Source: a bacterium (GTDB lineage: Bacteria > Deinococcota > Deinococci > Deinococcales > Deinococcaceae). From it: a stretch of 64,000 bases of DNA. Below the pieces are notes generated by a model. The model worked only from the letters and a program-made list of their open reading frames with translations, was not told the DNA's origin and did not search any database. The position numbers and the translations under genes were made by a program. Every line of letters begins with the position of its first letter. Positions within the stretch are counted from its first letter, which is position 1. Shown here piece by piece: positions 1-64,000 of the stretch. The stretch is taken from contig JAJZIR010000009.1 of NCBI GenBank assembly GCA_021810505.1, positions 1-64,000 on the forward strand, read 5' to 3'.

Positions 1-142
1 AGAGGCGGGGAGAAGGCAACCCCCCAGCGAAGGAGATCAGGTCGGGACGGGTGGCCTTGAGCATCTCCCGGATGGCCGAGCCCTGGGCGTTCAGGGCGCG
101 GCGGGAGAAGCGGTAGGAGGTGGGGGTATCGGAATTAGACAT
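1..142 (-). CDS. PLP-dependent aminotransferase, N-terminal fragment (cut by window edge)
   Basis: The 47 visible codons start at ATG (140-142) and run off the left edge, so only the N-terminus is present. The peptide has the pattern SRRALNAQGSAIREMLKATR followed by PDLISFAGGLPSP, which is the hallmark opening of class I/II fold-type I aminotransferases of the 2-aminoadipate/aromatic (LysN, MocR-like catalytic domain) group. No helix-turn-helix domain precedes it, so it is the stand-alone enzyme type. The catalytic lysine lies outside the window. Substrate cannot be judged; branched-chain, aromatic or 2-aminoadipate transamination are all possible. It lies 196 nt downstream of the phosphoribosyltransferase pair on the same strand. 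Confidence 0.85.
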   Translation of the reverse strand, partial: MSNSDTPTSYRFSRRALNAQGSAIREMLKATRPDLISFAGGLPSPRL

Positions 143-338
143 GAAAGCCTTTCAGGAGACGTTGGAGCGAGCAGGGAAGCTCTCCGAGGTGGGGTCTTGA
201 GGAAACCAAGAGATCCGGCGGGCTCTGGAGCCCATGACCAGTTGACCGGGCTTACCTGCTGGAGCAGCGAACCAGGAACGAATAGCTGCCATACGTTTTG
301 CAGCCTAAGAGCGGGCGCTACCTTCTGCGCCCTCAGCT
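143..338 (-). other. Non-coding gap with one hairpin ahead of the aminotransferase
   Basis: This 196-nt gap separates the phosphoribosyltransferase stop from the aminotransferase start. Just after that stop is a 6-bp GC hairpin (313-318 with 327-332, loop of 8), extendable past a small bulge by GAGC/GCTC (309-312 with 336-339). It has no T-tract, so it may be a weak or Rho-assisted terminator. The rest could be an untranslated leader. I compared it by eye with T-box, lysine, SAM and TPP consensus segments and found no match. Confidence 0.4.
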
Positions 339-869
339 CTAGCTCTTAGGGAGGGTCGCGACCGCCGAGATATCCCCAAGGTCGGTCGCGCCGGTCCGCG
401 CAAAAGCTGCAAGGCGGCCGACCACCACCCCGCCCGCGCGCTCCACTAGCCTGGCCATAGCTGCCAGGGTACTACCCGAAACGACCACATCGGTGAGGAG
501 GACAGCCTTCTTGCCGCGTACCCGCTCGACGTGCCGACCGTCTAGCCACAGGGTCTCCCCTACTCCCAGGGTCATGCTCTCCACTTCCTGGATCAGCGGG
601 TGGTCCATGTAGGTCCTACGCCGCTTCCTGGCCACCAGATAAGGTAGACCGGTGCGCTCGCTGAGTGCATGGGCCAACGGTATGGCGGACGTGGCCACCG
701 TGAAGATCAGATCGCAACCCGGTGGCACCAAAGCGACCATCGCGTCGGCCACGGCATTGGTGAGCTCGGTATCCCCCAGCAATTCGATCAGAAGCAAGGA
801 TTTGGTGGCGCTTACCTGGACCGGCTGCAGCTGCCGGCTCACCGCCCCGACCGTCAGGGTATAAGCCAT
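339..869 (-). CDS. Phosphoribosyltransferase-family protein (paralogue 1)
   Basis: A 176-residue type I phosphoribosyltransferase fold. The PRPP loop is seen as VLLTDVVVSGSTLAAM in the last third, where the family usually has a VDDVVSTGGT-like sequence. The region around FTVATSAIPLAHALSERTG and PYLVARKRRR resembles the adenine phosphoribosyltransferase group. I choose ATG at 869 because a TACCAT -10 element (875-880) sits 5 nt upstream, matching the leaderless arrangement elsewhere in this window; a GTG further upstream is possible. It follows a paralogue 35 nt upstream on the same strand. Base specificity, or a purely regulatory role as in PurR-like proteins, cannot be decided. Confidence 0.75.
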   Translation of the reverse strand: MAYTLTVGAVSRQLQPVQVSATKSLLLIELLGDTELTNAVADAMVALVPPGCDLIFTVATSAIPLAHALSERTGLPYLVARKRRRTYMDHPLIQEVESMTLGVGETLWLDGRHVERVRGKKAVLLTDVVVSGSTLAAMARLVERAGGVVVGRLAAFARTGATDLGDISAVATLPKS

Positions 870-904
870 GGGCCATGGTAGCACCCCGCCGAGAACGAGT
901 GGGC

Positions 905-1435
905 TCAGTGGAACAGCGGAAGGTGGCCCAGCGATAGGATCTCCGGTCGCTCAGCGCCCTCGGTGAACACTGCCAGGACAGCCACCACATCGCCGCCGAC
1001 GCTACCGATGATCTCGGAGAGGCTAGTCAAGGTCCCCCCGCTCGACACTACGTCATCCACGATGGCGACACGGTGGCTCTGGATCTTGGGGACGTCTAGG
1101 CCGTCCAAAACCAGCAACTGCGGCTTGCCGGTCGTGATGCTGATCACCTCGCGGACGACTGGGTGCACCATGTAGGGCTTCTGGGTCTTGCGGATGACGA
1201 TATAGGGTAATCCGCTGATCCTGGAAATAGCGTGAGCGAGTGGCAGGGCCTTGACCTCTGGGGTGACCAGAACTTGGACCGTGGGCGGGATCTTGGAAGC
1301 CAGCAGAGCGGCTGCTTGCTCGGTAGCTTCCGTGTCTCCGAGCATGTTGAACAGAGCCACCGACGTCCCGGGGGCGACCTCCACAACCGGCAGGTCCCTC
1401 CACAGCGAGCCGATCTGGACCCGGTAGGATTTCAC
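905..1435 (-). CDS. Phosphoribosyltransferase-family protein (paralogue 2)
   Basis: A 176-residue paralogue of the next gene, sharing the overall pattern ELxxLGDTE near residue 30, PLAHAxSRxxGLPY in the middle, and a PRPP loop that here is canonical ([17 protein letters not shown]). It resembles adenine phosphoribosyltransferases, which convert a purine base and PRPP to the nucleotide. The start is taken as GTG 1435, 8 nt after a TATAGT element (1444-1449); GTG 1441 in the same frame would leave only 2 nt. The two genes probably arose by tandem duplication. Paralogue 1 has diverged at the PRPP loop, so this copy is the likelier active enzyme. Confidence 0.78.
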
Positions 1436-1460
1436 GAACACTCACTATAGCGCAGCCTAT

Positions 1461-1517
1461 CTTCAGGAGCCGTGGCTCTCTTCAGGAGCCGTGGCTCTCT
1501 TCAGGAGCCGTGGCTCT
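1461..1517 (+). repeat. Three perfect tandem copies of a 19-bp unit
   Basis: Units at 1461-1479, 1480-1498 and 1499-1517 are identical copies of CTTCAGGAGCCGTGGCTCT, head to tail with no spacer. Each unit contains the inverted repeat GAGC-CGTG-GCTC. The array begins 26 nt upstream of the start of phosphoribosyltransferase 2 (minus strand) and lies between divergently transcribed genes. It could be an operator array, a hairpin series in a leader, or a slippage microsatellite. Confidence 0.9.
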
Positions 1518-1629
1518 CTGTCGGTCTGCCGGCCTGCCAGTACCGACCGGGGCACCCGCCGGCGAGAACCAGGAGGGGCTGGGAGCTCGGAAACTCGAAG
1601 CCGGCCCACTGGTCTCTCGGAGGGCGTGC

Positions 1630-1635
1630 TAGGCT
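1630..1635 (+). promoter_or_regulatory. -10 element TAGGCT, leaderless promoter of the GNAT-like gene
   Basis: TAGGCT ends exactly 6 nt before GTG 1642. The same hexamer and spacing precede genes at 19632 (+), 9644 (-) and 37222 (-), so transcription should start at or next to the start codon. Confidence 0.6.
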
Positions 1636-1641
1636 GACCGG

Positions 1642-2367
1642 GTGGGGGCCGTGCGGCCTATGATCCCCGAAGACGCAGCGTGGGCAGCGCAGCTCATGGA
1701 GCGGCGGAGACAGGTTTACGCCACCTATTCCCCGGTGTTCTGGAAGCCGGCGACCGGAGCCACCGGATTGCACGCCCGCTACCTGGGCGCGCTCCTGAGA
1801 GACGGCCGCAACATCGGGTTGCGCAGCGAGCGGGCCTTCCTGATCGGCCAGGAGCAGGGAGCGGAGTATCTGGTCGACGACTTCGCGCTGGACCAGGGGG
1901 GGACCTGGGACAGCGACGGCCGGGACCTGCTCGCAGCGCTGTGGGATCTGGTCAGGACCTCCACCCAACAGCTGCGCGTGGTGACCGCCCGGGCAGACCG
2001 AGAGAAGGTGGCGGGGCTGGAGGCCAGCGGCCTGGCCCTAGACCAGCAGTGGTGGGTCAAACCACTGGCCAGCCGGGGGCAGGCAGCGCCCCACCCGGCC
2101 ATCCAGGTACGCGGGGCGGGTTTTTCCGGCCTGTTCGGCCCAGCTCCCCCGGTCTACGACCCCGGCGGACCCGTCCTGCGGATCGACCCTCCGGTCCACC
2201 TCTTCCAGCTCGCCGAGCTGGAAGAGTGGGCTGCCGCCCTAGGCGCCGTCCTGGCCATCTTGCCGGTTCCGCCGGCCGCAGCCACCGAAAGGGAGCTGGA
2301 GCGGCGCCAGTGGTCGGTGGCTTCCCAGTGGTACGTCGGCCAACCAGGAACAGGCCCGAGGGAGTAG
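1642..2367 (+). CDS. GNAT-like (N-acetyltransferase fold) protein
   Basis: A 241-residue soluble protein. It opens with VRPMIPEDAAWAAQLMERRR, the typical first strand and helix of GNAT acetyltransferases, and residues about 40-140 could form the rest of one domain (AFLIGQEQGAEYLVDDFAL, then a helix and LRVVTARADREKVAGLEASG). The usual acetyl-CoA loop (Q/RxxGxG/A) is not evident. The C-terminal 100 residues may be a second, degenerate half. GTG 1642 is chosen because of the TAGGCT-N6 spacing; GTG 1651 is an alternative that still retains the first strand. It converges on the PlsY-AAR fusion gene with a 68-nt gap. Confidence 0.55.
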   Translation: MGAVRPMIPEDAAWAAQLMERRRQVYATYSPVFWKPATGATGLHARYLGALLRDGRNIGLRSERAFLIGQEQGAEYLVDDFALDQGGTWDSDGRDLLAALWDLVRTSTQQLRVVTARADREKVAGLEASGLALDQQWWVKPLASRGQAAPHPAIQVRGAGFSGLFGPAPPVYDPGGPVLRIDPPVHLFQLAELEEWAAALGAVLAILPVPPAAATERELERRQWSVASQWYVGQPGTGPRE

Positions 2368-2435
2368 GGAGCGCCATCGGCGCAGATACCACCCGGATCA
2401 CGGCCTGGCCGCGCCGGGCCCCTCCGAGGTAAGGC

Positions 2436-4091
2436 TCAGCTCAGGACCTCGAACCCCAGGCGGTCACCCTCTTCGACAAAAAATTCGATGTTTTCGAGCA
2501 GCGTTTGGCTGCCGAGCGAGCTCCTCGACCAAGCCTCGGTCAGCGCCAGTACGATCGTTTCCGCCAGGCAGGCCGGTACCAGACCCTCCCCGAAGCCTAG
2601 GTCGACGGTGCTGGTCGGATGTCCGGGTGGCCGGACCACGCCGCCCGGTACCACCCGTACCCCAGGGACTCGGTAGGCCGACGCATCCACGTCCAGCGGG
2701 CGCCCCTCATCGAAGATCCAGGTATTCGGGCTGAGGTGTTCCGCGAAGATGACCGGGTCGGGGTCACTGGTAGCCGTGAAGATCAGCCCCGCCTCCTTCA
2801 GGCGCGACAGGTCGTCGATCACCTCGATGGAGGTCGCTGGGCTGGCCTTCCGGAGCGCCTCGGCCAGACGGCCGAGGCGCTCCTTGTCGCGGGCAGCCAG
2901 CAGGAGTTTCCCCACCTGCGGCGCCAAGGTCCGGGCGATCCCGAAGGCCACCACCCCGGAAGCACCGACGACCGCCGCGGTCTCCGCCGCCAGAGACCGC
3001 TGCTCAGCCTGATAACGCCCGAGCAACTCGGATACGACTTTACGGATGGTCCCTGCGGTGTAGGCGCCGCCGTTGGTGATGCAGATACCGGGCGCCTGGC
3101 TCTGTACCTCCTGGCCTTTATTGGCCAGAGTGCTCCAGAGGGCGCCCAACCCGAGCACTCGGGCACCCAGCTCCTCGGCCAACCGGGCAGCCTGCACCGC
3201 GCGGCGCAGGATCAGCTCCGGCTGCGCTCTGAACACGTGGGGCAGCAAGGGCGAGCTGATCAGCAGGACCCGAACCCGCTGGCCGGCAGGGGTCTCCACG
3301 CCGCGCAGCTCTCCCAGCTTCATCGGGCGCAGCCAGCGGGTCATCCTGTCTAAGGCCGAGGGTTTGAGGAGGCCGGAGGCGACCAGCGGTCTGAGCCAGC
3401 GGATCCGCCGGGTCTGCCACAGGTCGGCGAAGTTCATGGGATGGATCAGGAAGGCCGCGGTGATCTCGCCGCTCTCTTGGGGCTCCGCCCAGACCCTAGG
3501 CTCCAGGCCGTCCAGGATACGCCCCAACTGTTCCTTGAACCTCCACACCACCAAGGCGGCCAGCAACCAGCTCGGCCAGGCAGCTGCGGCACCGGCTAGG
3601 GCCGTGAAGGCCAGGGGCTGCGACAGGGCGGCGAGAACGATGCCGAGGGACAAGTAACCGAAGATACCCAGCGCCAGGCAGAAGACGGCGGCTGGCCACA
3701 GCCACAGCGGGGCCGCCCAACCGGTAACCGCTTGAGCAACCAGCAGGCCGAGCAGCAGCCAGCCGCCTCGGCCGCGCACCTGGCGGTCCCATACTGGCAG
3801 AGGGGGATAGAGATGCCCCAGGTAGACCAGGACCGCGACCAACCCGGCCAGGGCCGACCCGGGAGGTACCCCCAAGGCGGCAGCCAGCGAGAGGGCCAAG
3901 AGAGCCTTGAATAGGTCGAGCAGCCCGGACAACAGCAGGGAAAACAGCCCAGCCTTGCGGATAGCGCCGGCCAGGCCCAGATTGTAGACCGATAAAGTTC
4001 TAGGGGGGCCTTTGGAGCTCAGCGCCCATAGGCCCAGAGGCAGCGCGCCGATCGCGTAGGCCAGCGGGATTGCGAGGAGGGCGAGCGGCAC
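2436..4091 (-). CDS. Fusion: PlsY-like membrane domain + acyl-ACP-reductase-like dehydrogenase
   Basis: A 551-residue fusion. Residues 1-200 are hydrophobic and follow the acyl-phosphate:glycerol-3-phosphate acyltransferase PlsY: VYNLGLAGAIRKAG (35-48) matches the SxNxGAxNxxR region, and GHLYPPLPVW (92-101) matches GHxFPxFxxF. The following GGKGVA motif is absent, so acyltransferase activity is doubtful. Residues 210-551 are soluble and resemble cyanobacterial long-chain acyl-ACP reductase (AAR): ITNGGAYTAGT (338-348), an NAD(P)-binding VVGASGVVAFGIAR (374-387), FDEGRPLDVD, VVPGGVVRPP, and VPACLAETIVLAL with Cys508 at the position of the AAR acyl-thioester cysteine. Inferred role: membrane-anchored reduction of a fatty-acyl donor to an aldehyde. 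A TACAAT element lies 7 nt before GTG 4091. Confidence 0.75.
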   Translation of the reverse strand: MPLALLAIPLAYAIGALPLGLWALSSKGPPRTLSVYNLGLAGAIRKAGLFSLLLSGLLDLFKALLALSLAAALGVPPGSALAGLVAVLVYLGHLYPPLPVWDRQVRGRGGWLLLGLLVAQAVTGWAAPLWLWPAAVFCLALGIFGYLSLGIVLAALSQPLAFTALAGAAAAWPSWLLAALVVWRFKEQLGRILDGLEPRVWAEPQESGEITAAFLIHPMNFADLWQTRRIRWLRPLVASGLLKPSALDRMTRWLRPMKLGELRGVETPAGQRVRVLLISSPLLPHVFRAQPELILRRAVQAARLAEELGARVLGLGALWSTLANKGQEVQSQAPGICITNGGAYTAGTIRKVVSELLGRYQAEQRSLAAETAAVVGASGVVAFGIARTLAPQVGKLLLAARDKERLGRLAEALRKASPATSIEVIDDLSRLKEAGLIFTATSDPDPVIFAEHLSPNTWIFDEGRPLDVDASAYRVPGVRVVPGGVVRPPGHPTSTVDLGFGEGLVPACLAETIVLALTEAWSRSSLGSQTLLENIEFFVEEGDRLGFEVLS

Positions 4092-4098
4092 GCCTGTT

Positions 4099-4104
4099 AT
4101 TGTA
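4099..4104 (-). promoter_or_regulatory. -10 element TACAAT before the PlsY-AAR gene
   Basis: On the minus strand TACAAT ends 7 nt before GTG 4091, the leaderless spacing seen across the window. This suggests the fusion gene is transcribed separately from the peptidase gene 63 nt upstream. Confidence 0.55.
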
Positions 4105-4154
4105 CAGGTGCTCTCAAGGCGCCCGACCTCGACCTGGAGCAGCCCTGGTCAGGG

Positions 4155-6068
4155 TCAGGGGGTAGCCAGGTAGCGGTCGAGCCATTGCAGCATCTCCTCC
4201 AAGCGACGGACCCGCCGGTCCGGCCGGCCGGACCGGGAGAGCTCGTGGGTTTCCTCGGGGAAACGAACCAGGCGGGCCGGGACCCCCTGAAGCCGGAGCG
4301 CCAGGTACCACTGCTCGGCTTGTTCGATCGGGCAGCGGTAGTCGGCTTCGCTGTGGATCAGCAGGGTGGGGGTCCTGACCCGCTCGGCGCAGCTGAGCGG
4401 GCTCATCTCCCAGAGCCTCTGGATATCGGCGGCGTTCTGGAAGCTGAGGCCCAACTCCTCAGGCCAGAACATCGCCCCGATATCGCTGGTCCCGTTAAAA
4501 GAGAGCAGATTGCAGATGGAGCGGTCGGTGATGGCCGCCTTGAAGCGGTCGGTGTGGCCGACCACCCAATTGGTCATATAGCCGCCGTAGCTGCCCCCCA
4601 TCACCGCGCAGCGGTCCCGGTCGAGCTCGGGATAGCGCTGCAAGGCGCCGTCCAGGAATCCCAGGATGTCTTGAAAGTCCACCGTTCCCCAGCGGCCGTA
4701 GATGGCGTCGGCGAAGGCCTGACCGTAACCCACCGAGCCCCTGGGGTTGCAGTAGAGCACCGCGTAGCCGCGCTGCGCCAACAGCTGGAACTCGTGCATG
4801 AAGGTGTAGCCATACGCGGTGTGCGGCCCCCCGTGGATAGCCAACACCACGGGCATCTTGCCTCCAGAAACCGGCTGACGCAGTACCCAACCCTCCACCC
4901 CGCCGACCTCGAGGACCTCCGGGAAGAGTGGGGGTAGCTCACCGGGGTAGGCTTGCCCGGTCACCGGGGTGATCTCCGAATGGCCGGATGCACGAAAATA
5001 GGCAGCCGGAAGCTCAGTCGGCGACTCATCGACGAGCGCCAGCGCACCCCCGCTGAGGTCGAAAGCGCTGATCACCCGCTGGGGGTGGTGCAGCAGAACC
5101 TGGGAATCGCCCCCCAGACCGATCCGGTAGAGGGCGGTGCTGCCGCCCACGGTATAGAGGGCCACCACGTGCTCCTCGTCCTCCCAGACCGGGTGGGTGG
5201 GGAGGCGGCCGAAGTGTTGGTCTCCCCCCACCAGATTGCCCACCGGAAAGTCGATCTCCGGATCGATCCGGCGCCAGCTGTCGCCTTCAAAGCAGTAGAG
5301 GTGGTTGTCCTGATCGTTCCGCACGCCTTCAGGGCGGCCAGCGGCGGCAAAGCGCTGGCCGTCCGGGTGCGGGGCCAGGCCGGCTAGGGTCCCGCCCCAA
5401 CGGGTCAGCTGCTCGCAGCGGCCGTCCAGGTGTTGGCGGAAGACCTCCTGCTGCCAGGCGTCTTCGGCTTCCTGAGAGGGGGCAGCGATGTAGAGCAGCG
5501 ACTGGCCGTCTGGGGCCCAAACGTACTCCGAGATATCGCAGGTGGGGGATCCCAAAGGCCGGAGAGACCCGTCTTCCAAGCGGTAAAGGAACAGGCGCTT
5601 GGGCCTAGCCGAGAGCATCCCCCTGCCATTGAAGCGGTAGCGCAGGCGGGTCACCACCCGCACCTCCGCAGGTCCCTCATCAGCGAGGTCATCGTCGCCC
5701 TGGCTGAGCATGGCCAGGAAGCGGCCATCTGGGCTAAAAGCCAAATCGGATGCGCCGGTCTTCAGGCCGGGCAGCGAAGTGGCCTCACCCCCCCCAAGCG
5801 GTAGGACATAGGCTTGAGGGCGCTCCTCCGGGCTGCGCTTGCGCAGAAAAGCCAGCAGGCGCCCATCTGGCGAGGGTGCGGGGCAGCTATCCTGCTCTCC
5901 CTGGGTGAGAGTGCGGTCGCTACCGTCCCAGACGTGGATCTGGCTCAGGTAGCGGGTCGGTTTGGCCGCCTCGATCCGGCTCTGCAGGTAGTAGAGCGCT
6001 GCACCGTCGGCAGATAGGTGCAGGTCGGAGACGAAGCGGAGATCTAGTAGCTGGCCTGGGTTGGACAC
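4155..6068 (-). CDS. S9-family prolyl oligopeptidase / acylaminoacyl-peptidase
   Basis: A 637-residue peptidase. The N-terminal ~390 residues form a beta-propeller with repeated blade signatures (SPDGRLLAFLRKR, SPDGRFLAMLSQG, APDGQSLLYIA). The C-terminal alpha/beta-hydrolase domain carries the nucleophile elbow GGSYGGYMTNW (Ser near residue 492), the acid in HSEADYRCPIEQAEQWY (near 577) and the base in PEETHELSR (near 608). HGGPHTAYGYTF supplies the oxyanion HGGP motif. It hydrolyses short peptides or N-acylated peptides in the cytoplasm; no signal peptide is present. GTG 6068 is chosen since TATTCT (6075-6080) lies 6 nt upstream; ATG 6083 overlaps that element. Confidence 0.93.
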   Translation of the reverse strand: MSNPGQLLDLRFVSDLHLSADGAALYYLQSRIEAAKPTRYLSQIHVWDGSDRTLTQGEQDSCPAPSPDGRLLAFLRKRSPEERPQAYVLPLGGGEATSLPGLKTGASDLAFSPDGRFLAMLSQGDDDLADEGPAEVRVVTRLRYRFNGRGMLSARPKRLFLYRLEDGSLRPLGSPTCDISEYVWAPDGQSLLYIAAPSQEAEDAWQQEVFRQHLDGRCEQLTRWGGTLAGLAPHPDGQRFAAAGRPEGVRNDQDNHLYCFEGDSWRRIDPEIDFPVGNLVGGDQHFGRLPTHPVWEDEEHVVALYTVGGSTALYRIGLGGDSQVLLHHPQRVISAFDLSGGALALVDESPTELPAAYFRASGHSEITPVTGQAYPGELPPLFPEVLEVGGVEGWVLRQPVSGGKMPVVLAIHGGPHTAYGYTFMHEFQLLAQRGYAVLYCNPRGSVGYGQAFADAIYGRWGTVDFQDILGFLDGALQRYPELDRDRCAVMGGSYGGYMTNWVVGHTDRFKAAITDRSICNLLSFNGTSDIGAMFWPEELGLSFQNAADIQRLWEMSPLSCAERVRTPTLLIHSEADYRCPIEQAEQWYLALRLQGVPARLVRFPEETHELSRSGRPDRRVRRLEEMLQWLDRYLATP

Positions 6069-6098
6069 CTGTCTAGAATACATGGCCGTCCGGCCAGC

Positions 6099-6746
6099 TC
6101 ACCCGAGCCAGCGGCCAGCTCGCTCCAGGTCCGCTGGGGTATTGACGTTCAGGAACCGGGGGGGTTCACCCGCGCGCTGCGCAGGGATATCCAGGGATAC
6201 CCAGCGCCCCAGCTCCTGTACGTCGCGGAGGCCAGCAGAAGGCCGGCGGAGCAGTTCAGGGAGGGCGGGGCGCAGCGCGGCGCTGTAGATGGCCGCCAGC
6301 GGCTCTGGACCGCCGGGTCCCCTGGCCGAGACGCCCAGGACCCCCGGCTCCCTGGCCGCCGCCAGCCAGTGCCAGTAGTCAGCCCCGAGCAGGGGGAGGT
6401 CCACCGCCGTCAGCGCCAACCAACCGCTGCCCGCCCGCTGCAAGGCGGTCCAGAGCCCGGATAGGGGGCCCCTGCCGGGCAAGAGATCGGCGAGAAACTC
6501 CCATTCTGGACCCACCGCGGCGCGCAGCGCAGGGATCTGGGCCCCGGGAGCGGCCACCACCAGGCGCTCGGAGGCTCCCGCCAGGGCTTGCGCTGCCCAG
6601 GCGATCAGGGGGCGCCCTCCGAGCTCGGCCAGCGCCTTGTCGCTGCCGAAACGGGAAGACCGCCCACCGGCCGTGATCGCGGCGGTCAGATCGGGTAGAA
6701 TGGGGCCCTCAAATCGCGTAGAGTGGCGTACATAGATGCAGGCCAC
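6099..6746 (-). CDS. mobA: Molybdenum cofactor guanylyltransferase (MobA-like)
   Basis: A nucleotidyltransferase of about 200-215 residues. It opens with LTAAITAGGRSSRFGSDKAL, the MobA pattern of a glycine-rich loop followed by the catalytic GxDKAL, and continues with GGRPLIAWAAQAL. The acidic metal-binding motif appears as LTAVDLPLLGADYW. Reaction: GTP + molybdopterin cofactor to Mo-MGD (or a related NTP transfer). GTG 6746 adds about 18 residues before the first strand and lacks a clear ribosome site, so the true start may be further in. It is divergent from rsmD across a 32-bp palindrome. No other Moco genes are in the window. Confidence 0.85.
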   Translation of the reverse strand: MACIYVRHSTRFEGPILPDLTAAITAGGRSSRFGSDKALAELGGRPLIAWAAQALAGASERLVVAAPGAQIPALRAAVGPEWEFLADLLPGRGPLSGLWTALQRAGSGWLALTAVDLPLLGADYWHWLAAAREPGVLGVSARGPGGPEPLAAIYSAALRPALPELLRRPSAGLRDVQELGRWVSLDIPAQRAGEPPRFLNVNTPADLERAGRWLG

Positions 6747-6774
6747 AAGCTACCACCAAATCGGTACCGGAGGG

Positions 6775-6806
6775 CCTCCCCGCTCTCTAGCTAGAGAGCG
6801 GGGAGG
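6775..6806. promoter_or_regulatory. Perfect 32-bp palindrome overlapping the rsmD ribosome-binding site
   Basis: The 16-base arm CCTCCCCGCTCTCTAG is followed directly by its exact reverse complement. The right arm ends in GGGGAGG, which is the only Shine-Dalgarno-like sequence before rsmD ATG 6816 (9-nt spacing). In RNA the stem would bury the ribosome site; in DNA it could be an operator between divergent mobA and rsmD. Confidence 0.85.
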
Positions 6807-6815
6807 ATCGGGGAT

Positions 6816-7932
<1,117 letters not shown>

Positions 7933-7970
7933 GCGGACTTGCGCAGGTCAGCTCCGGGGTGTAGGCTCTA

Positions 7971-7997
7971 GCGGCCGCCGGCAAGGCCGGCGGCCGC
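7971..7997 (+). terminator. Strong GC hairpin between coaD and rpsT
   Basis: A 12-bp stem (7971-7982 with 7986-7997) with a 3-nt AAG spacer, all G and C in the arms. No T-tract follows. It lies 39 nt after the coaD stop and 68 nt before rpsT, so it could end rsmD-coaD transcription or be part of the rpsT leader, where S20 autoregulation is known in other bacteria. Confidence 0.5.
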
Positions 7998-8064
7998 GCG
8001 GCTCAGCCGACGCTCGCGTCCCGAAGACCTGGGACCGCCCCGACACGGGAGAATTGAGGAAGTT

Positions 8065-8349
8065 ATGGCACTGAGGCACAAGTCCGCCCAAAAACGCCAC
8101 CGGCAGAGCCTCAAGCGGAGGCTGCTCAACCGCAGCCGCAAGAGCGCCATCAAGACCTTCAGCCGCAAGGCCGTGGAAGCGGCCAAGAGCGGGGCGCCGG
8201 AAGCCGAGCAGGCCCGCCGCCTGGCCGAGAGCCTGATCGACCGGGCCGCCAAGGGGTCCACCCTGCACCGCAACGCAGCGGCGCGCAAGAAGAGCCGCTT
8301 GGCCAAGCGGCTCAATAAAGAGAATTCGCTCAGGGAACAGGTCTCCTAA
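8065..8349 (+). CDS. rpsT: Small ribosomal subunit protein bS20
   Basis: A 94-residue, very lysine/arginine-rich helical protein beginning [20 protein letters not shown] and containing [14 protein letters not shown] and the C-terminal [21 protein letters not shown], the S20 signature that binds 16S rRNA. ATG 8065 is preceded by GAGGAAG at proper spacing. It is monocistronic here, bounded upstream by a GC hairpin and downstream by a 42-bp palindromic terminator. Confidence 0.97.
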
Positions 8350-8350
8350 C

Positions 8351-8392
8351 ATAGCCATCCGCGGGGAGGCTAGCCTCCCCGCGGATGGCTAT
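8351..8392. terminator. Perfect 42-bp palindrome between convergent genes, likely bidirectional terminator
   Basis: The 21-base arm starting ATAGCCATCCGCGGGG is followed immediately by its exact complement. It begins one base after the rpsT stop and lies 19 nt from the stop of the convergent sulfocyanin-like gene. There is no T-tract on either side, so it would act as a strong RNA hairpin rather than a textbook intrinsic terminator. Confidence 0.75.
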
Positions 8393-8411
8393 GGGGCCCC
8401 CCCGAAAGCCC

Positions 8412-8912
8412 TTACTTGAAGGAAGCGGCTTTGGCCGACTTGGAGATCACCAAGTCGATGTACTGCCCAGCCAGCGCATGGCCGGGTACGCCGCAGGCGA
8501 TGTAGAAGTCGCCAGCCTTGTTGGCGGTGAAGGAGAAAGTGTAGACCCCCTGGCTCTTGGACCAGCCCTGGTTGAGGTTCTTGACGAAGGCGCCAGGGAA
8601 AGCGGCCTGGCTGGGGCTGATCACCACCGGCAACTTGGCCAATCTAGGGATCACGATGGCGCTGTGAGCGAGCACACCCTCGTCGCGGAATTTGACGATC
8701 ACCTTCCAGCCGAAGGGGATCACGTAGGTCTTGTCGCCTTTGAAGCCGCCGTTGAAGTTCATGCCGCCATTCGCCGATCCATCTCCGGCGATCAGGTTGA
8801 TCACGGCCGTCTTGGCCGCAGGCTGATTGACCACGAAGGGCAAGGCAGCGGCCTGCGCGGCGGTCATGGCTGCCGCCAGCAGCACTCCTACCCCCAACAT
8901 CAACTTACGCAT
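8412..8912 (-). CDS. Sulfocyanin-like blue copper protein, secreted
   Basis: A 166-residue exported cupredoxin. Residues 1-25 form a signal peptide (MRKLMLGVGVLLAAAMTAA, cleavage near AQA-A). The mature part has sulfocyanin features: LAHSAIVIP supplies the first copper histidine, and YIACGVPGHALAGQYI gives C-x4-H-x4-Q, the cysteine thiolate, second histidine and axial position. The axial residue is Gln instead of the usual Met, as in stellacyanin. It would carry single electrons outside the membrane, perhaps to a terminal oxidase. Two AAGGAGC sites precede the start; ATG 8912 gives 10-nt spacing and the best signal peptide. A TACAGT -10 lies at 8974-8979. Confidence 0.82.
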   Translation of the reverse strand: MRKLMLGVGVLLAAAMTAAQAAALPFVVNQPAAKTAVINLIAGDGSANGGMNFNGGFKGDKTYVIPFGWKVIVKFRDEGVLAHSAIVIPRLAKLPVVISPSQAAFPGAFVKNLNQGWSKSQGVYTFSFTANKAGDFYIACGVPGHALAGQYIDLVISKSAKAASFK

Positions 8913-9023
8913 CTCCATCACGCTCCTTAATCAAGCTCCTTATCGGTCTGCACGCTGCAGTCGCAGCGTATCCACTGTAGGCCAGCGCCTTCCCGCTTGC
9001 CCGGCCAAATGTCCCCCAGACCC

Positions 9024-9644
9024 TCAGTCCGAGGGCTGGATCACGATCTGGCCGGCGATCAAGCGGGCTACCTCCGCCCCACTGCTGACCCGCCGCAAGG
9101 CCGTGAGACCCGTCTGGTCCGGGGACCTGGCCATCACCCCAGCCAAGCGCAGCTGCGGGGCGGCGATCGGCCTGGCCCAGATCACCGCGTCTTCTCGGCC
9201 CTGGGCGCCAGCGTGGACCACCCCCCGCAGCACTCCGGTGACCACGATGTGGCCAGCGGCGATCAGTTCCACTCCCGGGTTCACGTCCCCTAGCACCACC
9301 AGGCTAGCGGGAAACTCAGCCCGGTAACCCGAGCGCAGGCTACCGACGATCAGCTGGGCGTCCGCCAGAGACAGCTGGGCCGCCTGCGGAGGCTCAGCTT
9401 TCAGCCCTATGGGCTGGGGCAGGTGGGAACCGGCGGCCCAAACTCTCTTCAGGGGCGCCCCGGCTTGGAGCAGGCGGTCGAGGATCCAGCGCAGCAGCTC
9501 TGGATCGACCTCGCCCGGAAGCTCCAACTCGGCACACTCCGGCAACAGCTCCCCGCGCCGCCCCAGGGCAGCGGGCAGATCCGCAAGGGTATCCTCTTTC
9601 TCGATGGTCAGCCGCAGGCCGCCGAGAGTTCCGTGCAACTTCAC
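9024..9644 (-). CDS. minC: Septum site-determining protein MinC
   Basis: A 206-residue protein with a poorly conserved N-terminal FtsZ-inhibiting domain (1-95) and a clear C-terminal MinC beta-helix: LIVGSLRSGYRAEFPASLVV, LGDVNPGVELIAAGHIVVTG, LRGVVHAGAQGREDAVIWA. It blocks FtsZ polymerisation away from midcell, normally recruited by MinD. No minD or minE is adjacent, which is unusual. GTG 9644 is preceded by TAGGCT (9651-9656) with exactly 6 nt between, a leaderless start. Confidence 0.9.
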   Translation of the reverse strand: MKLHGTLGGLRLTIEKEDTLADLPAALGRRGELLPECAELELPGEVDPELLRWILDRLLQAGAPLKRVWAAGSHLPQPIGLKAEPPQAAQLSLADAQLIVGSLRSGYRAEFPASLVVLGDVNPGVELIAAGHIVVTGVLRGVVHAGAQGREDAVIWARPIAAPQLRLAGVMARSPDQTGLTALRRVSSGAEVARLIAGQIVIQPSD

Positions 9645-9721
9645 TGCAGCAGCCTAGCATCCCACGCGGCCCACCCTGCGCTCTAGCAGCCGCTGGCTGC
9701 GCAGGGGAGCGCGGCATCGTG

Positions 9722-9727
9722 TACACT
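9722..9727 (+). promoter_or_regulatory. -10 element TACACT before the S1-domain gene
   Basis: TACACTGG occurs here, again at 10181 before rimP, and on the minus strand at 39163-39170 before the HD-GYP gene. In all three the start codon is 30-120 nt away, so these look like promoters with short untranslated leaders, unlike the leaderless set. Confidence 0.45.
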
Positions 9728-9758
9728 GGATGGGTATGAACCCAAGGATGGTCGCCTA

Positions 9759-10127
9759 GTGGAGTTAGAGCCCGGATCCGTCGCCGAGGGAAGGGTCACC
9801 AGGATCACCGACTTCGGCGCCTTTGTACAGTTTGAAACCGGAGAGACCGGCCTAGTCCACATCTCACAGATCGCCCACAGCTACGTCCGGAACGTAGCTG
9901 ACTTCCTGCAGGAAGGCCAGACCATCGAGGTAAAGGTACTGGGTCGGGATGAGCGGGGAAGGCTTGATCTCTCGGTCAAGGAGTTGCTCGAAGAGCCCGA
10001 AGAGCAACCGCGGCCCCGCATCATCGGCAGGCAGTCCCCGGACTTTGAAGGCAAGCTGCGCTCCTTCATGCGCGACGCCAAGGAGCGGACCGGCGGGGGC
10101 AACGACAAGCGGCGCAGGCGCCGCTGA
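9759..10127 (+). CDS. S1-domain RNA-binding protein (YabR / general stress protein 13 type)
   Basis: A 122-residue protein. Residues 1-75 form one S1 RNA-binding OB fold: [55 protein letters not shown]. The C-terminal 45 residues are charged and basic (ends KRRRRR) and probably bind RNA nonspecifically. Such single-S1 proteins associate with ribosomes in Firmicutes and relatives; exact role unknown. GTG 9759 follows AAGGA at 9743-9747. It precedes the rimP-infB transcription-translation cluster in the same orientation. Confidence 0.88.
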
Positions 10128-10300
10128 CCCGGCCGATAGGCCGAGCCTCCATCGCTCGGCACCGAATTCCCAAGGTGTGCTACACTGGCACTAGGTAGGG
10201 CCGCGCGTAGCGGGGGTGGGTCACGGCCCACCCTTCTCTGCTGTTTACTGGGACCGGGGCGGCAAGCTAGCGTTGGCTGAACTCTTATCGGAGCAGACCC
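10128..10300 (+). promoter_or_regulatory. rimP-nusA-infB leader: promoter and hairpin
   Basis: The 173-nt gap contains a TACACT -10 element at 10181-10186 and a hairpin GGGTGGG/CCCACCC (10214-10220 with 10227-10233) followed by a pyrimidine-rich TTCTCTGCTGTTTA stretch. A hairpin plus weak T-rich tract ahead of rimP is common in other bacteria, where the operon is thought to be attenuated. No T-run is long enough here for certainty. Confidence 0.5.
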
Positions 10301-10744
10301 ATGGAAGATCTAGAAAACTCTCTCACCGAGGTTCTCGGCCCGATCGGCTTGGAGGTCTTGGAGGTACGCACCCACAAGGACCAGGGCTCTCTGGTCTTGC
10401 TGGTGCGGGTAGATCGGTTAGATGAGCAGCCGGTGACTACGGAGGACCTGGCGACCGCCAGCCAGGTGGCCGGATTGGAGTTGGACCGGATCGCCCCTTT
10501 CCCCGATCGCTACCGCTTAGACCTCGAGTCCCCTGGCCCCCAGCGCCCGCTGCTGCGGCGCCGGCACTTCGAGCGGATGCTGGGCCTCAAGGCCAAGGTC
10601 AGTGCCGACGGCCACAAGTTCACCGCCCCCATCGCGGCGGTCGCCGGGGAGCTAGTCACCTTCGCCACCCAACCGAACCCCACCACGCTGGCGCTCGGCA
10701 CTTTCCGAGCGGAGCTGGCCGAGTGGCCAGACCACCACCGCTGA
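10301..10744 (+). CDS. rimP: Ribosome maturation factor RimP
   Basis: A 147-residue protein needed for 30S maturation. It shows the RimP pattern LGPIGLEVLEVRTHKDQGSL followed by LVRVDRL and VTTEDLATASQVAGLELD, then YRLDLESPGPQRPLLRRRHFERMLG, where the family motif is SPGLDRPL. The C-terminal SH3-like domain follows. First gene of rimP-nusA-ylxR-infB, 14 nt before nusA. Start ATG 10301. Confidence 0.92.
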   Translation: MEDLENSLTEVLGPIGLEVLEVRTHKDQGSLVLLVRVDRLDEQPVTTEDLATASQVAGLELDRIAPFPDRYRLDLESPGPQRPLLRRRHFERMLGLKAKVSADGHKFTAPIAAVAGELVTFATQPNPTTLALGTFRAELAEWPDHHR

Positions 10745-10758
10745 GCTAGGGAGAACGC

Positions 10759-11949
10759 ATGAACAGAGAATTTCTAGACGCCCTCAACGAGCTGGCCGTG
10801 TCCCGGAACATCTCCAAGGATCAGCTGATCCAGAACTTCGAAGAGGCGCTGCAGCAAGCCTTCACCAGAAACGTCGAACCGGACAAGCGGGTGGAGGTGC
10901 ACTTAGATCCCGAGAGCGGGGACCTCGAAGTCCTGATCATCCTAGAAGTGGTCGAAAAGGTGGAAAACCCCAACCTGCAGATCTCCCTACAGGAGGCTCT
11001 GGAGCTGGATCCTGACGTCGAGCTGGGAATGGAGATGGAATTCCCTGTCGACCGCGAGAAGCTGACCAGGATCGCGCTGCAGACCACCAAGCAGATGCTC
11101 ACCCAGAAGATGCGCGAGGCAGAGCGGAGCGTCGTGTACCAGGAGTACAAGGACCGCCAAGGAGAAGTCCTCACCGCCAACGTGGTCCGCATGGACAACA
11201 AGGGGAATATCTTCGTGGACCTGGGACACGGCGAAGCCATCATGCCTCCCAAGGAGCAGATCCCAGGGGAGCGGTTGATGAGCGGCAGCCGGGTCAAGAT
11301 CTATCTCAAGGAAGTCCAGCAGACCAATCGGGGTCCCAGCATCCTGGCCAGCCGCGCTGACGAGAAGTTGCTCAGCTACCTGATGCACCAAGAGATCCCC
11401 GAAGTCAGCGACGGGACGGTAGAGATCAAGGCCATCGCGCGCGAGGCCGGGCAGCGCTCCAAGGTAGCGGTCTACAGCCGCAACAGCAACGTCGATCCGA
11501 TCGGAGCCTGCATCGGGCACCGCGGCAACCGGATCCAGGCAGTCACCGGCGAGCTCGGCAGGGAGAGGGTGGATGTCATCCTGTGGGACGCTAACTCCAG
11601 GGAGTTCATCCGAAACGCCCTCTCCCCTGCCAAGGTCGGGCCGATCGAAGTCAACACCGCCAAGCAGGAGGCGACGGTGACAGTCATGCCCGATCAGCTC
11701 TCCCTGGCCATCGGCAAGGGAGGGCAGAACGTCCGGCTGGCTGCCAAGCTGACCGGATACAAGATCGATCTGCGTGAGACCAAAGTCGTCAGCGACTTGG
11801 ACGCCGCCCTGCAGCAGGCCGAGTCGGTGCTGGGTCAGAAACCCGAGCAGCGCAGCGGCCAGAGTGCTTTCGACGCGCTGTTCAAGGACAGCAAGTCGGT
11901 CGCCAGCGCTACGCCGGATGGTGCCACCGAAGTGGACCGGCAAGGATGA
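10759..11949 (+). CDS. nusA: Transcription termination/antitermination factor NusA
   Basis: A 396-residue protein with the standard order: N-terminal RNA polymerase-binding domain (1-130, starting NREFLDALNELAVSRNISKD), S1 domain (about 135-200, GEVLTANVVRMDNKGNIFVD), and two KH domains (about 230-350, with VDPIGACIGHRGNRIQAVT and LSLAIGKGGQNVRLAAKLTG). It controls pausing, termination and antitermination at elongating RNA polymerase. The tail after residue 350 is short, with no acidic repeats as in E. coli. The start follows AGGGAG. Operon member. Confidence 0.96.
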   Translation: MNREFLDALNELAVSRNISKDQLIQNFEEALQQAFTRNVEPDKRVEVHLDPESGDLEVLIILEVVEKVENPNLQISLQEALELDPDVELGMEMEFPVDREKLTRIALQTTKQMLTQKMREAERSVVYQEYKDRQGEVLTANVVRMDNKGNIFVDLGHGEAIMPPKEQIPGERLMSGSRVKIYLKEVQQTNRGPSILASRADEKLLSYLMHQEIPEVSDGTVEIKAIAREAGQRSKVAVYSRNSNVDPIGACIGHRGNRIQAVTGELGRERVDVILWDANSREFIRNALSPAKVGPIEVNTAKQEATVTVMPDQLSLAIGKGGQNVRLAAKLTGYKIDLRETKVVSDLDAALQQAESVLGQKPEQRSGQSAFDALFKDSKSVASATPDGATEVDRQG

Positions 11950-11958
11950 GGGGGGAGC

Positions 11959-12228
11959 TTGAAACACGTCCCAGAAAGGACCTGTGTGGCCTGCCGCAGC
12001 AAGCGACCCCAGAAGGAGCTGGTCCGGATCGTCAAGTCCCCGCAGGGTTGGTCGCTCGCCGACCGGCTAGGGCGAGGCAGCTACGTCTGCGCCGATCGCC
12101 CAGAGTGCTGGACCGAGAAGAGGCTCCGGCGCAGCTTCGGCCAAGGAGCCGCTGGGTTATCCGCTGCCCTCAGGGAGCGGCTGGAACGCGCACCGAGTGA
12201 AAGCACTCCAGGAGGCACCCATGTCTAA
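11959..12228 (+). CDS. ylxR: YlxR-family RNA-binding protein
   Basis: An 89-residue basic protein with the YlxR signature PERTCVACRSKRPQKELVRIV near the N-terminus and GRGSYVCADRPECWTEKRLR in the middle. This nucleic-acid-binding family sits between nusA and infB and has been linked in Firmicutes to RNase P modulation. TTG 11959 is chosen because GGGGGAG lies just upstream. The end overlaps infB by 8 nt. Confidence 0.9.
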   Translation: MKHVPERTCVACRSKRPQKELVRIVKSPQGWSLADRLGRGSYVCADRPECWTEKRLRRSFGQGAAGLSAALRERLERAPSESTPGGTHV

Positions 12229-13945
12229 ACTTCGCATCTATACGCTGGCCAAGGAGCTAGGACTCAATAACCACGAGATGCTGGCGCTGCTCGACCAAGT
12301 CGGCGTCGAGTACAAGTCACCCTCCTCCACGCTGGAAGAGGACGTGGCCGATACCATCCGGACCCTAGCCGCCGAGGCCAGACCGGGCCCGGAGCGCGCG
12401 GGCACCCCTGCCCCGATCCCGACCCCGGCGGCAGAGCAGCTCCCACCGCGGGCTCCGGTGGTGACCATCCTGGGACACGTCGACCACGGCAAGACCTCGT
12501 TGCTCGACTACATCCGCAAGACCAAGGTGGCGGCCAGCGAGGCGGGCGGAATCACCCAGCACATCGGCGCCTTCGAAGCGCTGACCAGCAAAGGACGCCT
12601 GGTGTTCATCGACACGCCAGGGCACGAAGCGTTCACCAGCATACGAGCCCGGGGAGCCAATGCCGCAGATATCGCGATCATCGTGGTGGCCGCGGACGAC
12701 GGCATCATGCCCCAGACTAGGGAAGCGGTGGCGCACGCCCAGGCCGCCAAGATCCCCATCTTGGTCGCCATCAACAAGATCGATTTGGAGGCAGCCGACC
12801 CCGAGCGGGTCAAGACCGGATTGACCGGCTTGGGTCTGGTCCCCGAGGAGTATGGCGGGGACACCATCGTGGTACCGATCAGCGCCAAAACCGGACAGGG
12901 GGTCCCCGATCTCCTGGAGATGATCAGCCTGGTCGCCGAATTGGAGCAGCTCCGGGCCAACCCCCGGGCGAGCTTCCAAGGGATCGTGCTGGAAAGCCGG
13001 GTCGACCGGCAGGCCGGCGTCCTGGTCACGATCCTGACCAAGGAGGGGACGCTCAAGGTCGGGGACGTGGTGGTAGCCGGGGAGCACTACGGCAAGATCC
13101 GGGCCATGACCGATTCGACTGGGCAGCGCATCAAGGAGGCCGGTCCGGCTACGCCGGTACAGGTCCTGGGTTTCAGCGACCTACCCCAAGCCGGCGAGCC
13201 CGCTGAAGTAGTCTCCAGCGAACCGGCCGCCCGGCAGCTCACCCAGGAGCGGGCACAGCAGCGCAAGGAAGGTCAGGAAATCGCTCCCAAGCGCAGCCTG
13301 AGCCTGGCCGAGGTGATGGGATCCCTGGAGAACACCCGGCAGCTCAACCTGATCCTCAGGGCGGACACCCAGGGGTCTCTGGAAGCGCTGCAGGCCATTC
13401 TGGAGCGGAGCTCTACCGACGCGGTCAAGGTCGAGCTGATGTTCGCGGGGATCGGCGCCCCCAACGAGAGCGACGTGCTGCTGGCCTCCACCGCCCAGGC
13501 GACCATCCTGGCTTTCGCGGTCAATCCCCCGGGAACGGTCAAGAAGATCGCCGAACAGAAAGGCATCGCGATCAAGAGTTTCCGCATCATCTACGAGCTG
13601 ATCGATGAGGTCCAGAGGATGGTGCGGGGTCAGACCGAACCGGTCCGCGAGGAGCGCTACCTGGGCCGGGCCGAAGTGCGGGCGCTCATCTCCGTCCCGC
13701 GCACCGGTATGGTCGCGGGGAGTTACGTTCTGGACGGAGTGATGCGCCGTAACGCCAGGGTCAGGGTGTTACGGGGTGGGAAGGAATTATTCTCCGGGAC
13801 GCTCTCCAGCCTCAAGCGCTTCAAGGACGATGCCCGGGAAGTCGCAGCCGGATATGAGTGCGGAATCAGCTTGCAGGGTTTTGATCAGATCGCCGTGGGG
13901 GACATCCTGGAAGCCAGCGAGATGGTCGAGATCCAAAGTGCCTGA
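12221..13945 (+). CDS. infB: Translation initiation factor IF-2 (short form)
   Basis: A 574-residue GTPase. After one small N-terminal helical domain (LRIYTLAKELGLNNHEMLAL), only about 35 residues of linker precede the G domain: VTILGHVDHGKTSLLDYIR (P-loop), IDTPGHEAF (G3), AINKID (G4), VPISAKTGQG (G5). Domains II-IV follow and bind fMet-tRNA. Many IF-2 proteins are 700-1000 residues because of a long N-terminus, so this is a compact version as in thermophiles. ATG 12221 with AGGAGG 5 nt upstream; overlaps ylxR. Confidence 0.96.
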   Translation: MSKLRIYTLAKELGLNNHEMLALLDQVGVEYKSPSSTLEEDVADTIRTLAAEARPGPERAGTPAPIPTPAAEQLPPRAPVVTILGHVDHGKTSLLDYIRKTKVAASEAGGITQHIGAFEALTSKGRLVFIDTPGHEAFTSIRARGANAADIAIIVVAADDGIMPQTREAVAHAQAAKIPILVAINKIDLEAADPERVKTGLTGLGLVPEEYGGDTIVVPISAKTGQGVPDLLEMISLVAELEQLRANPRASFQGIVLESRVDRQAGVLVTILTKEGTLKVGDVVVAGEHYGKIRAMTDSTGQRIKEAGPATPVQVLGFSDLPQAGEPAEVVSSEPAARQLTQERAQQRKEGQEIAPKRSLSLAEVMGSLENTRQLNLILRADTQGSLEALQAILERSSTDAVKVELMFAGIGAPNESDVLLASTAQATILAFAVNPPGTVKKIAEQKGIAIKSFRIIYELIDEVQRMVRGQTEPVREERYLGRAEVRALISVPRTGMVAGSYVLDGVMRRNARVRVLRGGKELFSGTLSSLKRFKDDAREVAAGYECGISLQGFDQIAVGDILEASEMVEIQSA

Positions 13946-14002
13946 GCGGTCCGCCGAACAGCCAGGCCAGCTGCTATGCTGGGCGGAGAGAGTGATCTGA
14001 CC

Positions 14003-16243
14003 ATGTCCTACTCCAACCGCAACCGCCGCCCGGCACCCAAGCGCAGCAGTGTCCAGGCCAATCCAGCCACCCTCGTCTTGCTGATCCTGGTCTTCTTGGC
14101 AGCTCTGGCTGCGATCCTGAGGCCCTGGCAGCACCCCAGCCACCCGTTCGAGCTGTGGTCCAACCATTACAAGTTCGTCAATCTGGGGCTCGACCTGCAG
14201 GGGGGGCTAGAGGTGGTCCTGCAGGTCAACAAACCGCACCCCAACCCCGACGACGTCCAGCGGGTCAAGACCATCTTGCAGAACCGGGTCAACGGCCTGG
14301 GGGTCGCTGAGCCGATCATCCAGACCCAGGGCACCACCAGGGTTCTGGTCGAGTTGCCGGGTCTCAGCTCCAAGGAGCAGTCCAGAGCCCTGAAGCTGAT
14401 CGGAGAGCAGGCAGTCCTACAGTTCCGGATCGTCAAATCCTCGGTCGGCAACTTACCCCTCAGCCAATACACCCTGAGCGACCTAGGTCCCCCGCTGGCG
14501 ACGGGATCCATCATCGCCAACGCCCAGTCCTCGACCAACCAGACCGGGGGTTGGGTGGTCGATTTCCAGACCACCGGCCCCGGCTCACACGTCCTTTCCA
14601 AGTTGACCAGAGACAACATCGGCCGGCTGATGGCAGTCGTCCTGGACGGCAAGATCGAGAGCGTCGCGACCATCCAGTCGACCATCGTCAACAACGGCCA
14701 GATCACCGGAAACTTCACCCCCCAGCAAGCCGCCAACCTGGCTCTGGTGCTCCGCTCCGGATCGCTCCCGGTCCCGATCAAAACAGTCGAGGTGCAGGCC
14801 ATCGGGCCTTCCCTGGGAGCCGACGCGATCCACAGCGGTGCCATTGCCGCTGGCATCGGCCTGCTCCTGGTCTTCGTTCTGGCCTTTATCTACTACGGCC
14901 TGTACTTCGGGTTGGTCATCACCTTGGGGTTGATCTTTACCTCCATCCTGATCCTAGGAGTCCTGGGGGGCCTGAACGCCACCCTGACCCTGCCGGGGAT
15001 CGCTGGCCTGATCCTGACCATCGGCGCCGCCATCGACGGTAACGTGATCAGCTTCGAGCGGATCAAGGAAGAGCTCAGGCGCAACAAGGGTATCAAGGGC
15101 AGCATCAAGGCAGGTTTCGGGCACTCCCTGGCCACGATCCTGGACGTCAACCTGTCGCACCTGCTGGCCGCCTTCGCGCTGTTCAACTTCTCCACCGGCT
15201 CCATCCGCGGCTTCGCGGTGACGCTGGCCGTCGGCGTCATCGCCGCGGTGTTCTCCAACCTGGTCTTCTCCAAGTGGCTGATGGAGTGGCTGGCCAAGCG
15301 GCGCAACTTCAGCGCTCCGATGTGGTTCGGCGTTCCCAAGATCGATTTCATCCGGGTCAGCCCGATCATCACCAGCACCTCGGTCAGCCTGGCCATCCTG
15401 GGCGCCTTGGTCATCGGTCTGCACGGCTTCAACTACGCGGTCGACTTCACCAGCGGGACAGCTATCACCATGAAAGCCGATCCGTCGGTCACGGTCGGGC
15501 AGGTCCGCAAGTTGATGAGCCAGGCGCAGCTACCCGGCGTAGACGCCGCAGGCGCCTTGATCCAGAGCACCCAGACGCCCGGCATCTCCGGCAAGCAGTT
15601 TCTGGTCCAGGTCAAGCAGCTGAATCAGAGCCAGAGTACCGCCCTCGACCACCTGCTCACCAGCCTGCCCGGCGGAAGCATCCAACAGACCAGCACGGTG
15701 GGGCCGCAGGTCGGACAGACCCTGCGCACCCACACCATCTACGCGGTCTTGCTGGCCCTGGGGCTGATCTTGATCTACGTGTGGTTCCGCTTCGATATCG
15801 TCTTCGGGGTCGGCTCGGTCATCGCGGTGATGCACGACGTGGGGATCGTCCTGGGACTTTACGCCCTTCTGGGAAGGGAGTTCTCTTTGACCACCGTCGC
15901 GGCGGTCCTGACCCTGATCGGCTATTCCCTGAACGACTCGATCATCGTCTCTGACCGCATGCGGGAGAATTTGCGGCTGATGCATGGCCAGCCTTTCAAG
16001 GACATCGTCAACACCTCTATCAACCAGACCTTGTCCAGGACAGTGATGACCTCCTTGGCCACCCTGCTTCCCCTGCTCTCGCTGCTGTTCTTTGGCGGTA
16101 GCGTCTTGCGCGACTTCAGCTTCGTCTTGGTAGTCGGCATCGTGGTCGGAACCTACTCCAGCATCTACATCGTGGCGCCCATGGTGGTCGTCTATGAAAA
16201 CTGGCTACAACGCCGCAGAAAAATGGTACGGGCCAAGGCCTAG
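14003..16243 (+). CDS. secD: Protein translocase subunit SecDF (fused SecD + SecF)
   Basis: A 746-residue membrane protein combining SecD and SecF. SecD: first TM near residue 25-45, FVNLGLDLQGGLEVVLQV (the D1 motif), a large extracytoplasmic domain, then TM2-6 with GGLNATLTLPGIAGLILTIG. SecF: begins about residue 440 (WFGVPKIDFIRVSPIITSTS), YAVDFTSGTAITM, and TM11-12 LTLIGYSLNDSIIVSDRMRE. The complex uses the proton gradient to pull exported proteins through SecYEG. Fused SecDF is typical of Bacilli and scattered in other phyla. ATG 14003 is the first sensible start; a TATGCT element lies at 13974-13979. Confidence 0.95.
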   Translation: MSYSNRNRRPAPKRSSVQANPATLVLLILVFLAALAAILRPWQHPSHPFELWSNHYKFVNLGLDLQGGLEVVLQVNKPHPNPDDVQRVKTILQNRVNGLGVAEPIIQTQGTTRVLVELPGLSSKEQSRALKLIGEQAVLQFRIVKSSVGNLPLSQYTLSDLGPPLATGSIIANAQSSTNQTGGWVVDFQTTGPGSHVLSKLTRDNIGRLMAVVLDGKIESVATIQSTIVNNGQITGNFTPQQAANLALVLRSGSLPVPIKTVEVQAIGPSLGADAIHSGAIAAGIGLLLVFVLAFIYYGLYFGLVITLGLIFTSILILGVLGGLNATLTLPGIAGLILTIGAAIDGNVISFERIKEELRRNKGIKGSIKAGFGHSLATILDVNLSHLLAAFALFNFSTGSIRGFAVTLAVGVIAAVFSNLVFSKWLMEWLAKRRNFSAPMWFGVPKIDFIRVSPIITSTSVSLAILGALVIGLHGFNYAVDFTSGTAITMKADPSVTVGQVRKLMSQAQLPGVDAAGALIQSTQTPGISGKQFLVQVKQLNQSQSTALDHLLTSLPGGSIQQTSTVGPQVGQTLRTHTIYAVLLALGLILIYVWFRFDIVFGVGSVIAVMHDVGIVLGLYALLGREFSLTTVAAVLTLIGYSLNDSIIVSDRMRENLRLMHGQPFKDIVNTSINQTLSRTVMTSLATLLPLLSLLFFGGSVLRDFSFVLVVGIVVGTYSSIYIVAPMVVVYENWLQRRRKMVRAKA

Positions 16244-16598
16244 CCTGCTGCTGCTCGCGTTCTTCTTGGGCAGCTTGAGCGGCTGCGCTCCGTCCGTGCT
16301 GACAGCGGGCGGGCCCGCCCCGGCCAAGCTCTCCGCAGATTCTGGCTGTCTGGGGTTGATCCTGCTGGCCCAGGGCTCGGCGCTGCGGATCATCGGCCGG
16401 CTGCCGGGGACCTCCCCCGACCTCAAGGCCCTGATCGGAAGGCGGGTGAAGGACAGCAGCGCGCTCTCTCAGCCCATCCGGGCTGGATCGCTGGTGCAGC
16501 TGCAGCTGGGTGACCAGCAGAGCGTGACGCTGCAGGCCGGGCGCTGGAGCGGGCCCGCAGGGGCGTTAGGCTGCCAGGGCAGCCACCTGGTCGGGTGA
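16194..16598 (+). CDS. Small putative lipoprotein
   Basis: A 134-residue protein with a type II signal: basic start, hydrophobic SLLLLAFFLGSLSGC, lipobox LSGC with the acylated Cys at about residue 31. The remainder has no motif I recognise; one cysteine pair (Cys in DSGCLGL and in ALGCQGS) might form a disulfide. ATG 16194 lies inside the 3' end of secDF (50-nt overlap), and the 3' end overlaps recJ by four bases (GTGA), so translation is probably coupled. Function unknown; position between secDF and recJ may be incidental. Confidence 0.6.
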   Translation: MKTGYNAAEKWYGPRPSLLLLAFFLGSLSGCAPSVLTAGGPAPAKLSADSGCLGLILLAQGSALRIIGRLPGTSPDLKALIGRRVKDSSALSQPIRAGSLVQLQLGDQQSVTLQAGRWSGPAGALGCQGSHLVG

Positions 16599-18595
16599 GC
16601 AAGCCGCGCTGGCAGCTGGCACGCCCCGCACCGCTGGCGGAGCTACGCGATCTGATGCGGGTGCACCGGGTGAGCCCAGCGCTAGCCCAGCTGCTGTTCT
16701 CCAGGCAGATCTCCGGACCCGAACAGCTCCAGCCTGCTCTGGTGCCGCACCGCAGCCCAGGGATGCAGAAAGCGGCCGAGGAGATCTGGAGGGCGGCCGA
16801 GCGGGGCAGCCGCCTGCGCATCCACGGCGACTACGACGCAGACGGAACCTGCGCCGCCGCCCTCTTGAAGCTCGGCTTCGACGCGCTGGGGGTCAGGAGC
16901 GACGTCTTCCTCCCGGACCGACTCTCCGAGGGCTACGGGATCTCGGCCGCGAAGGTGGCCGAACACGCGGCCAGCTGCCAGATGCTCATCACCGTGGACT
17001 GCGGCATCTCCGACCGCGCGGAGATCGCCGCGCTGCAGGCAGCCGGCGTCCAGGTGGTCGTGACCGACCATCACGCCCTTCCGGAGCGCCTACCCGACTG
17101 CCGGATCGTCCACCCAGCCCTACACCCCCAGTACCGGCCCGGAGCACCCGCGCTCAGCGGCGCCGGCGTCGCTTACCACCTGCTGTGGACGATCTACGAG
17201 CTGGCCGGGAGGAGCGCTCCCGGGTGGCTCTGCGACCTAGCCGCGATCGGGACCATCGCCGACTTGGTCCCGCTGCTGGGCGAGAACCGCGCTCTGGTCG
17301 CAGCAGGTCTGGCCCAGTTAGCCCGGACGGTGCACCCAGGCCTCATCGCGCTGACAGCCTCAGCCGGCGTCAGCGCACCGAGCGCGAGCGAGGTCGCCTT
17401 CCGGGTGGCCCCGGTCCTCAACGCTGGGGGACGGATGGGACGAGCCGACCTGAGCCTCGCGGCGCTGCTGGCCAAGAGCCAGGAGGAGGCTCGCCAGCAG
17501 GTCGCAGAGTTGCAACGGCTCAACCTGGAGCGCAGGAAGTTACAGCTACAGATCTTAGAAGAAGCCAGGGGGCGCATTTCAGAGCAGGATCCAGCTATCG
17601 TGCTGGCTGATCAAGCTTGGCACCAAGGTGTTTTGGGAATCGTCGCCGGGCAGCTGGCTGCGCGCTTCGGAAAGCCCACCTACCTGATCGGCAGGGGCCG
17701 CGGTTCAGCCCGCGGCGTCCCGGGCATCGATATCCTGCAAAGCCTGCGCAGCGGCGCCGAACTGCTGCAGGGTCTGGGCGGACACCGCGCCGCAGCGGGC
17801 TTCGAGATCGGTAGCGAGAGGGTCAGCGAACTGCACGAGCACCTGAACCGTTTTGTAGCCGCTAACTTCGAAGCTCACCCGGTGGTCGCCGAGCTGGTCT
17901 TCCAAGAGGGCATGTCCGCGGGCCAGCTGGCGGGAGAGCTCGCGCAGCTCGAGCCGTTCGGCAAAGACTTCGAGCAGCCCAGCTGGCTGCTGTGTGGCGA
18001 AGGCAGGCGGCTGGGCCAGCTGGGCAGCAATGGGTGGCGTTTCGAGCTGTCCGGCCAAACCTGCGTGCTGTGGGGTGAGCCGCAGCCGGCCATGGGAAAG
18101 CTGCAGGTGCTCGCCAATTTGCAGGTGCACCCGCGCTTTGGTCCCCGGTTTCAGGTGGGGTCTTGGCAGCCTCCGGGGCCGCTGGGCCTGGTCGGCGAAG
18201 CCTCCCCCGGCCCTTTCCTGCGCCGCGAAGTCCGGGACGTCTTGGGCTGGTTGGCCGCACAAAAGGCGCTGGATGGGGTAGCCGTCTTCGCCGACCCGGA
18301 GGGGCTGAGGTACCTGAGAGCGCACTACCCGCAGCTCGCCCCCTGGGTCCCCGGACAGCAGCAGCCCGGGCACCTGCTGCTGCTGTCCCTGCCTGAAGAA
18401 GAGGGTTGGGCTGGGCTGCGGGGGATTCCCGAGGTCAGCGTGGCCTGGGGACCACGCACCCTGGCCGCGCTGACCTCGAGATCCGAGCGGTCCGAACCGG
18501 CCGCGGCCTACCTCCTGCAGCTGCTGGTCTGGGGTCACCGCCACCTGGGAAGCCGCGGTTTCTCCGCGCTGTGCGGGGCGGCGCTGCTGGGCTGA
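16595..18595 (+). CDS. recJ: Single-stranded-DNA-specific exonuclease RecJ
   Basis: A 666-residue 5'-3' exonuclease of the DHH family. Motifs: RIHGDYDADGTCAAALLKLG (motif I), ITVDCGISD, VVVTDHHALPERLPD (DHH motif III), CDLAAIGTIADLVPL (motif IV), then the DHHA1 domain with GVLGIVAGQLAARFGKPT and GLGGHRAAAGFEI (GGH). An OB-like domain follows about residue 430, and about 120 further residues have no assigned motif. It processes ssDNA in recombination and mismatch repair. GTG 16595 overlaps the lipoprotein stop. Confidence 0.94.
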   Translation: MSKPRWQLARPAPLAELRDLMRVHRVSPALAQLLFSRQISGPEQLQPALVPHRSPGMQKAAEEIWRAAERGSRLRIHGDYDADGTCAAALLKLGFDALGVRSDVFLPDRLSEGYGISAAKVAEHAASCQMLITVDCGISDRAEIAALQAAGVQVVVTDHHALPERLPDCRIVHPALHPQYRPGAPALSGAGVAYHLLWTIYELAGRSAPGWLCDLAAIGTIADLVPLLGENRALVAAGLAQLARTVHPGLIALTASAGVSAPSASEVAFRVAPVLNAGGRMGRADLSLAALLAKSQEEARQQVAELQRLNLERRKLQLQILEEARGRISEQDPAIVLADQAWHQGVLGIVAGQLAARFGKPTYLIGRGRGSARGVPGIDILQSLRSGAELLQGLGGHRAAAGFEIGSERVSELHEHLNRFVAANFEAHPVVAELVFQEGMSAGQLAGELAQLEPFGKDFEQPSWLLCGEGRRLGQLGSNGWRFELSGQTCVLWGEPQPAMGKLQVLANLQVHPRFGPRFQVGSWQPPGPLGLVGEASPGPFLRREVRDVLGWLAAQKALDGVAVFADPEGLRYLRAHYPQLAPWVPGQQQPGHLLLLSLPEEEGWAGLRGIPEVSVAWGPRTLAALTSRSERSEPAAAYLLQLLVWGHRHLGSRGFSALCGAALLG

Positions 18596-18632
18596 GGCTG
18601 GCCCCAAACCCAGCGCCCGCCTTATACTGAGA

Positions 18633-19622
18633 GTGGTCGCTGTGCGCCGCGACGCGGCTCTGGAGGTCACTTTGGAGCACGACCACAACCACCACCATCC
18701 CGCAGCGCTGAGCTCCGCCAGGGATCCCGGGCGGTTGCTGTGGGCGGGCCTGGGCACTTTCGTATTCGTCGTCGCCGAGCTGGCCTTGGGGTTCTACGCC
18801 CACTCCTCAGCGCTGCTGGCAGACGGAGGCCACAACCTATCCGATGTCCTAGGATTGCTGGCCGCCTGGGCCGCTGCTGCCCTGGCCTACCGGCCAGCCA
18901 ATTCCCGCTTCAGCTACGGGTGGCGCGGCGGGTCGATTTTGGCAGCCCTACTGAACGGAACTCTTCTCCTAGCTGCCGCCGCTACCGCCATCGCCGTCGC
19001 GATCTGGCAGCTGATCTGGCCCAGCCCGGTCGATGGGAAGCTGGTGATGGCCGTCGCTGCGGCCGGGATCTTCGTCAACGCCGGCTCGGCCTGGCTGCTG
19101 CGCGGAGGAAATCTCAGAGACCTCAACGTGCGCGCGTCCTACTTGCACCTGATCGGCGACTCGCTGATCTCGCTCGGGGTAGTGGTCGCCGGCCTGCTGG
19201 TCTGGTGGAGCGGCTGGACTTGGATCGATGCTGCCGTCGGCCTGAGCATCGGCCTGAGCATCGCCCTGAGCGCAAGAGGTGTGCTGAAGGAGGCGCTAGC
19301 TCTCGCGCTGGGGGCCGCGCCCCCCGGGTTGGACCCGAGCAAGGTCCGGAGCTGGCTGGAATGCCAGGGGGGAGTTACCGGCGTCCATGACCTGCACATC
19401 TGGAGCCTCAGCACCACCGAATGCGCCTTGACCGCCCACCTGGTGATGCCGGGCGAGCCCCCAGAAGAGGGCTTTCTCGACAAGACGGTGGTAGCGCTGC
19501 GCAGCCGCTTCGGGATCTCCCACAGCACCTTGCAGATCGAGCGAAGCGGTAAGCACAGCTGCAGTCTGGCCCAGGGCAACGCCTCCATCCCGGAGAAGGG
19601 CGGCGGCGGAGAAGCGGTGTAG
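18633..19622 (+). CDS. Cation diffusion facilitator (CDF) metal exporter
   Basis: A 329-residue inner-membrane transporter. Six TM segments span about 30-220. Metal-site residues: ALLADGGHNLSDVLGLL in TM2 (HxxxD) and SYLHLIGDSLISLGVVV in TM5 (HxxxD), the Zn-type CDF pattern. The N-terminus is His-rich (HDHNHHHP). A cytoplasmic domain with VHDLHIWSLSTTECALTAHL closes the protein. It exchanges Zn/Cd/Co for protons. TATACT at 18623-18628 lies 4 nt before GTG 18633; GTG 18642 is an alternative. Confidence 0.92.
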   Translation: MVAVRRDAALEVTLEHDHNHHHPAALSSARDPGRLLWAGLGTFVFVVAELALGFYAHSSALLADGGHNLSDVLGLLAAWAAAALAYRPANSRFSYGWRGGSILAALLNGTLLLAAAATAIAVAIWQLIWPSPVDGKLVMAVAAAGIFVNAGSAWLLRGGNLRDLNVRASYLHLIGDSLISLGVVVAGLLVWWSGWTWIDAAVGLSIGLSIALSARGVLKEALALALGAAPPGLDPSKVRSWLECQGGVTGVHDLHIWSLSTTECALTAHLVMPGEPPEEGFLDKTVVALRSRFGISHSTLQIERSGKHSCSLAQGNASIPEKGGGGEAV

Positions 19623-19631
19623 GCTAGCAGG

Positions 19632-20639
19632 GTGTCACCCCATTACGGATTCAACGCACAGTGGATCTACGACGACAGCGGGGGGAAAGGCCCACTCCCA
19701 GCAGACTTGCGGATGCTGGATTTCATGGCCGAATTCGGTTTCGACTTCCTCAGGGTACCGGCCAATTACCGGTTCTGGACCCAGGGCTTCGACTACTTCC
19801 ACCCCGACCGTTCGGTCTTCGCCTACTTCGATAGCTATCTGGAGGCCTGTCAGGCCCGTGGGATCCAGCTCTGCCTGAACCTGCACCGGGCCCCGGGCTA
19901 CTGCATCAACCGCAACGATCTGGAGCGGCATAACCTCTGGACCGATCCGGTTGCTCAGCAGGCCTTCGTCTTCCTATGGGAACTGCTGGCCGAGCGCTAC
20001 CGCGGCGTTCCCGCCTCAGCCCTGAGCTTCGATCTCCTCAACGAACCCCCACCACCCGGTCAGTATGGGATGACTCGGGAGAGCCACGCCGAGCTGATCC
20101 GCCGGGTGGTGGCCGCCATCTGGCGGATCGATCCCCGGCGCGAGATCCTCATCGATGGGCTCGACGCCGGCAACCTCGCCATGCCGGAACTAGCCGACCT
20201 GGGGGCAGTGCACAGCGGACGCGGGTACCAGCCCATGGGAGTGAGCCACTACCAAGCCACCTGGTGGAGCGGGCACGCCGGGCTGCCCGAACCCCGCTAC
20301 CCGGGAGAGCACGGCGGAAAGTGGTGGGACCTGGCCAGCCTGCGGGAGTTCTACCAACCCTGGAGGGAGGTAGAGCGCCGGGGCGCTAAGGTCCAGATCG
20401 GGGAATTCGGCTGCTACAACCATACCCCCAACGCCGTGGCGCTCCGCTGGCTCGGTGACCTTTTGACCCTGTACCAGGAGTTCGGCTGGGGTTACGCCAT
20501 GTGGAACTTCTCCGGTCCCTTCGGGATCGCTGAACACGGCCGTCCCGGCACTACCTACCAGGAGCTACACGGCTACCAGATCGACCGAGAGCTGCTACAG
20601 CTGATGGTGGAGAGCCGTACCCCGCCAGCAGCGAGCTGA
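19632..20639 (+). CDS. Glycoside hydrolase family 5 enzyme, intracellular
   Basis: A 335-residue (beta/alpha)8 enzyme. FDFLRVPANYRFWT, LNLHRAPGYC, SFDLLNEPPPP (acid/base Glu) and VQIGEFGCYNHTP (nucleophile Glu) are the GH5 catalytic signatures of endoglucanase/mannanase relatives. There is no signal peptide, so it probably acts on imported oligosaccharides or glycosides. GTG 19632 follows TAGGCT (19620-19625, overlapping the CDF stop codon) by exactly 6 nt, a leaderless start. Substrate is unknown. Confidence 0.88.
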   Translation: MSPHYGFNAQWIYDDSGGKGPLPADLRMLDFMAEFGFDFLRVPANYRFWTQGFDYFHPDRSVFAYFDSYLEACQARGIQLCLNLHRAPGYCINRNDLERHNLWTDPVAQQAFVFLWELLAERYRGVPASALSFDLLNEPPPPGQYGMTRESHAELIRRVVAAIWRIDPRREILIDGLDAGNLAMPELADLGAVHSGRGYQPMGVSHYQATWWSGHAGLPEPRYPGEHGGKWWDLASLREFYQPWREVERRGAKVQIGEFGCYNHTPNAVALRWLGDLLTLYQEFGWGYAMWNFSGPFGIAEHGRPGTTYQELHGYQIDRELLQLMVESRTPPAAS

Positions 20640-20648
20640 GCGGTGTGC

Positions 20649-20654
20649 TAGCGT
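20649..20654 (+). promoter_or_regulatory. -10 element TAGCGT, leaderless promoter of the HAD gene
   Basis: TAGCGT ends 6 nt before ATG 20661, matching the window-wide leaderless spacing. Confidence 0.55.
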
Positions 20655-20660
20655 GAGGCC

Positions 20661-21422
20661 ATGCTGTTGGCGTTCGATCTGGACGGCACGCTGGTGACAC
20701 GTTCACGCCAGCTCCCTGACCCCATCATCTCAGCCATCGAGCAGGCCCGTTCCAGAGGGCATCTGATCACCGTCATCACTGGCCGCAACCAGCGCAGCGC
20801 AGCGCCCTTTCTACAACGCCTGAAGGTCGAAGCAGAGTACGGCACCTGCCAAGGCGCCCGAGTCCACGGACCAGGCAACGCCCATCACAGCGAGCTGACC
20901 CTGCATCCCTCGCTGGTTCACGAGCTCCTAGACCGATACCTGGATAACTTCGGCGACCAGTTCTATCTCTCTGGAAGCGAGGGCCTCTATGTCCACCACC
21001 CCCAGCTGGAGAGCTGGGATTGGGCCAGGAACGAGGGGCAGGGCGTACAGAGTTTCGACCAGGTCGGGCAGGCGACCATCCACAAGGCGGTATTCTCCCG
21101 CCGGGAGCCGCTGGCCGAAATCCAGCGGGCTCACCCCGATCTGACCTACTACCCCTGGGATCCCGAGCCGCACTTCGAGGTCTTGCCCCAGGGCGGCAAC
21201 AAGGGTGAGGCGCTGGCCCTGCTGTGCCGGATCCTGAGCGTCTCCAGGGAGGACACCGTCGCCTTCGGTGACGGCAACAACGACATCAGCATGCTGCAGT
21301 GGGCCGGGCACGGGGTCGGGGTAGGACAGGTCGCCACCAGCCTGCTGCCGGTGACCGACGAGCTCATCCCGGCACCGGAGCAGCTGGGAGTGGCAACCTG
21401 GATCCGTGAGAACCTGTTGTGA
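20661..21422 (+). CDS. HAD-superfamily Cof-type phosphatase
   Basis: A 253-residue cytoplasmic phosphatase. MLLAFDLDGTLVTRS holds the DxDGT nucleophile at the very N-terminus, VITGRNQRSAAPFL the second motif, NKGEALALL the lysine of motif III, and VAFGDGNNDISMLQWAG the metal-binding GDGxND of motif IV. The cap domain is of the C2B (Cof/sugar phosphatase) type. The substrate is probably a sugar or nucleotide phosphate. The stop overlaps the kinase start (GTGA), so the two are coupled. Confidence 0.9.
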   Translation: MLLAFDLDGTLVTRSRQLPDPIISAIEQARSRGHLITVITGRNQRSAAPFLQRLKVEAEYGTCQGARVHGPGNAHHSELTLHPSLVHELLDRYLDNFGDQFYLSGSEGLYVHHPQLESWDWARNEGQGVQSFDQVGQATIHKAVFSRREPLAEIQRAHPDLTYYPWDPEPHFEVLPQGGNKGEALALLCRILSVSREDTVAFGDGNNDISMLQWAGHGVGVGQVATSLLPVTDELIPAPEQLGVATWIRENLL

Positions 21423-22570
21423 AGCCGGCCGGCATAGCCCGGGCGATGGTGGCCAGCGCTGACCCACGGCTGGCCGAAGACCTCGCCAGGCAACTCCCCG
21501 ACCTGCAGCTGGTTTGGAGGTCGAATCCGGAGAGCGTCCTGCGCGACAGCCTGCAGTCCGCCCCGGACGCAGTAGTTCTGGCCGATGACCTTCCCGGGGT
21601 CGACCTGGTCGAGCTCCTAGGAGTCCTGCGGGCCCGCTCCCAGCTGGCGCACACCAGTTGGCTGATCCTAGCCAGCGAGGAGCTAGCGCTGCGCTGCGCC
21701 CGGGGGGGAGCGGACACCGTCCTGCCCAGGGACATCGCGTCCACCGAACTGCTGGCCGCCCAGCTGCGCAATGCGCTGAACAGGACCGAGCGGCGGCGCC
21801 AGCTGGAGCAACAGCTCAGCAGCCTGCGCTCCGAGCTGGCCGAGATGCAGTCGGCCGACGCCAGCCGAGACCAGCTGATGCACATGCTGGTCCACGACCT
21901 CAAGAACCCGATCACTGCAGTGCTGGGGTTGCTGGAGATGGCCTTAGAGGACAACAAGGACCTAGGAAGTGACCTAGTCCAGCTGGTCACCATGGCCAGG
22001 GAGGAGGCGCAGCTGGTTCTATCCCTGAGCACCAACCTGCTAGACGTCCGCAAGATGCAGGCCGGCCGGATGCACCTCTCTCCCCGACCGCTGGATAGCA
22101 TAGAGATCCAGCGGCTGCTCGCCCTCGCGCAATCCGACGTGGGGGTCGGCCTGAGGGAGCGCCGGCTCGACCTGGAGATCGAGGAGCTCCCCGAATTTCA
22201 GGCCGACCCAGAGATCCTGCGCAGGATCTTGACCAACCTGCTGTCCAACGCCGTCAAGCACACCTATCCGGGCGGGAGCATCCGAATCCACGCCCGAGCC
22301 GGGGCCGACAGCGTGCTGTTCTCCTGCATCGACGACGGGGAGGGGATCCCCGCCGAGGACCTCCCCAGGCTGTTCAGCGCTTTCGAGCAGTCCCGGCTGA
22401 CCCTGCACTCGCGCCTGGACACCGGCCTAGGGCTGGCGTTCTGTCGGCTGGCTATCGAACAGCACGGTGGCCGCATCTGGGTCGAGTCGACCCGCTGGCA
22501 GGGTGCCCGTTTTCACTTCAGCTTGCCGCTGCCGGCCGAGGACGAGGTCGAGGCCGATCTCCTGGCCTAG
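21419..22570 (+). CDS. Histidine kinase with receiver-like N-terminal domain
   Basis: A 383-residue soluble sensor kinase. Residues 1-115 look like a response-regulator receiver ([13 protein letters not shown], then [19 protein letters not shown] with the phospho-acceptor position, then [10 protein letters not shown]) but lack the usual lysine. A coiled coil links to HisKA with [20 protein letters not shown] (phosphorylated His) and HATPase_c with [15 protein letters not shown] (N box), CIDDGEGIP (G1) and [18 protein letters not shown] (G2). No TM segments, so input is cytoplasmic, perhaps by phosphotransfer or protein contact. No partner regulator is adjacent. Confidence 0.88.
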
Positions 22571-22649
22571 GTACCCGGGTGTAAGCTGGAGCGATGCCGG
22601 TCGAATCCCTCCGCCCACTCCCAGGGGACCCACCTCAAAGGAGCCCGAC

Positions 22650-25580
22650 TTGGAGAAGCTGATCGTCCACGGCGCCCGCACCCACAACCTCAAGAACATC
22701 CACGTCGAGCTGCCCAGGAATAGCTTGACCGTGATCACCGGGGTATCGGGCTCTGGCAAGTCGACGCTAGCCTTCGACACCATCTACGCCGAGGGGCAGC
22801 GCCGCTACGTCGAGAGCCTCTCCTCCTACGCCCGGCAATTCCTCGGCCTGATGGACAAGCCCGACGTGGACAGCATCGAGGGGCTCTCGCCGGCCATCAG
22901 CATCGACCAGAAAACCACCTCGCACAACCCCAGGTCTACCGTCGGCACGGTGACCGAGATCCACGACTACCTCAGGCTGCTCTTCGCCCGAGCCGGCACA
23001 CCCTACTGCCCGCACTGCGGCAGGAAAATCCAGCGCCAGAGCCCCAGCGAGATCGCCGACGCCCTGCTGGCCAAAGGGGAACACCGCGCCCTGCTGATGG
23101 CCCCCGTGGTGCGGGGGCGCAAGGGGGAGTACCGCAAGCTGGTCGGAGAGCTGCGCCGCTCGGGGATCGGGCGTATCCGGGTGGACGGAACGGTCTATGA
23201 CCTGGACGCCGCCGAGGCGCTGCGGCTGGAGCGCTACGAGAAACACGACATCGACGTGGTGATCGACCGGGTGGTGCTGAGGCAGGCCGACCGGGCCCGG
23301 TTAGTCGACTCGATCGAGCAGGCGCTGCGCGAGGGAGAGGGCTTGCTGAGGGTGGCCGATCTCGACCTGCAGCAAGAGGAGCTCTACTCCGAGCGCTTCG
23401 CCTGCCCGGAGCACGGCAGCGTCTTAGAGGAGCTCGAGCCCAGAGCCTTCTCGTTCAACAACCCCTTCGGGGCCTGCAGCGACTGCACCGGGCTGGGGAG
23501 CAAGCAGGAGTTCAGCCCGGCCCTGATCGTTCCGGATGGCAGGCTGTCGGTCGCCGGCGGAGCGATCGCCCCCTGGAGCAAGTCCGGCCCCGGCGGGAGC
23601 GGCTTCTACTGGGACAAGCTCCGGGCTTTGGCCCACCACCTGGACTTCGACCTCAAAACCCCCTGGGACGACCTGCCCGGAGCAGTCCAGCAGGCAGTGC
23701 TCTACGGCCTGGATGGGCGTATCCCTCTGCAGATGGGCAACGGGCGGCGGCAGATGAGCTTGGAGGTGGAGTTCGAAGGGGTTATCCCGAACCTGACGCG
23801 CCGTTACCGGGAAACCGACTCCGAGTTCATCAAGGAGTGGCTGCAGGGCTACATGGAGGACAAGGTCTGCCCGACCTGCAAGGGAAGCCGCTACAAGCAG
23901 GAGATCCTGGCGGTCCGGGTGGGAGGGCTCAACATCGCCGAGTGCTCGGCGCTCTCCGTGCGCCAAGCCCAGGACTTCCTGGCTCGCCTGCAGGGCGGGA
24001 CCCTGGAGGGCGGTTGGGTCGGCCAGCTGGCCGACCCCCGCGCCGAGCTGGCTCCACCCCGGCAGCCGGAGTGGAACCTTAACCCCTTCGCCCAGCAGAT
24101 CGCCGCGCCGATCCTGCGCGGCGTCCAAGCCAGATTGAACTTTCTGGTCAACGTCGGACTGGACTACCTGAGCCTAGGGCGCAGCGCCAACACCTTGTCC
24201 GGCGGAGAGGCCCAAAGGATTCGCTTGGCCACCCAGGTGGGCAGCGGGCTCACCGGGGTGCTCTACGTCCTGGATGAACCCTCTATCGGCCTGCACCCCA
24301 AGGACAATCGGCGGCTGCTCTCGACGCTCAAAGCCCTGAGGGATCTGGGCAATACCCTGCTCATCGTCGAGCACGACGAGGACACCATGCTGGCGGCCGA
24401 TTACATCGTCGACATGGGACCGGGAGCCGGCGTCCACGGCGGGGAGGTGACCGGTCAAGGTACCCCCGACGAGCTGATGCGCTCCGGGAAGAGCCTGACC
24501 GCCCGCTACCTGCGCCGCGAACTCTTCATCCCAGTCCCCAGCTCCAGGCGCCAGGGAAACGGACGCTGGCTGAGAGTCTACGGGGCCAGGCAGCACAACC
24601 TGAAAGACGTCGACGTGGAGATCCCGCTGGGAACCTTCAGCTGCGTGACCGGACCGTCCGGGAGCGGCAAGAGCACCCTGGTCCACGACATCCTGCACGC
24701 CACCCTGGCCAGGGATCTCAACCGGGCCAGGACCGTCCCGGGCGAGTACCGCAAGATGGAGGGGATAGAGTTCCTGGACAAGGTGATCGAGATCGATCAG
24801 TCCCCGATCGGGCGTACCCCTAGGAGCAACCCGGCCACCTACACCGGCATGTTCACCGAGATCCGCGAACTCTTCGCGCGCACCGGCGATGCCAGGCGGC
24901 GCGGCTACGAAGCTGGGCGCTTCAGCTTCAACGTCAAGGGGGGGCGCTGCGAGGCCTGTAAGGGCGACGGCGTCGTGCGGATCGAGATGAATTTCCTACC
25001 CGACGTCTACGTCCCCTGCGAGGTCTGCAGGGGGGCGCGTTACAACCGCGAGACCCTGGAAGTGCAGTATCTGGGCAAGAACATCGCCGAGGTTCTGGAT
25101 ATGACCCACGAGGCGGCGCTGGACTTCTTCGGGCGCATCCCTGGAATCGCCCGTAAGCTGCAGATGCTGGTCGACGTCGGCCTGGGCTACATGCGGCTGG
25201 GCCAACCTTCCACCACCCTTTCGGGCGGGGAAGCGCAGCGGGTCAAGCTGGCGACCGAGCTCTCCAAGCGCCAGACTGGGCGGACGGCCTACATCCTGGA
25301 CGAACCCACCACCGGACTGCACTTCGAAGACGTACACCGGCTCCTGGAGGTGCTCAACCGGCTGGTCGAGGTCGGCAATACCCTGATCGTGATCGAGCAT
25401 AATTTGGACGTGATCAAGTCGGCCGATTGGATCGTCGATCTGGGACCCGAAGGTGGAGACCTGGGGGGGTCGGTGGTCGCCGTAGGTACTCCGGAGGACC
25501 TGGCCGCGCACCCGCACAGCCACACCGGGAACTTCCTGCGCGAGATCCTGCGGAGGGGCCAGGTTGAGACGGTCGCGTAG
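22650..25580 (+). CDS. uvrA: Excinuclease ABC subunit UvrA
   Basis: A 976-residue DNA damage sensor. Two ABC modules: [20 protein letters not shown] and [19 protein letters not shown] (Walker A), with signature motifs [14 protein letters not shown] and [14 protein letters not shown]. Zinc-binding cysteine pairs are in [33 protein letters not shown] and CEVCRGARY. The insertion domain for UvrB lies after the first Walker A. I choose TTG 22650 because AAAGGAG lies 6 nt upstream and [17 protein letters not shown] is the family N-terminus. No uvrB nearby. The 79-nt upstream gap shows no clear LexA box. Confidence 0.96.
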
Positions 25581-26055
25581 CCTGCTGCTGGCCTGGGCAG
25601 CGCTGATCCTGACCGGATTGCTGCTGATCCTACCTGGCGCCACGGCGCTCTGGCGGCTGACTGGGTGGTCCTTGGGGACTATCCTGATCGACGCGCTGGG
25701 CGGGCCCTGGCTCGGCTACCTGGCGCTGCTGGCCGGCAGCCTGGGTTTCTTGCGGATCAGCCCCGGCTGGACCCTGGTCTTCCCCATCCTGGTGGGCTGC
25801 CTGTGGATCTATCTGATCCTCAAGCACGCCTTCCCCCGCGGCGCAGAGCTGATAGCCGCCTTGGGCTACCTGCTGCCCTTTTTAGCCTTCAAGCTGCTCG
25901 GACCCAAGCTGGATCGCAGCATCCACCTGGGGAGGACGCCGGTGCTGCTGCTGATCGCGAGCGACCTGGTCGGCTCGCTCTTGGCGCTCTTGATTGCCCG
26001 GCTTAGGCGGCGCGACCAAACTGGCCAGCGCCGCCTCCGGCGCCGCGCCAGCTGA
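25564..26055 (+). CDS. Multi-pass membrane protein of unknown function
   Basis: A 163-residue hydrophobic protein with about five TM segments and a basic C-terminal tail ([16 protein letters not shown]). I do not recognise a family. TTG 25564 is supported by GGAGG 8 nt upstream, inside the end of uvrA (17-nt overlap). It is followed by the thioredoxin-fold pair on the same strand. The pattern of small, Gly/Leu-rich helices with LDRS between helices could suit a minor transport or assembly role, but nothing in the sequence decides it. Confidence 0.6.
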
Positions 26056-26122
26056 GCGCAGCGCCTTCTCATCTGCTTTTGCTAGCCTGACGCTACGCTC
26101 AGCAGGCAACCAAGGAGGCATC

Positions 26123-26794
26123 GTGCAGCAGCAACCCAAACCTACAGTCGGAAGAAGGCAGGGGCTTATCCTAGCCATCATCGTCCTCGTCGTGATCGCA
26201 GTGGTTCTCGCGCTGGTCTTCGGGCTGGGGCGCGGACCCAGCTCGCCCAGCAACGTTTCTTTCAATCTGAGCGGGCAGCCGACCCTGGGGAACCCCAACT
26301 CCAAGGTGACGGTCGTCGCCTTCGAGGACTTCAAGTGCCCCTTTTGCCGGCAGTACAGCCTGACCGTCTTCCCCCGGGTGGAGAAGAACTTCATCCAGAC
26401 CGGGAAGATCTACTACGGCTTCTACAACTTCCCCTTCATCGGGCCGGACTCCTATACCGCGGCGGTAGCCGCCGAGTGTGTCTTCCACCAGAAGGCCTCG
26501 CTGTTCTGGCCCTACTTCCACCTGCTCTACCGGGCTCAGAAAAATGAAACCACCGACTGGGCGACCCCTTCTTACCTAGTCCAGGTCGCCAGCTACGTCC
26601 CAGGCGTCAACACCACCGCCTTGCGCTCCTGCATCGCGGCCAACCGCTACCTCAAGGTAGTCAAAGCCAACAAGCAGCTGGGGATCCAGGATGGAGTTCA
26701 GGGCACGCCGTCGATCTTCGTCAACGGGAAGCTGCTAGCTAATCCCAGCTACAGCCAGCTGGCCAGCGCCATCAACCGGGACCTCAAATCCTGA
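26123..26794 (+). CDS. Membrane-anchored DsbA-like thiol oxidoreductase
   Basis: A 223-residue protein: short cytoplasmic start, one TM (GLILAIIVLVVIAVVLALVF, about 14-33), then an extracytoplasmic thioredoxin fold. Catalytic pair CPFC in FEDFKCPFCRQYSLTVFP; cis-proline loop in GVQGTPSIFVNGKLL. The all-helical insertion is of the DsbA/BdbD type. It introduces disulfides into exported proteins. GTG 26123 is chosen for AAGGAGG 5 nt upstream; upstream residues in the frame lack a ribosome site. Forms an operon with the DsbB-like gene (1-nt overlap). Confidence 0.93.
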   Translation: MQQQPKPTVGRRQGLILAIIVLVVIAVVLALVFGLGRGPSSPSNVSFNLSGQPTLGNPNSKVTVVAFEDFKCPFCRQYSLTVFPRVEKNFIQTGKIYYGFYNFPFIGPDSYTAAVAAECVFHQKASLFWPYFHLLYRAQKNETTDWATPSYLVQVASYVPGVNTTALRSCIAANRYLKVVKANKQLGIQDGVQGTPSIFVNGKLLANPSYSQLASAINRDLKS

Positions 26795-27213
26795 TGAGGT
26801 CGCTGCGCAGCGCGGCCCTACCGCTCGCCTGGATCGTCTCGGTGGTGGCCACCTTGGGAAGCCTGTACTTCAGCGAGATCCGCCACTTCGTCCCCTGTAC
26901 CATGTGCTGGTATCAGCGGATCGCCATGTATCCTCTCATCATCATCCTGGGCATCGCTGCTTACCGGGACGACCGCCAGATCGCCCGCTACATCTTGCCC
27001 ATCAGCAGCCTGGGGATCCTGTTTGCGGTCTATCAGATCCTGCTCCAGAACATCCCGGGATTCGACCCGATCAAGCTCTGCTCCATCGGCGTCCCCTGCT
27101 CGACCAAGTACGTGGACTACTTCGGCTTCATCTCCATCCCGGTGATGAGCCTCACCGCTTTCGTCTTGATCACCCTGCTGCTCTCTCTAGTCGCGCGGGG
27201 CGAGAAGCGCTGA
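26794..27213 (+). CDS. DsbB/BdbC-like disulfide oxidoreductase
   Basis: A 139-residue four-TM protein that reoxidises the DsbA-like partner and passes electrons to quinone. First catalytic pair in HFVPCTMCWYQRIAMYPL (CxxC followed by the W-x-Q-R motif of BdbC); second pair in LCSIGVPCSTKYVDYFG. Size and topology match BdbC. ATG 26794 shares a base with the preceding stop. Its stop lies 2 nt from that of the convergent carboxyltransferase gene, and a 32-bp palindrome within that gene (27302-27333) may end its transcript. Confidence 0.94.
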   Translation: MRSLRSAALPLAWIVSVVATLGSLYFSEIRHFVPCTMCWYQRIAMYPLIIILGIAAYRDDRQIARYILPISSLGILFAVYQILLQNIPGFDPIKLCSIGVPCSTKYVDYFGFISIPVMSLTAFVLITLLLSLVARGEKR

Positions 27214-27215
27214 AC

Positions 27216-28853
27216 TCAAGTCTGGAAGACCCCGAGCTTCCAGTCCGCCAGCGGGCTAGCCGCGCAGGCCTGCAGGGAGGTGATCAGCCGCTCTCTGGTC
27301 TGCTCTGGCTGGATGAGCTCATCCAGCCAGAGCCTAGAGGCCGCGTAGTAGGGGCTCAGGGTCTTGGCATAGCCGGCCTCGACCTCGGCGCGCAGCTGAT
27401 CCAGCTCACCCGGGTCGGGTTCCCGGCCCGCGCGGCGCAGTTGGGCCAGCTGCAGATCCAGCAGGGTCTTGGCCGCGGTGCTCCCACCCATCACCGCGTA
27501 GCGGGCGCTGGGCCAACCGAGTAGGAAGCGCGGCGCATAGGCTTTGCCGCTCATGGCGTAGTGGCCGGCCCCGTAGCTGCCACCGACGATGACGGTCAGG
27601 CGCGGAACCACCGAGTTCGAGACAGCCTGGACCATCTTGGCTCCCTTGCGGATGATCCCGCTCTGCTCGGCGCTGCGGCCGACCATGAAGCCGGTGACGT
27701 CGGAGAAGAAGATCAGGGGTACTCCCAGCTGGTTGCACTGCAGGATGAAACGGGCCGCCTTATCGGCCGCCTCCGGATAGATCACCCCGCCCACCTCCCA
27801 GCTCGGCTCCAAGCGCCCGTCCGGACCCACCCGGCGGCCCTTGATCAGCAGGCGCTGGTTCGCCACCAGCCCGACCGGGTAGCCGCCCAACCTAGCCAGG
27901 CCGCAGAGCAGGCTGCGGCCGTAGCGGGGCCGGAACTCTTCCAGACTCCCAGCGTCCACTAGCGCCAGCAGCAGCTGCCGTGCGTCGTAGGGCGCGCTGC
28001 CGTCGGTGCTGACCAGTTCGGTGAGGTCCAGGTCCAGCTCGGGCGCTCGCGGCGCTTCTCTCGCAGCGGCCCAGGGAGCCAGCGGGGCGGGCGGCTGCAA
28101 GGCCAGGTGGTCCCGCACCGCCTCGAGGGCGGCCTCGTCTCCGGAAGCCACCAGGTCGACGGTACCGGACAGCTCAGCGTGCATGGCAGCGCCCCCCAGC
28201 TCCTCGGAACCGATCTGCTGGCCGATGGCTGCTCGGACCAGGGCTGGACCAGCTAGGTAAAGCCCTGACCCCTCGGTCATGATCAAAAGGTCACACATCA
28301 CCGGGAGATAAGCTCCTCCAGCGACGCAGTTACCCATGATGGCAGCGACTTGGTAGACCCCGGCCGCGCTCATCTTGGCATTCAGGTAGAAGACGCGGCC
28401 AAAATCGTCCTGGTCAGGGAAGACCTCATCCTGCATGGGCAGGTAGACCCCCGAGGAGTCGACCAGATACACCGTAGGCAACCGGTTCTCCAAGGCGATC
28501 GTCTGGGCTCGGATCACTTTTTTGGCGCTGATCGGGAAGAAAGCCCCGGCCTTGACGGTGGCGTCGTTGGCGATCACCATGCAGCGCCGCCCGGACACCG
28601 TGCCCAGACCGGTGACTACGCCGCCGCCCGGGCAGCCTCCCACCTCAGGGTAGAGATCCATACCGGCCAAGGTCATCAGCTCAAAGAAAGCGGTTCCGGG
28701 GTCGATCAGCCGCCCGATCCGTTCCCGGGCGGTCAGGCGTCCGCGCTGGTGCTGGCGTTGGATGGCCGCCTCACCGCCACCGGCGCGGGCAGCCTGCAGG
28801 GAGCGTTCCAGGGAAGAGAGCTCGGCTTCCCAGCCGCCTCGGAGACTCGGCAC
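27216..28853 (-). CDS. Acyl-CoA carboxylase carboxyltransferase beta subunit
   Basis: A 545-residue crotonase-fold carboxyltransferase of the propionyl-/methylcrotonyl-CoA carboxylase beta type. N-terminal half: RIGRLIDPGTAFFELMTLAG, VVTGLGTVSGRRCMVIANDATVK. C-terminal half: RFILQCNQLGVPLIFFSDVTGF, GSYGAGHYAMSGKAYAPRF, MGGSTAAKTLL, the paired oxyanion loops. It transfers CO2 from carboxybiotin to an acyl-CoA. No biotin carboxylase or BCCP gene is nearby. GTG 28853 is fixed by a consensus TATAAT (28860-28865) exactly 6 nt upstream. Divergent from the MerR gene. Confidence 0.92.
   Translation of the reverse strand: MPSLRGGWEAELSSLERSLQAARAGGGEAAIQRQHQRGRLTARERIGRLIDPGTAFFELMTLAGMDLYPEVGGCPGGGVVTGLGTVSGRRCMVIANDATVKAGAFFPISAKKVIRAQTIALENRLPTVYLVDSSGVYLPMQDEVFPDQDDFGRVFYLNAKMSAAGVYQVAAIMGNCVAGGAYLPVMCDLLIMTEGSGLYLAGPALVRAAIGQQIGSEELGGAAMHAELSGTVDLVASGDEAALEAVRDHLALQPPAPLAPWAAAREAPRAPELDLDLTELVSTDGSAPYDARQLLLALVDAGSLEEFRPRYGRSLLCGLARLGGYPVGLVANQRLLIKGRRVGPDGRLEPSWEVGGVIYPEAADKAARFILQCNQLGVPLIFFSDVTGFMVGRSAEQSGIIRKGAKMVQAVSNSVVPRLTVIVGGSYGAGHYAMSGKAYAPRFLLGWPSARYAVMGGSTAAKTLLDLQLAQLRRAGREPDPGELDQLRAEVEAGYAKTLSPYYAASRLWLDELIQPEQTRERLITSLQACAASPLADWKLGVFQT
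27302..27333. repeat. Perfect 32-bp palindrome inside the carboxyltransferase coding sequence
   Basis: The 16-base arm GCTCTGGCTGGATGAG is followed by its exact complement with no spacer. On the minus strand it encodes part of the C-terminal LWLDELIQPEQ segment. It is about 90 nt past the convergent dsbB-like stop and could form the hairpin that ends that transcript. Confidence 0.85.
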
Positions 28854-28859
28854 TGCAGC

Positions 28860-28865
28860 ATTATA
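28860..28865 (-). promoter_or_regulatory. Consensus -10 TATAAT, leaderless promoter of carboxyltransferase gene
   Basis: On the minus strand TATAAT ends exactly 6 nt before GTG 28853. This is the only full-consensus -10 among the leaderless set. It lies 36 bp from the facing MerR promoter, so an HspR/MerR-type protein bound between could control both. Confidence 0.65.
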
Positions 28866-28901
28866 GTGTGCGCCGAGGCCGAAAAGCAGCTCCATGCGCG
28901 C

Positions 28902-28907
28902 TATACT
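28902..28907 (+). promoter_or_regulatory. -10 element TATACT, leaderless promoter of the double MerR gene
   Basis: TATACT ends 7 nt before GTG 28915, so transcription should begin at about the start codon. Confidence 0.6.
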
Positions 28908-28914
28908 GAGCAAG

Positions 28915-29616
<702 letters not shown>

Positions 29617-29674
29617 AGAAGCAGGGCTATGCCAGTTTTCACCAAGCGGTGCTAGACTAGCGCTGGGAGGGTGT

Positions 29675-30442
29675 ATGTACACATCTTCATCTTCGATCAC
29701 TGCACAGAATACTCTGGTCAAATCTTTCCTCGGGCGCACGTTCTCTTGGATGTCCGCGGGGCTTCTGCTCAGCGCAGCCGTCGCCTTCATCACCGCCCAC
29801 TCCCCCAACCTGGAGACGGCGGTAGCGCAGGGTCTCTGGCTCCTGATCCTCCTAGAGCTCGGCGCGGTCCTCGGCCTAACCCTGGCGCTACCCAGGCTAT
29901 CGGCCGCCACGGCCGGCTTACTGTTCATCGCCTACGCCGCGCTGAACGGGCTGACCTTATCAGGGATTTTCCTGGCTTACAGCGGCAGCTCGATCTGGGG
30001 AACTTTCATCACCACCGCGCTGATGTTCGGTGCCATGGCGGTCTGGGGATACACCACCAGGGCGGATCTGACCCGCTTCGGGTCGCTGCTGTTCATGGGG
30101 CTGATCGGGGTGATCCTGGCCTTGGTGGTCAACCTGTTCCTGAACAACGGTGCTTTAGGCCTGGTCGTCAACATCCTGGGTGCCCTGATCTTCACTGGAC
30201 TGACCGCTTGGGACGTGCAGAAGCTCAAGAGGATGGCGCTGTTCGGGATGCAGGGTCTAGCCGGAAACCGCGGCCAGGGCTTCGGGAGCGGGAACAGCTT
30301 CTCGGGGTCTGCCTGGGGAGGAGCGGTGGTCCAGTCCGACGTCAGCGAGAAGATGGCCATCTTCGGAGCGCTGATGCTCTACCTGGACTTCATCAACCTG
30401 TTCCTGTTCCTGCTGCGGATCTTTGGAGGGGGGCGCCGCTAG
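29675..30442 (+). CDS. Bax inhibitor-1 / YccA family membrane protein
   Basis: A 255-residue protein with about seven TM segments. The family pattern is seen in TLVKSFLGRTFSWMSAGLLLSA (TM1), ALNGLTLSGIFLAY, FGAMAVWGYTTRADLTRFGS, and LTAWDVQKLKRMA (Asp of the pH-sensing pair), with a C-terminal LMLYLDFINLFLFLLRIFGG. Bacterial BI-1 homologues (YetJ) conduct Ca2+/H+ in a pH-dependent way or interact with FtsH. ATG 29675 follows GGGAGG closely. TAGACT at 29653-29658 may be its -10. Confidence 0.92.
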   Translation: MYTSSSSITAQNTLVKSFLGRTFSWMSAGLLLSAAVAFITAHSPNLETAVAQGLWLLILLELGAVLGLTLALPRLSAATAGLLFIAYAALNGLTLSGIFLAYSGSSIWGTFITTALMFGAMAVWGYTTRADLTRFGSLLFMGLIGVILALVVNLFLNNGALGLVVNILGALIFTGLTAWDVQKLKRMALFGMQGLAGNRGQGFGSGNSFSGSAWGGAVVQSDVSEKMAIFGALMLYLDFINLFLFLLRIFGGGRR

Positions 30443-30464
30443 GCTGCTCCCGGACACCCGGTTG

Positions 30465-30504
30465 CGATCGAGCGGGCGCGTTCGCGAACGCGCCCGCTCG
30501 ATCG
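30465..30504. terminator. Perfect 40-bp palindrome after the Bax inhibitor gene
   Basis: The 20-base arm starting CGATCGAGCGGGCGCG is followed directly by its exact complement. It starts 22 nt after the BI-1 stop, so it probably forms the transcript end of that gene; it also lies at the possible start region of the RsmJ-like gene. No T-tract follows. Confidence 0.7.
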
Positions 30505-30506
30505 GC

Positions 30507-31139
30507 TTGGAGGGAATCCTGCCACCCAACGACCCCCGGGGCCGCCACCTGCTGGAGCTGGAAGACGGGCACTTGGAGCTGCGGCTGCTGGGATCTAGGC
30601 TGTCCCCGCTGTGGATCGACTTCACCGCCCGCAGCGGCCGTTCCCTGCTGCGCCAAGTCCTGAGCAGGTCGCGCAGGGTAGTGGACGCCACCGCCGGGTT
30701 GGGGAGAGACGCCTGGGAGCTAGCCGGCTGGGGCGCCGAGGTCTGGATGGCGGAGTCCAACCCGGCGGTGGCCCTGTTGCTGGGAGACGCCCTGGAGAGA
30801 GCTTCGGCGGACCCGCAGCGGCGCGAGTTGGCCGGCCGCCTGCACCTGCGCGCGGCGCGGGGTGAGGAGGTGCTCGCGGAGCTGCGCGGCTGGGCCGAAC
30901 TAGCCTACCTGGACCCGATGTTCCCGCCCAGGCGAGGAGGGCTGCCCGGGCGGGAATTGCAGATCCTGAGCAGCCTGGTGAGCCCTTCGGCCGGGGAGGA
31001 GCTGCTACTGACCTGCCAGCAGCTGGGGTACCGGCGGGTCGCAGTCAAGCGACCCCGGGTAGCGCCCAGCTTACCGGGACCCCGTCCCAGCGGGGCGATC
31101 CATGGCAAACAAGTCCGCTACGATCTCTACGGCTTCTGA
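30507..31139 (+). CDS. rsmJ: RsmJ-like SAM-dependent methyltransferase
   Basis: A protein of about 210 residues. RRVVDATAGLGRDAWELAGW is the RsmJ SAM-binding motif, VWMAESNPAVALLLGDALER the second, and AYLDPMFPPRRGG the catalytic motif (family YLDPMYPHR). RsmJ methylates G1516 of 16S rRNA. The start is uncertain: TTG 30507 places the palindrome 30465-30504 in the untranslated region; TTG 30462 in the same frame would make the palindrome coding, and a TAGGCT element sits at 30440-30445. The 3' end overlaps the convergent plsY-like gene by 13 nt. RsmJ is mainly known from Gammaproteobacteria, so orthology is tentative. Confidence 0.75.
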   Translation: MEGILPPNDPRGRHLLELEDGHLELRLLGSRLSPLWIDFTARSGRSLLRQVLSRSRRVVDATAGLGRDAWELAGWGAEVWMAESNPAVALLLGDALERASADPQRRELAGRLHLRAARGEEVLAELRGWAELAYLDPMFPPRRGGLPGRELQILSSLVSPSAGEELLLTCQQLGYRRVAVKRPRVAPSLPGPRPSGAIHGKQVRYDLYGF

Positions 31140-31690
31140 GCGCGGGGGACACTCAGAAGCAGCTGCAGGGCCCGCAAGCCCAAGATCAGGGTGATCGCTA
31201 GGCAGAGGGAAAGATGGCCCAGCCAGAATGACGAGGTCAGCGCGGCGAGCAGGCCAGCCGCGCTGATGGCTGGCACGGTCCCCAGGCCCAATCTGGAAGC
31301 CAGCCAACGGCGGTAGGGCCACAGCAGCGCCAGGGCAGCGAGGACGGCTAGGGAGGCCAGTTGCCAGTCCGCTGCCGCCAGCGCCCCCAGGGCCGGAGCC
31401 ACCCCGGCCCCACCGCGAAAGCGGAAGTACAAAGGATAGAGGTGCCCCAAGAGGGAACCCGCAGCGGCCAACCACAACGGGGCTCCCAGGCGCTGGGCTA
31501 ACCAGATAGCGGCGGCGCCCTTACCGGCGTCAAACAGCAGCGCGGCGGCTCCGGCCAAGAGCCCATAGCGGCGCAACACGCCGCTGGTCCCAGGGGCATC
31601 GGCCAGCCGGATATCCTCTCCGCGCAGAGCCGAGAACAGCAGGCCGAAAACCAGGGAGCCGGCCAGGTAGGCGAGGGCTGCGGCCAGCAC
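31127..31690 (-). CDS. PlsY-like acyltransferase family membrane protein
   Basis: A 187-residue protein with five to six TM segments. Motif 1 region SGVLRRYGLLAGAAALLFDA corresponds to the PlsY NVLRxxGxxxGxxxLLxDxxKG stretch. Motif 2 is GHLYPLYFRFRGGAGVAPALGAL, where the family has GHxFPxFxxFxGGKGVAT; the lysine is alanine here. PlsY transfers acyl from acyl-phosphate to glycerol-3-phosphate. Alterations in both key motifs leave activity open. GTG 31690 follows TAGACT (31697-31702) by 6 nt. Compare the fusion at 2436-4091, the second PlsY relative in this window. Confidence 0.8.
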   Translation of the reverse strand: MLAAALAYLAGSLVFGLLFSALRGEDIRLADAPGTSGVLRRYGLLAGAAALLFDAGKGAAAIWLAQRLGAPLWLAAAGSLLGHLYPLYFRFRGGAGVAPALGALAAADWQLASLAVLAALALLWPYRRWLASRLGLGTVPAISAAGLLAALTSSFWLGHLSLCLAITLILGLRALQLLLSVPRAQKP

Positions 31691-31767
31691 GCCGGCAGTC
31701 TAGCGCAGGGCGAAAGCTTGAAAGATCGGCTGCAGCTTCTAAGCAGCGGGCGCTCTAAAGTCTTCTA

Positions 31768-34329
31768 GTGCTTCGCTACGCCCTGACCAATCTGCTGCGG
31801 CACATCTGGCGAACGCTCGCCACCGTTTTAGGGATCGGGGTGGGTGTCGCGGCCATTCTGGGAACGATCACCGTGGGCCACAACATCGAGCACAACCTCT
31901 CGGCGGCTTTCAGCAAGGCGGCCGGGCAAGCCGGCTTGGTGGTCACTCCCGGGGGAGGGATCCGCGGGGAGCTGAGGGTGGCCAGGGCCGAAGCCGCCAT
32001 CGCGCGCAGCCCGGCCAGTACCCAGATTTTGCGGGTGGTCCCCACGCTGCAGGACTACGCCGTCCTGGCCAACCGCGCGGCCGGCTACCACCGCCCGATC
32101 GTCCCCGGGCTCAAGGGCGGTTTTTTACTCTACGGCGAACCCGCTCTGCGGGCCAGCCGGCAGCTCAGCCTGGAGGCTGGGAAGCTGCCGGCTGGAGGCA
32201 GCGGCGGCATCGCCATCACCCAGCACTTCGCCCGCAGCGCCCAGCTGGGAGTAGGCCGGACCCTGTACTTCGTCACCGCGCTGGGGCAGATGCGCTTCCA
32301 GGTAACCGGTATCCTGCGCAACACCTTGGGGGTAGCCGAGTTGAATGCCGGCCAGGTGGGCGTGACCGACCTCAGGAGCCTGCAACGGGCTACCGCCTTA
32401 GCTGGGCGGGCCAGCTACCTCTCGCTGATCCTGAAGCCAGGCACCAACGCCGCTGCGCTGCGCCGGGAGCTGCAGCGCAGCCTGCCCAGGCGCTACGCGG
32501 TGGTCTACCCAGCCGTGCTCGGGAACGTCAGCAACGGCCTGCTGCAGACGCTGCAGAGCGGGCTCGAGGTCCTGGCCGCAACCCTGATGGCGCTGGCCGG
32601 CTTCCTGGCGTACAACACCTTTGCCGCCGCCGTGGTCGAGCGCAGCCGTGAGTTCGCGCTGCTGCGCACGCTGGGCTTCACCAAAAGGCAGCTGATAGTG
32701 ACCAGCGTGGTCGAGGCGCTGTGCGTCAGCCTGGTCGGCGTCGCGGTGGGGATCGGCCTGGGCGCCCTGCTGGCCAGCGCGATCACCGACTTCAATTCCC
32801 TGCTGCTACGCCTTCCGGTGGCCGGACTGTCGCTCCCCTGGCCCAAGATCGCCCTGGCCGGAGCGATTGGGACGTTGACGGCACTGGCCGCTGCCAGCGG
32901 CCCCGCCCGGGCAGCCGCTCGGGTAACGCCGTTGGAAGCCTCGCGGCAGGCCTATTCAGCCGGCGAAGGCGGGCGCTGGCCGCTGGGCCTCCTGCTGCTG
33001 GCCCTTGGGCTGGCGCTCTCCTTCGCTCCCTGGAGCGGCCAGGTGGCCATGGTCGGGGCTACCGCCTCCATGACCTCGGTGTTCCTGGGCGTCGCCCTAG
33101 TCACGCCCAGCCTGATCCGCCCGGTCGGCAGGGCGCTGCTCCCGCTGATCGGCCCGGCCTTCCGGGCAGCTGCGCGGATCGGCCTCTCCTCCGCGGAGCG
33201 CTCCCGGGGGCGCAACGCCGTGGCCATCTCGGCGGTGGCGCTGGGAATCGCCTTGGTCTTGGGCGTGGGCGGAATGGTCTCCGGGATCAACAGCAGCGTC
33301 GCGCAGTGGGTGCACGTCACCGTGGCCGGGGACATGTTCGTGGCGGCCGCTGTACCCTTTCCCAAGCATTTCCAGAAGCTGGTCGAGCAGAAAGTACCAG
33401 CCATCGTGCAGACCACCCCGATCTCGGTGCGGATGGTCCGCTTCAAGCCACCCGGTCAACCCAGCCGGGTGGCTACGGTGATCTTCAGCGGCATCTCCCA
33501 CTACGACCCCAGCAAAGGTGGGAACGGGCGCTTCGAGTTCATCCAGGGCAACCTGGCGGGCAGCCTACCCGGGCTGTACAGCGGGCACGGCGTCATGATC
33601 TCGCAGACCATCAGCGACCGCTTCGGCCTGGGCGTGGGGGACAGCGTCCAGCTGCGCAGCGAGAAGGGCTGGACCTCCTTCCACGTGGTCGGGGTCGACG
33701 TGGACTACTCCAGCGCCGGAGAAAGCTTCGTCCTATCCATCCACGACCTAGGGCTCTTCGGGGGGGGACGCCCTGGCCTGTACATCCTGTCGCTGCACCC
33801 GGGCAGCAAGGCAGCCGCCATCCGGGCCGCCGGCGCGGCGCTCAAGAAGGCCTTCCCCAAGCTGTATCTCAACATCTCTTACACCCGGGCCTACCGTAGG
33901 CAGATCCTAACCGTCACGCAGCGCTTCTTCACCTCGACCGACAGCTTGCTCCTGCTGGCGATCCTGGTCGCCTCGCTGGGGGTCGCCAATACCCTCGGCA
34001 TGAACCTCTCCGAGCGCATGCACGAGATGGCGGTCCTGCGCGCCATCGGGTTGACCAAGGGCGGGCTGCTGGCCAGCATCGTCGCCGAGGGGATCTTGAT
34101 CGTGGTCTTGGGCAGCTTTTTGGGTCTCCTGGCCGGGCTGGCGCTCAGCCACGCGGTCACGACGGCGGCCAACAGCTTGACCGGTTACCGGGTAGAGCCG
34201 GTCTATCCGCTCCTGCTGTTCGCCGGTGCGGCTATCTCCAGCCCACTGATCGGCCTGCTGGCCTCGCTGCTCCCAGCCAGGCGTGCACTAGCGCAATCCC
34301 CTGCGCTGGCGATCCGGCGCAGCGAGTGA
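31768..34329 (+). CDS. FtsX/MacB-type ABC transporter permease, duplicated form
   Basis: An 853-residue permease with two FtsX-like halves. N-terminus LRYALTNLLRHIWRTLATVLGIGVGV is the typical TM1 of LolC/MacB permeases, followed by an extracytoplasmic domain (about 50-260), TM2-4 (FLAYNTFAAAVVERSREFALLRTLGFTKRQL), a second TM/ectodomain unit, and a last TM trio (GMNLSERMHEMAVLRAIGLT). About eight to ten TM in all. These export lipids, peptides or lipoproteins with a separate ATPase, which is not adjacent. GTG 31768 follows TAAAGT (31756-31761) by exactly 6 nt. Confidence 0.88.
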   Translation: MLRYALTNLLRHIWRTLATVLGIGVGVAAILGTITVGHNIEHNLSAAFSKAAGQAGLVVTPGGGIRGELRVARAEAAIARSPASTQILRVVPTLQDYAVLANRAAGYHRPIVPGLKGGFLLYGEPALRASRQLSLEAGKLPAGGSGGIAITQHFARSAQLGVGRTLYFVTALGQMRFQVTGILRNTLGVAELNAGQVGVTDLRSLQRATALAGRASYLSLILKPGTNAAALRRELQRSLPRRYAVVYPAVLGNVSNGLLQTLQSGLEVLAATLMALAGFLAYNTFAAAVVERSREFALLRTLGFTKRQLIVTSVVEALCVSLVGVAVGIGLGALLASAITDFNSLLLRLPVAGLSLPWPKIALAGAIGTLTALAAASGPARAAARVTPLEASRQAYSAGEGGRWPLGLLLLALGLALSFAPWSGQVAMVGATASMTSVFLGVALVTPSLIRPVGRALLPLIGPAFRAAARIGLSSAERSRGRNAVAISAVALGIALVLGVGGMVSGINSSVAQWVHVTVAGDMFVAAAVPFPKHFQKLVEQKVPAIVQTTPISVRMVRFKPPGQPSRVATVIFSGISHYDPSKGGNGRFEFIQGNLAGSLPGLYSGHGVMISQTISDRFGLGVGDSVQLRSEKGWTSFHVVGVDVDYSSAGESFVLSIHDLGLFGGGRPGLYILSLHPGSKAAAIRAAGAALKKAFPKLYLNISYTRAYRRQILTVTQRFFTSTDSLLLLAILVASLGVANTLGMNLSERMHEMAVLRAIGLTKGGLLASIVAEGILIVVLGSFLGLLAGLALSHAVTTAANSLTGYRVEPVYPLLLFAGAAISSPLIGLLASLLPARRALAQSPALAIRRSE

Positions 34330-35205
34330 GCCGCCCAGAAGGGCGAGCCCAGCTGGGAGCAGGTCAGCCGACCAGCAGCGAGCCGGCTCGGCCAGCTCGC
34401 CATCTATCTGCGCGACCAGAGGCTCTCTGGACCGGATCTCCAGGGACCTAGCCCGCAGGTGGAGTACCCGGGGGTCGCGCAGGTGGCGCCCGGCCAGGAG
34501 TTTGGCGATCAGCCCGAGCAGTTCGCTGCGGGTGAGATCTCGGCCGAGCACCAAATCCAGCCAGCCATCTGAGAGCTGCGCCGGCGGGGCGATCCGAAAC
34601 CCCCCTCCATAGCGCGGGCCGTTCATGACGGCGACCAGAGCAGCAGGCCCGCAGTGACGGAGCCGCCCATCTGCCCAGACTTCTAGGCTAAGGGGGCGGT
34701 AGTTGGCATAGGCCCTAGCCAAGCCGTAGAGGTAGCGGGCTGGGCCGCGCAGCCGGTCGGGAGCCTCCGCGCTGAAGCGGGCTACCTCTGCATCCAGCCC
34801 CAAGCTCAGGCCGTTGGCGCAGGGGCCCAAGCTGGTCCTGAGGACGTCGCTGGAGCCGAGAGGATCAGATAATCTGGCCACCGCAGCGCGCAGAGAGCGC
34901 AGGCCCAGGGCAGCGGCATAGTCGTTACCCGTCCCGGCCGGGATCAGGGCAACTGGGCGACCGGACGCGAGCAGGGCCGGTAGAGCGGCATGGAGGGTCC
35001 CGTCTCCGCCCACCAGGGCCAAGGGGCCAGCCGCCAAGCGCACCAACTCAGCTAAGTGCTCCGCCGACTCGGACAGCTGGAATTGCGGGGCAAACCCTGC
35101 CCCCGCCAGCAGATCGGAGAGTTCTTGCCGGATCCTGAACCAGCGGCCCTGCCCCGCCCTGGGGTTGACCACCACTTGTAGGAGCTCTGCCAAGGTCCCC
35201 TCCAA
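34288..35205 (-). CDS. Diacylglycerol/lipid kinase (DAGK catalytic domain)
   Basis: A 305-residue soluble kinase. LLQVVVNPRAGQGRW begins the domain, PLALVGGDGTLHAALPALL holds the GGDGT nucleotide-binding motif, VALIPAGTGNDYAAALGL the second, and AVMNGPRYGGGFRIAPPAQLSDGWLDLVLG the C-terminal domain. It phosphorylates diacylglycerol or a related lipid (DgkB/YegS type). TTG 35205 is used; a GTG at the VVV triplet is possible. The 3' end overlaps the convergent permease gene by 42 bp. Confidence 0.9.
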   Translation of the reverse strand: MEGTLAELLQVVVNPRAGQGRWFRIRQELSDLLAGAGFAPQFQLSESAEHLAELVRLAAGPLALVGGDGTLHAALPALLASGRPVALIPAGTGNDYAAALGLRSLRAAVARLSDPLGSSDVLRTSLGPCANGLSLGLDAEVARFSAEAPDRLRGPARYLYGLARAYANYRPLSLEVWADGRLRHCGPAALVAVMNGPRYGGGFRIAPPAQLSDGWLDLVLGRDLTRSELLGLIAKLLAGRHLRDPRVLHLRARSLEIRSREPLVAQIDGELAEPARCWSADLLPAGLALLGGSLAAPDRQRRGLR

Positions 35206-35433
35206 AAACTCGGCCGCCAGCGGACCGGCTGGGGCGTCGGCCCATCACCGTCCTTCCGCAGCGGGTCTTACCGGGGAGCGGGCGCGCGGTGTTAGGGCCG
35301 GGAAATCGCGCCGGGCTGGTAGCGCTGCCGAGCTAGGCCTACCCGCAGCCGGAATCCACAGTTGCCAGGGAGCTGCTCCCGAGGACCAGCAGCGTATGGC
35401 GAGAGAGCACCTTCCCTGCCGCCAGAGGTACCC
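35206..35433 (-). other. 228-nt gap between lipid kinase and glycosyl-phosphate transferase
   Basis: I see no gene here. One short inverted repeat GGGAGC-T-GCTCCC lies about 60 nt past the wecA-like stop and may end that transcript on the minus strand, without a T-tract. No riboswitch consensus was recognised. The kinase start has no clear -10 element in the near part. Confidence 0.4.
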
Positions 35434-36594
35434 TCACGGCTTCCCGGAACCGGAGGGCAGCGGGGTATCGGCCTCGGCCTGCTCAGTCTCCCGGCGCAGA
35501 GCCATCAGCCTCCTGAAAGCTACCCAGCTCAGGAAGAAGACTACTGCCAAGCTGATGGCCGCGATCACCCGCAGGGAAATACCTTGCGCCCACATCCCGA
35601 TCATATTGAACAGCAGGGCCACCACCCATAGGACCACGGCGGTCCGCCTGGCTCCCAGCGGGCCCAACAGCCGGTGGTGCAGGTGGGTCTTATCCGGGTG
35701 CGAGAGCGGGTTCACCCCCCTGCGCAGGCGACCGATCACCACCTGGGTGGTATCCGCGATCGGCAATCCCAGGAACAGCACCGGCGCAACCAGCGAAGCG
35801 CCAGCTGCCAGCTTGAGCGTACCCAACAGGGCGACCGCTGCCAGGGTGTAGCCGAACAGGTAGGCGCCCGCGTCCCCCATGATGATCCGGCTGGGGTTGA
35901 AGTTGTGTCGCAGGAAACCTAGAGCCGCACCGGCCAGTCCGGCCAGCAGAATCGTCGCCGCCGCCCGGGAGGCAAACTGCGCCGATACCGCGAGCAGCAC
36001 CATGCTGGCGATGAAACCGATCCCGCCGGCCACACCGTCCACGCCGTCCATCAGGTTGAAGGCGTTGGTGATACCCACCACCCAGAGCCAGGTCGTAGCT
36101 ATATCCAAGGCACCGAGCAGCCAGGGGGGCCAGCCGACGAACCACGAGAAGCTGGCCAGGTCGATGCTCAAGCCGTTGACCATCAGCACCGCCGCCGAGA
36201 GCGTCTGGACGACCAGGCGGGTCCAGGGCGGGAGGCCGAATTGATCGTCGATGAAACCGACCAGGACCAGCAGGGCACCGCCCAGCAGGATCGCGAGGAC
36301 CTGGATCTGCACCCGCTCGATCACGATAGGCCGGAGCGCCCAGGCGATCACCACCGAGCCGATGAAGCCGGCGAAGATGGCCAACCCCCCGACATTGGGC
36401 AGCGGGAGCTTATTGAGCCTGCGCTCGTTGGGTAGGTCGGCCCAACCCACCCGGACCGCAAAGCTGCGCAGCGCCGGGATGAAGCGCTGGGTGAAGATCC
36501 AAGCGACCAAGAAAGTGATGATGACGCTGAAAAAGCCGAGGCCGAACGGATTGGAGATCCCCAGGGAGTGGAGAAACCGCACCGCAGCGGCCAT
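35434..36594 (-). CDS. WecA/TagO-type undecaprenyl-phosphate glycosyl-1-phosphate transferase
   Basis: A 386-residue membrane enzyme with about eleven TM segments. Motifs: [30 protein letters not shown] (DDxxG), [17 protein letters not shown] (NxxNxxDGxDGL), [16 protein letters not shown] (GDxG) and [12 protein letters not shown] (HxH loop). It moves a sugar-1-phosphate from UDP-GlcNAc or similar to undecaprenyl phosphate, starting cell-wall polymer or polysaccharide synthesis. ATG 36594 begins 4 nt after the upp stop; upp followed by such a transferase is a common arrangement in Firmicutes and relatives. Confidence 0.92.
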
Positions 36595-36598
36595 CAGA

Positions 36599-37222
36599 TC
36601 AGCGCGTTCCGAAGAGCCGGTCCCCGGCGTCGCCGAGCCCGGGAACGATATAACCGTGCTGATCGAGACCTCGGTCCACCGATGCAGTCACGATCTCCAC
36701 GTCGGGAGCCGCGCGGTTGATCAGCTCCACCCCCTGCGGGGAAGCCAAGATACAGATCAAGCTGATCGCCTGAGCCCCTGCGCCCTTGAGGATGGAGATG
36801 GATTTGAGCACGCTGCCGCCCGTCGCCAGCATCGGGTCGAGCAGAAATACCCGCCGCTCTCCGATGTCCTGCGGTAGCTTGGCGTAGTACTCCACCGGCT
36901 CCAAGCTGTCCGGATCCCGGTAGAGGCCGATGTGCCCCACCTTGGCGGCCGGGATCAGGTTGACCAGAGCTTCGGCGAGGACCAAACCGGCGCGCAGGAT
37001 AGCCACTAGAGCCAGCTTCTTTCCCGCCAAGGTCGGGAAGAAGCCGGATTCCAGCGGGGTCTCCAGACCGATATCCTCCAATTCGAGGTCGCGAGTGGCC
37101 TCGTAGGCCAGCAACACCGCCATCTCGGAGGCGAGTTCGCGAAACTCCTTGACACCGGTACGCTTATCGCGCATCAGGGAGAGCTTGTGTTGGACCAGGG
37201 GGTGGCGAACCAAGACGAGCAT
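36599..37222 (-). CDS. upp: Uracil phosphoribosyltransferase
   Basis: A 207-residue enzyme converting uracil and PRPP to [23 protein letters not shown] is the UPRT N-terminus, [21 protein letters not shown] the next block, [21 protein letters not shown] the PRPP loop, and [15 protein letters not shown] the uracil-binding C-terminus. Full length. ATG 37222 follows TAGGCT (37229-37234) by exactly 6 nt. First gene of upp-wecA. Confidence 0.97.
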
Positions 37223-37245
37223 AGCTTCAGCCTAGCAGCCTAAAC

Positions 37246-38022
37246 CTAGAGCGCTGCGAGCACGTGCCGGGCTCGAGCCAATTTGTCCTGGAACTGCGCG
37301 CGGTACTGGTCGGAGTCGTTGCGGTAGAGCCAGTAGATATCGTGCAGGTAGGTGAGGACCAGGTGGGCGCGCAGGCGAGGTAGCAGGTGGACGGGGAGCC
37401 CAGCGACGATCAGCTCCAGGCTCTGATCGGCAGGGAGCAGGTCCAGGGTACCGGTCTTGAGGAGGGCCAGGTCGCGCAGCGGGTCCTCCGGCCCGGCCCG
37501 GACCCAGTCGACGATCATGACCCGGCCGTCCTCGGCGATGAGGATATTGTCCGCCCAGAGGTCTAAGTGGCAGAAGCCGGCGGGAACGGCACCACCAGCT
37601 GCCTCCGCAGCCTCGAAGAGAGGGAGTAAGGCCGGGTCCAGCAGGGGGCTGAAGCTACGCAACCGCTCGGCGACCTTATCCGCAGGAACCAGGCCGGCCG
37701 GCCGCGCGTGCAGCTGATCTAGGAAGCTGCGTATGGCCGGTACGGCTCCAGGGAGGTCGGCAGCGACCGCCGGCCGGCCTGGAAAGTAGCGCAGGACCAA
37801 CACCTCGCGGCCATCTGGCAGGCTGAGCTGGGAAACCACCAAGGAAGCCAGGCCGGCCGTCTCCAGGTTCTTGCGCTCCAGGGAAGCCACGCCGCGCTGG
37901 TGGTAGACCTTGAGGACCTGGTTGCCGGCGCGGTACACCAAGCTGTGGTGGCCCCCGCCCAGACGCTCCAGGCCAGGGAAGCGGTCCACCAACCAACCGC
38001 TGGCATCGATGGAGGGGTTCAC
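37246..38022 (-). CDS. APH/choline-kinase-fold phosphotransferase
   Basis: A 258-residue kinase-like protein. GLERLGGGHHSLVYRAGNQVLKVY is the glycine loop and ATP lysine; FCHLDLWADNILIAEDGRVMIVDWVRA contains the catalytic HxDxxxxN and the metal-binding D-W of the aminoglycoside phosphotransferase/choline kinase fold. The substrate is unknown (sugar, amino alcohol or antibiotic). GTG 38022 keeps the gene out of the preceding HD-GYP gene, whose stop is 22 nt upstream; frame upstream of it is open but would overlap. Confidence 0.82.
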   Translation of the reverse strand: MNPSIDASGWLVDRFPGLERLGGGHHSLVYRAGNQVLKVYHQRGVASLERKNLETAGLASLVVSQLSLPDGREVLVLRYFPGRPAVAADLPGAVPAIRSFLDQLHARPAGLVPADKVAERLRSFSPLLDPALLPLFEAAEAAGGAVPAGFCHLDLWADNILIAEDGRVMIVDWVRAGPEDPLRDLALLKTGTLDLLPADQSLELIVAGLPVHLLPRLRAHLVLTYLHDIYWLYRNDSDQYRAQFQDKLARARHVLAAL

Positions 38023-38044
38023 GCGAAAAACCAGGTCCAGGCGC

Positions 38045-39127
38045 TCAACTAGGGAACACGCTTTCCGGGGCCAGCTCCGAGGTGCTGCGCCCCTTGCGCA
38101 GCACGGCACCCAGCGAGGCGATCAGGCGGGGGTCGAGCATACTCCCCGACTGCTCCGAGGCCCTGGTCAGCCCCTCATCTGCCCTCAGGCGGCTGCCGCG
38201 CTCGCTGGTCAGATGGTCGAAGAGGTCGCAGACGGCGATGATCCGGGCGGCCAGGGGAATCTGATCCCCAGCCAAGCCCAGGGGCACCCCCCGGCCGTCC
38301 CAGCGCTCATGGTGGGCGCGTACAGCCTGCCTGGCGCCCTGCAGGGGGGGCAGGTCCCCGAGCAGGCTGGCACCGATCTGGGCGTGTTCACCCGGCGAGC
38401 GGTCCACCCCCTCGTTGACCAGCTTGCCGACATCGTGCAGCATCGCCGCGAACCAGAGCTCCTGCAGCTCCGGAACGGAGAGGTTCAGCTCCCGGCCCAT
38501 CGACACAGCGTAGCTGGTCACACGCTGGGCATGGCCCAGCAGGGCAAATTCCCTGGCCTCGATGGCCTCGACGATCGCCCGAGTCAAACCCCAAGCCAAC
38601 TGCTGGCCGGAGAGGTACTCGCGCAGCAGCGCGAGCTGGGCCGCAACGGCGACCGCCAGCTTGGCACCGCTCTCCCCCTGCGCCGAGGTGAAACGAGCCG
38701 CCCCGTAGGTATCTAAAACCAAGGCTCCGAGCAGGCTGCCGCGGTCGCGCAGCGGCAGCAGCAGCGTGCTGGTCACCTCCCTGAGGCCGGCGCTGGCCAG
38801 GGCCGAGCGGGCGGCCTCGCTGTTGGGCTGGAAGAGCTCGGCCGGCAAGTTGCTGACGATCCTGGGACCACCGCTGCGCCAGGGGCCGATCAGGCGCAGC
38901 CCCAGCAGCTCGCGGCTGTATCCGAGTACTGCCTCGATGGTAGCCAACTCCCCCTCGCCGCAGAGCACCGCGTAACCACGCGTGGCTACCGGAGCTAAAG
39001 CCACCGCCTGCCCGAGCGCCCAGGTGAGCAGCGAGGCCGGGGTGCGCTGGCTCAAACCCTCGCCCAGGCTCTTCAGGAGATCCAGGGTCGGCTGTGGCCC
39101 GCTGCTGTCTTCGCGCTTTCGAAACAC
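38045..39127 (-). CDS. GAF + HD-GYP-type phosphohydrolase
   Basis: A 360-residue cytoplasmic protein. Residues about 20-170 look like a GAF sensor domain. Residues about 190-330 are HD-type: ALLGHAQRVTSYAVSMGREL, MLHDVGKLVNEGVD (HD pair), HAQIGASLL, VRAHHERWDGRGVPLGLAGD (HHExxDGxGxP, with GVP replacing GYP) and ARIIAVCDLFDHLTSE. HD-GYP proteins hydrolyse cyclic di-GMP or cGAMP. No GGDEF protein is in the window. GTG 39127 follows a GGAGGAG site, and TACACT (39165-39170) is a plausible -10. Confidence 0.85.
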   Translation of the reverse strand: MFRKREDSSGPQPTLDLLKSLGEGLSQRTPASLLTWALGQAVALAPVATRGYAVLCGEGELATIEAVLGYSRELLGLRLIGPWRSGGPRIVSNLPAELFQPNSEAARSALASAGLREVTSTLLLPLRDRGSLLGALVLDTYGAARFTSAQGESGAKLAVAVAAQLALLREYLSGQQLAWGLTRAIVEAIEAREFALLGHAQRVTSYAVSMGRELNLSVPELQELWFAAMLHDVGKLVNEGVDRSPGEHAQIGASLLGDLPPLQGARQAVRAHHERWDGRGVPLGLAGDQIPLAARIIAVCDLFDHLTSERGSRLRADEGLTRASEQSGSMLDPRLIASLGAVLRKGRSTSELAPESVFPS

Positions 39128-39183
39128 TGCTCTCCTCCGGGCCGCTGTCCGCGCAGCCAGATCCAGTGTAACAAGCCTGGGTC

Positions 39184-39657
39184 TCAGGGGCAGGGCGGCC
39201 TGAGCGTGTCCCAGATCCGGTCGGTCTGCGGCTCGGTCAGCGGCAGCCCGAGGGTCTTCAAGGCCAGAGCGATCTGGCCGACGTGATAGGCCTCGTGCCA
39301 GAGCAGGTGCTGCTGCAAGAATAGCGGGTGGCCGTAGATCGCTAAAGGTTGGCCGGACACCAAGCGGGAAGCCACCAGCGCGCGCAAGCGCCCCGCGCTC
39401 TCGGCTAGCTGGCCGAGCAGCACGTCCCTGCTAGGGGGTGGACCAGCCTCGCTCCAATCCGGGGATTTCTCGCTCGCATACGCCATCCAGAACAGCCGGG
39501 TGGCGTGGAGGTGGTCGACCTGCTCGGCCACCGAGGGGCTGGTGGGGTGGGCGCGGGCCTGGAGCTGCTCCGGGGAGAGCGCGGCGATCAGGTCGTGCAG
39601 GGCGGTGGCGTGGCGGTCCCAGGACTGCAGGGCGGTGGCGGCGAGGTCTTGGTCCAT
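39184..39657 (-). CDS. DinB-family protein
   Basis: A 157-residue four-helix protein. ALHDLIAALSPEQLQARAHP, SVAEQVDHLHATRLFW (first metal His) and LLWHEAYHVGQIALALKTLGL (HExxHxxQ, the remaining His ligands) are the DinB_2/YfiT metal site. Members are thiol-dependent S-transferases or of unknown role. ATG 39657 follows AGGAGG by 5 nt, and a TATAGG/TATCTC region lies just upstream as a possible promoter, so it is probably separate from the fluoride operon ending 38 nt upstream. Confidence 0.85.
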   Translation of the reverse strand: MDQDLAATALQSWDRHATALHDLIAALSPEQLQARAHPTSPSVAEQVDHLHATRLFWMAYASEKSPDWSEAGPPPSRDVLLGQLAESAGRLRALVASRLVSGQPLAIYGHPLFLQQHLLWHEAYHVGQIALALKTLGLPLTEPQTDRIWDTLRPPCP

Positions 39658-39695
39658 GTTTTCCTCCTATAGAGATAGGGTAACACGCACCTTCT

Positions 39696-41201
39696 TTAGC
39701 CCGTCCCCTGCACAGCAAAAATCCTCTCGTAGAGGTCCCTACCGAAGCTGGTGCTGAGCGGTTCACCGGGCCGGATCCGGTAGGAGCGCTGTCCCTCTGC
39801 ACCGCGCTCCGCTCGGAGAAACAGGACACCGGGGTCGTGTTCAGCCCAGAGCTGGCGGGCAAACTCGTAGAGGTGCGTCACGAAGAGCACCCGAACCCGG
39901 CGCTCTGAGAGGGCGTGCACCACTTGAAGGGCGATCAGAGAACCCTCGCGCTCGTTGGTCGCCGCGAAGGATTCGTTGCACAGCAGCATCGAGCCGGGAG
40001 CCAAGTGGTCGACGATCTGGCTGAAGCGGGCCACCTCCTCGTCGAACTTGCCGCGGCGCATCTCCGCATCCTCCTCCCTGCGGAAATGGCTGAACACCCC
40101 TTGGGCCAAGCTGGCGCTGAAGGAGGTGGCCGGTACCGGAAGACCGGCTTGCATCAGCAGTTGGGCCAGCCCGACGCTGCGCAGGAAGGTGGACTTCCCT
40201 CCCTGATTGGCGCCGGTGATGGTCACGAGCAGCGCGCCATCCCCTGCCAGCGCGTTGGGGACCGTCCCCGCCCGCAACCGGAGCAGCAGGTAGGCGTCGC
40301 GCAGATCGGTGAAGGAGAGGGCCCGCTCGGCCACCGGTCTGAGAAGCGGCGTGCAGCTGGGCGCACCGGACTCCTCCAGGAGGCGCTGCCAGCGGAGAGC
40401 GCCCAGGTAAAAAGCGCTCTCGTCGCGCAGAGCGGTAAAAAACGCGAGGACCTGATCCTGGTAATGGGACAAAAGCGTCGCCGAGCGCTCGATACCCCGG
40501 TCGCGCAGCTCGGAGAGAGCGTTGGCGCCGCCCTCATCGCGCTCGTCGATGGAAAAGCTGAGACCAGGGCTCTTGGCGAGCTTGCGCTGCAACCAGTTGC
40601 CCTGGGGTCTGGGGCGCTTGCGCGCCCGGTAGCGGCCGTACCCCCCGGTGCCGAGCTCAGCTGCCAGGAACAAGCCGGCTGGGAAAGCCAGCTCGGCGAG
40701 CAAAGCCTTGAGCTCGGCCAGGTAGCTTTCCGAAAACTCCTGCGTACAGGAAGCGAGGAAGCGGCACAGCCCCTCGGACTGGAGGCGGTCTAGGTAGCGG
40801 TCTGCCAGACCTCGGAGCTCCCCAAAAGCTCCCACGAAGATGTCCATGGCCTCCAGAGCGGCGTGCAAGCGCGCCGAGGGGTATTCGGTGAACACGGAGT
40901 GGAAAGTCTTGCGCTCGGCGGCGATCACCTGATTGGCCAGATCGTAGAGGGAGGTGATCAGCTCAGGGCAGCGCCGGGCGTCTTCCAGGACCGCTTGACG
41001 ATACGAGGCCGCCTGCAGGTCCGGTTCGGCCGCCGAGGACAACACCGCCTGGCGGAGGGAGGCGAGAATCTGAGCGTCACCTCCAGCCATCTCCTCCAAG
41101 AGCGCGGCGAGCTCTAGGTCGCGCAGCAGGTCCTCGGACCCCCAAGGGAGCTCGGCTTTCGGCAAGAGGTCACGGCTCGGAGACAGCAGTCTTGGCCTCA
41201 C
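39696..41201 (-). CDS. MutS-family ATPase B (last gene of fluoride operon)
   Basis: A 501-residue protein with only the core (lever/clamp-like helices) and the C-terminal ABC ATPase of MutS; the mismatch-recognition and connector domains are missing. Walker A is TITGANQGGKSTFLRSVG (near residue 329), then GVFSHFRREEDAEMRRGKFDEE, the signature-like segment, and SMLLCNESFAATNEREGSL as Walker B, with N-E where MutS has D-E. ILFVTHLYEFA-like H-loop follows (VLFVTHLYEFARQL). GTG 41201 overlaps ATPase A by four bases, so the two probably form a heterodimer. It differs from MutS1 and MutS2 (no Smr domain). Confidence 0.85.
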   Translation of the reverse strand: MRPRLLSPSRDLLPKAELPWGSEDLLRDLELAALLEEMAGGDAQILASLRQAVLSSAAEPDLQAASYRQAVLEDARRCPELITSLYDLANQVIAAERKTFHSVFTEYPSARLHAALEAMDIFVGAFGELRGLADRYLDRLQSEGLCRFLASCTQEFSESYLAELKALLAELAFPAGLFLAAELGTGGYGRYRARKRPRPQGNWLQRKLAKSPGLSFSIDERDEGGANALSELRDRGIERSATLLSHYQDQVLAFFTALRDESAFYLGALRWQRLLEESGAPSCTPLLRPVAERALSFTDLRDAYLLLRLRAGTVPNALAGDGALLVTITGANQGGKSTFLRSVGLAQLLMQAGLPVPATSFSASLAQGVFSHFRREEDAEMRRGKFDEEVARFSQIVDHLAPGSMLLCNESFAATNEREGSLIALQVVHALSERRVRVLFVTHLYEFARQLWAEHDPGVLFLRAERGAEGQRSYRIRPGEPLSTSFGRDLYERIFAVQGTG

Positions 41202-42739
41202 GGCGCCACCCGCTTGAGGATCCAGTCCCCCGTGATCCGGTGGCGCTCGGCGACCGAGAGGGCCAGGGAGCGCCCATCGGCCGGCCGGCGCAGGATCTTG
41301 AAGGTCCTCCGCAGCGGCTGCTCCGGATCCAGCGCGCTCACCAGGCTCACCGTCCAGAGGCCTAAGGAGGTCAGCTCGTCGACGAAGGTGACGTAAGCGC
41401 AGAGCGCTCCTATCCGGCCGATCTGCTCGAGAACTTTGGTTCCCAAAAAGAGGGCGTCCTCCAGGGCCGTCGAGCTGAAGACCTCGTTCAGCAGGATCAG
41501 GCTGCGCGGCGTCGCCGCGGAGAGGATGCGCGCCAGCCGCACCAGGTCGTCGTGGAGTTTTCCGGACAGGTCGGCAGTCTGCTCGCCGACTTCAAAGTGG
41601 GTGAAGACCCGGTCGGCCAGGAGCACCTCAGCTGAACTGCCTGGAACTGGACCGCCGAGGGCTGCCAGGTAGTGCAGCTGGCCGAGCAGCCGCAAGAAGG
41701 TGGTCTTCCCGCCCTGATTGGGTCCGGTGATCACCAGCACCCGCTCTCCGGGCTGCATCTGCAAGCTGTTGCGGACCACCGGCTGCCCCTCCGCCACCAG
41801 CTGCTGGGCTAGAGCGAGGTCGAAAGCCTCCTCGAAGGCCAAGTCGCTGGCTTCCGAGACCGCTGGGTAACAGAGCGGCAACTCGGCCCGCTGCAGCGGC
41901 GCCAGGTAGTTCAGGTACGCGGTAGCGAACAGCAGCTCGCGGCTTAAACGCTCCACAACCGGGTCGAGGTAAGCGCTATAGGTCTCCTGATAGCTGGCTA
42001 GCTCGGAGAAGACTTCGGGGTGGAGCTGGACGACCAGGTCCAGGATCTGCTCCTCGACGTGGTTCATCTGTAAGGCCCGGCTCCCCGCGGCCGCGGGGGG
42101 TGGCTCGGAGTCCGCTTCGAATTTCGCCAGAGTGGCCGAGACGGCCGCCGCCAGCTCCTCGCCGCCGGCACCCTTGCTGACCGTCACCCGCAAGCCGCGG
42201 ATACGCAGCTGGTAGCGGATGGAGTCCAGGTCCCCTCGGCGCAGGGCGCAATCCCCCAGCAGAGCCTGGTAGGCCGCCGAGGCGCGGTAAGCTCGCAGGT
42301 AACTGCGCAGGCCGAGCCAGGAAGCCGAGCTGAGCTGCAGCCCCTCTAGGCGAGCAGCCAAGGACTCCACCGCTTCCAGATACGAGGTAGTGGAGTTGAG
42401 AAACCAGATCCACCTCTGCGGGTCGCTGCGCAGGCGGGCTACCTGCTCCTGCCGCTGCCGCACCAACTCCATCGCAGCCAGGAAACCGTCCGCGGCTGCG
42501 CGCAGCTCAGGGCGCTCCAACTCCCTCAGGGCGCGTTGGCGATAGTCCACTGCGGCAATGCTGGTGAGTGGGGTGTAGAGCAGCTCGCGCAACCAAGGCT
42601 CAGGGTGCCCCGCGCAGATCCCGTCCACTATCTGGTCCAGGTTCAAGTCAGGAAAGCAGGAAGGCGGCGTGGCCGAGAGGGCTACCTGATTGGCAACCCA
42701 CAGCAGGCTCCCCGGCCAGGATGGGCTGGGAGAGCTCAT
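41198..42739 (-). CDS. MutS-family ATPase A
   Basis: A 513-residue paralogue of ATPase B. N-terminal half helical (REQ-rich, LARLEGLQLSSASWLGLRSY), C-terminal half ABC ATPase: VLVITGPNQGGKTTFLRLLG (Walker A, near residue 340), VFTHFEVGEQTADLSGKLHDD, SLILLNEVFSSTALEDALFL (Walker B, again N-E) and CAYVTFVDELTSL in place of the H-loop. ATG 42739 overlaps the metallophosphoesterase stop (ATGA). MutS-like genes are, from memory, among those originally listed downstream of the crcB (fluoride) RNA motif; here the riboswitch is about 9.6 kb upstream in the same operon. Substrate DNA structure unknown. Confidence 0.85.
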   Translation of the reverse strand: MSSPSPSWPGSLLWVANQVALSATPPSCFPDLNLDQIVDGICAGHPEPWLRELLYTPLTSIAAVDYRQRALRELERPELRAAADGFLAAMELVRQRQEQVARLRSDPQRWIWFLNSTTSYLEAVESLAARLEGLQLSSASWLGLRSYLRAYRASAAYQALLGDCALRRGDLDSIRYQLRIRGLRVTVSKGAGGEELAAAVSATLAKFEADSEPPPAAAGSRALQMNHVEEQILDLVVQLHPEVFSELASYQETYSAYLDPVVERLSRELLFATAYLNYLAPLQRAELPLCYPAVSEASDLAFEEAFDLALAQQLVAEGQPVVRNSLQMQPGERVLVITGPNQGGKTTFLRLLGQLHYLAALGGPVPGSSAEVLLADRVFTHFEVGEQTADLSGKLHDDLVRLARILSAATPRSLILLNEVFSSTALEDALFLGTKVLEQIGRIGALCAYVTFVDELTSLGLWTVSLVSALDPEQPLRRTFKILRRPADGRSLALSVAERHRITGDWILKRVAP

Positions 42740-43443
42740 GTGAGCCGAGCCGTCCGGTAAAGCCGGACCAACTCGTCCTGGACCGAGCCCGGTAACCCCC
42801 ACTCCCCCAGCGCGCGCAGGAGGGGTTGCCGGTCGTACTCAGCTCGCCGCAGAGAGAGCTCACCATCCTCCCAGGTGGCGTAGCAGGCCCGAGGGTCGCC
42901 GTCCAGCGGTTGACCTACCGAGCCAGGATTGACCACCCAAGCGTCTCCAGAGCGCCTGCGCAGGGGCAGGTGGGTATGGCCCAGCACCAGCAAGTCCGCT
43001 TCGGTAGCCGTCCGCTCGGCGAACAGGGTGGCTTCGGCATCCGGCTGCAGGCGGTAGTCGTATAAGGGATCCGCTTTGGAAGCGTGCACCATCTCGAGCT
43101 CGAGACCGGGCATCTGCCAAGTGAGTGCGAGAGGGAAAGACCGCAGGAAACGCAGCTGCGAGGGGTCCAACCGGGCCTGGCTGCGGCCCAGCAGCTCGGC
43201 GGCCAGCCACGCCTTGCTGGGGGCGGCCTGGGGATCGTCCCCCCAAACCAGAGCCTGGTCGTGATTGCCCCGGACGCAGCTGGCGGCCCGGCTCTGCAGC
43301 CAGGCCAGGACCTGCGCTGGCCTGGGACCGTAGTTGACCGCGTCCCCGGCGAAGAGCACCGCGTCGACCGGTCCAGCAGCACGCTCCACCGCCTCGAGCG
43401 CCCAGGGATTCCCGTGGGCGTCACTGATGATGAGCAGTCGCAT
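42736..43443 (-). CDS. YfcE/MJ0936-type metallophosphoesterase
   Basis: A 235-residue phosphoesterase. LIISDAHGNPWALEAVERA (DxH), VLFAGDAVNYGPRP (GDxxNYG), CVRGNHDQALVWG (GNHD) and VLGHTHLPLRRRSG plus VVNPGSVGQPLDGDP (GHTH and the terminal motif) give the two-metal site. Such enzymes cleave phosphodiesters or phosphomonoesters. ATG 43443 follows AGGAGG; the stop overlaps ATPase A. Its place between the coiled-coil protein and MutS-like pair suggests nucleotide or DNA-end processing in the fluoride operon, but that is inference. Confidence 0.9.
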   Translation of the reverse strand: MRLLIISDAHGNPWALEAVERAAGPVDAVLFAGDAVNYGPRPAQVLAWLQSRAASCVRGNHDQALVWGDDPQAAPSKAWLAAELLGRSQARLDPSQLRFLRSFPLALTWQMPGLELEMVHASKADPLYDYRLQPDAEATLFAERTATEADLLVLGHTHLPLRRRSGDAWVVNPGSVGQPLDGDPRACYATWEDGELSLRRAEYDRQPLLRALGEWGLPGSVQDELVRLYRTARLT

Positions 43444-43473
43444 GGTATACCTCCTGGGTGGGAGCAGGGTCCC

Positions 43474-44070
43474 TCAAGGCTGCGCTGGACCAGAGCCCCA
43501 CGCAGCCTGCAGCGCCAGCAACCGCTCCTCGATCCGGGTAAACAGAGGGGGTTCCGCTCCCAGAGTATCTGCCGCCGCGCGGTCTTCCGCCAGCGCGCGT
43601 TGGCGCAGCCGAGCCGCGCTGGCTAGCAGGCTGGTCGCCCTGCGGGCAGCCCAGCGACCTGAGTCAAGAGTCCACGGAACGAAGCGGCTGGCCTCCCAGG
43701 CCTCGCCCGCCAGGTCGGCCAACTCGCCGAGACCGGGCACGCCCAGCAGCTCAGCCTCCCTGCAGAAAGCCAGGGTGTCGTCGAGCAGGATTTCCCACCC
43801 AGAGACCCTTTGGTCGAGCTTGGAGAGCATCCGCAGCGCCGCGCTGGCCTCGGTGACAGCGGACTGAAGGTGGTATTCCAGGACCTGGCGGTCCCTCTGG
43901 CACTTGGTCAGCTGGTAGCGCAAGGTGGCATTTTCCTGGAACAGCGGCCCTGACTCCTGGACCAGGCGGTGGTTCTGTTCGGTCAGCCACTGCAGCTGAC
44001 GCTCCAGCTCAGCCAGGCGCTCCGGATCCGGAGCGCCCTCGGTACCCCGCCGGGGCCTACGCAGCATCAC
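43474..44070 (-). CDS. Coiled-coil protein of unknown function (fluoride operon)
   Basis: A 198-residue protein. Residues about 15-85 form a strong heptad pattern (ERLAELERQLQWLTEQNHRL, then ATLRYQLTKCQRDRQVLEYH), the rest is helical and alanine-rich with no motif I know. GTG 44070 overlaps the MFS stop; ATG 44067 is equally possible. It is 30 nt upstream of the metallophosphoesterase gene. It might be a scaffold for the membrane complex or the ATPases; nothing decides this. Confidence 0.7.
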   Translation of the reverse strand: MMLRRPRRGTEGAPDPERLAELERQLQWLTEQNHRLVQESGPLFQENATLRYQLTKCQRDRQVLEYHLQSAVTEASAALRMLSKLDQRVSGWEILLDDTLAFCREAELLGVPGLGELADLAGEAWEASRFVPWTLDSGRWAARRATSLLASAARLRQRALAEDRAAADTLGAEPPLFTRIEERLLALQAAWGSGPAQP

Positions 44071-45272
44071 TGACCCCCCGAGGCTGCCGCCCTGGGCGGA
44101 AGCGAGCGCAGGAAGCGGACCAGCAGGTAGATGGAGGCCAGCTCGGCGGCCAAGGAGAACGCCACCACCCCACCCACCCCCAGGGCGTCCAGGGCCCCCA
44201 GCATGACGCTCCCGATCAGCCAGGCGGCTCCGTACACCGAGTCGAACAGGCCGTAGGCCGCGCCGCGCTGCCCTTCGGGGATCAGGTTGGCCAGGCCGGA
44301 GCGCATCAGGCTCTCCTGCAGACCGAGAGCTGCCCCCCAGAGCACTGCCGCCAAGGCCAGCAGCCAGGCAGAGCCCGCCAGGAAGAAGAGCGGGGTCGCC
44401 AGCAGGCAGAGCGGCGGCAGGAAAGCGAGCGTCCTCAGGCCGAAGCGGTCGTAGGCCAAGCCAGCCAGATAGGCAGCCAGAGCGTCTGCACCCATGGCGA
44501 CAGCGAAGATCAGGGGGATGCCGTAGACCGGAACTAGGTGATCCACGCCCATGCGGTAGGCGACTAGCTGGAAGTGGGCGAAGCCGAGCACCACCACGGC
44601 CGAGAAGGCCAGGTAGGCGTAGAAGGCCGGCGGATACCCCCTGCGGAGCACTACCCTGGGTTTGGGCGGCGGCGCCGGCTGGCCGCGAGCCCGCACTAGG
44701 AAGGCCAGGGCCAGCAGAGCCGAGCCCAACAGGCCGGCGAAGCCGACGCGCAGGCCCCCCAGGGAAATCAACAGGGCGACCAGCACAGGGCCGATCAAGG
44801 CCCCCAGCTGGTCCAGGAGCTCGTGCAGGCCAAAGGCGCGGCCCTGGCCCACCTCTTCCCCGGCCCTGGCCAGGACTGCGTCTCTGGGCGGATTGCGGAC
44901 TCCCTTGCCCAACCTCTCGGCGAAGATGAGAGCGCTGGCGGTCCCGGCCCCGGAAGCCAGCGCCAGGGCCGGGACCGCCAGCAGGTTGATCGTGTAGCCC
45001 ACGGCCATCGCCAACCAGTGGCGCCCGCTGCGGTCGGCGTAGCGGCCCGAGAACCAGCGGACGCCGTAGCTGATGAATTCGCCGATCCCAGCGACCGCCC
45101 CTACCAGCAGCGGCCCGGCCCCCAGGGAGGCCAGGAAGGGGCCGGTGATGCTCCGCCCCCCCTCGTAGGTCATGTCGGCGAAGAGGCTGACCAGGCCGAT
45201 CCCGATGATGAACCGGGTGGCTACCCGCTTGCGCTGCTCCACAGCGCTTTTTTCCCGTGGATCAATGACCAT
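44067..45272 (-). CDS. MFS transporter of the fluoride operon
   Basis: A 401-residue, 12-TM major facilitator. N-terminal RFIIGIGLVSLFADMTYEGG, SITGPFLASLGAGPLLVGAV, and SGRYADRSGRHWLAMAVGYT (motif A, GxxxDRxGR) in loop 2-3; second-half loop YLAGLAYDRFGLRTLAFLPP. No substrate can be read from the sequence. ATG 45272 overlaps the antiporter-subunit stop by 11 nt, so it is translationally coupled to a membrane complex, which is unusual for MFS genes. Under fluoride control it could export fluoride, a fluorinated metabolite, or a metal-fluoride complex; this is speculation. Confidence 0.9.
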   Translation of the reverse strand: MVIDPREKSAVEQRKRVATRFIIGIGLVSLFADMTYEGGRSITGPFLASLGAGPLLVGAVAGIGEFISYGVRWFSGRYADRSGRHWLAMAVGYTINLLAVPALALASGAGTASALIFAERLGKGVRNPPRDAVLARAGEEVGQGRAFGLHELLDQLGALIGPVLVALLISLGGLRVGFAGLLGSALLALAFLVRARGQPAPPPKPRVVLRRGYPPAFYAYLAFSAVVVLGFAHFQLVAYRMGVDHLVPVYGIPLIFAVAMGADALAAYLAGLAYDRFGLRTLAFLPPLCLLATPLFFLAGSAWLLALAAVLWGAALGLQESLMRSGLANLIPEGQRGAAYGLFDSVYGAAWLIGSVMLGALDALGVGGVVAFSLAAELASIYLLVRFLRSLPPRAAASGGQ

Positions 45273-47148
45273 AGACCACCACCGCCCAGGCTAGGCCGAC
45301 CAGCAGGGCGGCCAGGATGTAGAGGGTGTAGAGGGTGACGTAACCGGCTTGAATCCGGGCAGCCAGGCGGATCAACAGGGTCGGGATGGACCCCACCGCC
45401 CGGTAGAGCTGATCCAGCCAGTCCCGAATCTCGGCCAGGTAGTGCCCCTGATCCAGACCCCAGAGCGGCCGGTAGAGGGCAGCGAAGACCTGGCGCAGCG
45501 AATTGGTGTAGCCGGTCCCGCTCACCTGGATCCGGCCGTGCTGCTCGGCTGAGGCGGCGACCCAGACCGGCACGATTCGCCTCCGCCTCCTAGCCAGCAA
45601 CCCCCAGAAGAGCAAAGTAACCGCCGGCAGGAAGACCCACAGAGCGGCCGGTGAGATCGCTGCGACGCTGGCGTAGGCCGGATTGACCTGCCAGTTGGCC
45701 CGGGCGACCAGCCTGGCCAACCGGACACCGTCCCCCAGCGCGCGGTCCAATACGGGAAAGACCGACCAGGGCAGCGCCGCAGCTGCCACCGAGAGCGCTA
45801 TCCCCAGGGCCGCCGACCAACGGGTCAACCCCGGCTCGGGGGCAGCCCGGGCAGCAGCCTCGCTGCGCGGGGCGCCGAGGAAACCGGTACCCAGAGCCTT
45901 GGTCGCCGCTACCAGGGCCGCGGCGCTGAGCAGCGCGAAGGCCGCGGCGCTGAGCAGCCAGACCAAGCGCACCGTGACACCCGGCAGGTGATAGCTCTGG
46001 AACAGCAGCTGGAACAGCAGCCACTCCCCCACGAAGCCCGAGAAGGGCGGCAGGGCGCCCAGACTGAGCAGGCCGGCGAAAGCGCCGGCAGTCGACCAGG
46101 GCAGGCGCCTAGCTAGGCCACCCATCCAGTCCAGTGAGCGTATCCCGGTGGCCTGCTCGGCGGCTCCGGCAGCCTGCAGCGCCAGGCCTTTATCCAGGAG
46201 GTGGTGCAGGCTCAGGTAGAGGGCCAGCAGCAGGCCGAGGTCCCCCAAGCGCAGCTCTCCGGCAGCCTGAAAGGTCAGGCCGGCACCCAGGGCCATCCAC
46301 ACGATCCCCCCGTTCTCTACCGTCGAGAAGGCCAACAGCCGCCGGAGCTCCGGCTCGGCCAGGCTCCGGAAGGCGGCGTACGTCGCTGTCAGCGCTCCCA
46401 GGACCAGAAGCACCGTTCCCCCGGCCACCCCCACTTTCAAGAAGCTGGTACAGAAGCGGAGCAGACCGTACACTGCGGCGATCCACATCGCCCCCGAATA
46501 GAGAACCGTCCCGCTGGACCTGGTAGCCTGGTAGGCATCCGAGACCCAGCCGGTCAGGGGCAGAGCGCCCAGCTTGGCCCCGAAACCGATCAGGACCAGA
46601 GCCAAGACTAGGGCGTTGGCCTGAGGGGCGGCCTCCAACGCCGCGAAGTTGGCGTGGCCCAACAGCAAGAAGGCGGCGAAGAGGGCGCCCACCCCCACCT
46701 CTAAAAACCCCGCCATCTTGGCGGCGCTCTGGCCATCCCGGTGCCCGGTCATCAGGTAAGCGGCCAGGCCCATCAGTTCCCAGCCGGCCAGGAAAGTCTC
46801 CGCTGTCCCGGCAGCGATGGTGAGCAGGACCCCGGCCAACAGCAGCGGCAGGCTTAGGCGTTCCAGCCGGCTGACCCCTCGCTCCGAAGCGGCAAAGAGC
46901 AGGGCAGGAACGCTGAGGGCGGCCATGACCAGGCTGACCCTGGATAGGGCGTCCAGGCGCAAGGCCAATTGAAAGGGCCCCAGGCCCCAGAGCGGCAGGC
47001 TCGCAGGGACCACCAGGCGGGCTAGCTCTCCGAACAGCAACAGCAGAGCGGCGATCGCCAGAGCCTCAGCCCAACGGCGCGCCGGCCAGAGCGCTCCGGC
47101 CAGAGTGCCAGCTAGCAGCAGGGCTAAGGCCATGAGCAGGAGAGTCAC
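45262..47148 (-). CDS. Hydrogenase-4 subunit B-like antiporter-type membrane subunit
   Basis: A 628-residue protein of the NuoL/M/N-HyfB family with about 14-16 TM segments. The TM5 glutamate is present in LAGWELMGLAAYLMTGH. The TM7-8 region reads GAKLGALPLTGWVSDAYQAT and RSSGTVLYSG, where the family has GxKxxxxPxHxWLPxAHxxAPSPVSAxxSG; the lysine is kept but the histidine and APSPVSA are lost. A C-terminal membrane stretch extends the protein. GTG 47148 overlaps the small-subunit stop (GTGA). Inferred: membrane proton/ion channel half that is partly modified. Confidence 0.88.
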   Translation of the reverse strand: MTLLLMALALLLAGTLAGALWPARRWAEALAIAALLLLFGELARLVVPASLPLWGLGPFQLALRLDALSRVSLVMAALSVPALLFAASERGVSRLERLSLPLLLAGVLLTIAAGTAETFLAGWELMGLAAYLMTGHRDGQSAAKMAGFLEVGVGALFAAFLLLGHANFAALEAAPQANALVLALVLIGFGAKLGALPLTGWVSDAYQATRSSGTVLYSGAMWIAAVYGLLRFCTSFLKVGVAGGTVLLVLGALTATYAAFRSLAEPELRRLLAFSTVENGGIVWMALGAGLTFQAAGELRLGDLGLLLALYLSLHHLLDKGLALQAAGAAEQATGIRSLDWMGGLARRLPWSTAGAFAGLLSLGALPPFSGFVGEWLLFQLLFQSYHLPGVTVRLVWLLSAAAFALLSAAALVAATKALGTGFLGAPRSEAAARAAPEPGLTRWSAALGIALSVAAAALPWSVFPVLDRALGDGVRLARLVARANWQVNPAYASVAAISPAALWVFLPAVTLLFWGLLARRRRRIVPVWVAASAEQHGRIQVSGTGYTNSLRQVFAALYRPLWGLDQGHYLAEIRDWLDQLYRAVGSIPTLLIRLAARIQAGYVTLYTLYILAALLVGLAWAVVVYGH

Positions 47149-47873
47149 GTGTCTACCACCTCCTTCCCCAACCAGAGCAGCAAGGACCGGAGCAGGGCCA
47201 GTGGGCTCGGCGGTGAGCCCGGAACGTAGAGATCGACCGGCAGGTACGCGTCCACCCCGCGCTCCGACCACAGGCCTCCGGAGACGGCGTCGGTGCCGTA
47301 GGCGACCACCCACTTGGGGGCCGGCATGGCTGCGTACACCTCAAGGAGTCCGGGCGACAGGGCCGCGGTCGGAGATCCGGTCACCAGCAGGACGTCGGCG
47401 TGCCTGGGGCTGGGCGTGAAGAAGATCCCCAGGCGGTGGAGGTCGTAGGCGGGGCTGACCAGCTGTTGCAGCTCCGACTCCTCTCCCCCATCGCTGCCGG
47501 CGTCAAAGTGCAGGAGGTGCAGGGAGCCGCGGAAGCGGGCCAGGGGGCCAGGGGCCGGTCCCAACAGCTCCGGGGCAATGAGCCCTGCTCGGGCCGTGGA
47601 GGCTACGTCGCAACGGCGCAGCATCGCGATCTCCTCTGGGCGGTGCCGGGCGCAGATCCCGCAGCCGATACAGCGGCCGTAGTCGATCCGCAGTTCCCCT
47701 TGGCTGGAAGCAGAGATCGCCGCAGTGGGGCAGCTAGCCGCCAGCTCAGCGCTGAACTCTGCTGCTCCCAGGGACGGCCAGGACATGCCCAGCTCCGCCG
47801 GCTCCGGCGGCCGCTTAGGGTAGCGGGTGGTCTGGCGACCAGCTCGTAGGCCTTGCCAAGTCCAAGACGGCAT
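47145..47873 (-). CDS. Ferredoxin-fused HyfI/NuoB-like small subunit lacking the proximal cluster
   Basis: A 242-residue fusion. Residues 40-85 are half of a bacterial ferredoxin: C48 in ASCPTAAIS and C68, C71, C74 in RCIGCGICARH. These are exactly the four ligands of one cluster of a 2[4Fe-4S] ferredoxin; the partner cluster's ligands are absent (R78 stands at the fourth position). Residues 110-242 match NuoB/HyfI, but the four proximal-cluster cysteines are D128 and E131 (GSDGGEE for GSCNGCE), D195 (YGTDAVSGG) and S220 (YVPGSPP). So this subunit carries one cluster only and cannot pass electrons by the normal route. ATG 47873 follows GAGGGGGAG. Confidence 0.88.
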   Translation of the reverse strand: MPSWTWQGLRAGRQTTRYPKRPPEPAELGMSWPSLGAAEFSAELAASCPTAAISASSQGELRIDYGRCIGCGICARHRPEEIAMLRRCDVASTARAGLIAPELLGPAPGPLARFRGSLHLLHFDAGSDGGEESELQQLVSPAYDLHRLGIFFTPSPRHADVLLVTGSPTAALSPGLLEVYAAMPAPKWVVAYGTDAVSGGLWSERGVDAYLPVDLYVPGSPPSPLALLRSLLLWLGKEVVDT

Positions 47874-47886
47874 CTCCCCCTCCTCT

Positions 47887-49236
47887 CTAGCGGTCCCAGG
47901 CGGCTTGTAGCGGGTGGAAACTCACCTGATTGATGATGTAGTCCATCTGACTGGAAGACATGCGCATCCCCTGCGCGAAGGCTGGCCAGAGCAGTTGCGA
48001 GGCCGGCCGCAGCGCCCAGTGGGGTTGGCCAGAAGCGTCGCAGCGCAGGTAGGCCAGAGTCTCCCCCCTGGGGCCCTCGGCGTAGCCCAGGGCCTCACTC
48101 CCTGGAGGTAACGGTCCGGGGGGATTGTGCACCGGGCCACCGACCCGCCGGAGCGCCGAGACGGCGCGCTGGATCAAGTCGAAGCTGATCCGCAGTTCCT
48201 CCGCGCGCACCCGGCAGCGCGCCAGCGCGTCCCCCTCCTCGTGGATCGGGACTCCTAGACCGAGCTCGGGGTAAGCCCCGTAGCCGGGATCTACCCGCAG
48301 GTCCTGACCCAGGCCGCTGGCCCGGGCGCTGGGACCTACTAGGCAAAAATCCAGAGCGCCTTGTCTGGATACGGCCCCGCTCCGCTCCAAGCGGTCGACA
48401 AAGAGCTCGGTCGCCAGCAAGCGGTCGAGGTAGGCCGCTGCCCGGCGCTGCAGAGCGTCCAGCTCGGCCAGCCAGCTGCCAGAGGGCAGCGGTGGTTCAG
48501 CCACCAACCCCCCCACCGCCACCAAGCCGCGCAGGAAGCGCGAAGCGCTCAGCTGTTCGGCTAGGCGCTGCACCCCCTCCTTCAAGGTGGCGGCCTGGGC
48601 CTCACCGACCCGCAGGGTAGCTGTCGCTGCCTGGCGGGCGAAGTAGTCGAGGTGGTTATAGAGGCGCTCCAGTTCGGCGAAGACCACCCGCCAGAGCTCC
48701 GCTCGGGGCGGGGGCACCGCCCCGGTCGCTGCTTCGGCTGCCCTAGCCACCGCCAGGCTATCGGCCACTGAGCTCAGGGCCGCGAGGCGTTCGGCGACCC
48801 TGGGCAGCCAGGCTAGGGGAATCTCTCCCAAGCGGCGCTCCACCCCCCGGCGCTTCAGGAAGGGCCTCAACTCCACGGCGGCGATCCGCTCCCCTCCGCT
48901 GACGATTCGGTGGAAGATGGCCTCCGACTGAGTCTCCCTGACCGGGCCGTAAGGGAAGGCGAACAGCTGCGGGTTGGAGTCCAGCAGGTCCCGCCCCTGG
49001 CCCTCCTGCGCCGAGAAGGCCAGGCCGTACCAGCGCTCAGCTTCCAGCTCGGCCCAGTACAGCGCCGGCCAGCTCTCCCCCAAGCGCGGCAGGGGCGGCT
49101 CGGCGCGGAGGACCAGATAACCGCCTTCCCGGTAAAGGACCTGCCGCACCTCCCCACCCAGGACGGCTAGCTGGGCAAATCTGGCGCGGCCGCGCCAGGC
49201 CGCGAGGTCTCCCGCCATGGGGATCAGCGTGCTCAC
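47887..49236 (-). CDS. HyfG/NuoD-like large subunit without NiFe ligands
   Basis: A 449-residue relative of group 4 NiFe-hydrogenase large subunits and NuoD. Recognisable blocks: the N-terminal HyfG-type domain (1-140), VELRPFLKRRGVERRLGEIP, ELWRVVFAELERLYNHLDYF (family E-x-E-R-L-x-N-H), GAYPELGLGVPIHEEGDALA with VRAEELRISFDLIQRAV, and a C-terminal PHWALRPASQ. The RxCGxC and DPCxxC nickel-iron motifs are replaced (ALSSVADSLAVARAAE, NQVSFHPLQAAWDR); the whole protein has three isolated cysteines. It resembles the Ehr (energy-converting-hydrogenase-related) class. GTG 49236 overlaps the F-like subunit stop. Confidence 0.88.
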   Translation of the reverse strand: MSTLIPMAGDLAAWRGRARFAQLAVLGGEVRQVLYREGGYLVLRAEPPLPRLGESWPALYWAELEAERWYGLAFSAQEGQGRDLLDSNPQLFAFPYGPVRETQSEAIFHRIVSGGERIAAVELRPFLKRRGVERRLGEIPLAWLPRVAERLAALSSVADSLAVARAAEAATGAVPPPRAELWRVVFAELERLYNHLDYFARQAATATLRVGEAQAATLKEGVQRLAEQLSASRFLRGLVAVGGLVAEPPLPSGSWLAELDALQRRAAAYLDRLLATELFVDRLERSGAVSRQGALDFCLVGPSARASGLGQDLRVDPGYGAYPELGLGVPIHEEGDALARCRVRAEELRISFDLIQRAVSALRRVGGPVHNPPGPLPPGSEALGYAEGPRGETLAYLRCDASGQPHWALRPASQLLWPAFAQGMRMSSSQMDYIINQVSFHPLQAAWDR

Positions 49237-50684
49237 TGGGGCACCGCCAGCAGCTGCCTGGCCAGCAGGTGCAGGAGTTGCTGGATCGGACCGGGAGTGA
49301 CGACCGAGAACAACAGGATCAGGGCGGCTCCGACCCCCAAGGGGACCAGGGCCAGCCAGGACGCGTCCTGGCTGGCCTCCCCGGCTGCTCGGCCCGGTCC
49401 GAAGATGACCGAGCTCCAACGCCCGACGAACAGCGCGAAGACCAGGACCAACAGGGCAATAAATAGCAGACCGAGCCAAGTACCCTGACCCAGGGCCGCC
49501 TGCGCGATCCCCAACTCGCTCGGAAACAGGTTGAGCGGCGGAGCTCCGGTGACCGCCCAGCCAGCCAGCAGGAGCACGAAGCCGGTGAACGGCATCCGCC
49601 CCAGCAGCCCACCGAGTTCCGAGAGGCGTTGGCCAAAGCGCTGCACTGCATTGCCGGCAGCGAAGAACAAGCTGGACTTGACCAGAGTGTGGTTGAGCAT
49701 CTGCAAGCCCAGCAGGTAGGGAGCGGACAGACCCAAGGCGAAGGCGATAATCCCCATGTGTTCGACGCTGGAGTAGGCCAGCAGGCGCTTGAGCCGGCTC
49801 TGGCTACCCAGGTTCAGGGCGGCGATCAGCAAGGAGAGCAAGCCAAAAAAGATAAGCAGTCCGTCCGGAAAGCTCGGCCCCAGGGTCACCCTGGCGATCT
49901 GCCAGAAGCGGGCCACTCCCAGGAAAGCGGTGTTGAGCAGGCAGCCCGAGAGCATCGCGCTGACCGGGGAAGGAGCCACCGCGTGGGCGTCGGGGAGCCA
50001 GGTGTGCATCGGCACCAAGCCGACCTTGGTGCCGTAGCCGATCACCGCCAGCACCAGTGCCAACGCCACCGGAGCCGGCGAGAAAGCCCTGGCGTGCGCG
50101 AGCAGGCTGGGCCAGTCGGGCGCGAAGACCTGGCCCAGGACTGGTACGGCGGCGTAGTAGAGCAAGATGGTCGCAGCGAAGGCCAGGGAGACCCCTACGG
50201 TCACGACGATCACATACTTCCAGGCTCCCTCCAAAGCCTCCGGGCTGCGGTCGAAAGCGACCAACAGCGAGGACGTGAGAGTAGTGAGCTCGATCAGCAC
50301 CCAGTAGAGGGCCAGATTGGTGAACAGCGGGGCTGCCAGCATGCTGGCAGAAAAAAGGGCCCACAGGGCGTAGTACTGGCGCAGGGGGCGCAGGGAGAGG
50401 CGGTGGGAGCCCGAGAAATAGCCGGCGCTATGCCAAGAGGACTGGAAGACCACGAAGGCGACCGTCCACAGGACCAAGGTGCCCAGGCCGTCCAAGCTGA
50501 CTGCCTGCCCCCACAAATTCAGCTGACCGCTGGCTAGGGCCGCGGCGCCGAGCAGCCCGGCGAGGACTAAGACCAAGGCGCCGACCGCGATGGCGCCCAC
50601 CCGGAGGGCCGACGCGTCTAGCCAACCGGCCAGCGCAGCCAGGGCCAGAGGGGCAGCGACCAGCGAGATCACCAGGGCGCTCAT
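49233..50684 (-). CDS. Hydrogenase-4 subunit F-like antiporter subunit
   Basis: A 483-residue, about 14-TM protein of the HyfF/NuoN/M family. Unlike the B-like subunit it keeps the full channel motif: YWVLIELTTLTSSLLVAF (TM5 Glu), YGTKVGLVPMHTWLPDAHAV and APSPVSAMLSG (TM7 Lys, TM8 His). It should therefore be competent for proton or cation movement. ATG 50684 overlaps the E-like stop (ATGA). Third gene of the fluoride operon. Confidence 0.92.
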   Translation of the reverse strand: MSALVISLVAAPLALAALAGWLDASALRVGAIAVGALVLVLAGLLGAAALASGQLNLWGQAVSLDGLGTLVLWTVAFVVFQSSWHSAGYFSGSHRLSLRPLRQYYALWALFSASMLAAPLFTNLALYWVLIELTTLTSSLLVAFDRSPEALEGAWKYVIVVTVGVSLAFAATILLYYAAVPVLGQVFAPDWPSLLAHARAFSPAPVALALVLAVIGYGTKVGLVPMHTWLPDAHAVAPSPVSAMLSGCLLNTAFLGVARFWQIARVTLGPSFPDGLLIFFGLLSLLIAALNLGSQSRLKRLLAYSSVEHMGIIAFALGLSAPYLLGLQMLNHTLVKSSLFFAAGNAVQRFGQRLSELGGLLGRMPFTGFVLLLAGWAVTGAPPLNLFPSELGIAQAALGQGTWLGLLFIALLVLVFALFVGRWSSVIFGPGRAAGEASQDASWLALVPLGVGAALILLFSVVTPGPIQQLLHLLARQLLAVPQ

Positions 50685-51331
50685 CCGCGCAGCTCCCGGG
50701 ACCAAGCCGCTGCGTCCCCCATGCGCTCGACCATCACCCGGGCCAGCAGGCCCACCACCACCACCAAGATCAGCAGATCGAAGAGGACGACCACCTCGTT
50801 GAACAGGGGAAAGCCGGGGATCAAACCTACCGCCAGGAGGAAAAGGCCGTTCTCGATCACCAAGAGGCCCAAGACCTGAGGAAAGGCCTCGGGTCGGCTA
50901 GAGGTGAGAAAAAAGCCGAGCAGGACCAGGGCTAAGCCAGTCGCGAAGGAAGACAGGACCAAAGGGCTCCCGGAAGGAAGCAGCCGAGCGGCGGCCAGGA
51001 TCGCGAACCCGATCAGCAGGGCACCGATCAGGACGGAAGAGGGGTTGCCGAGGATCAGCCGCTCCTCGCGGCGGGACGGCAAGGCCTCGGCGAAGCGCCG
51101 CAGCATCCAGGGAACCGCCAGGGCGCGCACCAGCAGGGTCACAGCCGCGGCCAGATAGAGCTCGGGGTGGTGCTCGAGCAGCGCCGCCGCCGCCGTGAAT
51201 AGGGCCAGGACCAGAGACTGGACCTGATAGGCGAGCAGCTGGGAGATGAAGAAGCGGGTCGCCAGGATCATCAGCGTGCTGGCCAGGAAGATGACCGCCC
51301 CCAACTCACCGACGTCGACGAGGGCGTTCAC
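50681..51331 (-). CDS. Hydrogenase-4 subunit E-like membrane protein
   Basis: A 216-residue protein with six to seven TM segments. The end VVVLFDLLILVVVVGLLARV and the EFPQxxGxLxxENG-like stretch (FPQVLGLLVIENGLFLLAVG) match HyfE, which combines a NuoK-like core with extra helices. The conserved glutamate in VIENG is the NuoK-type channel residue. GTG 51331 overlaps the C-like stop (GTGA). It would sit between the B/F antiporter subunits and the C-like anchor. Confidence 0.9.
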   Translation of the reverse strand: MNALVDVGELGAVIFLASTLMILATRFFISQLLAYQVQSLVLALFTAAAALLEHHPELYLAAAVTLLVRALAVPWMLRRFAEALPSRREERLILGNPSSVLIGALLIGFAILAAARLLPSGSPLVLSSFATGLALVLLGFFLTSSRPEAFPQVLGLLVIENGLFLLAVGLIPGFPLFNEVVVLFDLLILVVVVGLLARVMVERMGDAAAWSRELRG

Positions 51332-52284
51332 GCTTTCCCGCCGATCTGGGAGGCCAGGGTGGCCAGGACTGCGATCAGGAAGGTCAAGGAGAGGTATTCG
51401 GCGTAGCGGTAGTAGCGCAGCCTGGCCAAGCTAGTCTCCAGGACGGCGACCAGGGCGCCCAAGACCAGCATCTTGAGCAGCAAGCTGCCTTCTGCCAGCA
51501 GGAAAGCCAGGGCGCTAAAGTGGCTGGCCATCCCCCAAGGCAGGGCGAAGACATCGAGCAGGATCACCATCAAGAGGAACTGCTTGCTGTGGCCGGACCA
51601 AGAGAGCAGAGTCAGGTCGGGACCGCCGTACTCGACCAATCTGGCCTCCTCGATCATGCTGGCTTCGGTGGCGCCGCCGTGGTTCCCGATCGGGAGGCGA
51701 CCGCTATCCACCAGGAAAATCAGGAAAAAGGCCAGCAGGGCCAGCAGGTGGGTGGGGTTCAGGTAGCTCGCCCAGCTCTGCCGGTAAGCCGCGCCGGCCA
51801 CATAGGGGTAGGTGGCGTGCGCGAAGAGCGCCACCGAAACCAGCACCAGGACCAGGGCCGGTTCGACCAAAACGGTGAGCAAACCCCCGCGCCAGGCACC
51901 GATACCCCCATAACTCCCCCCAGGCTCTAGTCCGCCCAGGGTGATGCAGGTGCTGGAAAGGGCGAAGAGCATACCCCCGGCCAGCATGTCTCCCATCCAG
52001 GCCAGCGGCAGGGGAAAGGTAGTCAGGACCGGGATCAGGGTGGCGATCGCCGCCATGGTGGCCAGGCTCAGCGGAGGCGCGACCGCGTAGATCCAGCCAG
52101 CCGCGCCAGGCCGGAGCAACTCCTTGCCCCACCATTTGTACAGGTCACGGTAGGGCTGCCAGACCGACACGCCCTGCCTCCCCTCGATCCGGGCGACCAG
52201 CCAGGCGATCCAGCCCGAGATGAACGGCGAGATCGCCAGCATGGAGACGACTTGCAGGACCTGCCAGAGCACCGCCATCAGCAC
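51328..52284 (-). CDS. Hydrogenase-4 subunit C-like (NuoH-type) membrane anchor
   Basis: A 318-residue, eight-TM protein related to HyfC/HycD/NuoH. WLVARIEGRQGVSVWQPYRDLYKWWGK is the NuoH cytoplasmic loop 1 (RxxGRxG, QPxxDxxK), cut here into pieces of GRQGVSVWQPYRDLYKWWGK. EASMIEEARLVEYGGPDLTL is the acidic loop that couples to the peripheral arm. First gene after the fluoride riboswitch; GTG 52284 (ATG 52278 possible) lies 50 nt after the terminator T-tract. It should anchor the G/I subunits to the membrane. Confidence 0.93.
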   Translation of the reverse strand: MLMAVLWQVLQVVSMLAISPFISGWIAWLVARIEGRQGVSVWQPYRDLYKWWGKELLRPGAAGWIYAVAPPLSLATMAAIATLIPVLTTFPLPLAWMGDMLAGGMLFALSSTCITLGGLEPGGSYGGIGAWRGGLLTVLVEPALVLVLVSVALFAHATYPYVAGAAYRQSWASYLNPTHLLALLAFFLIFLVDSGRLPIGNHGGATEASMIEEARLVEYGGPDLTLLSWSGHSKQFLLMVILLDVFALPWGMASHFSALAFLLAEGSLLLKMLVLGALVAVLETSLARLRYYRYAEYLSLTFLIAVLATLASQIGGKA

Positions 52285-52333
52285 CGCACCCCAAGCCCTT
52301 TCGCCAGCACGGATGCCCCCTTTCCTGTAGGAA

Positions 52334-52370
52334 CAAAAAGATGGCTCCTACCCGTTCCGGTAGGAGCCAT
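52334..52370 (-). terminator. Intrinsic terminator = expression platform of the fluoride riboswitch
   Basis: On the minus strand, a 12-bp stem ATGGCTCCTACC/GGTAGGAGCCAT (52359-52370 with 52341-52352, 6-nt loop) is followed by C-TTTTT (52334-52340). The 5' arm is the last part of the aptamer, so folding of the aptamer and of the terminator exclude each other. Fluoride binding should therefore allow read-through into the hyfC-like gene. Confidence 0.9.
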
Positions 52371-52405
52371 TAGCCCGAAGGGCGGTTGTGGCGAGCTCCA
52401 TCGCC
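52359..52405 (-). promoter_or_regulatory. Fluoride riboswitch (crcB motif) aptamer
   Basis: Read on the minus strand, the 47-nt segment consists of GGCGATGGAGCTCGCC, then ACAACCGCCCTTCGGGC, then TAATGGCTCCTACC. This matches the crcB/fluoride aptamer: P2 GGCG/CGCC, P3 GCCC-TT-CGGGC, P1/pseudoknot GGAGC with GCTCC, and the invariant GATG and TAATG(G/A)C-CCTAC segments. It aligns nearly base for base with the Thermotoga petrophila fluoride aptamer as I remember it. Transcription from the TATACT at 52414-52419 would begin within a base or two of the aptamer 5' end. It controls the whole downstream operon (52284 to 39696). Confidence 0.93.
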
Positions 52406-52413
52406 TAGGGAGC

Positions 52414-52419
52414 AGTATA
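52414..52419 (-). promoter_or_regulatory. -10 element TATACT of the fluoride operon
   Basis: TATACT ends 8 nt before the aptamer, so the RNA should start at about 52406. A TTGACC -35 candidate (52439-52444, minus strand) lies 19 nt upstream and overlaps the stop codon of the second DUF190 gene. Confidence 0.7.
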
Positions 52420-52440
52420 CCTGCGCCTAGCCCGCCCCGG

Positions 52441-52797
52441 TCAAGAGGTCCGTGCCTGGTAGAGCTCCACCTGAGCTCGCTCTAGCGTCACCATGCGGTC
52501 GGGCAAGTCCTCAGTCCAGGAGGAGCGCAAGAAGGCCTCCAGCCGGTCCCTGCGGTCGACCATCTCGATGACCACCGGCTGGAACTGCGGCCGAAACTCC
52601 AGGACGTCCAAAATGGTCTCGAAGCCGTGGCGACCAAAACCCGAAGTTCCGCGGAGCACGGTGGCGCCGGCCAGCCCAGCCTTCCTGGCCTCCTCTAGGA
52701 GATAGTCGGCCAGGGGGCGGCGGCCGAAGCGGTCACCGTCCAGGAGGTAGACGCGCAGCATGCTGCGCTCGCCCTCGAGGTCGAGCCCGCCGTTCAC
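52441..52797 (-). CDS. DUF190 protein (copy 2)
   Basis: A 118-residue PII-like ferredoxin-fold protein of the DUF190 family: MLRVYLLDGDRFGRRPLADY, LLEEARKAGLAGATVLRGTS, GFGRHGFETILDVL and PVVIEMVDRRDRLEAFL. DUF190 genes are known neighbours of crcB fluoride channel genes, where they may sense nucleotides; no crcB is seen here. GTG 52797 overlaps copy 1 by four bases; internal ATG at the MLRVYLL segment is an alternative start. The fluoride-operon promoter starts at its stop codon. Confidence 0.88.
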   Translation of the reverse strand: MNGGLDLEGERSMLRVYLLDGDRFGRRPLADYLLEEARKAGLAGATVLRGTSGFGRHGFETILDVLEFRPQFQPVVIEMVDRRDRLEAFLRSSWTEDLPDRMVTLERAQVELYQARTS

Positions 52798-53135
52798 TTC
52801 TTCCCCCGGTCGAGCACGAAGATGACCTCTCGGGTGATCAGCGCCCCGCCGGAGAGCAGCTCGGCCGCCGTGGAGAGGAAGGTCTCGATCCGCTGGGCGC
52901 TATCGACGAATTCGACGACCACCGGGAGGTCGCTGCTCATCCGGAACAGGCTGCTCTTGTGGATGACCGATTTGGCTCCAAAGCCGGCTGTGCCCTGCAG
53001 CACCGTACCCCCTCTGAGGCCGCTATCTCTGGCCTTCCTGAGCAGTAGGTCCGAAACCGGTTCTCCGTGCAGGCGATCGGAGTGGCCCAGGAAGATCCTG
53101 AGCAACTCCTCCTGCCGCCAGACCAGATCTCGCAT
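52794..53135 (-). CDS. DUF190 protein (copy 1)
   Basis: A 113-residue paralogue of the next gene with the family pattern ELLRIFLGHSDRLHGEPVSD, LLLRKARDSGLRGGTVLQGT, AGFGAKSVIHKSSLFRMSSD and LPVVVEFVDSAQRIETFLST. It resembles PII signalling proteins in fold. It starts 23 nt after the etfA stop, so it probably belongs to the acyl-CoA dehydrogenase/ETF transcript. Having two paralogues suggests a heteromer. Confidence 0.88.
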   Translation of the reverse strand: MRDLVWRQEELLRIFLGHSDRLHGEPVSDLLLRKARDSGLRGGTVLQGTAGFGAKSVIHKSSLFRMSSDLPVVVEFVDSAQRIETFLSTAAELLSGGALITREVIFVLDRGKK

Positions 53136-53158
53136 CCCTCACCCCCATCCCCCCGCGC

Positions 53159-54112
53159 TCAGTCTCTGCGCCCCCGCAGAGCCTGGATCAGGGCAGGCAC
53201 CACCTTGTGGAGGTCCCCGATCACGGCCAAGTCGCTGGACTTGACCATGGGGGCCTCCGGATCCTTGTTCACGGCCACGATGTAGCCGGACTTGTTCATC
53301 CCGGAGAGGTGTTGAACGGCGCCCGAAACGCCGATGGCCAGGTAGACCTTGGGCTGGACCGTTTGGCCGGTCTGGCCGACCTGCTCAGCGTAGGGGCGCC
53401 ACCCGGCGTCCACCACTGCGCGGGTCGCCCCTACGCCGGCTCCCAGCAGGTCGGCCAGCTCCTCGAGCATCGCGAAGGCCTCCTGGCTCCCCAGCCCCCG
53501 GCCACCCGTCACCACCACCTCGGCTTCGGACAGCGGGACGCGGCTGAGCTTCTGACCGACGAAGTCGCGTTCCTCCAGGGGAGAAGAGGTGGCCACCTCG
53601 AGCACTCGGACCTCAGCGGCGGGTACGCTCACCAGTTCAGCAGGGCTCACGCTTCCAGCTTTGACGCTGACCACTGCGGGGGGGTGGGTAGAGCGGCGCT
53701 GCCAGATCCGCCCGAGGTAGGCGTAGCAGGTGGCGCTGAGCTGCTGGCCGTCCAGCTGGAGTTCGGCGGCGTCTTCCAAGAGAGCCCAGCCGCGCTGAAC
53801 GGCCAATCTGGGGCTGTAGGAGCGCCCCAAACGGCCGGCTGGCAGCAGCAGCAGCTGGGCCTCCGCAGCCTGCAGGGCAGCTTCCGCAGCCTGCGCCGCC
53901 CTCTGGGGATCGGTGCTGGGTAACCCCTCCCCGCGCAGCAGCCAGAGCTGGTCCACGGCGCATCTGGCCTGATCCAGCAGGGGCTGTACCGGGTCTCCGA
54001 TCAGGAATCCGCCGAGCGGGGAATCTCCTGCCAGCTGCCGACCCAGGCTGACCAGCTCCAGGGAGGCGCGGCTCAAGCCCGCACCGGTACCATCTAGGGC
54101 CAGCAGGATCAT
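53159..54112 (-). CDS. etfA: Electron transfer flavoprotein alpha subunit
   Basis: A 317-residue flavoprotein. The C-terminal FAD domain has VVDAGWRPYAEQVGQTGQTV, YLAIGVSGAVQHLSGMNKSG and VAVNKDPEAPMVKSSDLAVI, the EtfA signature that holds FAD. VTGGRGLGSQEAFAMLEELA precedes it. With EtfB it passes electrons from acyl-CoA dehydrogenases to the quinone pool. ATG 54112 overlaps etfB by four bases. Spacing suggests one operon from 57182 to 52441. Confidence 0.95.
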   Translation of the reverse strand: MILLALDGTGAGLSRASLELVSLGRQLAGDSPLGGFLIGDPVQPLLDQARCAVDQLWLLRGEGLPSTDPQRAAQAAEAALQAAEAQLLLLPAGRLGRSYSPRLAVQRGWALLEDAAELQLDGQQLSATCYAYLGRIWQRRSTHPPAVVSVKAGSVSPAELVSVPAAEVRVLEVATSSPLEERDFVGQKLSRVPLSEAEVVVTGGRGLGSQEAFAMLEELADLLGAGVGATRAVVDAGWRPYAEQVGQTGQTVQPKVYLAIGVSGAVQHLSGMNKSGYIVAVNKDPEAPMVKSSDLAVIGDLHKVVPALIQALRGRRD

Positions 54113-54861
54113 AGGCGCACCTTGGCGGTCTGCTCCAGCCAGCTCAGCAGCTCAGCGGCGGCTTCCTGGGGGTCAGAGACCGCGATCCTCTGGCCCAACC
54201 TGGCCTTGGCCGCGCTGCCCTGGGCCACCAGCTGCCAGCCATCCGCTAGGGTCACTGGGATGGACTCGCTGCGGACCTCCTTGCTGCGGGAGCGGCGGAT
54301 GTTGGGCAAGGTGGGATAGCGCGGCTCGTTGAGCCCCTGCTGGGTAGTTACCACCGCCGGCAGGGCCACCTCGAAGGCGGCGCTCCCACCCTCGACGTCG
54401 TGGCGGCCGCGCAACACCCCGCCGTCTAGCTGCAGGGCGTGGCACCAACTCACCTGCGGCCAGCCCAGGCAAGCGGCGATGGCTGGCCCCAGAGCCTGGC
54501 TGTCCCAGTCCGACTGTTGGCTTCCGGTCAGAATCAAGTCGGCCTGCTCGTCCCTGGCCACCTCCGCCACCGCTCTGGCGACCGCCAGGGGGTCGGCGAG
54601 CTCGCCGACAAGAAGCCTGGCGCGGTCTAAACCCATGGCCAGGGCGGCGCGCAAGGTCTCCTCCAGAGCAGCTGCCCCGACCGCGACGGCGATCAGCTCG
54701 GCCTCCAAGCCGGCCTCTCTGAGCAGCAGGGCCTCCTCGACGGCGTACTCGTCCATACCGTCGAGGACCAAGCTGGCCCGGGAGAGGTCCAAATTGCCCT
54801 CCGACACTTCCAGGCGCGATTCCGCATCCGGAACCTGCCGCACCGCTACCAAGATCTTCAC
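54109..54861 (-). CDS. etfB: Electron transfer flavoprotein beta subunit
   Basis: A 250-residue protein: MKILVAVRQVPDAESRLEVS at the N-terminus, MDEYAVEEALLLREAG, DLILTGSQQSDWDSQALGPA (AMP/nucleotide loop) and LPAVVTTQQGLNEPRYPTLP, the EtfB recognition segment. It binds AMP (or FAD in bifurcating types) and docks dehydrogenases. I see no fused bifurcation feature. ATG 54861 lies 9 nt after the acyl-CoA dehydrogenase stop. Confidence 0.95.
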   Translation of the reverse strand: MKILVAVRQVPDAESRLEVSEGNLDLSRASLVLDGMDEYAVEEALLLREAGLEAELIAVAVGAAALEETLRAALAMGLDRARLLVGELADPLAVARAVAEVARDEQADLILTGSQQSDWDSQALGPAIAACLGWPQVSWCHALQLDGGVLRGRHDVEGGSAAFEVALPAVVTTQQGLNEPRYPTLPNIRRSRSKEVRSESIPVTLADGWQLVAQGSAAKARLGQRIAVSDPQEAAAELLSWLEQTAKVRL

Positions 54862-54870
54862 GGTTCCCCC

Positions 54871-56013
54871 TCAGGCGCGCAGCAACGAGCGGGCGATGAT
54901 CACGCGCATGATCTCGTTGGTGCCCTCGTAGATCTGATTGAGCTTGACGTCCCTGAGCAGCTTCTCGACCGGATACTCCCCGACGTAGCCGGCACCCCCG
55001 AAGATCTGGATGGCCTCGTTGGCCGCCGAGAAGGCCATGTCGGAGCAGTAGGCCTTGGCCGCTGCCGCCTCAGCGCTATGGGGTCGCCCCTGATCGGCCA
55101 GCCAGGCGGCCCGGTAGGCCAACCAGCGGCCGGACTGGATCCCGATCTCCATGTCGGCCAGCTTGAACTGGATGGCCTGGAAGTCGGCGACGGGGCGGCC
55201 GAAAGCCTGGCGCTCCTTGGCGTAGCGCAGCGCCTCGTCGCGGGCCCGCCTGGCCACGCCGACCGAAGCCGCCGCTACCGGGATCCTGGTCCGGTCCAGG
55301 GTCTGCATGGCGATGCGGAAACCCGCACCCACTTCCCCGAGCAGGTTCTCGGCCGGAACCCTGACCTCGTCGAAGACCAGTTCCGAAGTGAGGGACGCTC
55401 GCTGGCCCAGCTTGTGGTGGATAGGGTGCGCCTGCTGCCCCGGAGCCGAGCGCGGCACCACGATGGCTACGCTGCTGCGGTGCCCCTGGGACGGATCGGT
55501 GGTGGCGAAGACCACGGTGAGCTCGGCCTCCCCGCCGTTGGAGATCCACATCTTGCTACCGCTGATCACGAAATCCCCGCCGTCGCGCCGGGCCAGCGTG
55601 CGCATGGCAGCCGCGTCCGAGCCATTGTTCGCCTCGGAGAGTGCGAAAGCGAGCAGGCAGGGGCGCTCCCGCAGCGGGGCCAGCAGGCGGCGCTGCTGCT
55701 CGGGGGTCGCCGCCAGCAGGATGGGGGTGAGGCCCAAGGCCGAGGCCATCAGGGTGGTGTAGATGCCCATACACCCGTACCCCAGCTCTTCGGCGATTAA
55801 GATCTCGTCCAGCAGGCTCAGGCCGGAACCGCCCAACTCCTCGGGGAGTTCGGGATTGAGCAGGCCGGTGGCGAAAGCCTTCTCCAGCAGGCCTTCCGGC
55901 ATCCGCTCCTCTCGGTCGGCTCGCTGAGCTGCCGGCAGGATCTCCTTCCTGGTAAAGTCCCGGGCCAGGGCCTGGAGCTGTTTCTGCTCCTCACTGAGCT
56001 CAAAATCCAACAT
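54871..56013 (-). CDS. Acyl-CoA dehydrogenase 1
   Basis: A 380-residue flavoenzyme. LDFELSEEQKQLQALARDFT start, LLAFALSEANNGSDAAAMRT (the FAD-binding strand), FVISGSKMWISNGGEAELTV, and the C-terminal CSDMAFSAANEAIQIFGGAG followed by YEGTNEIMRVIIARSLL, where the catalytic glutamate is Y-E-G-T of short- and medium-chain enzymes. It oxidises acyl-CoA to 2-enoyl-CoA and hands electrons to EtfAB encoded next. ATG 56013; 5 nt after the paralogous gene. Confidence 0.94.
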   Translation of the reverse strand: MLDFELSEEQKQLQALARDFTRKEILPAAQRADREERMPEGLLEKAFATGLLNPELPEELGGSGLSLLDEILIAEELGYGCMGIYTTLMASALGLTPILLAATPEQQRRLLAPLRERPCLLAFALSEANNGSDAAAMRTLARRDGGDFVISGSKMWISNGGEAELTVVFATTDPSQGHRSSVAIVVPRSAPGQQAHPIHHKLGQRASLTSELVFDEVRVPAENLLGEVGAGFRIAMQTLDRTRIPVAAASVGVARRARDEALRYAKERQAFGRPVADFQAIQFKLADMEIGIQSGRWLAYRAAWLADQGRPHSAEAAAAKAYCSDMAFSAANEAIQIFGGAGYVGEYPVEKLLRDVKLNQIYEGTNEIMRVIIARSLLRA

Positions 56014-56018
56014 CGCCC

Positions 56019-57182
56019 TCAGTATACGGCCGTGGTCTGAGCAGCTTCTCCAAACACCTGCCGGGCGATCACCACTTTCTGGATCTCACTGGTCCCTTCG
56101 TAGATCTCGGTGATCTTGGCGTCCCGGTAAAGCCGCTCGACCGGGTACTGCCGGCTGTACCCGTTGCCGCCAAAAACCTGGATCGCCTCGCGGGTGGCCC
56201 AAACCGCCGTCTCAGAGGCCAGCAGCTTGGCCACCGCCGCCTCGCGGGTGTACTTCTGGCCCCGGTCCTTCAGCCAAGCCGCCTTGAGCGCCACCAACCT
56301 GGCCGCCTCGATGCGCGCGGCCATCTCGGCGATCTTGAAGCTGATCCCTTCGAACTCGGCGATCCTGCGACCGAATTGGCGGCGGGTCAAAGCGTAGGCG
56401 GTGGCCGCCTCGAAGGCCGCCCGGGCAATCCCCAGGGCCTGCATGGCGATGCCGATCCGGCCAGCGTCTAAGCAGGAGAGGGCCACGATCAGGCCCTCCC
56501 CCTCCCTCCCCACCATCCGTTCGGGGCCGACTCGGGTACCGTCGAAGGAGACCGTCGTGGTCTGGGCGGCGTGCAGCCCCAGCTTCTCCTCGGGGGGGCC
56601 GAAGGAGAGCCCGCTATCTCCCCGCTCGACCACGAAGCAGCTGACCCCGCGCGGACCGGGCCTGCCGGTCCTGGCCATGACCAGGTAGATGTCGGCTTGG
56701 CCGCCGGAGGTGATCCAGGCCTTCTGGCCGTGCAAGCACCAGCCGTCCCCATCCCGGGTGGCCTGGAGCCGCAGGCTGGCGGCGTCCGACCCGGATTCGG
56801 GCTCGGTCAGGCAGAAAGCCCCGATCTTCTGGCCGAGGGCCAGGGGGGCCAGGTAGCGCTGGCGCTGGGCATCGCTGCCGTAGCGCAGCAGCATCTGCTC
56901 AGGGAGACCGTTCTGGACGCTCACCACCACGGCCACCGAGGCGTCGGCGGCAGCGATCTCCTCCAGGCAGAGCGCGTAGGTCACGCTGTCCAGATCGGCT
57001 CCGCCCCAGCGCTCAGGCACAGTCGCCCCCAGCATGCCCAGGGCAGCCAAGCCGGCCAGCTGTTCCCTAGGGTAGCGGGCGGCGCGATCATACTCGGCCG
57101 CCAACGGCGCGATACGCTCTTTGGCGTAGCTGCGGATGCTGGATAGGATCTGGCGCTGCTCGGCGTTCAGTTCAAAGTCCAT
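56019..57182 (-). CDS. Acyl-CoA dehydrogenase 2
   Basis: A 387-residue paralogue: MDFELNAEQRQILSSIRSYA, GAFCLTEPESGSDAASLRLQ, WCLHGQKAWITSGGQADIYL, and REAIQVFGGNGYSRQYPVER with ITEIYEGTSEIQKVVIARQV (catalytic Glu in YEGT). Likely a butyryl/short-chain type enzyme. First gene of the dehydrogenase-ETF-DUF190 run. ATG 57182 lies 94 nt from divergent ispH; no clear -10 is close to it, so it may have a longer leader. Confidence 0.94.
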   Translation of the reverse strand: MDFELNAEQRQILSSIRSYAKERIAPLAAEYDRAARYPREQLAGLAALGMLGATVPERWGGADLDSVTYALCLEEIAAADASVAVVVSVQNGLPEQMLLRYGSDAQRQRYLAPLALGQKIGAFCLTEPESGSDAASLRLQATRDGDGWCLHGQKAWITSGGQADIYLVMARTGRPGPRGVSCFVVERGDSGLSFGPPEEKLGLHAAQTTTVSFDGTRVGPERMVGREGEGLIVALSCLDAGRIGIAMQALGIARAAFEAATAYALTRRQFGRRIAEFEGISFKIAEMAARIEAARLVALKAAWLKDRGQKYTREAAVAKLLASETAVWATREAIQVFGGNGYSRQYPVERLYRDAKITEIYEGTSEIQKVVIARQVFGEAAQTTAVY

Positions 57183-57264
57183 TCAGAGGCCCTCAAGCCC
57201 AGGATGACACAGCCGCCCTGACCGCTTAGCCACATCGGACACGGCGCCTAGAAAGGCTGGGGCG

Positions 57265-57270
57265 TAGAGT
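57265..57270 (+). promoter_or_regulatory. -10 element TAGAGT, leaderless promoter of ispH
   Basis: TAGAGT ends exactly 6 nt before ATG 57277. The identical hexamer and spacing occur before ruvX at 63681-63686. Confidence 0.62.
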
Positions 57271-57276
57271 GCAGCC

Positions 57277-58263
57277 ATGGTCGAGCAGCTGCTGTTAGCC
57301 AAGCCGAGGGGGTTCTGCGCCGGGGTAGTCATGGCCATCCAGGCAGTCGAGCGTGCCGCCAGGGAGCGGCCAGTCACCGTCTATCACGCGATCGTCCACA
57401 ACCACAGCGTGGTCCAGCGGCTCCAGACCGACCTGGACGTAATTTTCACCGAAGAGCTCTCCGGCCTGCGCGAGCTGCCCAAAGGAGACACCCTGGTCTT
57501 CAGCGCGCACGGAGTCAGCCCGGCCGTTCGGGCTCAGGCCGATGCCTTGGGCGCCTGGGTGATCGATGCGACCTGCCCGCTGGTGACCAAGGTGCACAGC
57601 GAGGTGCGCAAGTATGCCAAGGAGGGTTACCAAATCCTGCTGATCGGGGACTCTCTGGATCACCAGGAGATCGTCGGCACCAGGGGCGAGGCGCCGGAAG
57701 CGGTGACGGTAGTCTCGGTGACCGGCCGCTCCAAACCCGGCCTGGCCGATCCTGAGTCGGTCCAGGTCAAAGACCCGCAGCGGGTGGTAGTCCTGAGCCA
57801 GACCACTCTCAGCGTGGACGAGACCAGGGCGACCATCGCGCTGCTCCGGCGACGCTTCCCCGCCCTGATCACGCCGTCCAGCGAAGACCTGTGTTACGCC
57901 ACCAAGAACCGCCAGGACGCGGTCCGCGAGGTGGCCACCAAGGCCGACGCCATGCTCATCCTGACCAGCTCGCACAGCTCCAACGGTATGCGGCTGCTGG
58001 AGCTGGCGGAAAGCCTCTGCCCGCGCAGCTACCGGCTGGAGACGGCGGCCGACTTGAGCGCCCTCGACCTCAGAGGGGTGCGGCGGTTGGGGCTCTCCAG
58101 TGCGGCCAGCACCCCCGAGGAGCTGGTGGCGGAGGTGGTGGCCTACTTCCGCGCGCGCAACCCGGAGCTCGAGGTGATCGAGGAGGGGGAGTGGGAGAAG
58201 ATCGCGTTTCGCGAGCCCCAACGCAAGCCGCCCGCTCAGCGGCCAGGGCCGGCCAGCAAGTAA
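57277..58263 (+). CDS. ispH: 4-hydroxy-3-methylbut-2-enyl diphosphate reductase
   Basis: A 328-residue iron-sulfur enzyme, last step of the MEP isoprenoid pathway (HMBPP to IPP/DMAPP). [20 protein letters not shown] gives the first cluster cysteine, [20 protein letters not shown] the second and [20 protein letters not shown] the third. [18 protein letters not shown] and [13 protein letters not shown] (SSNS-type diphosphate loop) complete the site. The 3' end overlaps the convergent DUF4388-like gene by 28 bp. Confidence 0.96.
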
Positions 58264-59042
58264 CCGCCCTCCACCAAGCCGCGCAGCAGCGGCTCCAGAT
58301 CTCCTAGGGCCCTGTCCCGCTTGAGCGCGTACTCCGCCGGAGTACCGCCCCTGGCCAGCTGGGCTAACAGGTCGGAGGCCTCCTTACCCCCCTGGCGGTG
58401 CAGCTCCTCGGCGGCGGTGGTGATCGGGCTGAGCGCGTCCCGCCCGCGCAGGGTGAGCGCGTAGGAGAGGTGGGCCCAACCGGCCAGAGTCCCCGGGAGC
58501 ATCAAAGTCTGCGGCCTGAGCGGGGCCGGCAGCAGTCCCGACTCCTCGTGGTCGAGCTGGAGCGAAGCCAGCAAGATCCCCTCCACCAAAAACCAGCTCC
58601 TCCCGGTCTCGACCAGGATGCCGGTAAACTCCGGATTCGGCGGAACTCTCCAGATGTGGCTACCCACACCGGAGAGGGCGTGGGCCAGCTTAGGCGCCAG
58701 AGGATAGGCCGATGCAGCCGCTCCGGCAGCGTAGGCCTCCACCAAGTCGGCCAACGCCTGCTCCCCGCTGCAGGTCTCGGAAGCCGCCGCCACCACGCGC
58801 CCTTCGTAGATCAGGGCGTGCCTCAGGACACCTTCCTCGCGCACAGTGAGGTGCCCTGACCACTTCTCGCCGTGGAAGTATCTGAGCAGAGCACTCAGGT
58901 CGCAGTAAGGCACCCGCAAACCCAGGTGGCTGGGCTCGGTCCTGGGGAGATGCCGGCCCAGCCAGGACGGTGCCTGGGGAAATAGCGGTTCCAGCAGCGC
59001 TGGACCCTCGATCTCGCTCGTTGCGGCTTCCAGATCCTTCAC
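58236..59042 (-). CDS. DUF4388/PATAN-like protein of unknown function
   Basis: A 268-residue protein. The region [20 protein letters not shown] and [20 protein letters not shown] with [20 protein letters not shown] resembles the DUF4388 (PATAN) fold found in signalling proteins of Myxococcota, Chloroflexota and Deinococcota. The C-terminal half has no clear motif. I choose GTG 59042 since GGAGGA lies 7 nt upstream; the open frame extends further. A TAGACT element (59090-59095) followed by a 7-bp hairpin (59072-59091) lies in the leader. Confidence 0.65.
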
Positions 59043-59133
59043 CCGGCGATCCTCCGATTTCTGGGCGCGAGCTGGCCCGGAATTGGGCCAGTCTAGCACC
59101 CGGAGAGTTCTAAGCTCAGCCAGGCCAGCACAC

Positions 59134-59163
59134 TTGACAGGCTCCCCTGTTTCGTTGCAAAGT
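59134..59163 (+). promoter_or_regulatory. Promoter of the cold-shock gene
   Basis: A perfect -35 TTGACA (59134-59139) is followed after 18 nt by CAAAGT (59158-59163). The mRNA would have a leader of about 75 nt that begins with the small hairpin AGGGA-TG-TCCCT (59164-59175). Long structured leaders are usual for cold-shock genes. Confidence 0.6.
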
Positions 59164-59241
59164 AGGGATGTCCCTGTAGACACTTCAAGCCAAGGCGTGG
59201 GGTATGTCTGCACTTACAGTGGGGATGAAGTAGGAGTTGTC

Positions 59242-59514
59242 ATGGCAGAGGGTCGAGTCAAGTGGTTCAACGCAGAGAAGGGCTTTGGTTTCATCGAGCA
59301 TCCCGGTAACCCGGACGTCTTCGTCCACTACACCGCTCTGACGATGAAGGGTTTCCGCAAGCTCAACGAGGGCGACGAGGTCGAGTTCGAGATCGAGGAG
59401 GGGCAGCGCGGCAAGGGCCCGCAGGCCAAGAACGTCAACGTCACCAAGCCGGCCCCCGAGGGATACTCCTCCAACTCGGGCCGCGCGCCGCGCAGCGGCG
59501 GATCCCGCTGGTAA
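59242..59514 (+). CDS. CspA-family cold-shock protein
   Basis: A 90-residue nucleic-acid chaperone. [20 protein letters not shown] contains RNP1 and [23 protein letters not shown]2; [20 protein letters not shown] and NVNVTKP end the OB fold. About 20 extra residues (Ser/Gly/Arg-rich) extend the C-terminus past the usual 67. ATG 59242 follows TAGGAG. It has its own consensus -35 and an intrinsic terminator, so is a single-gene unit. Confidence 0.96.
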
Positions 59515-59529
59515 CCCTTATCAGATTGC

Positions 59530-59559
59530 GGCGCAGAGGTTTCCCTCTGCGCCTTTTTT
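59530..59559 (+). terminator. Intrinsic terminator of the cold-shock gene
   Basis: A 10-bp perfect stem GGCGCAGAGG/CCTCTGCGCC (59530-59539 with 59544-59553), 4-nt loop TTTC, followed by six T. It ends at the stop of the convergent PLP-enzyme gene. Confidence 0.95.
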
Positions 59560-60736
59560 ATTGGAGGCCGGCTAGCAAGTCCCTGGCCACGTCTTCGACC
59601 CACTCGAGGCCGACCGACAGCCGAATCAGGCCGTCGCCAATTCCCTGGGCAGCGCGCTGCTCCGGGCTGAGCGCGCGGTGGGAGGTTCCAGCCGGGTAGG
59701 TCAGGGTGGTAGCTACATCGGCCAGGCTAGGAGCCAACGGGATACGGCCGACCAGCTTGCGGACTGCCCGGTCGACTCGCCCCCGGCTCCCCAGGTCCAG
59801 AGCCAACATCCCCCCAGCGCCCTGAGGGAACAGCTGCTTGGCCAGCTCGATCTGCGGGTGGCTGGGCAGCAGAGGGTAGTGCACCGACTGCACCGCCGGG
59901 TGGGTGGAGAGCCAACGAGCCAAGGTGAGGGCGTTCTGCGAGTGGCGCTGCATCCGCAGCTCCAATGTCCGGATTCCCTGCAGAGCCATCCAGGCGTCGA
60001 AGGGGCCTAGGGTAGCCCCTACCCGGATCACTTGGTCGCGCACCCGCTGGCACTGCGCCGCTCCCCCGATCACCACCCCACCCATCGCGCTGCTGTGCCC
60101 GGAAAGGTACTTGGGCAGGGAGTGCACCACCAGCCCAGCTCCCCATTCCAGCGGGCGAAACAGAGCCGGGGTTGCGAAGCTGTTGTCCACCACCACCGCG
60201 AGCCCCAGGGGGGAAGACCAAGCGACCAGCTCGGGGAGGTCCAAGACGTTCATCAAGGGGTTGGAGAGGGACTCGGCAAAGACCGCCCGGGTGGTAGGCC
60301 GCAGCGCCTGCTCGCGCGCTTCCCGGTCCTGAAGGTCGACCAAGCTGACCTCGATCCCCTGCTTGGGGAGATCGTGGACCAGCAGGGCGTAGGTACCGCC
60401 GTAGACCCGCCAGTCGGCCAGGAGGTGATCACCCGGCCCCAGCACGGCCAGCAGGGCGGCGTACACCGCGGCCATCCCCGAGGCGGTACAGACCGCGGCC
60501 TCCCCACCCTCCAGGCGGGACAAAAGCTCCTCCAAAACCCGCCCGTTGGGGGTGCCGTTGCGGTAGTATACCGAGCGCTTGGAGGGCTCGGTAAAGGCTG
60601 CCTCCAGGTCATCCAGGGAGCCGAATTGGTAGACCGTGCTCTGGTAGATCGGCGGGCTCAGCGGCGAATCGGTGCCATGCGCGTCCAACCCGCTCCGCAC
60701 CAGCAGGGTTTGGCGGTGATCGGGGCGCTCAACCAC
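59558..60736 (-). CDS. Cys/Met metabolism PLP enzyme (cystathionine gamma-synthase/lyase type)
   Basis: A 392-residue fold-type I enzyme. SPPIYQSTVYQFGSLDDLEA, YYRNGTPNGRVLEELLSRLE, AAVCTASGMAAVYAALLAVL, FAESLSNPLMNVLDLPELVA, VVDNSFATPALFRPLEWGAG and VVHSLPKYLSGHSSAMGGVV (catalytic Lys in LPKYLSGH) are the family blocks. Members make or cleave cystathionine, homocysteine or methionine; which one cannot be said. GTG 60736 overlaps the preceding gene by 8 nt. Last gene of the 62062-59558 operon. Confidence 0.92.
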   Translation of the reverse strand: MVERPDHRQTLLVRSGLDAHGTDSPLSPPIYQSTVYQFGSLDDLEAAFTEPSKRSVYYRNGTPNGRVLEELLSRLEGGEAAVCTASGMAAVYAALLAVLGPGDHLLADWRVYGGTYALLVHDLPKQGIEVSLVDLQDREAREQALRPTTRAVFAESLSNPLMNVLDLPELVAWSSPLGLAVVVDNSFATPALFRPLEWGAGLVVHSLPKYLSGHSSAMGGVVIGGAAQCQRVRDQVIRVGATLGPFDAWMALQGIRTLELRMQRHSQNALTLARWLSTHPAVQSVHYPLLPSHPQIELAKQLFPQGAGGMLALDLGSRGRVDRAVRKLVGRIPLAPSLADVATTLTYPAGTSHRALSPEQRAAQGIGDGLIRLSVGLEWVEDVARDLLAGLQ

Positions 60737-61532
60737 TCAGGACCACCCCTTCGGAACCGGTCCGACGCAGCGACAACCCAACACCCAGCTTCCGGCAGCT
60801 TTGCAAGAACCCCTCCCCACCGGTGGGTCCAGGCGCTCTGGATCCGGTCCGGCTCAGCCGCGGTGTGACCTCGAACAGCGGCGGCTGCTGCTCCCAGGTG
60901 GCTGTAGCCCCGTCGTAGGAGAGTACAGCCACAGCCTGTGGAACAGTTGGATGATACAGCGGAGCGGTCGGGAGGTAGTAGGGGCCGATCAGCAGGAGAC
61001 AGCTCCCCGCCACCGAGGCCCGCAGGCTGCAATCATTCTGCGCGGTCACCAGGGCTTGCCAGCGCCCCCCGCGCTCGCCGAGGACCCAGATCGCCGCCCG
61101 GCCGCAGTCGGCACCCTCCACGTGGGTGTGGAGGATCAGCTGCTGGCTCCTACCTCCGAGGAGGTGAGCTACCCCGACCAGGGTGACTTGCTGGTGCTCT
61201 TGGGCTAGGAAGGGAACGGCCGTACGTACCGCCAGCACCAGGCGGCGCGCCAACCCCGAGGAGCCTGGACTCAGGAAAGTCCTCAGCCAGACGCCACTCG
61301 GTTGGCGCTGATAGACGCTGAGCAGCGGCTGCTCAACCTGCCGGGGTACGCGCGGCGCACCGGGCTGTGGCGGGAGAGAGACTTCCACCTCGCTGAGCAC
61401 TGCCCGGGCCAGGCCCAAAGAGTCGCGCAGCTGCAAGGCACCGAGCCAGCGCCCGGGAGGCGCCGGCAGGTAACTGGCCACCGAAGCCCCCAGCGCGGCG
61501 ATCAGAACAGCGGCGGCCAGCAGGCGCCTCAC
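60729..61532 (-). CDS. Exported or membrane-anchored protein of unknown function
   Basis: A 267-residue protein with an N-terminal signal/anchor (RRLLAAAVLIAALGASVASY) and a mainly beta remainder with no motif I recognise. Two cysteines in ADCGRAA and QNDCSLR, and one each in GSCLLL and SCRKLG might pair outside the membrane. GTG 61532 overlaps the BstA-like stop by four bases (GTGA), and the end overlaps the PLP-enzyme gene, so it is a true operon member. The mention of a gamma-family PLP enzyme and thiol transferase as neighbours hints at sulfur metabolism, but no more. Confidence 0.7.
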   Translation of the reverse strand: MRRLLAAAVLIAALGASVASYLPAPPGRWLGALQLRDSLGLARAVLSEVEVSLPPQPGAPRVPRQVEQPLLSVYQRQPSGVWLRTFLSPGSSGLARRLVLAVRTAVPFLAQEHQQVTLVGVAHLLGGRSQQLILHTHVEGADCGRAAIWVLGERGGRWQALVTAQNDCSLRASVAGSCLLLIGPYYLPTAPLYHPTVPQAVAVLSYDGATATWEQQPPLFEVTPRLSRTGSRAPGPTGGEGFLQSCRKLGVGLSLRRTGSEGVVLSG

Positions 61533-62062
61533 CAGCCTTGTCGCTGGCGAAGCGCCAGGATCTGAGCGGTGTGGTGCCGGACATGCCAAGCGTAGAGCGC
61601 GGTGGCCTGCTCGACCGACCAAGGGACCTGCTCGGGACCGGGGCGCAGATAGACCTTCTTCCAGCCCTCTTCAGGGATTCCCTCCAGCAGAGCGGTCCAG
61701 CGCTGATGGAGTGGGAAAAGCAGCTGCAGGGAAGTGGCGGCCGGAAGCTGCAGATCGGGGAGGCCCGCGAAGCGGTCCGGGCTCCAAGACGGCAGCGCTG
61801 GGCGGTCCTCGGTGAGGGCGAGGCGGGTACGCAGGTAGGCGAACAGGTTGTTGTCAGCCAGGTGATGGACGATAGTCTTCACCGGCCACCCACCCTCCCG
61901 GTAGGGTGTGGCCAACTGCTCCTGGCGGAGACCATCTAAGGCCGCGGCGAGCCGGCCCGGGGCCTCCCGGAGAACCATCACATCGGCGGCGTGCTGCTCC
62001 CGGGTAAAGACCTCAGGCCTGGAGAAGCGTCCGATCGGATACTTGAGGGTGTCCAAATCCAT
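61529..62062 (-). CDS. YfiT/BstA-like DinB-fold thiol S-transferase
   Basis: A 177-residue DinB-fold protein. DTLKYPIGRFSRPEVF at the N-terminus, PYREGGWPVKTIVHHLADNN and YAWHVRHHTAQILALRQRQG match YfiT/BstA of bacilli, with three metal-binding His (one in VHHLAD, two in WHVRHHTAQI). BstA conjugates bacillithiol to electrophiles. Whether this organism makes bacillithiol is unknown. ATG 62062 follows TATGGT (62069-62074) by exactly 6 nt. Divergent from the sugar kinase. Confidence 0.88.
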   Translation of the reverse strand: MDLDTLKYPIGRFSRPEVFTREQHAADVMVLREAPGRLAAALDGLRQEQLATPYREGGWPVKTIVHHLADNNLFAYLRTRLALTEDRPALPSWSPDRFAGLPDLQLPAATSLQLLFPLHQRWTALLEGIPEEGWKKVYLRPGPEQVPWSVEQATALYAWHVRHHTAQILALRQRQGW

Positions 62063-62068
62063 GGCTCT

Positions 62069-62095
62069 ACCATAGCCTTGCCCGCCTGGTAGGGT
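62069..62095. promoter_or_regulatory. Facing leaderless -10 elements for the BstA-like and FGGY-kinase genes
   Basis: Minus strand TATGGT (62069-62074) ends 6 nt before ATG 62062; plus strand TAGGGT (62090-62095) ends 6 nt before GTG 62102. Only 15 bp separate the two -10 elements, so the polymerases' footprints must overlap and the genes are likely mutually exclusive in initiation. Confidence 0.65.
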
Positions 62096-62101
62096 GGCCT
62101 A

Positions 62102-63508
62102 GTGGCGAGAGAGGTGAGCATCGGGCTGGATCTCGGAACCAGCCACTGCAAGGCGGTCGCCATGGACCGCTCCGGTGAGGTTCTGGGCAGCTCCGAGCAC
62201 GCCACCGAGACCGCTCCGGATGGCACCCAAGACCCCGAGCAGGTGGTCGCCGCAGCGCTAGCTTCCCTCCAGGGCCTGGCCGAGCAGGTCCCCGGGCCCT
62301 ACCTGGCCCTGGGGCTCAGCGGGGCGATGCACAGCCTGGTCCTGGTGGAAGGAGCCAGGTCAGTTTCCCCGGCCTGGCTCTGGTCAGAAGCGCGGCCTTC
62401 CCAGCTGCTGGGCCAGCTGCGGGCCGAGCTGGATCCGGGGGAGGTCTACCGCAGGACCGGCTGCCCGCTGCAGACCCCCTACCTGCCAGCCAAGCTGGCC
62501 TGGCTCAGGGCGAGGGGGGTGCGGCTGAGCGGACGCCGCCTGATCGCACTGGCCGACTGGGTGGCGCACGCGCTGACCGGGAGGTGGACCACCAGCCTCG
62601 GTCTGGCCTCCGCCAGCGGCTTGCTCGATGCGGCGAGCGCTGTCTGGGACAGCGAGCTGCTGGCACACTTCCACCTGCACCCGAGCCAGCTGCCGGAGGT
62701 CCTGGAAGGGACCGCTGTAGCTGGGGAGCTCAGGCCAGAGCCGGCCCGCCGCTGCCAGCTCCAGGCCGGCCTCCCGGTAGTGGCTGGGACCAGCGACGGG
62801 GCGGCTGCCTGCCTGGGCAGCGGCCTGAGACCGGATCAGACCGCCATAACCGTGGGTACCAGCGGAGCGGTCCGGCGGCTGGAGCGCCGCTCGGCGCTGC
62901 ACCCCCAGGAGCGCACCTTCAGCTACCGAGCCTACCAGGACCTGTGGATCAATGGGGCGGCCACCAACAGCGCCGGCCTGCTGCTCGAACGGATGCGCGA
63001 GCTGCTCGGCTACGCAGGGGCCGAGCAGCTGCTGGCCGAGGCAGCTAGCAGCCCACCCGGCGCCCTGGGGGTCACGGTGCTACCTTACTTTGCAGGTGAG
63101 CGCAGCCCCTACTGGCGAGCCGACCTGAGCGCCAGCGTGCTGGGTCTGGGCAGAGAACACCGCCGCCCCCACCTAGCACGGGCCAGCCTGGAGAGCAGCT
63201 GCTTCCTGCTGCACCGGCTGCTGCAAGACGTGTCCCCCGAAACCGATCGGGCCTGGCTGAGCGGCAAGATCACGAGCTCGCCGCTGTGGTGCCAGATCCT
63301 CGCCGATGTCACCCAAACCGAGCTGGAGCTGGTCAGGTCGGCCGACGCATCGGCGCTGGGAGCGGCCTGGCTGGCCCTGGGAGTGACGGAAGCGCCCGCA
63401 GCGGAGACGGCAACTTGCCGGCCAAGCCGGGACTTGGAGCGCCGACACAGCTACCAGATCGCCGAGGCGCGCTACGCGCAGTGGCACCAACGTCTCTGGG
63501 GGAACTAA
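62102..63508 (+). CDS. FGGY-family carbohydrate kinase (gluconokinase/xylulokinase type)
   Basis: A 468-residue kinase. VSIGLDLGTSHCKAVAMDRS is the ATPase phosphate-1 motif, YLALGLSGAMHSLVLVEG the sugar-binding strand, ADWVAHALTGRWTTSLGLAS the FGGY N-terminal block, VAGTSDGAAACLGSGLRPD and AITVGTSGAVRRLE (phosphate 2), and the C-terminal adenosine site around LSGKITSSPLWCQILADVTQ. It phosphorylates a pentose, hexonate or ketose. GTG 62102 is leaderless by the TAGGGT-N6 rule. A hairpin (63512-63536) follows. Confidence 0.92.
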   Translation: MAREVSIGLDLGTSHCKAVAMDRSGEVLGSSEHATETAPDGTQDPEQVVAAALASLQGLAEQVPGPYLALGLSGAMHSLVLVEGARSVSPAWLWSEARPSQLLGQLRAELDPGEVYRRTGCPLQTPYLPAKLAWLRARGVRLSGRRLIALADWVAHALTGRWTTSLGLASASGLLDAASAVWDSELLAHFHLHPSQLPEVLEGTAVAGELRPEPARRCQLQAGLPVVAGTSDGAAACLGSGLRPDQTAITVGTSGAVRRLERRSALHPQERTFSYRAYQDLWINGAATNSAGLLLERMRELLGYAGAEQLLAEAASSPPGALGVTVLPYFAGERSPYWRADLSASVLGLGREHRRPHLARASLESSCFLLHRLLQDVSPETDRAWLSGKITSSPLWCQILADVTQTELELVRSADASALGAAWLALGVTEAPAAETATCRPSRDLERRHSYQIAEARYAQWHQRLWGN

Positions 63509-63511
63509 CTC

Positions 63512-63536
63512 GCCCACCCCTGAAATAGGGGTGGGC
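63512..63536. terminator. Hairpin between sugar kinase and tRNA-Ile
   Basis: GCCCACCCC/GGGGTGGGC (63512-63520 with 63528-63536), 9-bp stem, loop TGAAATA. No T-tract on either strand. It can end the kinase transcript on the plus strand and the tRNA transcript on the minus strand. Confidence 0.6.
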
Positions 63537-63541
63537 TGAGG

Positions 63542-63618
63542 TGGTGCGGAAGGGCCGACTTGAACGGCCGACCTCACGCTTATCAGGCGTGTGCTCTAAC
63601 CAACTGAGCTACTCCCGC
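63542..63618 (-). tRNA. trnI: tRNA-Ile, anticodon GAT, CCA encoded
   Basis: Minus strand cloverleaf: acceptor GCGGGAG/CTTCCGC (one G-T pair), D arm GCTCAGTTGGTTAGAGC, anticodon arm CACGC-CTGATAA-GCGTG with anticodon GAT, variable loop AGGTC, T arm CGGCC-GTTCAAG-TCGGCC region, discriminator A and encoded CCA (63542-63544). All arms pair. Confidence 0.96.
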
Positions 63619-63680
63619 CGACGGCGCCGTGTGATGTTAGCACCGCCCAGTGGGGCTGTCAATCCGAGGAGGCCAGCAGT

Positions 63681-63686
63681 TAGAGT
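63681..63686 (+). promoter_or_regulatory. -10 element TAGAGT, leaderless promoter of ruvX
   Basis: TAGAGT ends 6 nt before ATG 63693; identical in sequence and spacing to the ispH element. Confidence 0.62.
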
Positions 63687-63692
63687 AGGGAA

Positions 63693-64000
63693 ATGGAAAG
63701 AGAGCACGGCAGGCAGCCGCCCCGCATCCTGGCTCTGGACGTCAGCCCGGCGCGCATCGGGCTGGCGGTCAATCACGGGCGGCTGGCTTTCCCGCGGGAA
63801 ACCCTGCTGCGCAGCCGGTTGGCCGAAGACTTGGTCGCAGTCGCTGCGGCCGCAGCGAGGGAGGGGGCAGATTTCCTGGTCATCGGGCTCCCGCTGCGCA
63901 CCGACGGCAAGCCCTCCGTACAGGCCCAGCGGGTGCGGTCGCTCGGTTACGCCCTGCAGCGGGCTGGGCTGCAGGTCACTTACCAAGATGAGCGCTTCAC
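63693..64000 (+). CDS. ruvX: Putative pre-16S rRNA nuclease RuvX/YqgF, N-terminal part
   Basis: The first 102 codons; the gene runs off the right edge. RILALDVSPARIGLAVNHGR is the first RNase H-like motif (catalytic Asp in ALDV), FLVIGLPLRTDGKPS the second (family VVGLPLxxDGxxG), and TYQDERFT the start of the third (DERxT). The family trims the 5' end of 16S rRNA. ATG 63693 is fixed by TAGAGT 6 nt upstream. Confidence 0.92.
   Translation, partial: MEREHGRQPPRILALDVSPARIGLAVNHGRLAFPRETLLRSRLAEDLVAVAAAAAREGADFLVIGLPLRTDGKPSVQAQRVRSLGYALQRAGLQVTYQDERF

Follow-up and report, generated by a model that had tools for sequence, protein, structure and literature searches.

A PlsY-type membrane domain fused to a predicted fatty-acyl reductase throughout the Deinococcota, a possible source of their phosphoglycolipid alkylamine

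A single gene of a Deinococcaceae genome was found to join, in one polypeptide chain, the fold of a PlsY-type lipid acyltransferase and the fold of a fatty-aldehyde enzyme, as judged from family profiles and a predicted structure. The gene lies in the window, a 64,000-nucleotide stretch of contig JAJZIR010000009.1 (GCA_021810505.1), and its reading frame there runs through 551 amino acids without internal stops (Table 1). The fusion is not private to the window: in sequence comparisons it is phylum-wide in the Deinococcota, where other PlsYs coexist with it, and a version with an intact acyltransferase site is present in the Armatimonadota. A preliminary description of this DNA had regarded the combination as undescribed, and our literature search likewise found no paper on a fusion of PlsY and acyl-ACP reductase (AAR). 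Elsewhere in the window, two similar phosphoribosyltransferase-like frames with PRPP-type motifs lie in tandem on the minus strand (339-884 and 905-1441), probably a duplication.

Table 1. Coordinates of the fused gene, its parts and the orphan protein (window positions unless a locus is named)
Feature	Position	Strand	Basis or remark
Whole fused gene	2436..4091	-	551 codons + stop, GTG start; orthologues span same length
PlsY-like integral membrane domain, residues 1-205	3477..4091	-	PF02660, E=3.4e-17; predicted fold Z 19.4 to 5xj7
PlsY motif 1 equivalent, residues 34-45 (SVYNLGLAGAIR)	3957..3992	-	Motif roles from PMC5700162
PlsY motif 2 region, residues 93-111	3759..3815	-	His93 (=His92), Gly109 (=Gly105), Arg108 at Lys104
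PlsY motif 3 region, residues 184-197	3501..3542	-	Phe185 at His177, Gln188 at Asn180
AAR/PigE-type acyl reductase domain (predicted), residues 206-551	2439..3476	-	Family profiles, structure alignment, predicted fold
His217 codon	3441..3443	-	Invariant in fused and free-standing homologues
Nucleotide-binding loop GASGVVAFG, residues 376-384	2940..2966	-	Loop sequence; PF01488 over residues 365-480
Cys508 codon, predicted acyl-thioester cysteine (=AAR Cys294)	2568..2570	-	Alignment to AAR
Orphan protein, example locus L243	8928-9833	-	
Orphan protein, example locus G000 C5	39832-40722	+	Read as L267:7778-8767

The C-terminal domain is very probably a fatty-acyl reductase, a reading that draws on profile matches and on a structural model. 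In profile searches with the fused protein, the best family match was the reductase part of PigE (E=2.8e-21 over residues 255-535), and the AAR model TIGR04058 matched residues 265-550 (E=1.1e-9) with 38.1 bits against an equivalog cut-off of 449.7; scores fell far under the equivalog cut-offs of AAR and PigE alike. The PigE reductase-domain homology model NF053554 matched all 45 members (best 1.2e-32), and a shikimate-dehydrogenase Pfam family (PF01488) matched within the domain. Sequence matches in the PDB were to cyanobacterial AAR chains and to 4ppm, which is labelled an aminotransferase but is PigE; no aminotransferase domain was found in the fused protein by Pfam or family profiles. In the AlphaFold2 model built from 45 orthologues (pLDDT 91, pTM 0.87; confidence values here and for the orphan protein below are those of AlphaFold2 alone), residues 211-551 adopted the AAR fold with a Z-score of 32.5 over 320 amino acids (rmsd 3.4), against 15.7 and lower for the next folds outside the AAR, TAD and PlsY rows. 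The AAR-like domain and nucleotide loop of the preliminary description are thereby upheld, with a domain start nearer residues 206-211, and the profiles group the domain with AAR/PigE-type reductases and not with another dehydrogenase family.

Cys508 (in PACLAE), earlier proposed as the counterpart of the acyl-thioester cysteine of AAR, aligned on Cys294 of 6jzu (in FACFAE). Together with Glu511, His217 and the loop glycines, it was invariant in 86 of 86 aligned rows, which comprise 45 Deinococcota, 6 fused Armatimonadota and 35 free-standing Armatimonadota sequences from 83 distinct genomes (one genome is represented twice in each of three free-standing pairs). A chiefly regulatory role or a non-fatty substrate, with a Rossmann domain that is only a distant relative of AAR, is very improbable for the protein: the low AAR bit score and the shikimate-dehydrogenase match would fit such a role, but the gap in Z-score between AAR and other Rossmann enzymes, the invariant Cys, Glu and glycine loop, and the fusion to a lipid acyltransferase fold argue against it. 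Compared with cyanobacterial AAR (6jzu/6jzy), the domain has the same overall fold, catalytic cysteine position and nucleotide loop; however, the fusion is only ~22-24% identical, scores far below the family cut-off and carries a membrane PlsY domain. PigE and TamH share the reductase homology and the type of cysteine, and both of these known enzymes make aldehydes that are later aminated. Their reductases are fused to an aminotransferase, whereas here the fused domain is PlsY, and an aminotransferase, if one takes part, would be encoded separately.

The N-terminal PlsY domain of the preliminary description was confirmed by PF02660 (residues 10-192, 63.5 bits against a cut-off of 24.1) and by the predicted seven-helix membrane fold of residues 1-200, aligned over 187 amino acids. 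The likeness extends to the fold and less far into the site, where several substrate-binding residues depart from canonical PlsY, an acyl-phosphate:glycerol-3-phosphate acyltransferase (5xj5-5xj8). Residue roles were taken from the structure of the Aquifex enzyme, in which point changes at Ser35, Thr41 and His177 cost most of the activity (PMC5700162). Equivalents of His92 and the loop glycine Gly105 were kept in all 45 Deinococcota rows. In contrast, the Thr41 position was Glu in 44 of 45 (Ala in the window protein), and the canonical residue was retained at Ser35 in 3, at Arg45 in 33, at Lys104 in 6 (mostly replaced by Arg), at His177 in 7 (mostly Tyr, Phe or other residues) and at Asn180 in 28. 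In the Deinococcota, therefore, the acyl-phosphate pocket (His92, Thr41 and the Gly-rich loop) breaks down at Thr41, and the glycerol-3-phosphate site (Ser35, Arg45, Lys104, His177 and Asn180) is not preserved as a set. From these substitutions, the Deinococcota PlsY half is probably remodelled and unlike a normal glycerol-3-phosphate acyltransferase, and for that reason it probably binds or presents an acyl substrate. Each Deinococcota genome had 2-4 PF02660 matches, mostly 3-4, one of them a canonical PlsY. A second standalone PlsY-family set, without several canonical motif-3 residues, was also seen in Deinococcota (e.g., at loci L063, L065 and L067).

All six Armatimonadota fusions retained the equivalents of Ser35, Thr/Ser41, Asn42, Arg45, His92, Lys104, His177 and Asn180, and the fused copy was the only PF02660 match in those six genomes; a separate PlsY was present in all six free-standing-reductase Armatimonadota genomes checked. 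Because the site is complete and no other PlsY was detected there, the Armatimonadota fusion is probably truly bifunctional, a grading made from residue comparison. Carried over to the fusion as such, a bifunctional enzyme would acylate glycerol-3-phosphate with its PlsY half while the reductase shares the acyl pool, setting the split between phospholipid and aldehyde. The six Armatimonadota sites speak strongly for this, but in the Deinococcota, including the genome of the window, further PlsYs exist and the residues at Ser35, His177 and Thr41 are largely gone, and we consider it quite improbable as an explanation. Another reading, in which the remodelled pocket passes the acyl group of acyl-phosphate to Cys508 and not to glycerol-3-phosphate, would agree with an invariant His92 and loop glycine beside drifting glycerol-phosphate-binding residues. 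It appears rather improbable, however, as an acidic residue replaces Thr41, the binder of the acyl-phosphate carbonyl, and the free-standing reductases do without a PlsY half.

The fusion was matched in 61 of 61 and then in 111 of 111 Deinococcota genomes, nearly always at full length, with a few fragmented drafts giving only pieces or a weak match of PlsY strength; the 111 represent the phylum outside the genus Deinococcus, and absences in this set are weak evidence, given masked stretches and unfinished drafts. A chance joining or assembly artefact is ruled out by this distribution. When 84,980 named species genomes were scanned with an alignment, 69 loci were recovered, 68 of them in Deinococcota (Thermus and Meiothermus included) and one in an Armatimonadetes MAG (G111). 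The same scan with the single fused protein, whose exact peptides are diverged, for that reason returned zero matches, and a plasmid search with the fusion also gave none. Among 14 control genomes, the AAR model matched three: Thermus composti, Deinobacterium chartae (a match to the reductase model alone) and Synechococcus elongatus, the last of which has a true AAR.

In the Armatimonadota, 266 of 291 genomes matched. Six carried full fusions, and the remainder among the matches listed were free-standing reductases, mostly of ~355-440 amino acids. The latter, which fall in no curated family, have the same domain and the invariant Cys, His and Glu, but they are without the PlsY half, and a long branch sets their clade apart. 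All fused reductases grouped in one clade apart from them (support 100/100, branch 1.93) in a midpoint-rooted tree, which does not give a direction. Gene neighbourhoods of the fusion differed by family, with infC-rpmI-rplT upstream in Thermus-like genomes and prmA downstream in Trueperaceae; the neighbourhoods examined held neither lipid or aminotransferase genes nor any diol, alcohol or ether-lipid enzyme beside the fusion. In one Trueperaceae locus (L039:11061-14984), a DnaB helicase frame was observed to contain an intein bearing a LAGLIDADG domain.

Since the 1980s, Deinococcus has been known to contain an alkylamine phosphoglycolipid. In Thermus and Meiothermus, the glyceroyl-alkylamine phosphoglycolipid is the major phospholipid; it is related to the lipid of Deinococcus radiodurans and has been termed a chemical marker for the lineage (PMC3035268). 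In Oceanithermus the phosphoglycolipid was assigned by Rf (PMC3111992), and the lipids of Truepera were not compared with the marker lipid (PMC3072082). A 2022 paper says of the enzymes behind the third chain and the head group of the phosphoglycolipid that they "have not been identified" (PMC9636437). The alkyl chain in Thermus is iso-C17, equal in length to a main acyl chain (PMC3398001), which fits a conversion of acyl group to aldehyde to amine without loss of carbon. Precedent for this chemistry comes from TamH, which combines an AAR-type reductase with a class III aminotransferase and yields a C12 amine in vitro; together with TamA, it converts a C12 acid into the amine by way of acyl-ACP and the aldehyde, also in vitro (PMC9594044). 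In PigE, as in TamH, an aldehyde is made and then aminated (PMC8341465).

We tentatively propose that the Deinococcota fusion is a membrane-held acyl reductase whose aldehyde feeds the alkylamine of this signature lipid, a chain of steps that, taken whole, we rate close to evenly balanced and slightly on the doubtful side. In this scheme, whose activity, acyl donor, aminotransferase partner and lipid product we infer from sequence, structural models and analogy with TamH and PigE, a fatty acyl group, which may come from acyl-phosphate, acyl-ACP or acyl-CoA, would load onto Cys508 of the C-terminal domain, and NAD(P)H would reduce the bound thioester with release of a fatty aldehyde. The PlsY-derived domain would anchor the reductase to the membrane, at which acyl-phosphate and acyl-ACP are consumed. 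A class III aminotransferase may then transaminate the aldehyde to a long-chain alkylamine, which would be amide-linked to glyceric acid in the phosphoglycolipid.

Alkylamine is the leading candidate for the fate of the aldehyde because chemistry, chain length and distribution all fit it. The preliminary description had pointed to ether lipids, wax esters or alkanes; its reductase family and cysteine stand, and the product is better motivated here as an alkylamine. With the same reductase chemistry, the aldehyde could alternatively go to fatty alcohol, an ether lipid or long-chain 1,2-diols. Such 1,2-diols replace acyl-glycerol in some lipids of Thermus, Meiothermus and Truepera. Long-chain diols are reported as minor in Meiothermus (PMC3035268), and for Truepera a compound is reported whose chain length equals that of an iso-C18:0 1,2-diol (PMC3072082). 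A wider role would also suit the occurrence of the reductase in Armatimonadota. Nevertheless, we judge this fate unlikely, as diols are minor while every genome examined in the phylum matched the gene, and the enzymes expected for it were missing from the fusion neighbourhoods. The reductase is widespread and mostly unfused in Armatimonadota, for which our literature search found no report of alkylamine lipids, and so the family as a whole need not serve the alkylamine lipid.

For the amination step of the proposed alkylamine route, the genome of the window encodes a class III aminotransferase of 490 amino acids with an extra N-terminal segment (locus L146; G000 C18:23949-25418). Its nearest family was PigE, under every equivalog cut-off shown, and putative orthologues ~49-65% identical were found in three families. 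By sequence, this enzyme is a candidate for fatty-aldehyde amination. Thermus-like genomes have a shorter class III aminotransferase of PigE/putrescine type, and the Thermaceae candidate was only ~43-46% identical and about equally near LysJ. The candidate was seen in 90 of 111 Deinococcota genomes at E<=1e-60, in a set where some genomes have masked stretches. Frames of 1,920-2,093 amino acids around the aminotransferase in three Trueperaceae were rejected as fusions, being artefacts of runs of N.

A second conserved protein, an orphan of ~302 amino acids, is encoded immediately upstream of the free-standing reductase gene in 16 of the 32 Armatimonadota genomes examined (distinct genomes, by our own count) and was found in 106 of 111 Deinococcota genomes, where its gene precedes efp-accB-accC-asp23-nusB-folD in several families. 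It gave no significant match in Pfam or NCBIfam and no significant result in a sequence search of the PDB. Its predicted structure (pLDDT 88) had AAR as the best fold, with a Z-score of 14.5, while the first fold beyond the AAR/TAD group reached 10.0; this was obtained via re-ranking, AAR being missing from Foldseek's own top 50. Kinship with the reductase at the sequence level was unsupported (hhalign probability 0.45%), and the predicted fold alone hints at it. Judged by eye in the model, the conserved Asn of a TNVME motif seems to take the place of the cysteine, which we offer only as a suggestion. A more elaborate scheme, in which the rebuilt pocket (Thr41 to Glu) diverts acyl-phosphate, a committed phospholipid precursor, to the reductase to make the aldehyde for the alkylamine lipid, with this Cys-less, AAR-fold protein as a possible partner subunit, is speculative and distinctly improbable.

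The fusion thus occurs in two forms, one probably bifunctional in some Armatimonadota and one remodelled in the Deinococcota. For the latter phylum, it offers one concrete, phylum-wide candidate for the source of the fatty-amine chain of the phosphoglycolipid.

Follow-up and report, generated by a model that had tools for sequence, protein, structure and literature searches.

A fluoride-riboswitch operon in a Deinococcaceae bacterium encodes a hydrogenase-like membrane complex without NiFe ligands, probably an ion transporter supporting fluoride resistance

Main finding

The window (the whole stretch of DNA analysed, 64,000 nucleotides, positions 1 to 64,000 of contig JAJZIR010000009.1, assembly GCA_021810505.1) contains an operon preceded by a fluoride riboswitch. 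Its main product belongs to the hydrogenase-4/complex-I family and appears to have lost its redox chemistry while keeping its ion channels. As judged from sequence comparison, the best explanation, taken as a whole, is probably a redox-free ion/proton transporter of Mrp-like type that assists the efflux of fluoride and is carried on a horizontally acquired fluoride-resistance operon.

Fluoride riboswitches were associated with "formate hydrogenlyase" and mutS genes as early as 2010; the former name was used in the original description (PMC2864571) and in a review (PMC11139923), and a 2024 review interprets the association as a shift to formate-oxidising fermentation. In the paper collection searched, fluoride riboswitches together with mutS or hydrogenase were the topic of no paper.

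Riboswitch, operon layout and origin

Eleven intact minus-strand genes follow the riboswitch in the order C-E-F-G-I-B, MFS transporter, coiled-coil protein, phosphoesterase and two MutS-like ATPases (Table 1). Pfam models identified complex-I/hydrogenase-type subunits, an MFS protein, a metallophosphoesterase and two proteins with MutS domain V. Seven junctions overlap by 4 nt and one by 11 nt; the other two leave gaps of 13 and 30 nt.

The riboswitch was matched in the window by a covariance-model search (54.5 bits, gathering threshold 34, E=2.4e-12), and an Rfam search of the whole 2.31-Mb genome (97.9% complete) returned this single copy. An expression platform is present: the 5' arm of an intrinsic terminator is formed by the 3' end of the aptamer, so fluoride binding and termination should be mutually exclusive, as predicted for an ON switch. 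A possible promoter adjoins the aptamer; it was missed by a consensus scan, and its spacer is 19 nt. The first-pass annotation had described a single eleven-gene fluoride-response operon behind a fluoride riboswitch, with mostly 4-nt overlaps and a largest gap of 30 nt. This description is borne out by the Rfam match, the terminator, the junction count, the intact and packed reading frames and the conserved linkage described below.

The operon lies within an inserted block, delimited by comparison with a genome of the same family (G001) in which etfA and the HD-GYP gene are adjacent, about 210 nt apart, and thus represent the empty site. Two DUF190 genes (52441–53135), absent from the first-pass annotation, belong to the same block. 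In a phylum-wide search the complex was found in one of 111 genomes, namely this one. Horizontal arrival is probable because of this isolated occurrence together with the empty site. Neither flanking repeats nor a base-composition mark was found at the insertion (GC 0.677 vs 0.666 and 0.68).

Table 1. Features of the inserted block and of the fluoride-riboswitch operon (positions in the window).
Feature	Position	Strand	Evidence or remark
Inserted block between etfA and HD-GYP gene	39128..53158		comparison with G001
MutA, MutS-core ATPase	39696..41201	-	PF00488; Walker A GANQGGKS; modelled fold is a MutS core
MutB, MutS-core ATPase	41198..42739	-	PF00488; Walker A GPNQGGKT
YfcE-type metallophosphoesterase	42736..43443	-	PF12850; homologues in fluoride loci L070 and L094
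Coiled-coil protein	43474..44070	-	no relative found in other fluoride loci
MFS transporter	44067..45272	-	PF07690; relatives in other fluoride loci
Subunit B (HyfB/NuoL-like antiporter subunit)	45262..47148	-	PF00361; NCBIfam hydrogenase 4 subunit B
Subunit I (NuoB/HycG-like)	47145..47873	-	PF01058; all four proximal [4Fe-4S] cysteines absent
Subunit G (hydrogenase large/NuoD-like)	47887..49236	-	PF00346; NiFe ligands and quinone-site His/Tyr absent
Subunit F (HyfF/NuoM-like antiporter subunit)	49233..50684	-	PF00361; channel residues kept
Subunit E (HyfE-like)	50681..51331	-	orthologues and gene order; no Pfam match
Subunit C (HycD/NuoH-like)	51328..52284	-	PF00146; ATG possibly at 52278
Intrinsic terminator	52341..52370	-	12-bp stem, then CUUUUU (U5); 5' arm inside aptamer
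Fluoride riboswitch aptamer	52354..52414	-	RF01734; Rfam 54.5 bits
Possible promoter, TTGACC-19 nt-TATACT	52414..52444	-	sequence, weak evidence; immediately 5' of riboswitch
DUF190 protein 1	52441..52797	-	PF02641; 5' of riboswitch; equivalent position in other fluoride loci
DUF190 protein 2	52794..53135	-	PF02641

Recurrence beside fluoride riboswitches

For comparison, 80 loci were chosen by protein similarity to subunit C alone, among at least 571 relatives in public genomes. A fluoride riboswitch was present in 71 of them, and it stood directly before subunit C in 61 of 78 loci; in the remaining 17 the model search found none at this position, and some of these carry one ahead of a gene farther upstream in the run. 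An Rfam search added two more loci with a riboswitch. None of 31 related complexes outside the fluoride clade carried one. The same held within single families: in Burkholderiaceae the riboswitch occurred at all five fluoride-type loci vs none of 25 other relatives, and in Mycobacteriaceae at both fluoride-type loci vs none of six other relatives and none of eight complex I loci. The fluoride type was monophyletic, with no intruder, in a FastTree phylogeny of 91 sequences, and the branch that separates it received SH-aLRT/UFBoot support of 100/100 in IQ-TREE; subunit C of the window forms a long branch in the latter tree. When subunit G alone was used as the query in relatives of the same phylum, complex I and other Ehr complexes were returned and no orthologues. 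Conserved linkage of the complex and of the MutS pair to fluoride riboswitches in relatives is supported by the locus comparison. The complex is a recurrent fluoride-linked system across unrelated bacteria, cultured carriers being for example Paraburkholderia phenazinium and Acidiphilium iwatense, and its control by fluoride is strongly supported by these comparisons.

Genes that recur near the complex are those for CrcB, CLC-type and DUF190 proteins, enolase (often close), pyrophosphatase and Usp. Enterobacter cloacae FRM carries a fluoride-riboswitch operon (ppaC, uspA, eno, gpmA, crcB, orf5249) on a horizontally acquired island (PMC5533749). Enolase, PPase, Usp and CrcB genes also accompany the complex at other loci, whereas neither a hydrogenase-like complex nor a MutS pair has been reported in FRM.

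Lost metal sites and conserved channels

Subunit G of the window has no CxxC at either NiFe site. It reads GPVR and AERL where the NuoD of the host's own complex I reads GPQHPSTHG and TDYLH; the His and Tyr of these motifs, which we take to be quinone-site residues, are missing. In subunit I the proximal-cluster sites read DAGSDGGE, GTDAVSG and VPGSPP, with all four cysteines replaced, and half an N-terminal ferredoxin motif (CIGCGIC) is retained. The NiFe cysteines are absent in every fluoride-type member and present in the Azospirillum formate hydrogenlyase used as the control (L042). The earlier view of the complex as metal-free and not a hydrogenase therefore stands.

The proximal-cluster cysteines are kept in 49 of 67 scorable members (all four in 48) and entirely lost in 18, in at least two lineages including that of the window; most members keep the ferredoxin-type cysteines of subunit I. 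In the 49 cysteine-keeping members some redox role may persist, which speaks against a redox-free reading for the whole clade. The Glu/Lys/His positions of the antiporter-type subunits, presumably the ion-channel residues, are E137, K225, H337, K341 and E395 in subunit F and E127, K195, H319, K323 and E378 in subunit B (numbering of the aligned stretch). They are 91–100% conserved overall and complete in the 18 cysteine-less members. NCBIfam models of cation/H+ antiporters match subunit B.

Mrp cation/proton antiporters share with the complex antiporter-type subunits with conserved channel Glu/Lys/His; unlike Mrp, the complex keeps NuoH-, NuoD- and NuoB-like subunits (C, G and I), and its antiport is a prediction. 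Ehr complexes likewise consist of complex-I/group-4-hydrogenase subunits without NiFe ligands, and their function is stated as unknown (PMC10284858, PMC6349859). The clade of the window differs from them in being distinct and monophyletic, in its fluoride riboswitches, in the order C-E-F-G-I-B, in the partial loss of FeS ligands and in its fluoride-resistance neighbours.

Relation to CrcB and CLC proteins

The statement that the window has no CrcB/Fluc or CLC-F is literally correct, but the genome encodes CrcB (contig 26) and two CLC proteins. The host CLC gene L045, considered as a CLC-F candidate, carries GREGP and looks ordinary. The suggested anticorrelation of the complex with crcB/CLC-F was rejected: among 50 complex-bearing genomes, 35 gave a CrcB match, often in the same operon, and in 12 loci the CrcB gene follows subunit B directly on the same strand. 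A riboswitch-preceded CLC-type gene recurs in ten loci. The complex as a replacement for CrcB is not supported, given its co-occurrence with CrcB in the host and in these 35 carriers; the observations show CrcB to be a partner of the complex and not an alternative to it.

Alternative functions

A redox-driven ion pump, for example from ferredoxin to quinone or another acceptor, could rebuild the proton-motive force once glycolysis is blocked by fluoride at the enolase step. The cysteines kept by most members and the frequent proximity of enolase genes are in keeping with such a role. We nevertheless regard it as unlikely, given that NiFe ligands are absent throughout, that the quinone-site His/Tyr are absent, that no electron-input subunit was recognised among the recurring neighbours, and that the four cluster ligands were lost repeatedly (in the window too) while the operon was kept.

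Direct export of fluoride or HF by the complex, in which the antiporter subunits would transport F- or link its efflux to cations, seems rather improbable. It would suit the riboswitch control of the complex as the first gene of the operon in most loci and the 15 of 50 complex-bearing genomes without a CrcB match; however, many of these 15 are draft MAGs, CrcB or CLC-type genes are usually present alongside the complex, and the conserved channel residues match those of H+/cation-conducting homologues.

Decay of the complex to a remnant kept by chance, as the lost metal and cluster ligands and the long branch of subunit C might indicate, is highly improbable, since all reading frames are intact and tightly packed, the channel residues are conserved, and whole clades have lost the four ligands together while keeping everything else. 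A true formate hydrogenlyase, serving a switch to mixed-acid fermentation when fluoride is present, agrees with the published naming of the genes and with the E. coli enzyme as the closest solved structure (7z0s; HycD, 7z0s_D, for subunit C), which, like hydrogenase 4, has core subunit types in common with the complex, yet it is effectively refuted by the missing NiFe ligands, and neither formate dehydrogenase nor hydrogenase maturation genes were found alongside or among the recurring neighbours.

Accessory genes

For the MFS protein, no solved relative was found in the PDB; its probable role is accessory transport of ions or solutes. MutA and MutB (501 and 513 aa) have no room for the mismatch-binding domain; the N-terminal domain I was not found, and MutS_V was the only Pfam domain. 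The predicted structure of MutA matches the MutS core. Its NCBIfam model of best E value is the KamC protein reactivase ATPase (72.6 bits vs an equivalog cut-off above 300 bits). The pair thus shares the MutS-type ATPase domain and core fold with KamC and MutS/MutS2, but reaches the cut-off of no named family and nearly always occurs as MutB-MutA. PADLOC gave no convincing defence-system match for the accessory genes. The earlier assignment of the MutS pair to the repair of nucleic-acid damage is only a guess; together with the phosphoesterase, the pair may act on enzymes, ribosomes or nucleotides trapped by fluoride, freeing or repairing them.

Proposed mechanism and significance

The preferred reading, a redox-free Mrp-like transporter, would operate as follows. 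With the regulatory elements and their linkage in place, a rise in cytoplasmic F- would cause the riboswitch to keep the terminator that overlaps it from forming, and a single long mRNA would be made in this strain. The complex would most likely act as an Mrp-type cation/proton antiporter or proton mover, correcting the acidification and the loss of proton-motive force that arise from HF entry and F- efflux, and would thereby aid CrcB or CLC-F.

The riboswitch-linked "formate hydrogenlyase" genes belong to a single clade, which cannot be a hydrogenase; because no member has the NiFe ligands, the complex given this name in work on the riboswitch is very probably no formate hydrogenlyase. More tentatively, a clade of complex-I/hydrogenase-like machines may have shed its redox chemistry to become an ion transporter dedicated to fluoride stress, perhaps one that directly moves protons linked to F-/HF, and may have spread between phyla in company with a new pair of MutS-core ATPases whose task is to free enzymes or ribosomes trapped by fluoride. 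The comparisons give a likely function to some of the Ehr complexes, and the complex offers a natural case of a complex-I-like machine that appears to do its work with no redox centres. A poorly understood complex family would gain a clear, testable job in fluoride survival.

Operon layout and genomic context

The fluoride riboswitch of the window, the only one recovered in a genome-wide search, doubles at its 3′ end as the 5′ arm of a terminator (12-bp stem, then CUUUUU) and is followed by eleven intact genes. Of the ten junctions, seven overlap by 4 nt and one by 11 nt; the remaining two are gaps of 13 and 30 nt, as the first-pass annotation had described for this run (mostly 4-nt overlaps, largest gap 30 nt). 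A possible ten-codon frame with a good ribosome-binding site (GTG CTG GCG AAA GGG CTT GGG GTG CGG TGC TGA) lies 3′ of the terminator and terminates in TGATG, overlapping a possible subunit C ATG; translational coupling may result. The DinB-superfamily gene, located 38 nt past MutA and preceded by a strong ribosome-binding site, may share the operon transcript. Coordinates are collated in the table.

Coordinates of features in the window and in fetched sequences
Feature	Source	Position	Strand	Remark
Fluoride riboswitch	window	52414-52354	-	54.5 bits
Possible ten-codon frame	window	52276-52310	-	
MutB	window	41198-42739	-	
MutA	window	39696-41201	-	
DinB-superfamily gene	window	39184-39657	-	
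etfA	G001, same family	C20:24651-25592		
HD-GYP gene	G001, same family	C20:23370-24440		
Subunit G	L039, Alicyclobacillus plasmid	8555-10257 (region with subunit G)		
CLC-type gene	L071	11566-12933		GREGT motif

The genes etfA and HD-GYP are spaced by about 210 nt in G001 and are likewise neighbours on a single contig of G003; in the window, 14 kb lie between them, comprising a DUF190 pair directly upstream of the riboswitch, the riboswitch, the eleven genes, and the DinB gene. Subunit C of the fluoride type, the clade linked to fluoride riboswitches, was present in 1/111 genomes of the phylum. No mobile-element signature was found in the base composition or flanks of the inserted block.

Recurrence beside fluoride riboswitches

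Plasmids searched with subunit G (tblastn) yielded loci from Burkholderia, Caballeronia, Alicyclobacillus, and Mycobacterium; every locus has between 3 and 6 fluoride riboswitches inside some 20 kb. Both the MutS pair (E <1e-115; Caballeronia, Alicyclobacillus) and the MFS transporter (2.5e-61; Mycobacterium branderi) have orthologues there. A conserved tie of the complex and of the MutS pair to fluoride riboswitches is supported. At the Alicyclobacillus locus L039, the sole complex subunit found is G, immediately 3′ of its own riboswitch and close to CrcB, DUF190, and a MutB-MutA pair.

A subunit C scan of 84,980 species genomes gave at least 571 relatives, of which the best 80 were retained as loci. 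Not all of these are independent: some stem from close relatives, and L117 and L122 are nearly one locus, recovered from two MAGs. A covariance model made from 17 riboswitches gave 177 matches in 92 sources. At least one fluoride riboswitch was present in 71 of these 80 loci, immediately 5′ of C in 61 of the 78 with sufficient upstream sequence, so that the linkage expected in relatives is conserved. Rfam added matches in L104 (5′ of C) and L047 (antisense). By record title, hosts included Proteobacteria, Actinomycetota, Chloroflexota, Bacillota, Planctomycetota, Eremiobacterota, and others. The complex is duplicated wholly or partly within L092, L097, L106, L107, L120, and L126; L092 (Acidithiobacillus) carries two tandem copies with one riboswitch each.

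In Burkholderiaceae (250 genomes), subunit C scores fell into two groups, five at E <1e-163 and intermediate relatives near 1e-70; an upstream riboswitch was found for 5/5 of the former versus 0/25 fetched members of the latter. In Mycobacteriaceae (151 genomes), it accompanied 2/2 fluoride-type genes, 0/6 intermediate relatives, and 0/8 complex I genes. The 91 fluoride-type subunit C sequences formed a single group without intruders in a tree of 156, and the branch parting them from all others received 100/100 in IQ-TREE (subset).

Metal sites and ion channels

NiFe-type CxxC pairs were absent from G in every fluoride-type member and present in the Azospirillum FHL control. The His and Tyr of the complex-I quinone site were missing from fluoride-type G, though the host's own NuoD has both. 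The proximal-cluster cysteines of subunit I were kept in 49 members (three of four in L116) and all lost in 18, the window's among them, in agreement with the earlier reading of a metal-free complex that is not a hydrogenase. Since the window clusters with a cluster-keeping proteobacterial clade (85.8/91 in the subunit C tree), away from the cluster-less actinobacterial group, these cysteines were lost at least twice. Metal-free Ehr complexes without a riboswitch elsewhere in the phylum (L033-L036; order B-C-E-F-G-I) lack them also, a further independent loss.

The antiporter-channel Glu, Lys, and His of F and B are nearly all invariant, with the full set in the 18 cluster-less members. Mainly because metal and cluster ligands are lost and channel residues kept, we infer that the complex moves ions without redox chemistry.

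MutS pair

Both proteins retain intact Walker A motifs. MutB adjoins MutA in 28/30 cases at the fluoride loci, and 19 MutB genes have a riboswitch of their own. The predicted MutA model (mean pLDDT 82.5) matches core structures of MutS and MutS2 across its length. Neither protein reached a named-family cut-off; the best E-value for MutA, below cut-off, was to KamC, a reactivase. A remodelling role is tentatively preferred over mismatch repair. Walker B has Asn-Glu in place of the MutS Asp-Glu (NESF in MutA, NExF in MutB), invariant across aligned orthologues.

Relation to published work and to fluoride exporters

That crcB-motif RNAs are associated with genes for formate hydrogen lyase and with mutS, as mentioned in the first-pass annotation, was published in 2010 (PMC2864571); a review repeats the lyase as a formate-oxidising enzyme among riboswitch-linked genes (PMC11139923). 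Metal-free Ehr complexes have been described with function given as unknown (PMC10284858, PMC6349859). No publication joining the two was found in a search largely outside subscription journals.

Families immediately 3′ of riboswitches were subunit C (61), MutB (18), DUF190 (12), and CrcB (7), followed by dynamin-like, histidine phosphatase, NUDIX, pyrophosphatase, and enolase; 44 were without family assignment. Dynamin-like, NUDIX, and histidine-phosphatase genes, repeatedly beside riboswitches in loci from the best 80 of at least 571 relatives, look like additional components of fluoride-resistance islands.

CrcB lies immediately 3′ of subunit B at 12 loci, and a CLC-type gene occurs at 10, with an upstream riboswitch in 9/10; judged by the GREGT motif of L071 and nine similar loci, these are possibly CLC-F. 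CrcB is encoded by the host genome and was found in 35/50 genomes carrying the complex, many of the remainder being drafts. The anticorrelation with crcB/CLC-F proposed earlier was not upheld, so the complex is a companion of F- exporters and not a substitute. By record title, acidophiles and genomes from acid mines are frequent among the carriers, and HF entry should be at its most severe in such settings. By frequency, the review ranks Na+/H+ antiporters second among riboswitch-linked gene classes (PMC11139923), which fits a role of the complex in pH and ion balance.

Follow-up and report, generated by a model that had tools for sequence, protein, structure and literature searches.

The window, as we call the whole 64,000-nucleotide stretch of DNA that was analyzed, carries on its reverse strand a fluoride riboswitch followed by a long operon (Table 1). 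The aptamer is the single match to this riboswitch in its own genome assembly. Its 3' end is overlapped by the 5' arm of an intrinsic terminator, which was the one element found in the terminator scan against 0.1 expected (fold z of -2.45). Aptamer and overlapping terminator have the textbook arrangement of an ON-switch expression platform and would be predicted to act as one. A possible promoter lies just before the aptamer; its spacing is 1 nt over the usual range, and the consensus scan did not report it. On the 3' side of the riboswitch, the genes run in the order hyfC, hyfE, hyfF, large subunit, small subunit, hyfB, major facilitator (MFS) transporter, coiled-coil protein, phosphoesterase, and two MutS-like ATPases, with overlaps or short gaps between them. 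The operon therefore unites group 4-like large and small subunits, a NuoH-like subunit, and antiporter-like subunits, the combination by which energy-converting-hydrogenase-related (Ehr) complexes are recognized.

Table 1. Features of the fluoride-switched operon and its upstream neighbors (positions in the window).
Feature	Position	Strand	Evidence and remarks
Second DUF190 protein	52794..53135	-	PF02641, 101 bits
DUF190 protein	52441..52797	-	PF02641, 72.6 bits; directly upstream of riboswitch
Possible promoter	52414..52444	-	TTGACC-N19-TATACT, just before aptamer; read from sequence, weak
Fluoride riboswitch aptamer (RF01734)	52354..52414	-	cmscan 54.5 bits against cut-off of 34, full model length
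Intrinsic terminator	52341..52370	-	12-pair stem, then CTTTTT
HyfC/HycD/NuoH-like membrane subunit	51328..52284	-	Start GTG 52284 or ATG 52278
HyfE-like membrane subunit	50681..51331	-	NCBIfam PRK11492, 51 bits (below cut-off); conserved Glu160
HyfF antiporter-like subunit	49233..50705	-	PF00361, 135 bits
Large subunit, HycE/NuoD-like	47887..49236	-	GTG start, 449 aa, without NiFe ligands
Small subunit	47145..47873	-	Ferredoxin-like N-terminus fused to NuoB/HycG domain; PF01058, 60.7 bits
HyfB/NuoL antiporter-like subunit	45262..47148	-	PF00361, 93.9 bits; 7z0s_C, E=4e-36; start computed
MFS transporter	44067..45272	-	PF07690, 99.4 bits
Coiled-coil protein	43474..44070	-	Weak coiled-coil matches only
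Calcineurin-like phosphoesterase	42736..43443	-	PF12850, 84.5 bits; homologue behind fluoride riboswitch in L080
MutS-like ATPase A	41198..42802	-	PF00488, 66.9 bits; true start probably slightly downstream
MutS-like ATPase B	39696..41201	-	PF00488, 68 bits; homologues beside fluoride riboswitches

The genes flanking the complex have relatives at other fluoride riboswitches. In our survey of Deinococcota, the phylum to which the window genome belongs, 19 of 111 genomes had a fluoride riboswitch above the cut-off, and the riboswitches of this phylum precede homologues of MutS-like ATPase A, the MFS transporter, the phosphoesterase, and DUF190. A homologue 51% identical to the window MFS protein stands behind one in another Deinococcota genome (L088), and homologues of ATPase A follow them directly in Thermus (L073, L074, L077, L092, L095). 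A DUF190 pair lies behind a riboswitch in L086, and a DUF190 gene holds the same upstream place in Burkholderia (L098, L116). Because the homologues of the distal genes are fluoride-switched in Deinococcota, the window operon joins an Ehr complex to genes of a fluoride regulon. Fluoride riboswitches of Deinococcota, Burkholderia, Mycobacterium, and Alicyclobacillus repeatedly have such a MutS-like pair (39696-42802 in the window) downstream or alongside. Neither crcB nor a CLC gene is present in the window operon; the genome encodes CrcB and two CLC-family proteins outside it, and we rejected on that ground the idea that the operon substitutes for missing fluoride exporters. Normal NuoD and NuoB are also encoded elsewhere in the genome.

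We then considered the large subunit. Pfam Complex1_49kDa matched it at 97.5 bits, which places it in the NuoD/HycE family, and its best solved relative is HycE of Escherichia coli formate hydrogenlyase (FHL; 7z0s_E, E=1e-28), also the best fold match of its structure model (TMq of 0.75). The structure models were built from shallow alignments and were moderate (pLDDT 70.6 and 65.5), and they were used for fold confirmation only, not residue placement. The initial annotation had described a protein with three isolated cysteines, no CxxC, and no NiFe ligands, and both translation and alignment to FHL bore this out. There are exactly three cysteines in the 449 residues, none in a CxxC, and all four ligand positions are non-cysteine when compared with the FHL loci L101 and L105. 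The L1 motif RVCGICG of intact FHL large subunits is aligned with RLAALSS in the window protein, and the L2 motif DPCYSC with HPLQAA; GPxR replaces GPxH, and the EPGHF motif is lost. A sequencing accident as the source of the missing cysteines was ruled out by the open frame, its 4-nt overlap with hyfF, and the ligand-less relatives in the same clade. A search for HypD (PF01924) gave no match in the genome, which is 97.85% complete, and matches in control genomes. As the NiFe ligands and HypD are both absent, hydrogen chemistry is excluded, just as the initial annotation had held. That annotation had also excluded formate chemistry, in keeping with which no formate dehydrogenase gene adjoins the operon.

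The small subunit has lost cofactor ligands as well. One ferredoxin-type cluster motif is left in its N-terminus (CPTAAI plus CIGCGIC), while alignment to HycG (7z0s_G) shows that all four ligands of cluster N2 are gone, with D, E, D, and S in their places. The HycG segments DCGGCNGCE, YGAC, and PGCPP correspond to DAGSDGGEE, YGTD, and PGSPP, and the former N2 stretch spans DAGSDGGEESE. Without these four ligands, the one relay known to serve the large subunit is missing. Judged by these residues, the window complex is without a NiFe site and without a cluster that would feed a NiFe site or quinone, and it is more degraded than the usual Ehr in that N2 is absent too.

In the membrane arm, the residues of the ion path are kept. 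HyfC matched PF00146 at 90.7 bits and 7z0s_D with E=5e-35, and it is 42-45% identical to the HyfC proteins of the fluoride-linked clade described below. In the residue table, HyfF retains the transmembrane residues Glu139, Lys227, His339, Lys343, and Glu397. HyfB, encoded by the last gene of the complex here as throughout that clade, likewise retains its Glu, Lys, and His. Across HyfF and HyfB, the TM5 Glu, TM7 Lys, TM12 Glu, and the His/Lys positions are conserved in the window and, with few exceptions, in its relatives, and MrpA and MrpD show up as relatives of the window's antiporter-like subunits.

Plasmid searches revealed the same gene order behind riboswitches on plasmids of Burkholderia multivorans, B. 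cenocepacia, Mycobacterium branderi, and Caballeronia; the annotated plasmid loci sit inside fluoride islands with crcB, DUF190, diphosphatase (ppa), enolase (eno), MutS, and MFS genes. When 398 genomes of a single family, which we took to be Burkholderiaceae, were searched for HyfC, 11 loci were found at 43-45% identity, below which there was a gap to the next matches at 39% and less. A riboswitch lies directly upstream on the coding strand at all 11, with 10 found independently by the Rfam model, and when the tables were compared by eye, none of the riboswitches among those listed stood within 5 kb of the other, lower-identity HyfC genes. Nothing above 37% identity was recovered by a HyfC search of 398 Pseudomonadota species, so the clade is rare there, and viral contigs held no relatives. 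Counted over distinct loci, the riboswitch is directly upstream in 15 of 15 clade operons and of an orphan gene in Alicyclobacillus, against 0 of ~43 other Ehr/FHL loci, a comparison to which we attach no probability since the loci share ancestry and fluoride islands were in part the source from which the clade was first defined. The earlier suggestion that fluoride control gives a clue to at least one Ehr branch thus holds for one whole branch. NiFe ligands are absent from every riboswitch-linked large subunit found, and unlike real FHL operons, the fluoride-clade loci have no HycH, HycI, or formate dehydrogenase genes among their neighbors. In the Burkholderiaceae relatives, dN/dS of the large and small subunits is ~0.06-0.10, indicating purifying selection.

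The Alicyclobacillus gene, on plasmid NZ_CP066785.1 of Alicyclobacillus sp. ALC3 (L099), is an orphan Ehr large subunit (9758-11254) with its own riboswitch (9555-9615); no small subunit lies near it, and the plasmid gave no HyfC match. The islands of L098 and L116, the latter on the B. cenocepacia conjugative plasmid NZ_CP073671.1, contain several riboswitches each, together with genes for enolase, diphosphatase, a dynamin-family protein, MutS, DUF190, and crcB. Some genomes in the Rfam model search had 10-12 riboswitches each. Two of them (G536, G694), with 10-11 riboswitches, had no HyfC match, so fluoride gene sets of this kind can do without the Ehr complex.

To place the window complex among its relatives, HyfC, HyfF, and large-subunit sequences were combined in an IQ-TREE phylogeny of 44 rows; with two FHL rows and no Ech or Mbh rows, it is limited as to wider placement. 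The fluoride clade was supported at 100/99, the Thermaceae-group Ehr at 100/100, and the two NiFe FHL rows at 100/100. The window row falls in the fluoride clade, apart from the NiFe FHL. The Ehr assignment of the initial annotation was therefore right in the broad sense, and the idea that the operon is a recent pseudogene from inside the functional group 4 hydrogenases was rejected on this clade support and the intact frames. Vertical descent from Deinococcota Ehr was rejected as well, since a clade uniting the window with the Thermaceae-group Ehr had a p-AU of 9e-8, and the operon was probably acquired along with fluoride genes. A grouping of the window with M. branderi was not rejected (p of 0.36); these two and Alicyclobacillus are long branches, which leaves the internal branching of the clade uncertain.

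Cofactor states were then read across the tree. Every Burkholderiaceae member has the four N2 cysteines (CCCC), as do the other Ehr for which the site could be read. The corresponding positions are D, E, D, and S in the window and N, D, D, and A in M. branderi, and the ligands are lost in every Thermaceae-group Ehr. Parsimony gives three changes; a sister relationship between the window and M. branderi would lower this to two. Former N2 positions are often acidic, and the third is D or E in every one of the 13 rows of the tree set that lack N2. Each fluoride-clade member has at least one CxxCxxC ferredoxin-type motif, and the Burkholderiaceae have a two-cluster ferredoxin domain. The change from GPxH to GPxR in the large subunit (Arg100 in the window) was found in 14 of 14 fluoride-clade rows, as opposed to none of the 30 others. 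The histidine of EPGHF is likewise lost in all 14, but kept in 28 of 28 other Ehr and in both FHL. HyfC residue 212 is Glu in the fluoride clade and His or Gln in the others, and the clade also shows a His to Tyr change at HyfB residue 261. Taken clade-wide, Arg100, the lost EPGHF histidine, and Glu212 mean that the coupling site is altered even where N2 persists. The changes to HyfC Glu212 and large-subunit Arg100 fall in two subunits that are expected to touch, and could form a charged pair or anion site. The Thermaceae-group Ehr (L034-L053; Thermus, Meiothermus, and other Deinococcota) have no fluoride riboswitch, have lost all four N2 ligands, and are under purifying selection; by these sequence features, the group is a second, independent redox-dead Ehr lineage.

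Among known systems, the Ehr complexes of Thermus/Meiothermus, Bradyrhizobium, Caldovatus, and Cupriavidus resemble that of the window in having the same six subunits, a large subunit without NiFe cysteines, and antiporter-like HyfB and HyfF. The window clade differs from them in having hyfB last rather than first, a fluoride riboswitch, DUF190 upstream, and GPxR; moreover, most other Ehr keep N2 and have no ferredoxin domain, whereas the window has the ferredoxin domain and has lost N2. For HyfC, HyfB, and the large and small subunits, the alignment to E. coli FHL-1 (HycBCDEFG, 7z0s) and Hyf covers most of the protein, though the window lacks the NiFe ligands, N2, formate dehydrogenase, HycH/HycI, and Hyp maturation of those systems. 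With respiratory complex I it has in common the NuoH/B/D/L/M/K-like core, but not the NADH module, N2, or the GPxH quinone-side motif. Mrp Na+/H+ antiporters and DabAB pumps use NuoL/M/N-type subunits free of redox chemistry; they have no NuoH-, NuoB-, or NuoD-like subunits, all three of which are encoded in the window operon.

The link between fluoride and such genes has a history. Genes named "formate hydrogen lyase" appear among those that Weinberg 2010 (PMC2864571) listed downstream of the crcB motif. A 2024 review (PMC11139923) took the riboswitch-linked "formate hydrogen lyase" as true FHL metabolism, a switch to fermentation. These are very probably the same loci, with a group 4-like operon; in contrast to the metabolic reading, we find no hydrogenase active site in them and place them in one separate clade. 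Ehr complexes have been described as lacking NiFe ligands and as being of unknown function (PMC6349859; PMC10432482). Among the papers accessible to our literature search, none connects the fluoride-riboswitch FHL genes with Ehr, and none reports N2 loss. The fluoride clue that the initial annotation had called new appears to be so for an Ehr branch, while the riboswitch link to "formate hydrogen lyase" dates from 2010. What appears to be new is the recognition that the fluoride-linked loci make up an Ehr branch of their own, one that is NiFe-dead and in some members wholly redox-dead.

From its identity, regulation, and clade, the window complex almost certainly belongs to a separate Ehr branch that has spread horizontally, and is induced by fluoride. 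Its probable role is to move ions under fluoride stress, and not to act as a "formate hydrogen lyase." As to mechanism, we tentatively favor, at a little short of even confidence, a putative Mrp-like secondary H+/cation antiporter that would serve pH and proton-motive-force homeostasis during HF entry. Fluoride would enter as HF and acidify the cytoplasm; its binding to the aptamer would stop termination, and the complex would be made. As electrons would have no route to a catalytic site or to quinone, redox pumping would be impossible, and the large and small subunits would sit on the HyfC channel as a structural cap or gate, with the remaining ferredoxin-type cluster being structural or sensory. 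Influx of HF acidifies cells, and among riboswitch-linked classes Na+/H+ antiporters rank second in frequency (PMC11139923). The riboswitch and terminator, the absence of NiFe ligands, N2, and HypD, the ion-path residues, the strict fluoride linkage, the island context, and purifying selection all support antiport. Counting against it, a pure antiporter does not obviously need large and small subunits, which are absent from Mrp complexes, and the lone Alicyclobacillus large subunit without HyfC is hard to explain. The Burkholderiaceae also keep N2 and their two-cluster ferredoxin domain, so that redox chemistry may play a part in the majority of clade members. A possible but more doubtful reading is a complex I-type machine free of all redox chemistry: in the window and M. 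branderi lineages the entire NuoB/NuoD-like head would have turned into a gate, or into a sensor of an ion that may be fluoride, and would control a NuoH/antiporter ion path serving fluoride resistance alone, the electron path having been lost at least two times independently, the second in Thermaceae-group Ehr without fluoride control.

The ferredoxin-type motif in all members and the N2 of the Burkholderiaceae would instead suit a redox-driven ion pump with an unrecognized acceptor, in which electrons pass from ferredoxin through the N-terminal cluster to a novel site and the loss of N2 in the window and M. branderi is bypassed or explained by a new cofactor; the acidic former N2 positions could bind another metal. 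We consider this unlikely, given the clade-wide loss of the GPxH and EPGHF histidines and the loss of the relay. Somewhat less likely again is a fluoride exporter in which the antiporter-like subunits, or an altered HyfC/large-subunit cavity, move F- or HF coupled to H+. The strict fluoride control, the clade-specific charge changes near the HyfC/large-subunit interface, the HyfB change, and the absence of an exporter gene from the operon fit such a role; yet the genome has its own CrcB and CLC proteins, the Burkholderia and Alicyclobacillus islands have crcB next door, and the core residues of the antiporter-like subunits are those usual for H+/Na+ transport. To our knowledge, there is no case of anion transport in this superfamily. 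Progressive loss of cofactor ligands and the long branch of the window row could also indicate a decaying, non-functional hydrogenase operon, which we regard as very improbable: all frames are open and overlapping, riboswitch and ion-path residues are intact, selection in relatives is strongly purifying, and intact complexes without N2 persist in two or more separate lineages. A true formate hydrogenlyase, induced by fluoride and shifting the cell to fermentation, has the published gene names in its favor (PMC2864571, PMC11139923) and is scarcely credible against the ligand-less large subunits of all riboswitch-linked loci, the lack of HypD, and neighborhoods without formate dehydrogenase, HycH, or HycI.

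The "formate hydrogen lyase" of the fluoride regulon can thus not be a hydrogenase at any locus found and belongs to a separate Ehr branch, for which fluoride is the first physiological trigger, making the question of Ehr function testable. Its N2-less members offer a natural experiment on complex I coupling, in which the antiporter arm and HyfC are kept without the driving electron path, and the same fluoride-switched complex recurs in distant bacteria. Finally, we note that etfA, etfB, and two acyl-CoA dehydrogenase genes (53159-57182) lie just upstream of, and colinear with, the DUF190 pair.

Follow-up and report, generated by a model that had tools for sequence, protein, structure and literature searches.

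Described Systems and the Locus

Genes for mutS and formate hydrogen lyase were already among the crcB-motif genes reported by Weinberg et al. in 2010 (PMC2864571), and formate hydrogenlyase has been counted as fluoride-regulated since then, which a 2024 review (PMC11139923) connected with a shift to fermentation. A fluoride switch combined with several fluoride-response genes has been described in the FRM operon of Enterobacter cloacae (PMC5533749). The DNA analyzed here, a stretch of 64,000 nucleotides numbered 1-64,000 and referred to as the window, shows the same combination, whereas its operon has no pyrophosphatase, enolase, or crcB and adds a Hyf-like complex and a MutS-like gene pair. 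The switch is like the terminator type of the crcB-motif riboswitch (RF01734) in its full model, its pseudoknot strands, its overlapping terminator, and its position upstream of fluoride-response genes, but it differs in that it controls a Hyf-like operon, with the crcB gene of this genome being located on another contig, where no fluoride switch was found in the tested stretch around crcB.

The complex shares six homologous core subunits with the formate hydrogenlyase/hydrogenase-4 of E. coli, from which it differs in the lack of NiFe ligands, N2 ligands, and a formate dehydrogenase gene and in having hyfB last. With the Ehr complexes it has in common the group-4-like subunits, the antiporter modules, and the absence of Ni/Fe ligands; in contrast to these, the fluoride-linked complexes form a clade of their own, with fluoride riboswitches, a gene order of their own, and repeated loss of N2. 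HyfB and HyfF align with the MrpA/MrpD chains of the Mrp Na+/H+ antiporters, with the charged residues kept and antiport being putative. HyfC, HyfG, and HyfI are not known to have a counterpart in Mrp.

The reading favored here, with a probability of about two in three, is that of an ON switch in front of a redox-independent, fluoride-dedicated, ion-moving Hyf-like complex, which would not be a hydrogenase or a formate hydrogenlyase.

Table 1. Features at the fluoride switch of the window and in the genes on either side of it
Feature	Position	Strand	Basis and remarks
Second DUF190 protein	52794..53135	-	Pfam DUF190, 101 bits; solved relatives 2dcl, 1o51
DUF190 protein, just upstream of switch	52441..52797	-	Pfam DUF190, 72.6 bits
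-10 box TATACT	52414..52419	-	sequence; position common to other fluoride aptamers
Fluoride riboswitch aptamer RF01734	52354..52414	-	cmscan; P1 begins 52405
Intrinsic terminator, 12-bp stem, 6-nt loop, T5	52335..52370	-	terminator scan, fold; 5′ arm overlaps aptamer 3′ end
Possible 10-codon leader ORF, GTG...TGA, VLAKGLGVRC	52278..52310	-	after G-rich ribosome-binding site
hyfC/NuoH-like membrane subunit	51328..52284	-	Pfam NADHdh; start GTG 52284 or ATG 52278
hyfE-like membrane subunit	50681..51331	-	NCBIfam hydrogenase-4 membrane subunit, 51 bits, below cut-off
hyfF-like antiporter subunit	49233..50705	-	Proton_antipo_M
hyfG-like large subunit without NiFe ligands	47887..49218	-	Pfam Complex1_49kDa; likely start near 49218
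hyfI-like small subunit	47145..47873	-	Pfam Oxidored_q6
hyfB-like antiporter subunit, last of six	45262..47148	-	likely GTG start at 47148
MFS transporter	44067..45272	-	Pfam MFS_1; homologs beside other fluoride switches
Coiled-coil protein, 198 aa	43474..44070	-	homologs in other fluoride-switch loci
YfcE-like metallophosphoesterase	42736..43443	-	homologs in fluoride-switch loci
MutS-like ATPase A	41198..42742	-	only domain V recognized; homologs directly after fluoride switches
MutS-like ATPase B	39696..41201	-	paired with MutS-like ATPase A in other loci

The Fluoride Aptamer and Its Terminator

The first-pass annotation had read a 47-nt segment of the minus strand as a crcB/fluoride aptamer, expecting a strong hit of the Rfam model, and had taken the 3′ end of this segment for the 5′ arm of a terminator. 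Both proposals were borne out. In a cmscan search of the whole window, RF01734 matched 52414-52354 (-) over its full length (model 1-64) at 54.5 bits (E 2.4e-12; Rfam gathering score of 34 bits), with the E-value being 1.5e-14 when only 401 bases were used as input, and this is the single copy in the 2.31-Mb, 97.9%-complete genome searched. In minus-strand direction, 8 nt (GCTCCCTA) separate TATACT (52419-52414) from GGCGATGGAG..., which begins at 52405, and the 47-nt segment (52405-52359) ends in ATGGCTCCTACC, which is the terminator 5′ arm. The terminator (52370-52341) reads ATGGCTCCTACC-GGAACG-GGTAGGAGCCAT and is followed by CTTTTT, and exactly this stem, with 12 pairs of which 7 are GC, was returned by the terminator scan. 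None of 200 dinucleotide shuffles folds as stably as the leader itself (z = -4.0). The aptamer deviates from the Rfam consensus at one base (GGCUAAUG versus GGCUGAUG), and of the surveyed aptamers, 56 could be scored at this position, with 8 of these having an A.

In known fluoride aptamers, the pseudoknot is formed between a GGAG in the loop of P1 and a CUCC in the 3′ strand. The aptamer 3′ strand AUGGCUCCUACC doubles as the 5′ arm of the 12-bp terminator (52370-52341), so that the CUCC needed for the pseudoknot sits in this arm; the aptamer and terminator folds are therefore mutually exclusive, and the element is, for this reason, expected to be an ON switch. The element is a true fluoride-sensing RNA of the textbook kind, and the switch itself is ordinary; its ON direction in this organism is a prediction from the sequence. 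The ON-type layout that had been proposed in front of the HyfC/NuoH-like gene thus holds for the aptamer and the overlapping terminator, with the switching being predicted. A terminator platform common to all members of the clade described below was considered and rejected, as a simple stem search gave an overlapping stem followed by a T-rich tail for a part of the members only.

A Clade of Fluoride-Linked Hyf-like Complexes

A search of 390 genomes yielded 86 aptamer sites for a survey, in which the six-gene cassette was seen directly behind the switch in seven genomes besides that of the window. The clade comprises 13 complexes (the window, L019, L099, L112, L132, L140, L147, L149, L158, L169, L209, L210, and L211), seven of which were chosen by their riboswitch, while five were found by protein searches that made no use of the riboswitch and were then checked. 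A fluoride riboswitch is present at all 13 (12 above the Rfam cut-off and one just below), compared to none of the 40 relatives outside the clade.

A search of genome contigs with a single HyfC returned only L019, a Bacillota MAG with the order crcB pair, pyrophosphatase, switch (8867-8946), hyfCEFGIB (hyfC at 8968), and CLC gene. L169, found with a HyfE profile, has its RF01734 match immediately upstream of hyfC at 32.7 bits, just under the cut-off. HyfC tblastn matches on plasmids of Burkholderia multivorans, Mycobacterium branderi, and Caballeronia had 43-46% identity over 77-78% of the query, and the plasmid complexes of B. multivorans, M. branderi, and Caballeronia sp. SBC1 each have a fluoride switch. 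In M. branderi a NUDIX gene stands between the switch and hyfC; the Caballeronia complex (L211) is placed in the clade by the tree and the gene order, with the switch detected 237 nt before hyfC by a scan made in the same step. No fluoride switch was found in the scan of L212 (Cupriavidus), which falls outside the clade.

The clade is monophyletic with a support of 1.0 in both trees, which were built with FastTree only and in which it accounted first for 10 of 49 taxa and then for 13 of 53; the position of the window inside it is weakly supported (0.28). The gene order inside the clade is C-E-F-G-I-B, with hyfB last, as opposed to almost always B-C-E-F-G-I, with hyfB first, outside of it, and the DUF190-switch-hyfC order is common to B. 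multivorans and the window. As judged from these comparisons, the Hyf-like complex is part of a separate, fluoride-dedicated clade. In the set of papers that was searched, none connected fluoride riboswitches with hydrogenase-related complexes or with DUF190, which is not proof of absence.

The B. multivorans island that carries the Hyf-like cassette also has crcB, a CLC gene, enolase, pyrophosphatase, and the MutS pair. As delimited on the plasmid (L213, NZ_CP143553.1 180000-225000), it holds CLC, CrcB, two enolases, two pyrophosphatases, the MutS pair, the Hyf-like cassette, and a dynamin-like gene, and the stretch of it that was scanned (L209) has three fluoride riboswitches. On the M. branderi plasmid (L210/L214), four fluoride riboswitches lie within 6 kb; one of them precedes the NUDIX gene and the Hyf-like cassette, and another precedes a MutS-like pair.

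The N2 Cluster and the Membrane Arm

A different account of these complexes would be that of a redox-driven pump of the Ehr type, made only under fluoride, in which electrons pass from a ferredoxin-like or other donor via HyfI to quinone with coupled ion pumping. Ehr complexes are group-4 relatives without Ni/Fe ligands that are suspected of redox-coupled charge translocation (PMC6349859), and six of the 13 fluoride-linked complexes (L019, L132, L149, L158, L209, and L211) keep all four N2 ligands, which makes redox coupling possible in those six. The N2 cysteines are, however, lost in the other seven (the window, L099, L112, L140, L147, L169, and L210), with at least two losses on the tree. 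The HyfI of the window reads DEDS at the N2 columns, with all four cysteines lost, and the one four-Cys motif left would serve one peripheral cluster with no path onward. In L112, L140, L147, and L169, HyfI has 0-2 cysteines and both HyfI and HyfG are shortened, to about 150-160 and about 400 residues, respectively, which leaves no path for electrons; the membrane arm has nonetheless been kept.

The membrane residues were compared in the ten complexes other than the three plasmid ones. Glu139, Lys227, Lys306, His339, Lys343, and Glu397 of HyfF are invariant in 10/10 of these, and the TM5 Glu and TM7 Lys of HyfB are kept in 9/9, with the TM8 Lys of HyfB being variable (R, N); HyfF and HyfB thus have the conserved Glu/Lys of Mrp-type antiporter subunits. 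This pattern suggests that selection has preserved the ion path but not the redox path, and the redox-driven pump is regarded as unlikely.

Loss of N2 as a specific trait of the fluoride clade was rejected, since N2 is also lost in several non-fluoride relatives from the same order. The Hyf-like complexes L173, L178, L180-L183, L188, L192, and L199 have lost their N2 ligands and have no fluoride switch; redox-free Hyf-like complexes may be more general than the fluoride clade.

Promoter and RNA Start

A complete promoter had been claimed for the switch, with the RNA starting at the aptamer edge and almost no sequence being wasted. What stands of this is the -10 box, which matches the consensus at 5 of 6 positions and ends 8 nt before P1. 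The sole -35-like hexamer, TTGACC at 52444-52439 (-), is a poor one with a 19-nt spacer to the -10 box, and a standard sigma-70 promoter was rejected, as the scan (16-18-nt spacers) returned no full promoter at the switch. In a sample of 78 fluoride aptamers, with a box being counted at a -10 match of at least 5/6, 17 have one with its end 7 or 8 nt upstream of P1, and 20 have one with its end 4-12 nt upstream of P1 (shuffle mean 5.1, maximum 11). An RNA start at the aptamer edge is therefore plausible and fits a general habit of these switches, being a common trait and not peculiar to this locus, where the -35 is weak.

The failure to find a promoter with a 16-18-nt spacer would also agree with an element that is decayed or lacks a promoter of its own, with expression being set by the upstream acd-etf-DUF190 operon, the genes of which lie on the same strand and end at 52441, 27 nt before the aptamer match. 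Read-through from these genes into the switch is possible. The aptamer core and the 12-bp terminator are, however, intact, the -10 spacing is that of other switches, and a read-through RNA would pass the switch anyway, all of which leaves this alternative very improbable.

Just upstream of the DUF190 genes are etfA, etfB, and two acyl-CoA dehydrogenase genes (53159-57182 (-)). DUF190 genes were frequent neighbors of crcB and of fluoride switches in the aptamer-site survey; the tandem pair of the window (52441-53135) is outside the control of the switch and may have another promoter.

Genes of the Apparent Operon

Downstream of the switch follow hyfC, hyfE, hyfF, hyfG, hyfI, hyfB, and the genes for the MFS transporter, the coiled-coil protein, the phosphoesterase, and the MutS-like ATPases A and B, which overlap or nearly touch, and these 11 genes apparently form one fluoride-response operon of ~12.6 kb. 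Terminator-like sites number 14 on both strands, including that of the switch itself (shuffle mean 8.5), and several weak ones lie inside genes of the operon, for which reason we only infer a single transcript. The stop codon of the leader ORF overlaps the ATG of hyfC (TGATG), making translational coupling or a leader peptide possible.

MFS, phosphoesterase, DUF190, coiled-coil, and MutS-like genes also adjoin the fluoride switches of relatives in other arrangements. It could be proposed that the switch is real but is there chiefly for the MutS-like, MFS, and phosphoesterase genes, with the Hyf-like genes as passengers, given that the MutS-like pair, MFS, phosphoesterase, and DUF190 follow switches in many relatives with no Hyf cassette there. 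In L019 and seven further genomes, however, the Hyf cassette comes first after the switch with no MutS pair directly behind it, and a passenger role is very improbable.

Such a MutS-like ATPase pair, which has Walker A, stands immediately behind fluoride switches in many genomes. Against full-length MutS/MutS2 models, the products of 41198-42742 and 39696-41201 score 52-86 bits with cut-offs of 400-642, and only in domain V. The closest non-MutS NCBIfam model is KamC (72.6 bits, below cut-off), an ATPase that reactivates lysine 5,6-aminomutase; it is therefore conceivable that the pair rescues fluoride-inhibited enzymes rather than repairing DNA.

The NiFe Site

In the alignment of large subunits, the NiFe ligand columns are lost in all 13 clade members, with the window reading ASLA, as against CCCC in the true hydrogenases L170 and L208. 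HypD, a protein of NiFe-site maturation, was not found in the genome of the window, in G269, in G206, or in the L019 genome, and a search of ten genomes found no molybdopterin enzyme within the cassettes or directly next to them. The genome of the window has two molybdopterin matches, both on other contigs, and no associated formate dehydrogenase was found.

That the complex is a working formate hydrogenlyase, with fluoride shifting the metabolism to fermentation and formate being oxidized with H2 production, has the published naming of riboswitch-linked genes on its side (PMC2864571, PMC11139923), along with the best solved relatives of HyfB (E 5e-36), HyfC (E 5e-35), and HyfG (E 1e-28), which are the E. 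coli formate hydrogenlyase subunits 3 (7z0s_C), 4 (7z0s_D), and 5 (7z0s_E), but the loss of the NiFe ligands, the missing HypD, and cassettes without a formate dehydrogenase-type molybdopterin gene leave it next to no credibility. This identity was rejected on the ligand loss and the absence of HypD. As the ligands are lost in 13/13, the "formate hydrogenlyase" of Weinberg et al. and of the 2024 review is the wrong reading for these complexes, and the fermentation reading of the review (PMC11139923) misfits them for lack of NiFe ligands, HypD, and cassette molybdopterin enzymes; elsewhere, a fluoride switch may control a formate hydrogenlyase that is a true one.

NiFe loss was likewise rejected as a mark of the fluoride clade, as most non-fluoride relatives are also without NiFe ligands; like the N2 losses, it is therefore not specific to fluoride. 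The marks that hold for the clade are the riboswitch, the gene order, and monophyly.

Proposed Mechanism and Implications

In the model of a fluoride-induced ion-moving complex, the aptamer 3′ end would, without fluoride, be taken up by the strong terminator. Binding of Mg-fluoride would lock the pseudoknot and block the terminator, allowing the RNA polymerase to read into the 11-gene operon, the lead product of which would be a complex of six subunits (HyfC-E-F-G-I-B) related to complex I and formate hydrogenlyase. According to the 2024 review (PMC11139923), HF influx lowers the pH and the proton-motive force, and Na+/H+ antiporters come second in frequency among the riboswitch-linked classes. 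HF enters and dissociates, collapsing the cytoplasmic pH and the membrane potential that fluoride exporters need, as both known exporters depend on pH and proton-motive force. The complex would then translocate ions, through Mrp-like cation/proton exchange or proton movement, and so restore both. Its most likely function is that of a fluoride-induced, ion-translocating complex for pH and membrane potential without need for redox chemistry, with the ion, the direction of transport, and the redox independence being deduced from the sequences. Whether the family as a whole is a widespread branch of the complex I/hydrogenase superfamily, induced by fluoride and in part carried on plasmids, which has repeatedly discarded its redox centers and now acts as a redox-independent ion transporter, all under fluoride riboswitches, we would judge at even odds.

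What matters here is the target complex of the switch, a point that goes beyond the first-pass annotation. If the model is true, the "formate hydrogenlyase" of the fluoride regulon is a misannotation, the sequences instead pointing to a dedicated clade without a hydrogenase site, often without the last iron-sulfur cluster, and with the ion-path residues intact. Such a clade would make it simple to test whether membrane arms of the complex I type function independently of redox chemistry, and it would add a candidate mechanism of fluoride resistance, also plasmid-borne, beside CrcB and CLC-F.
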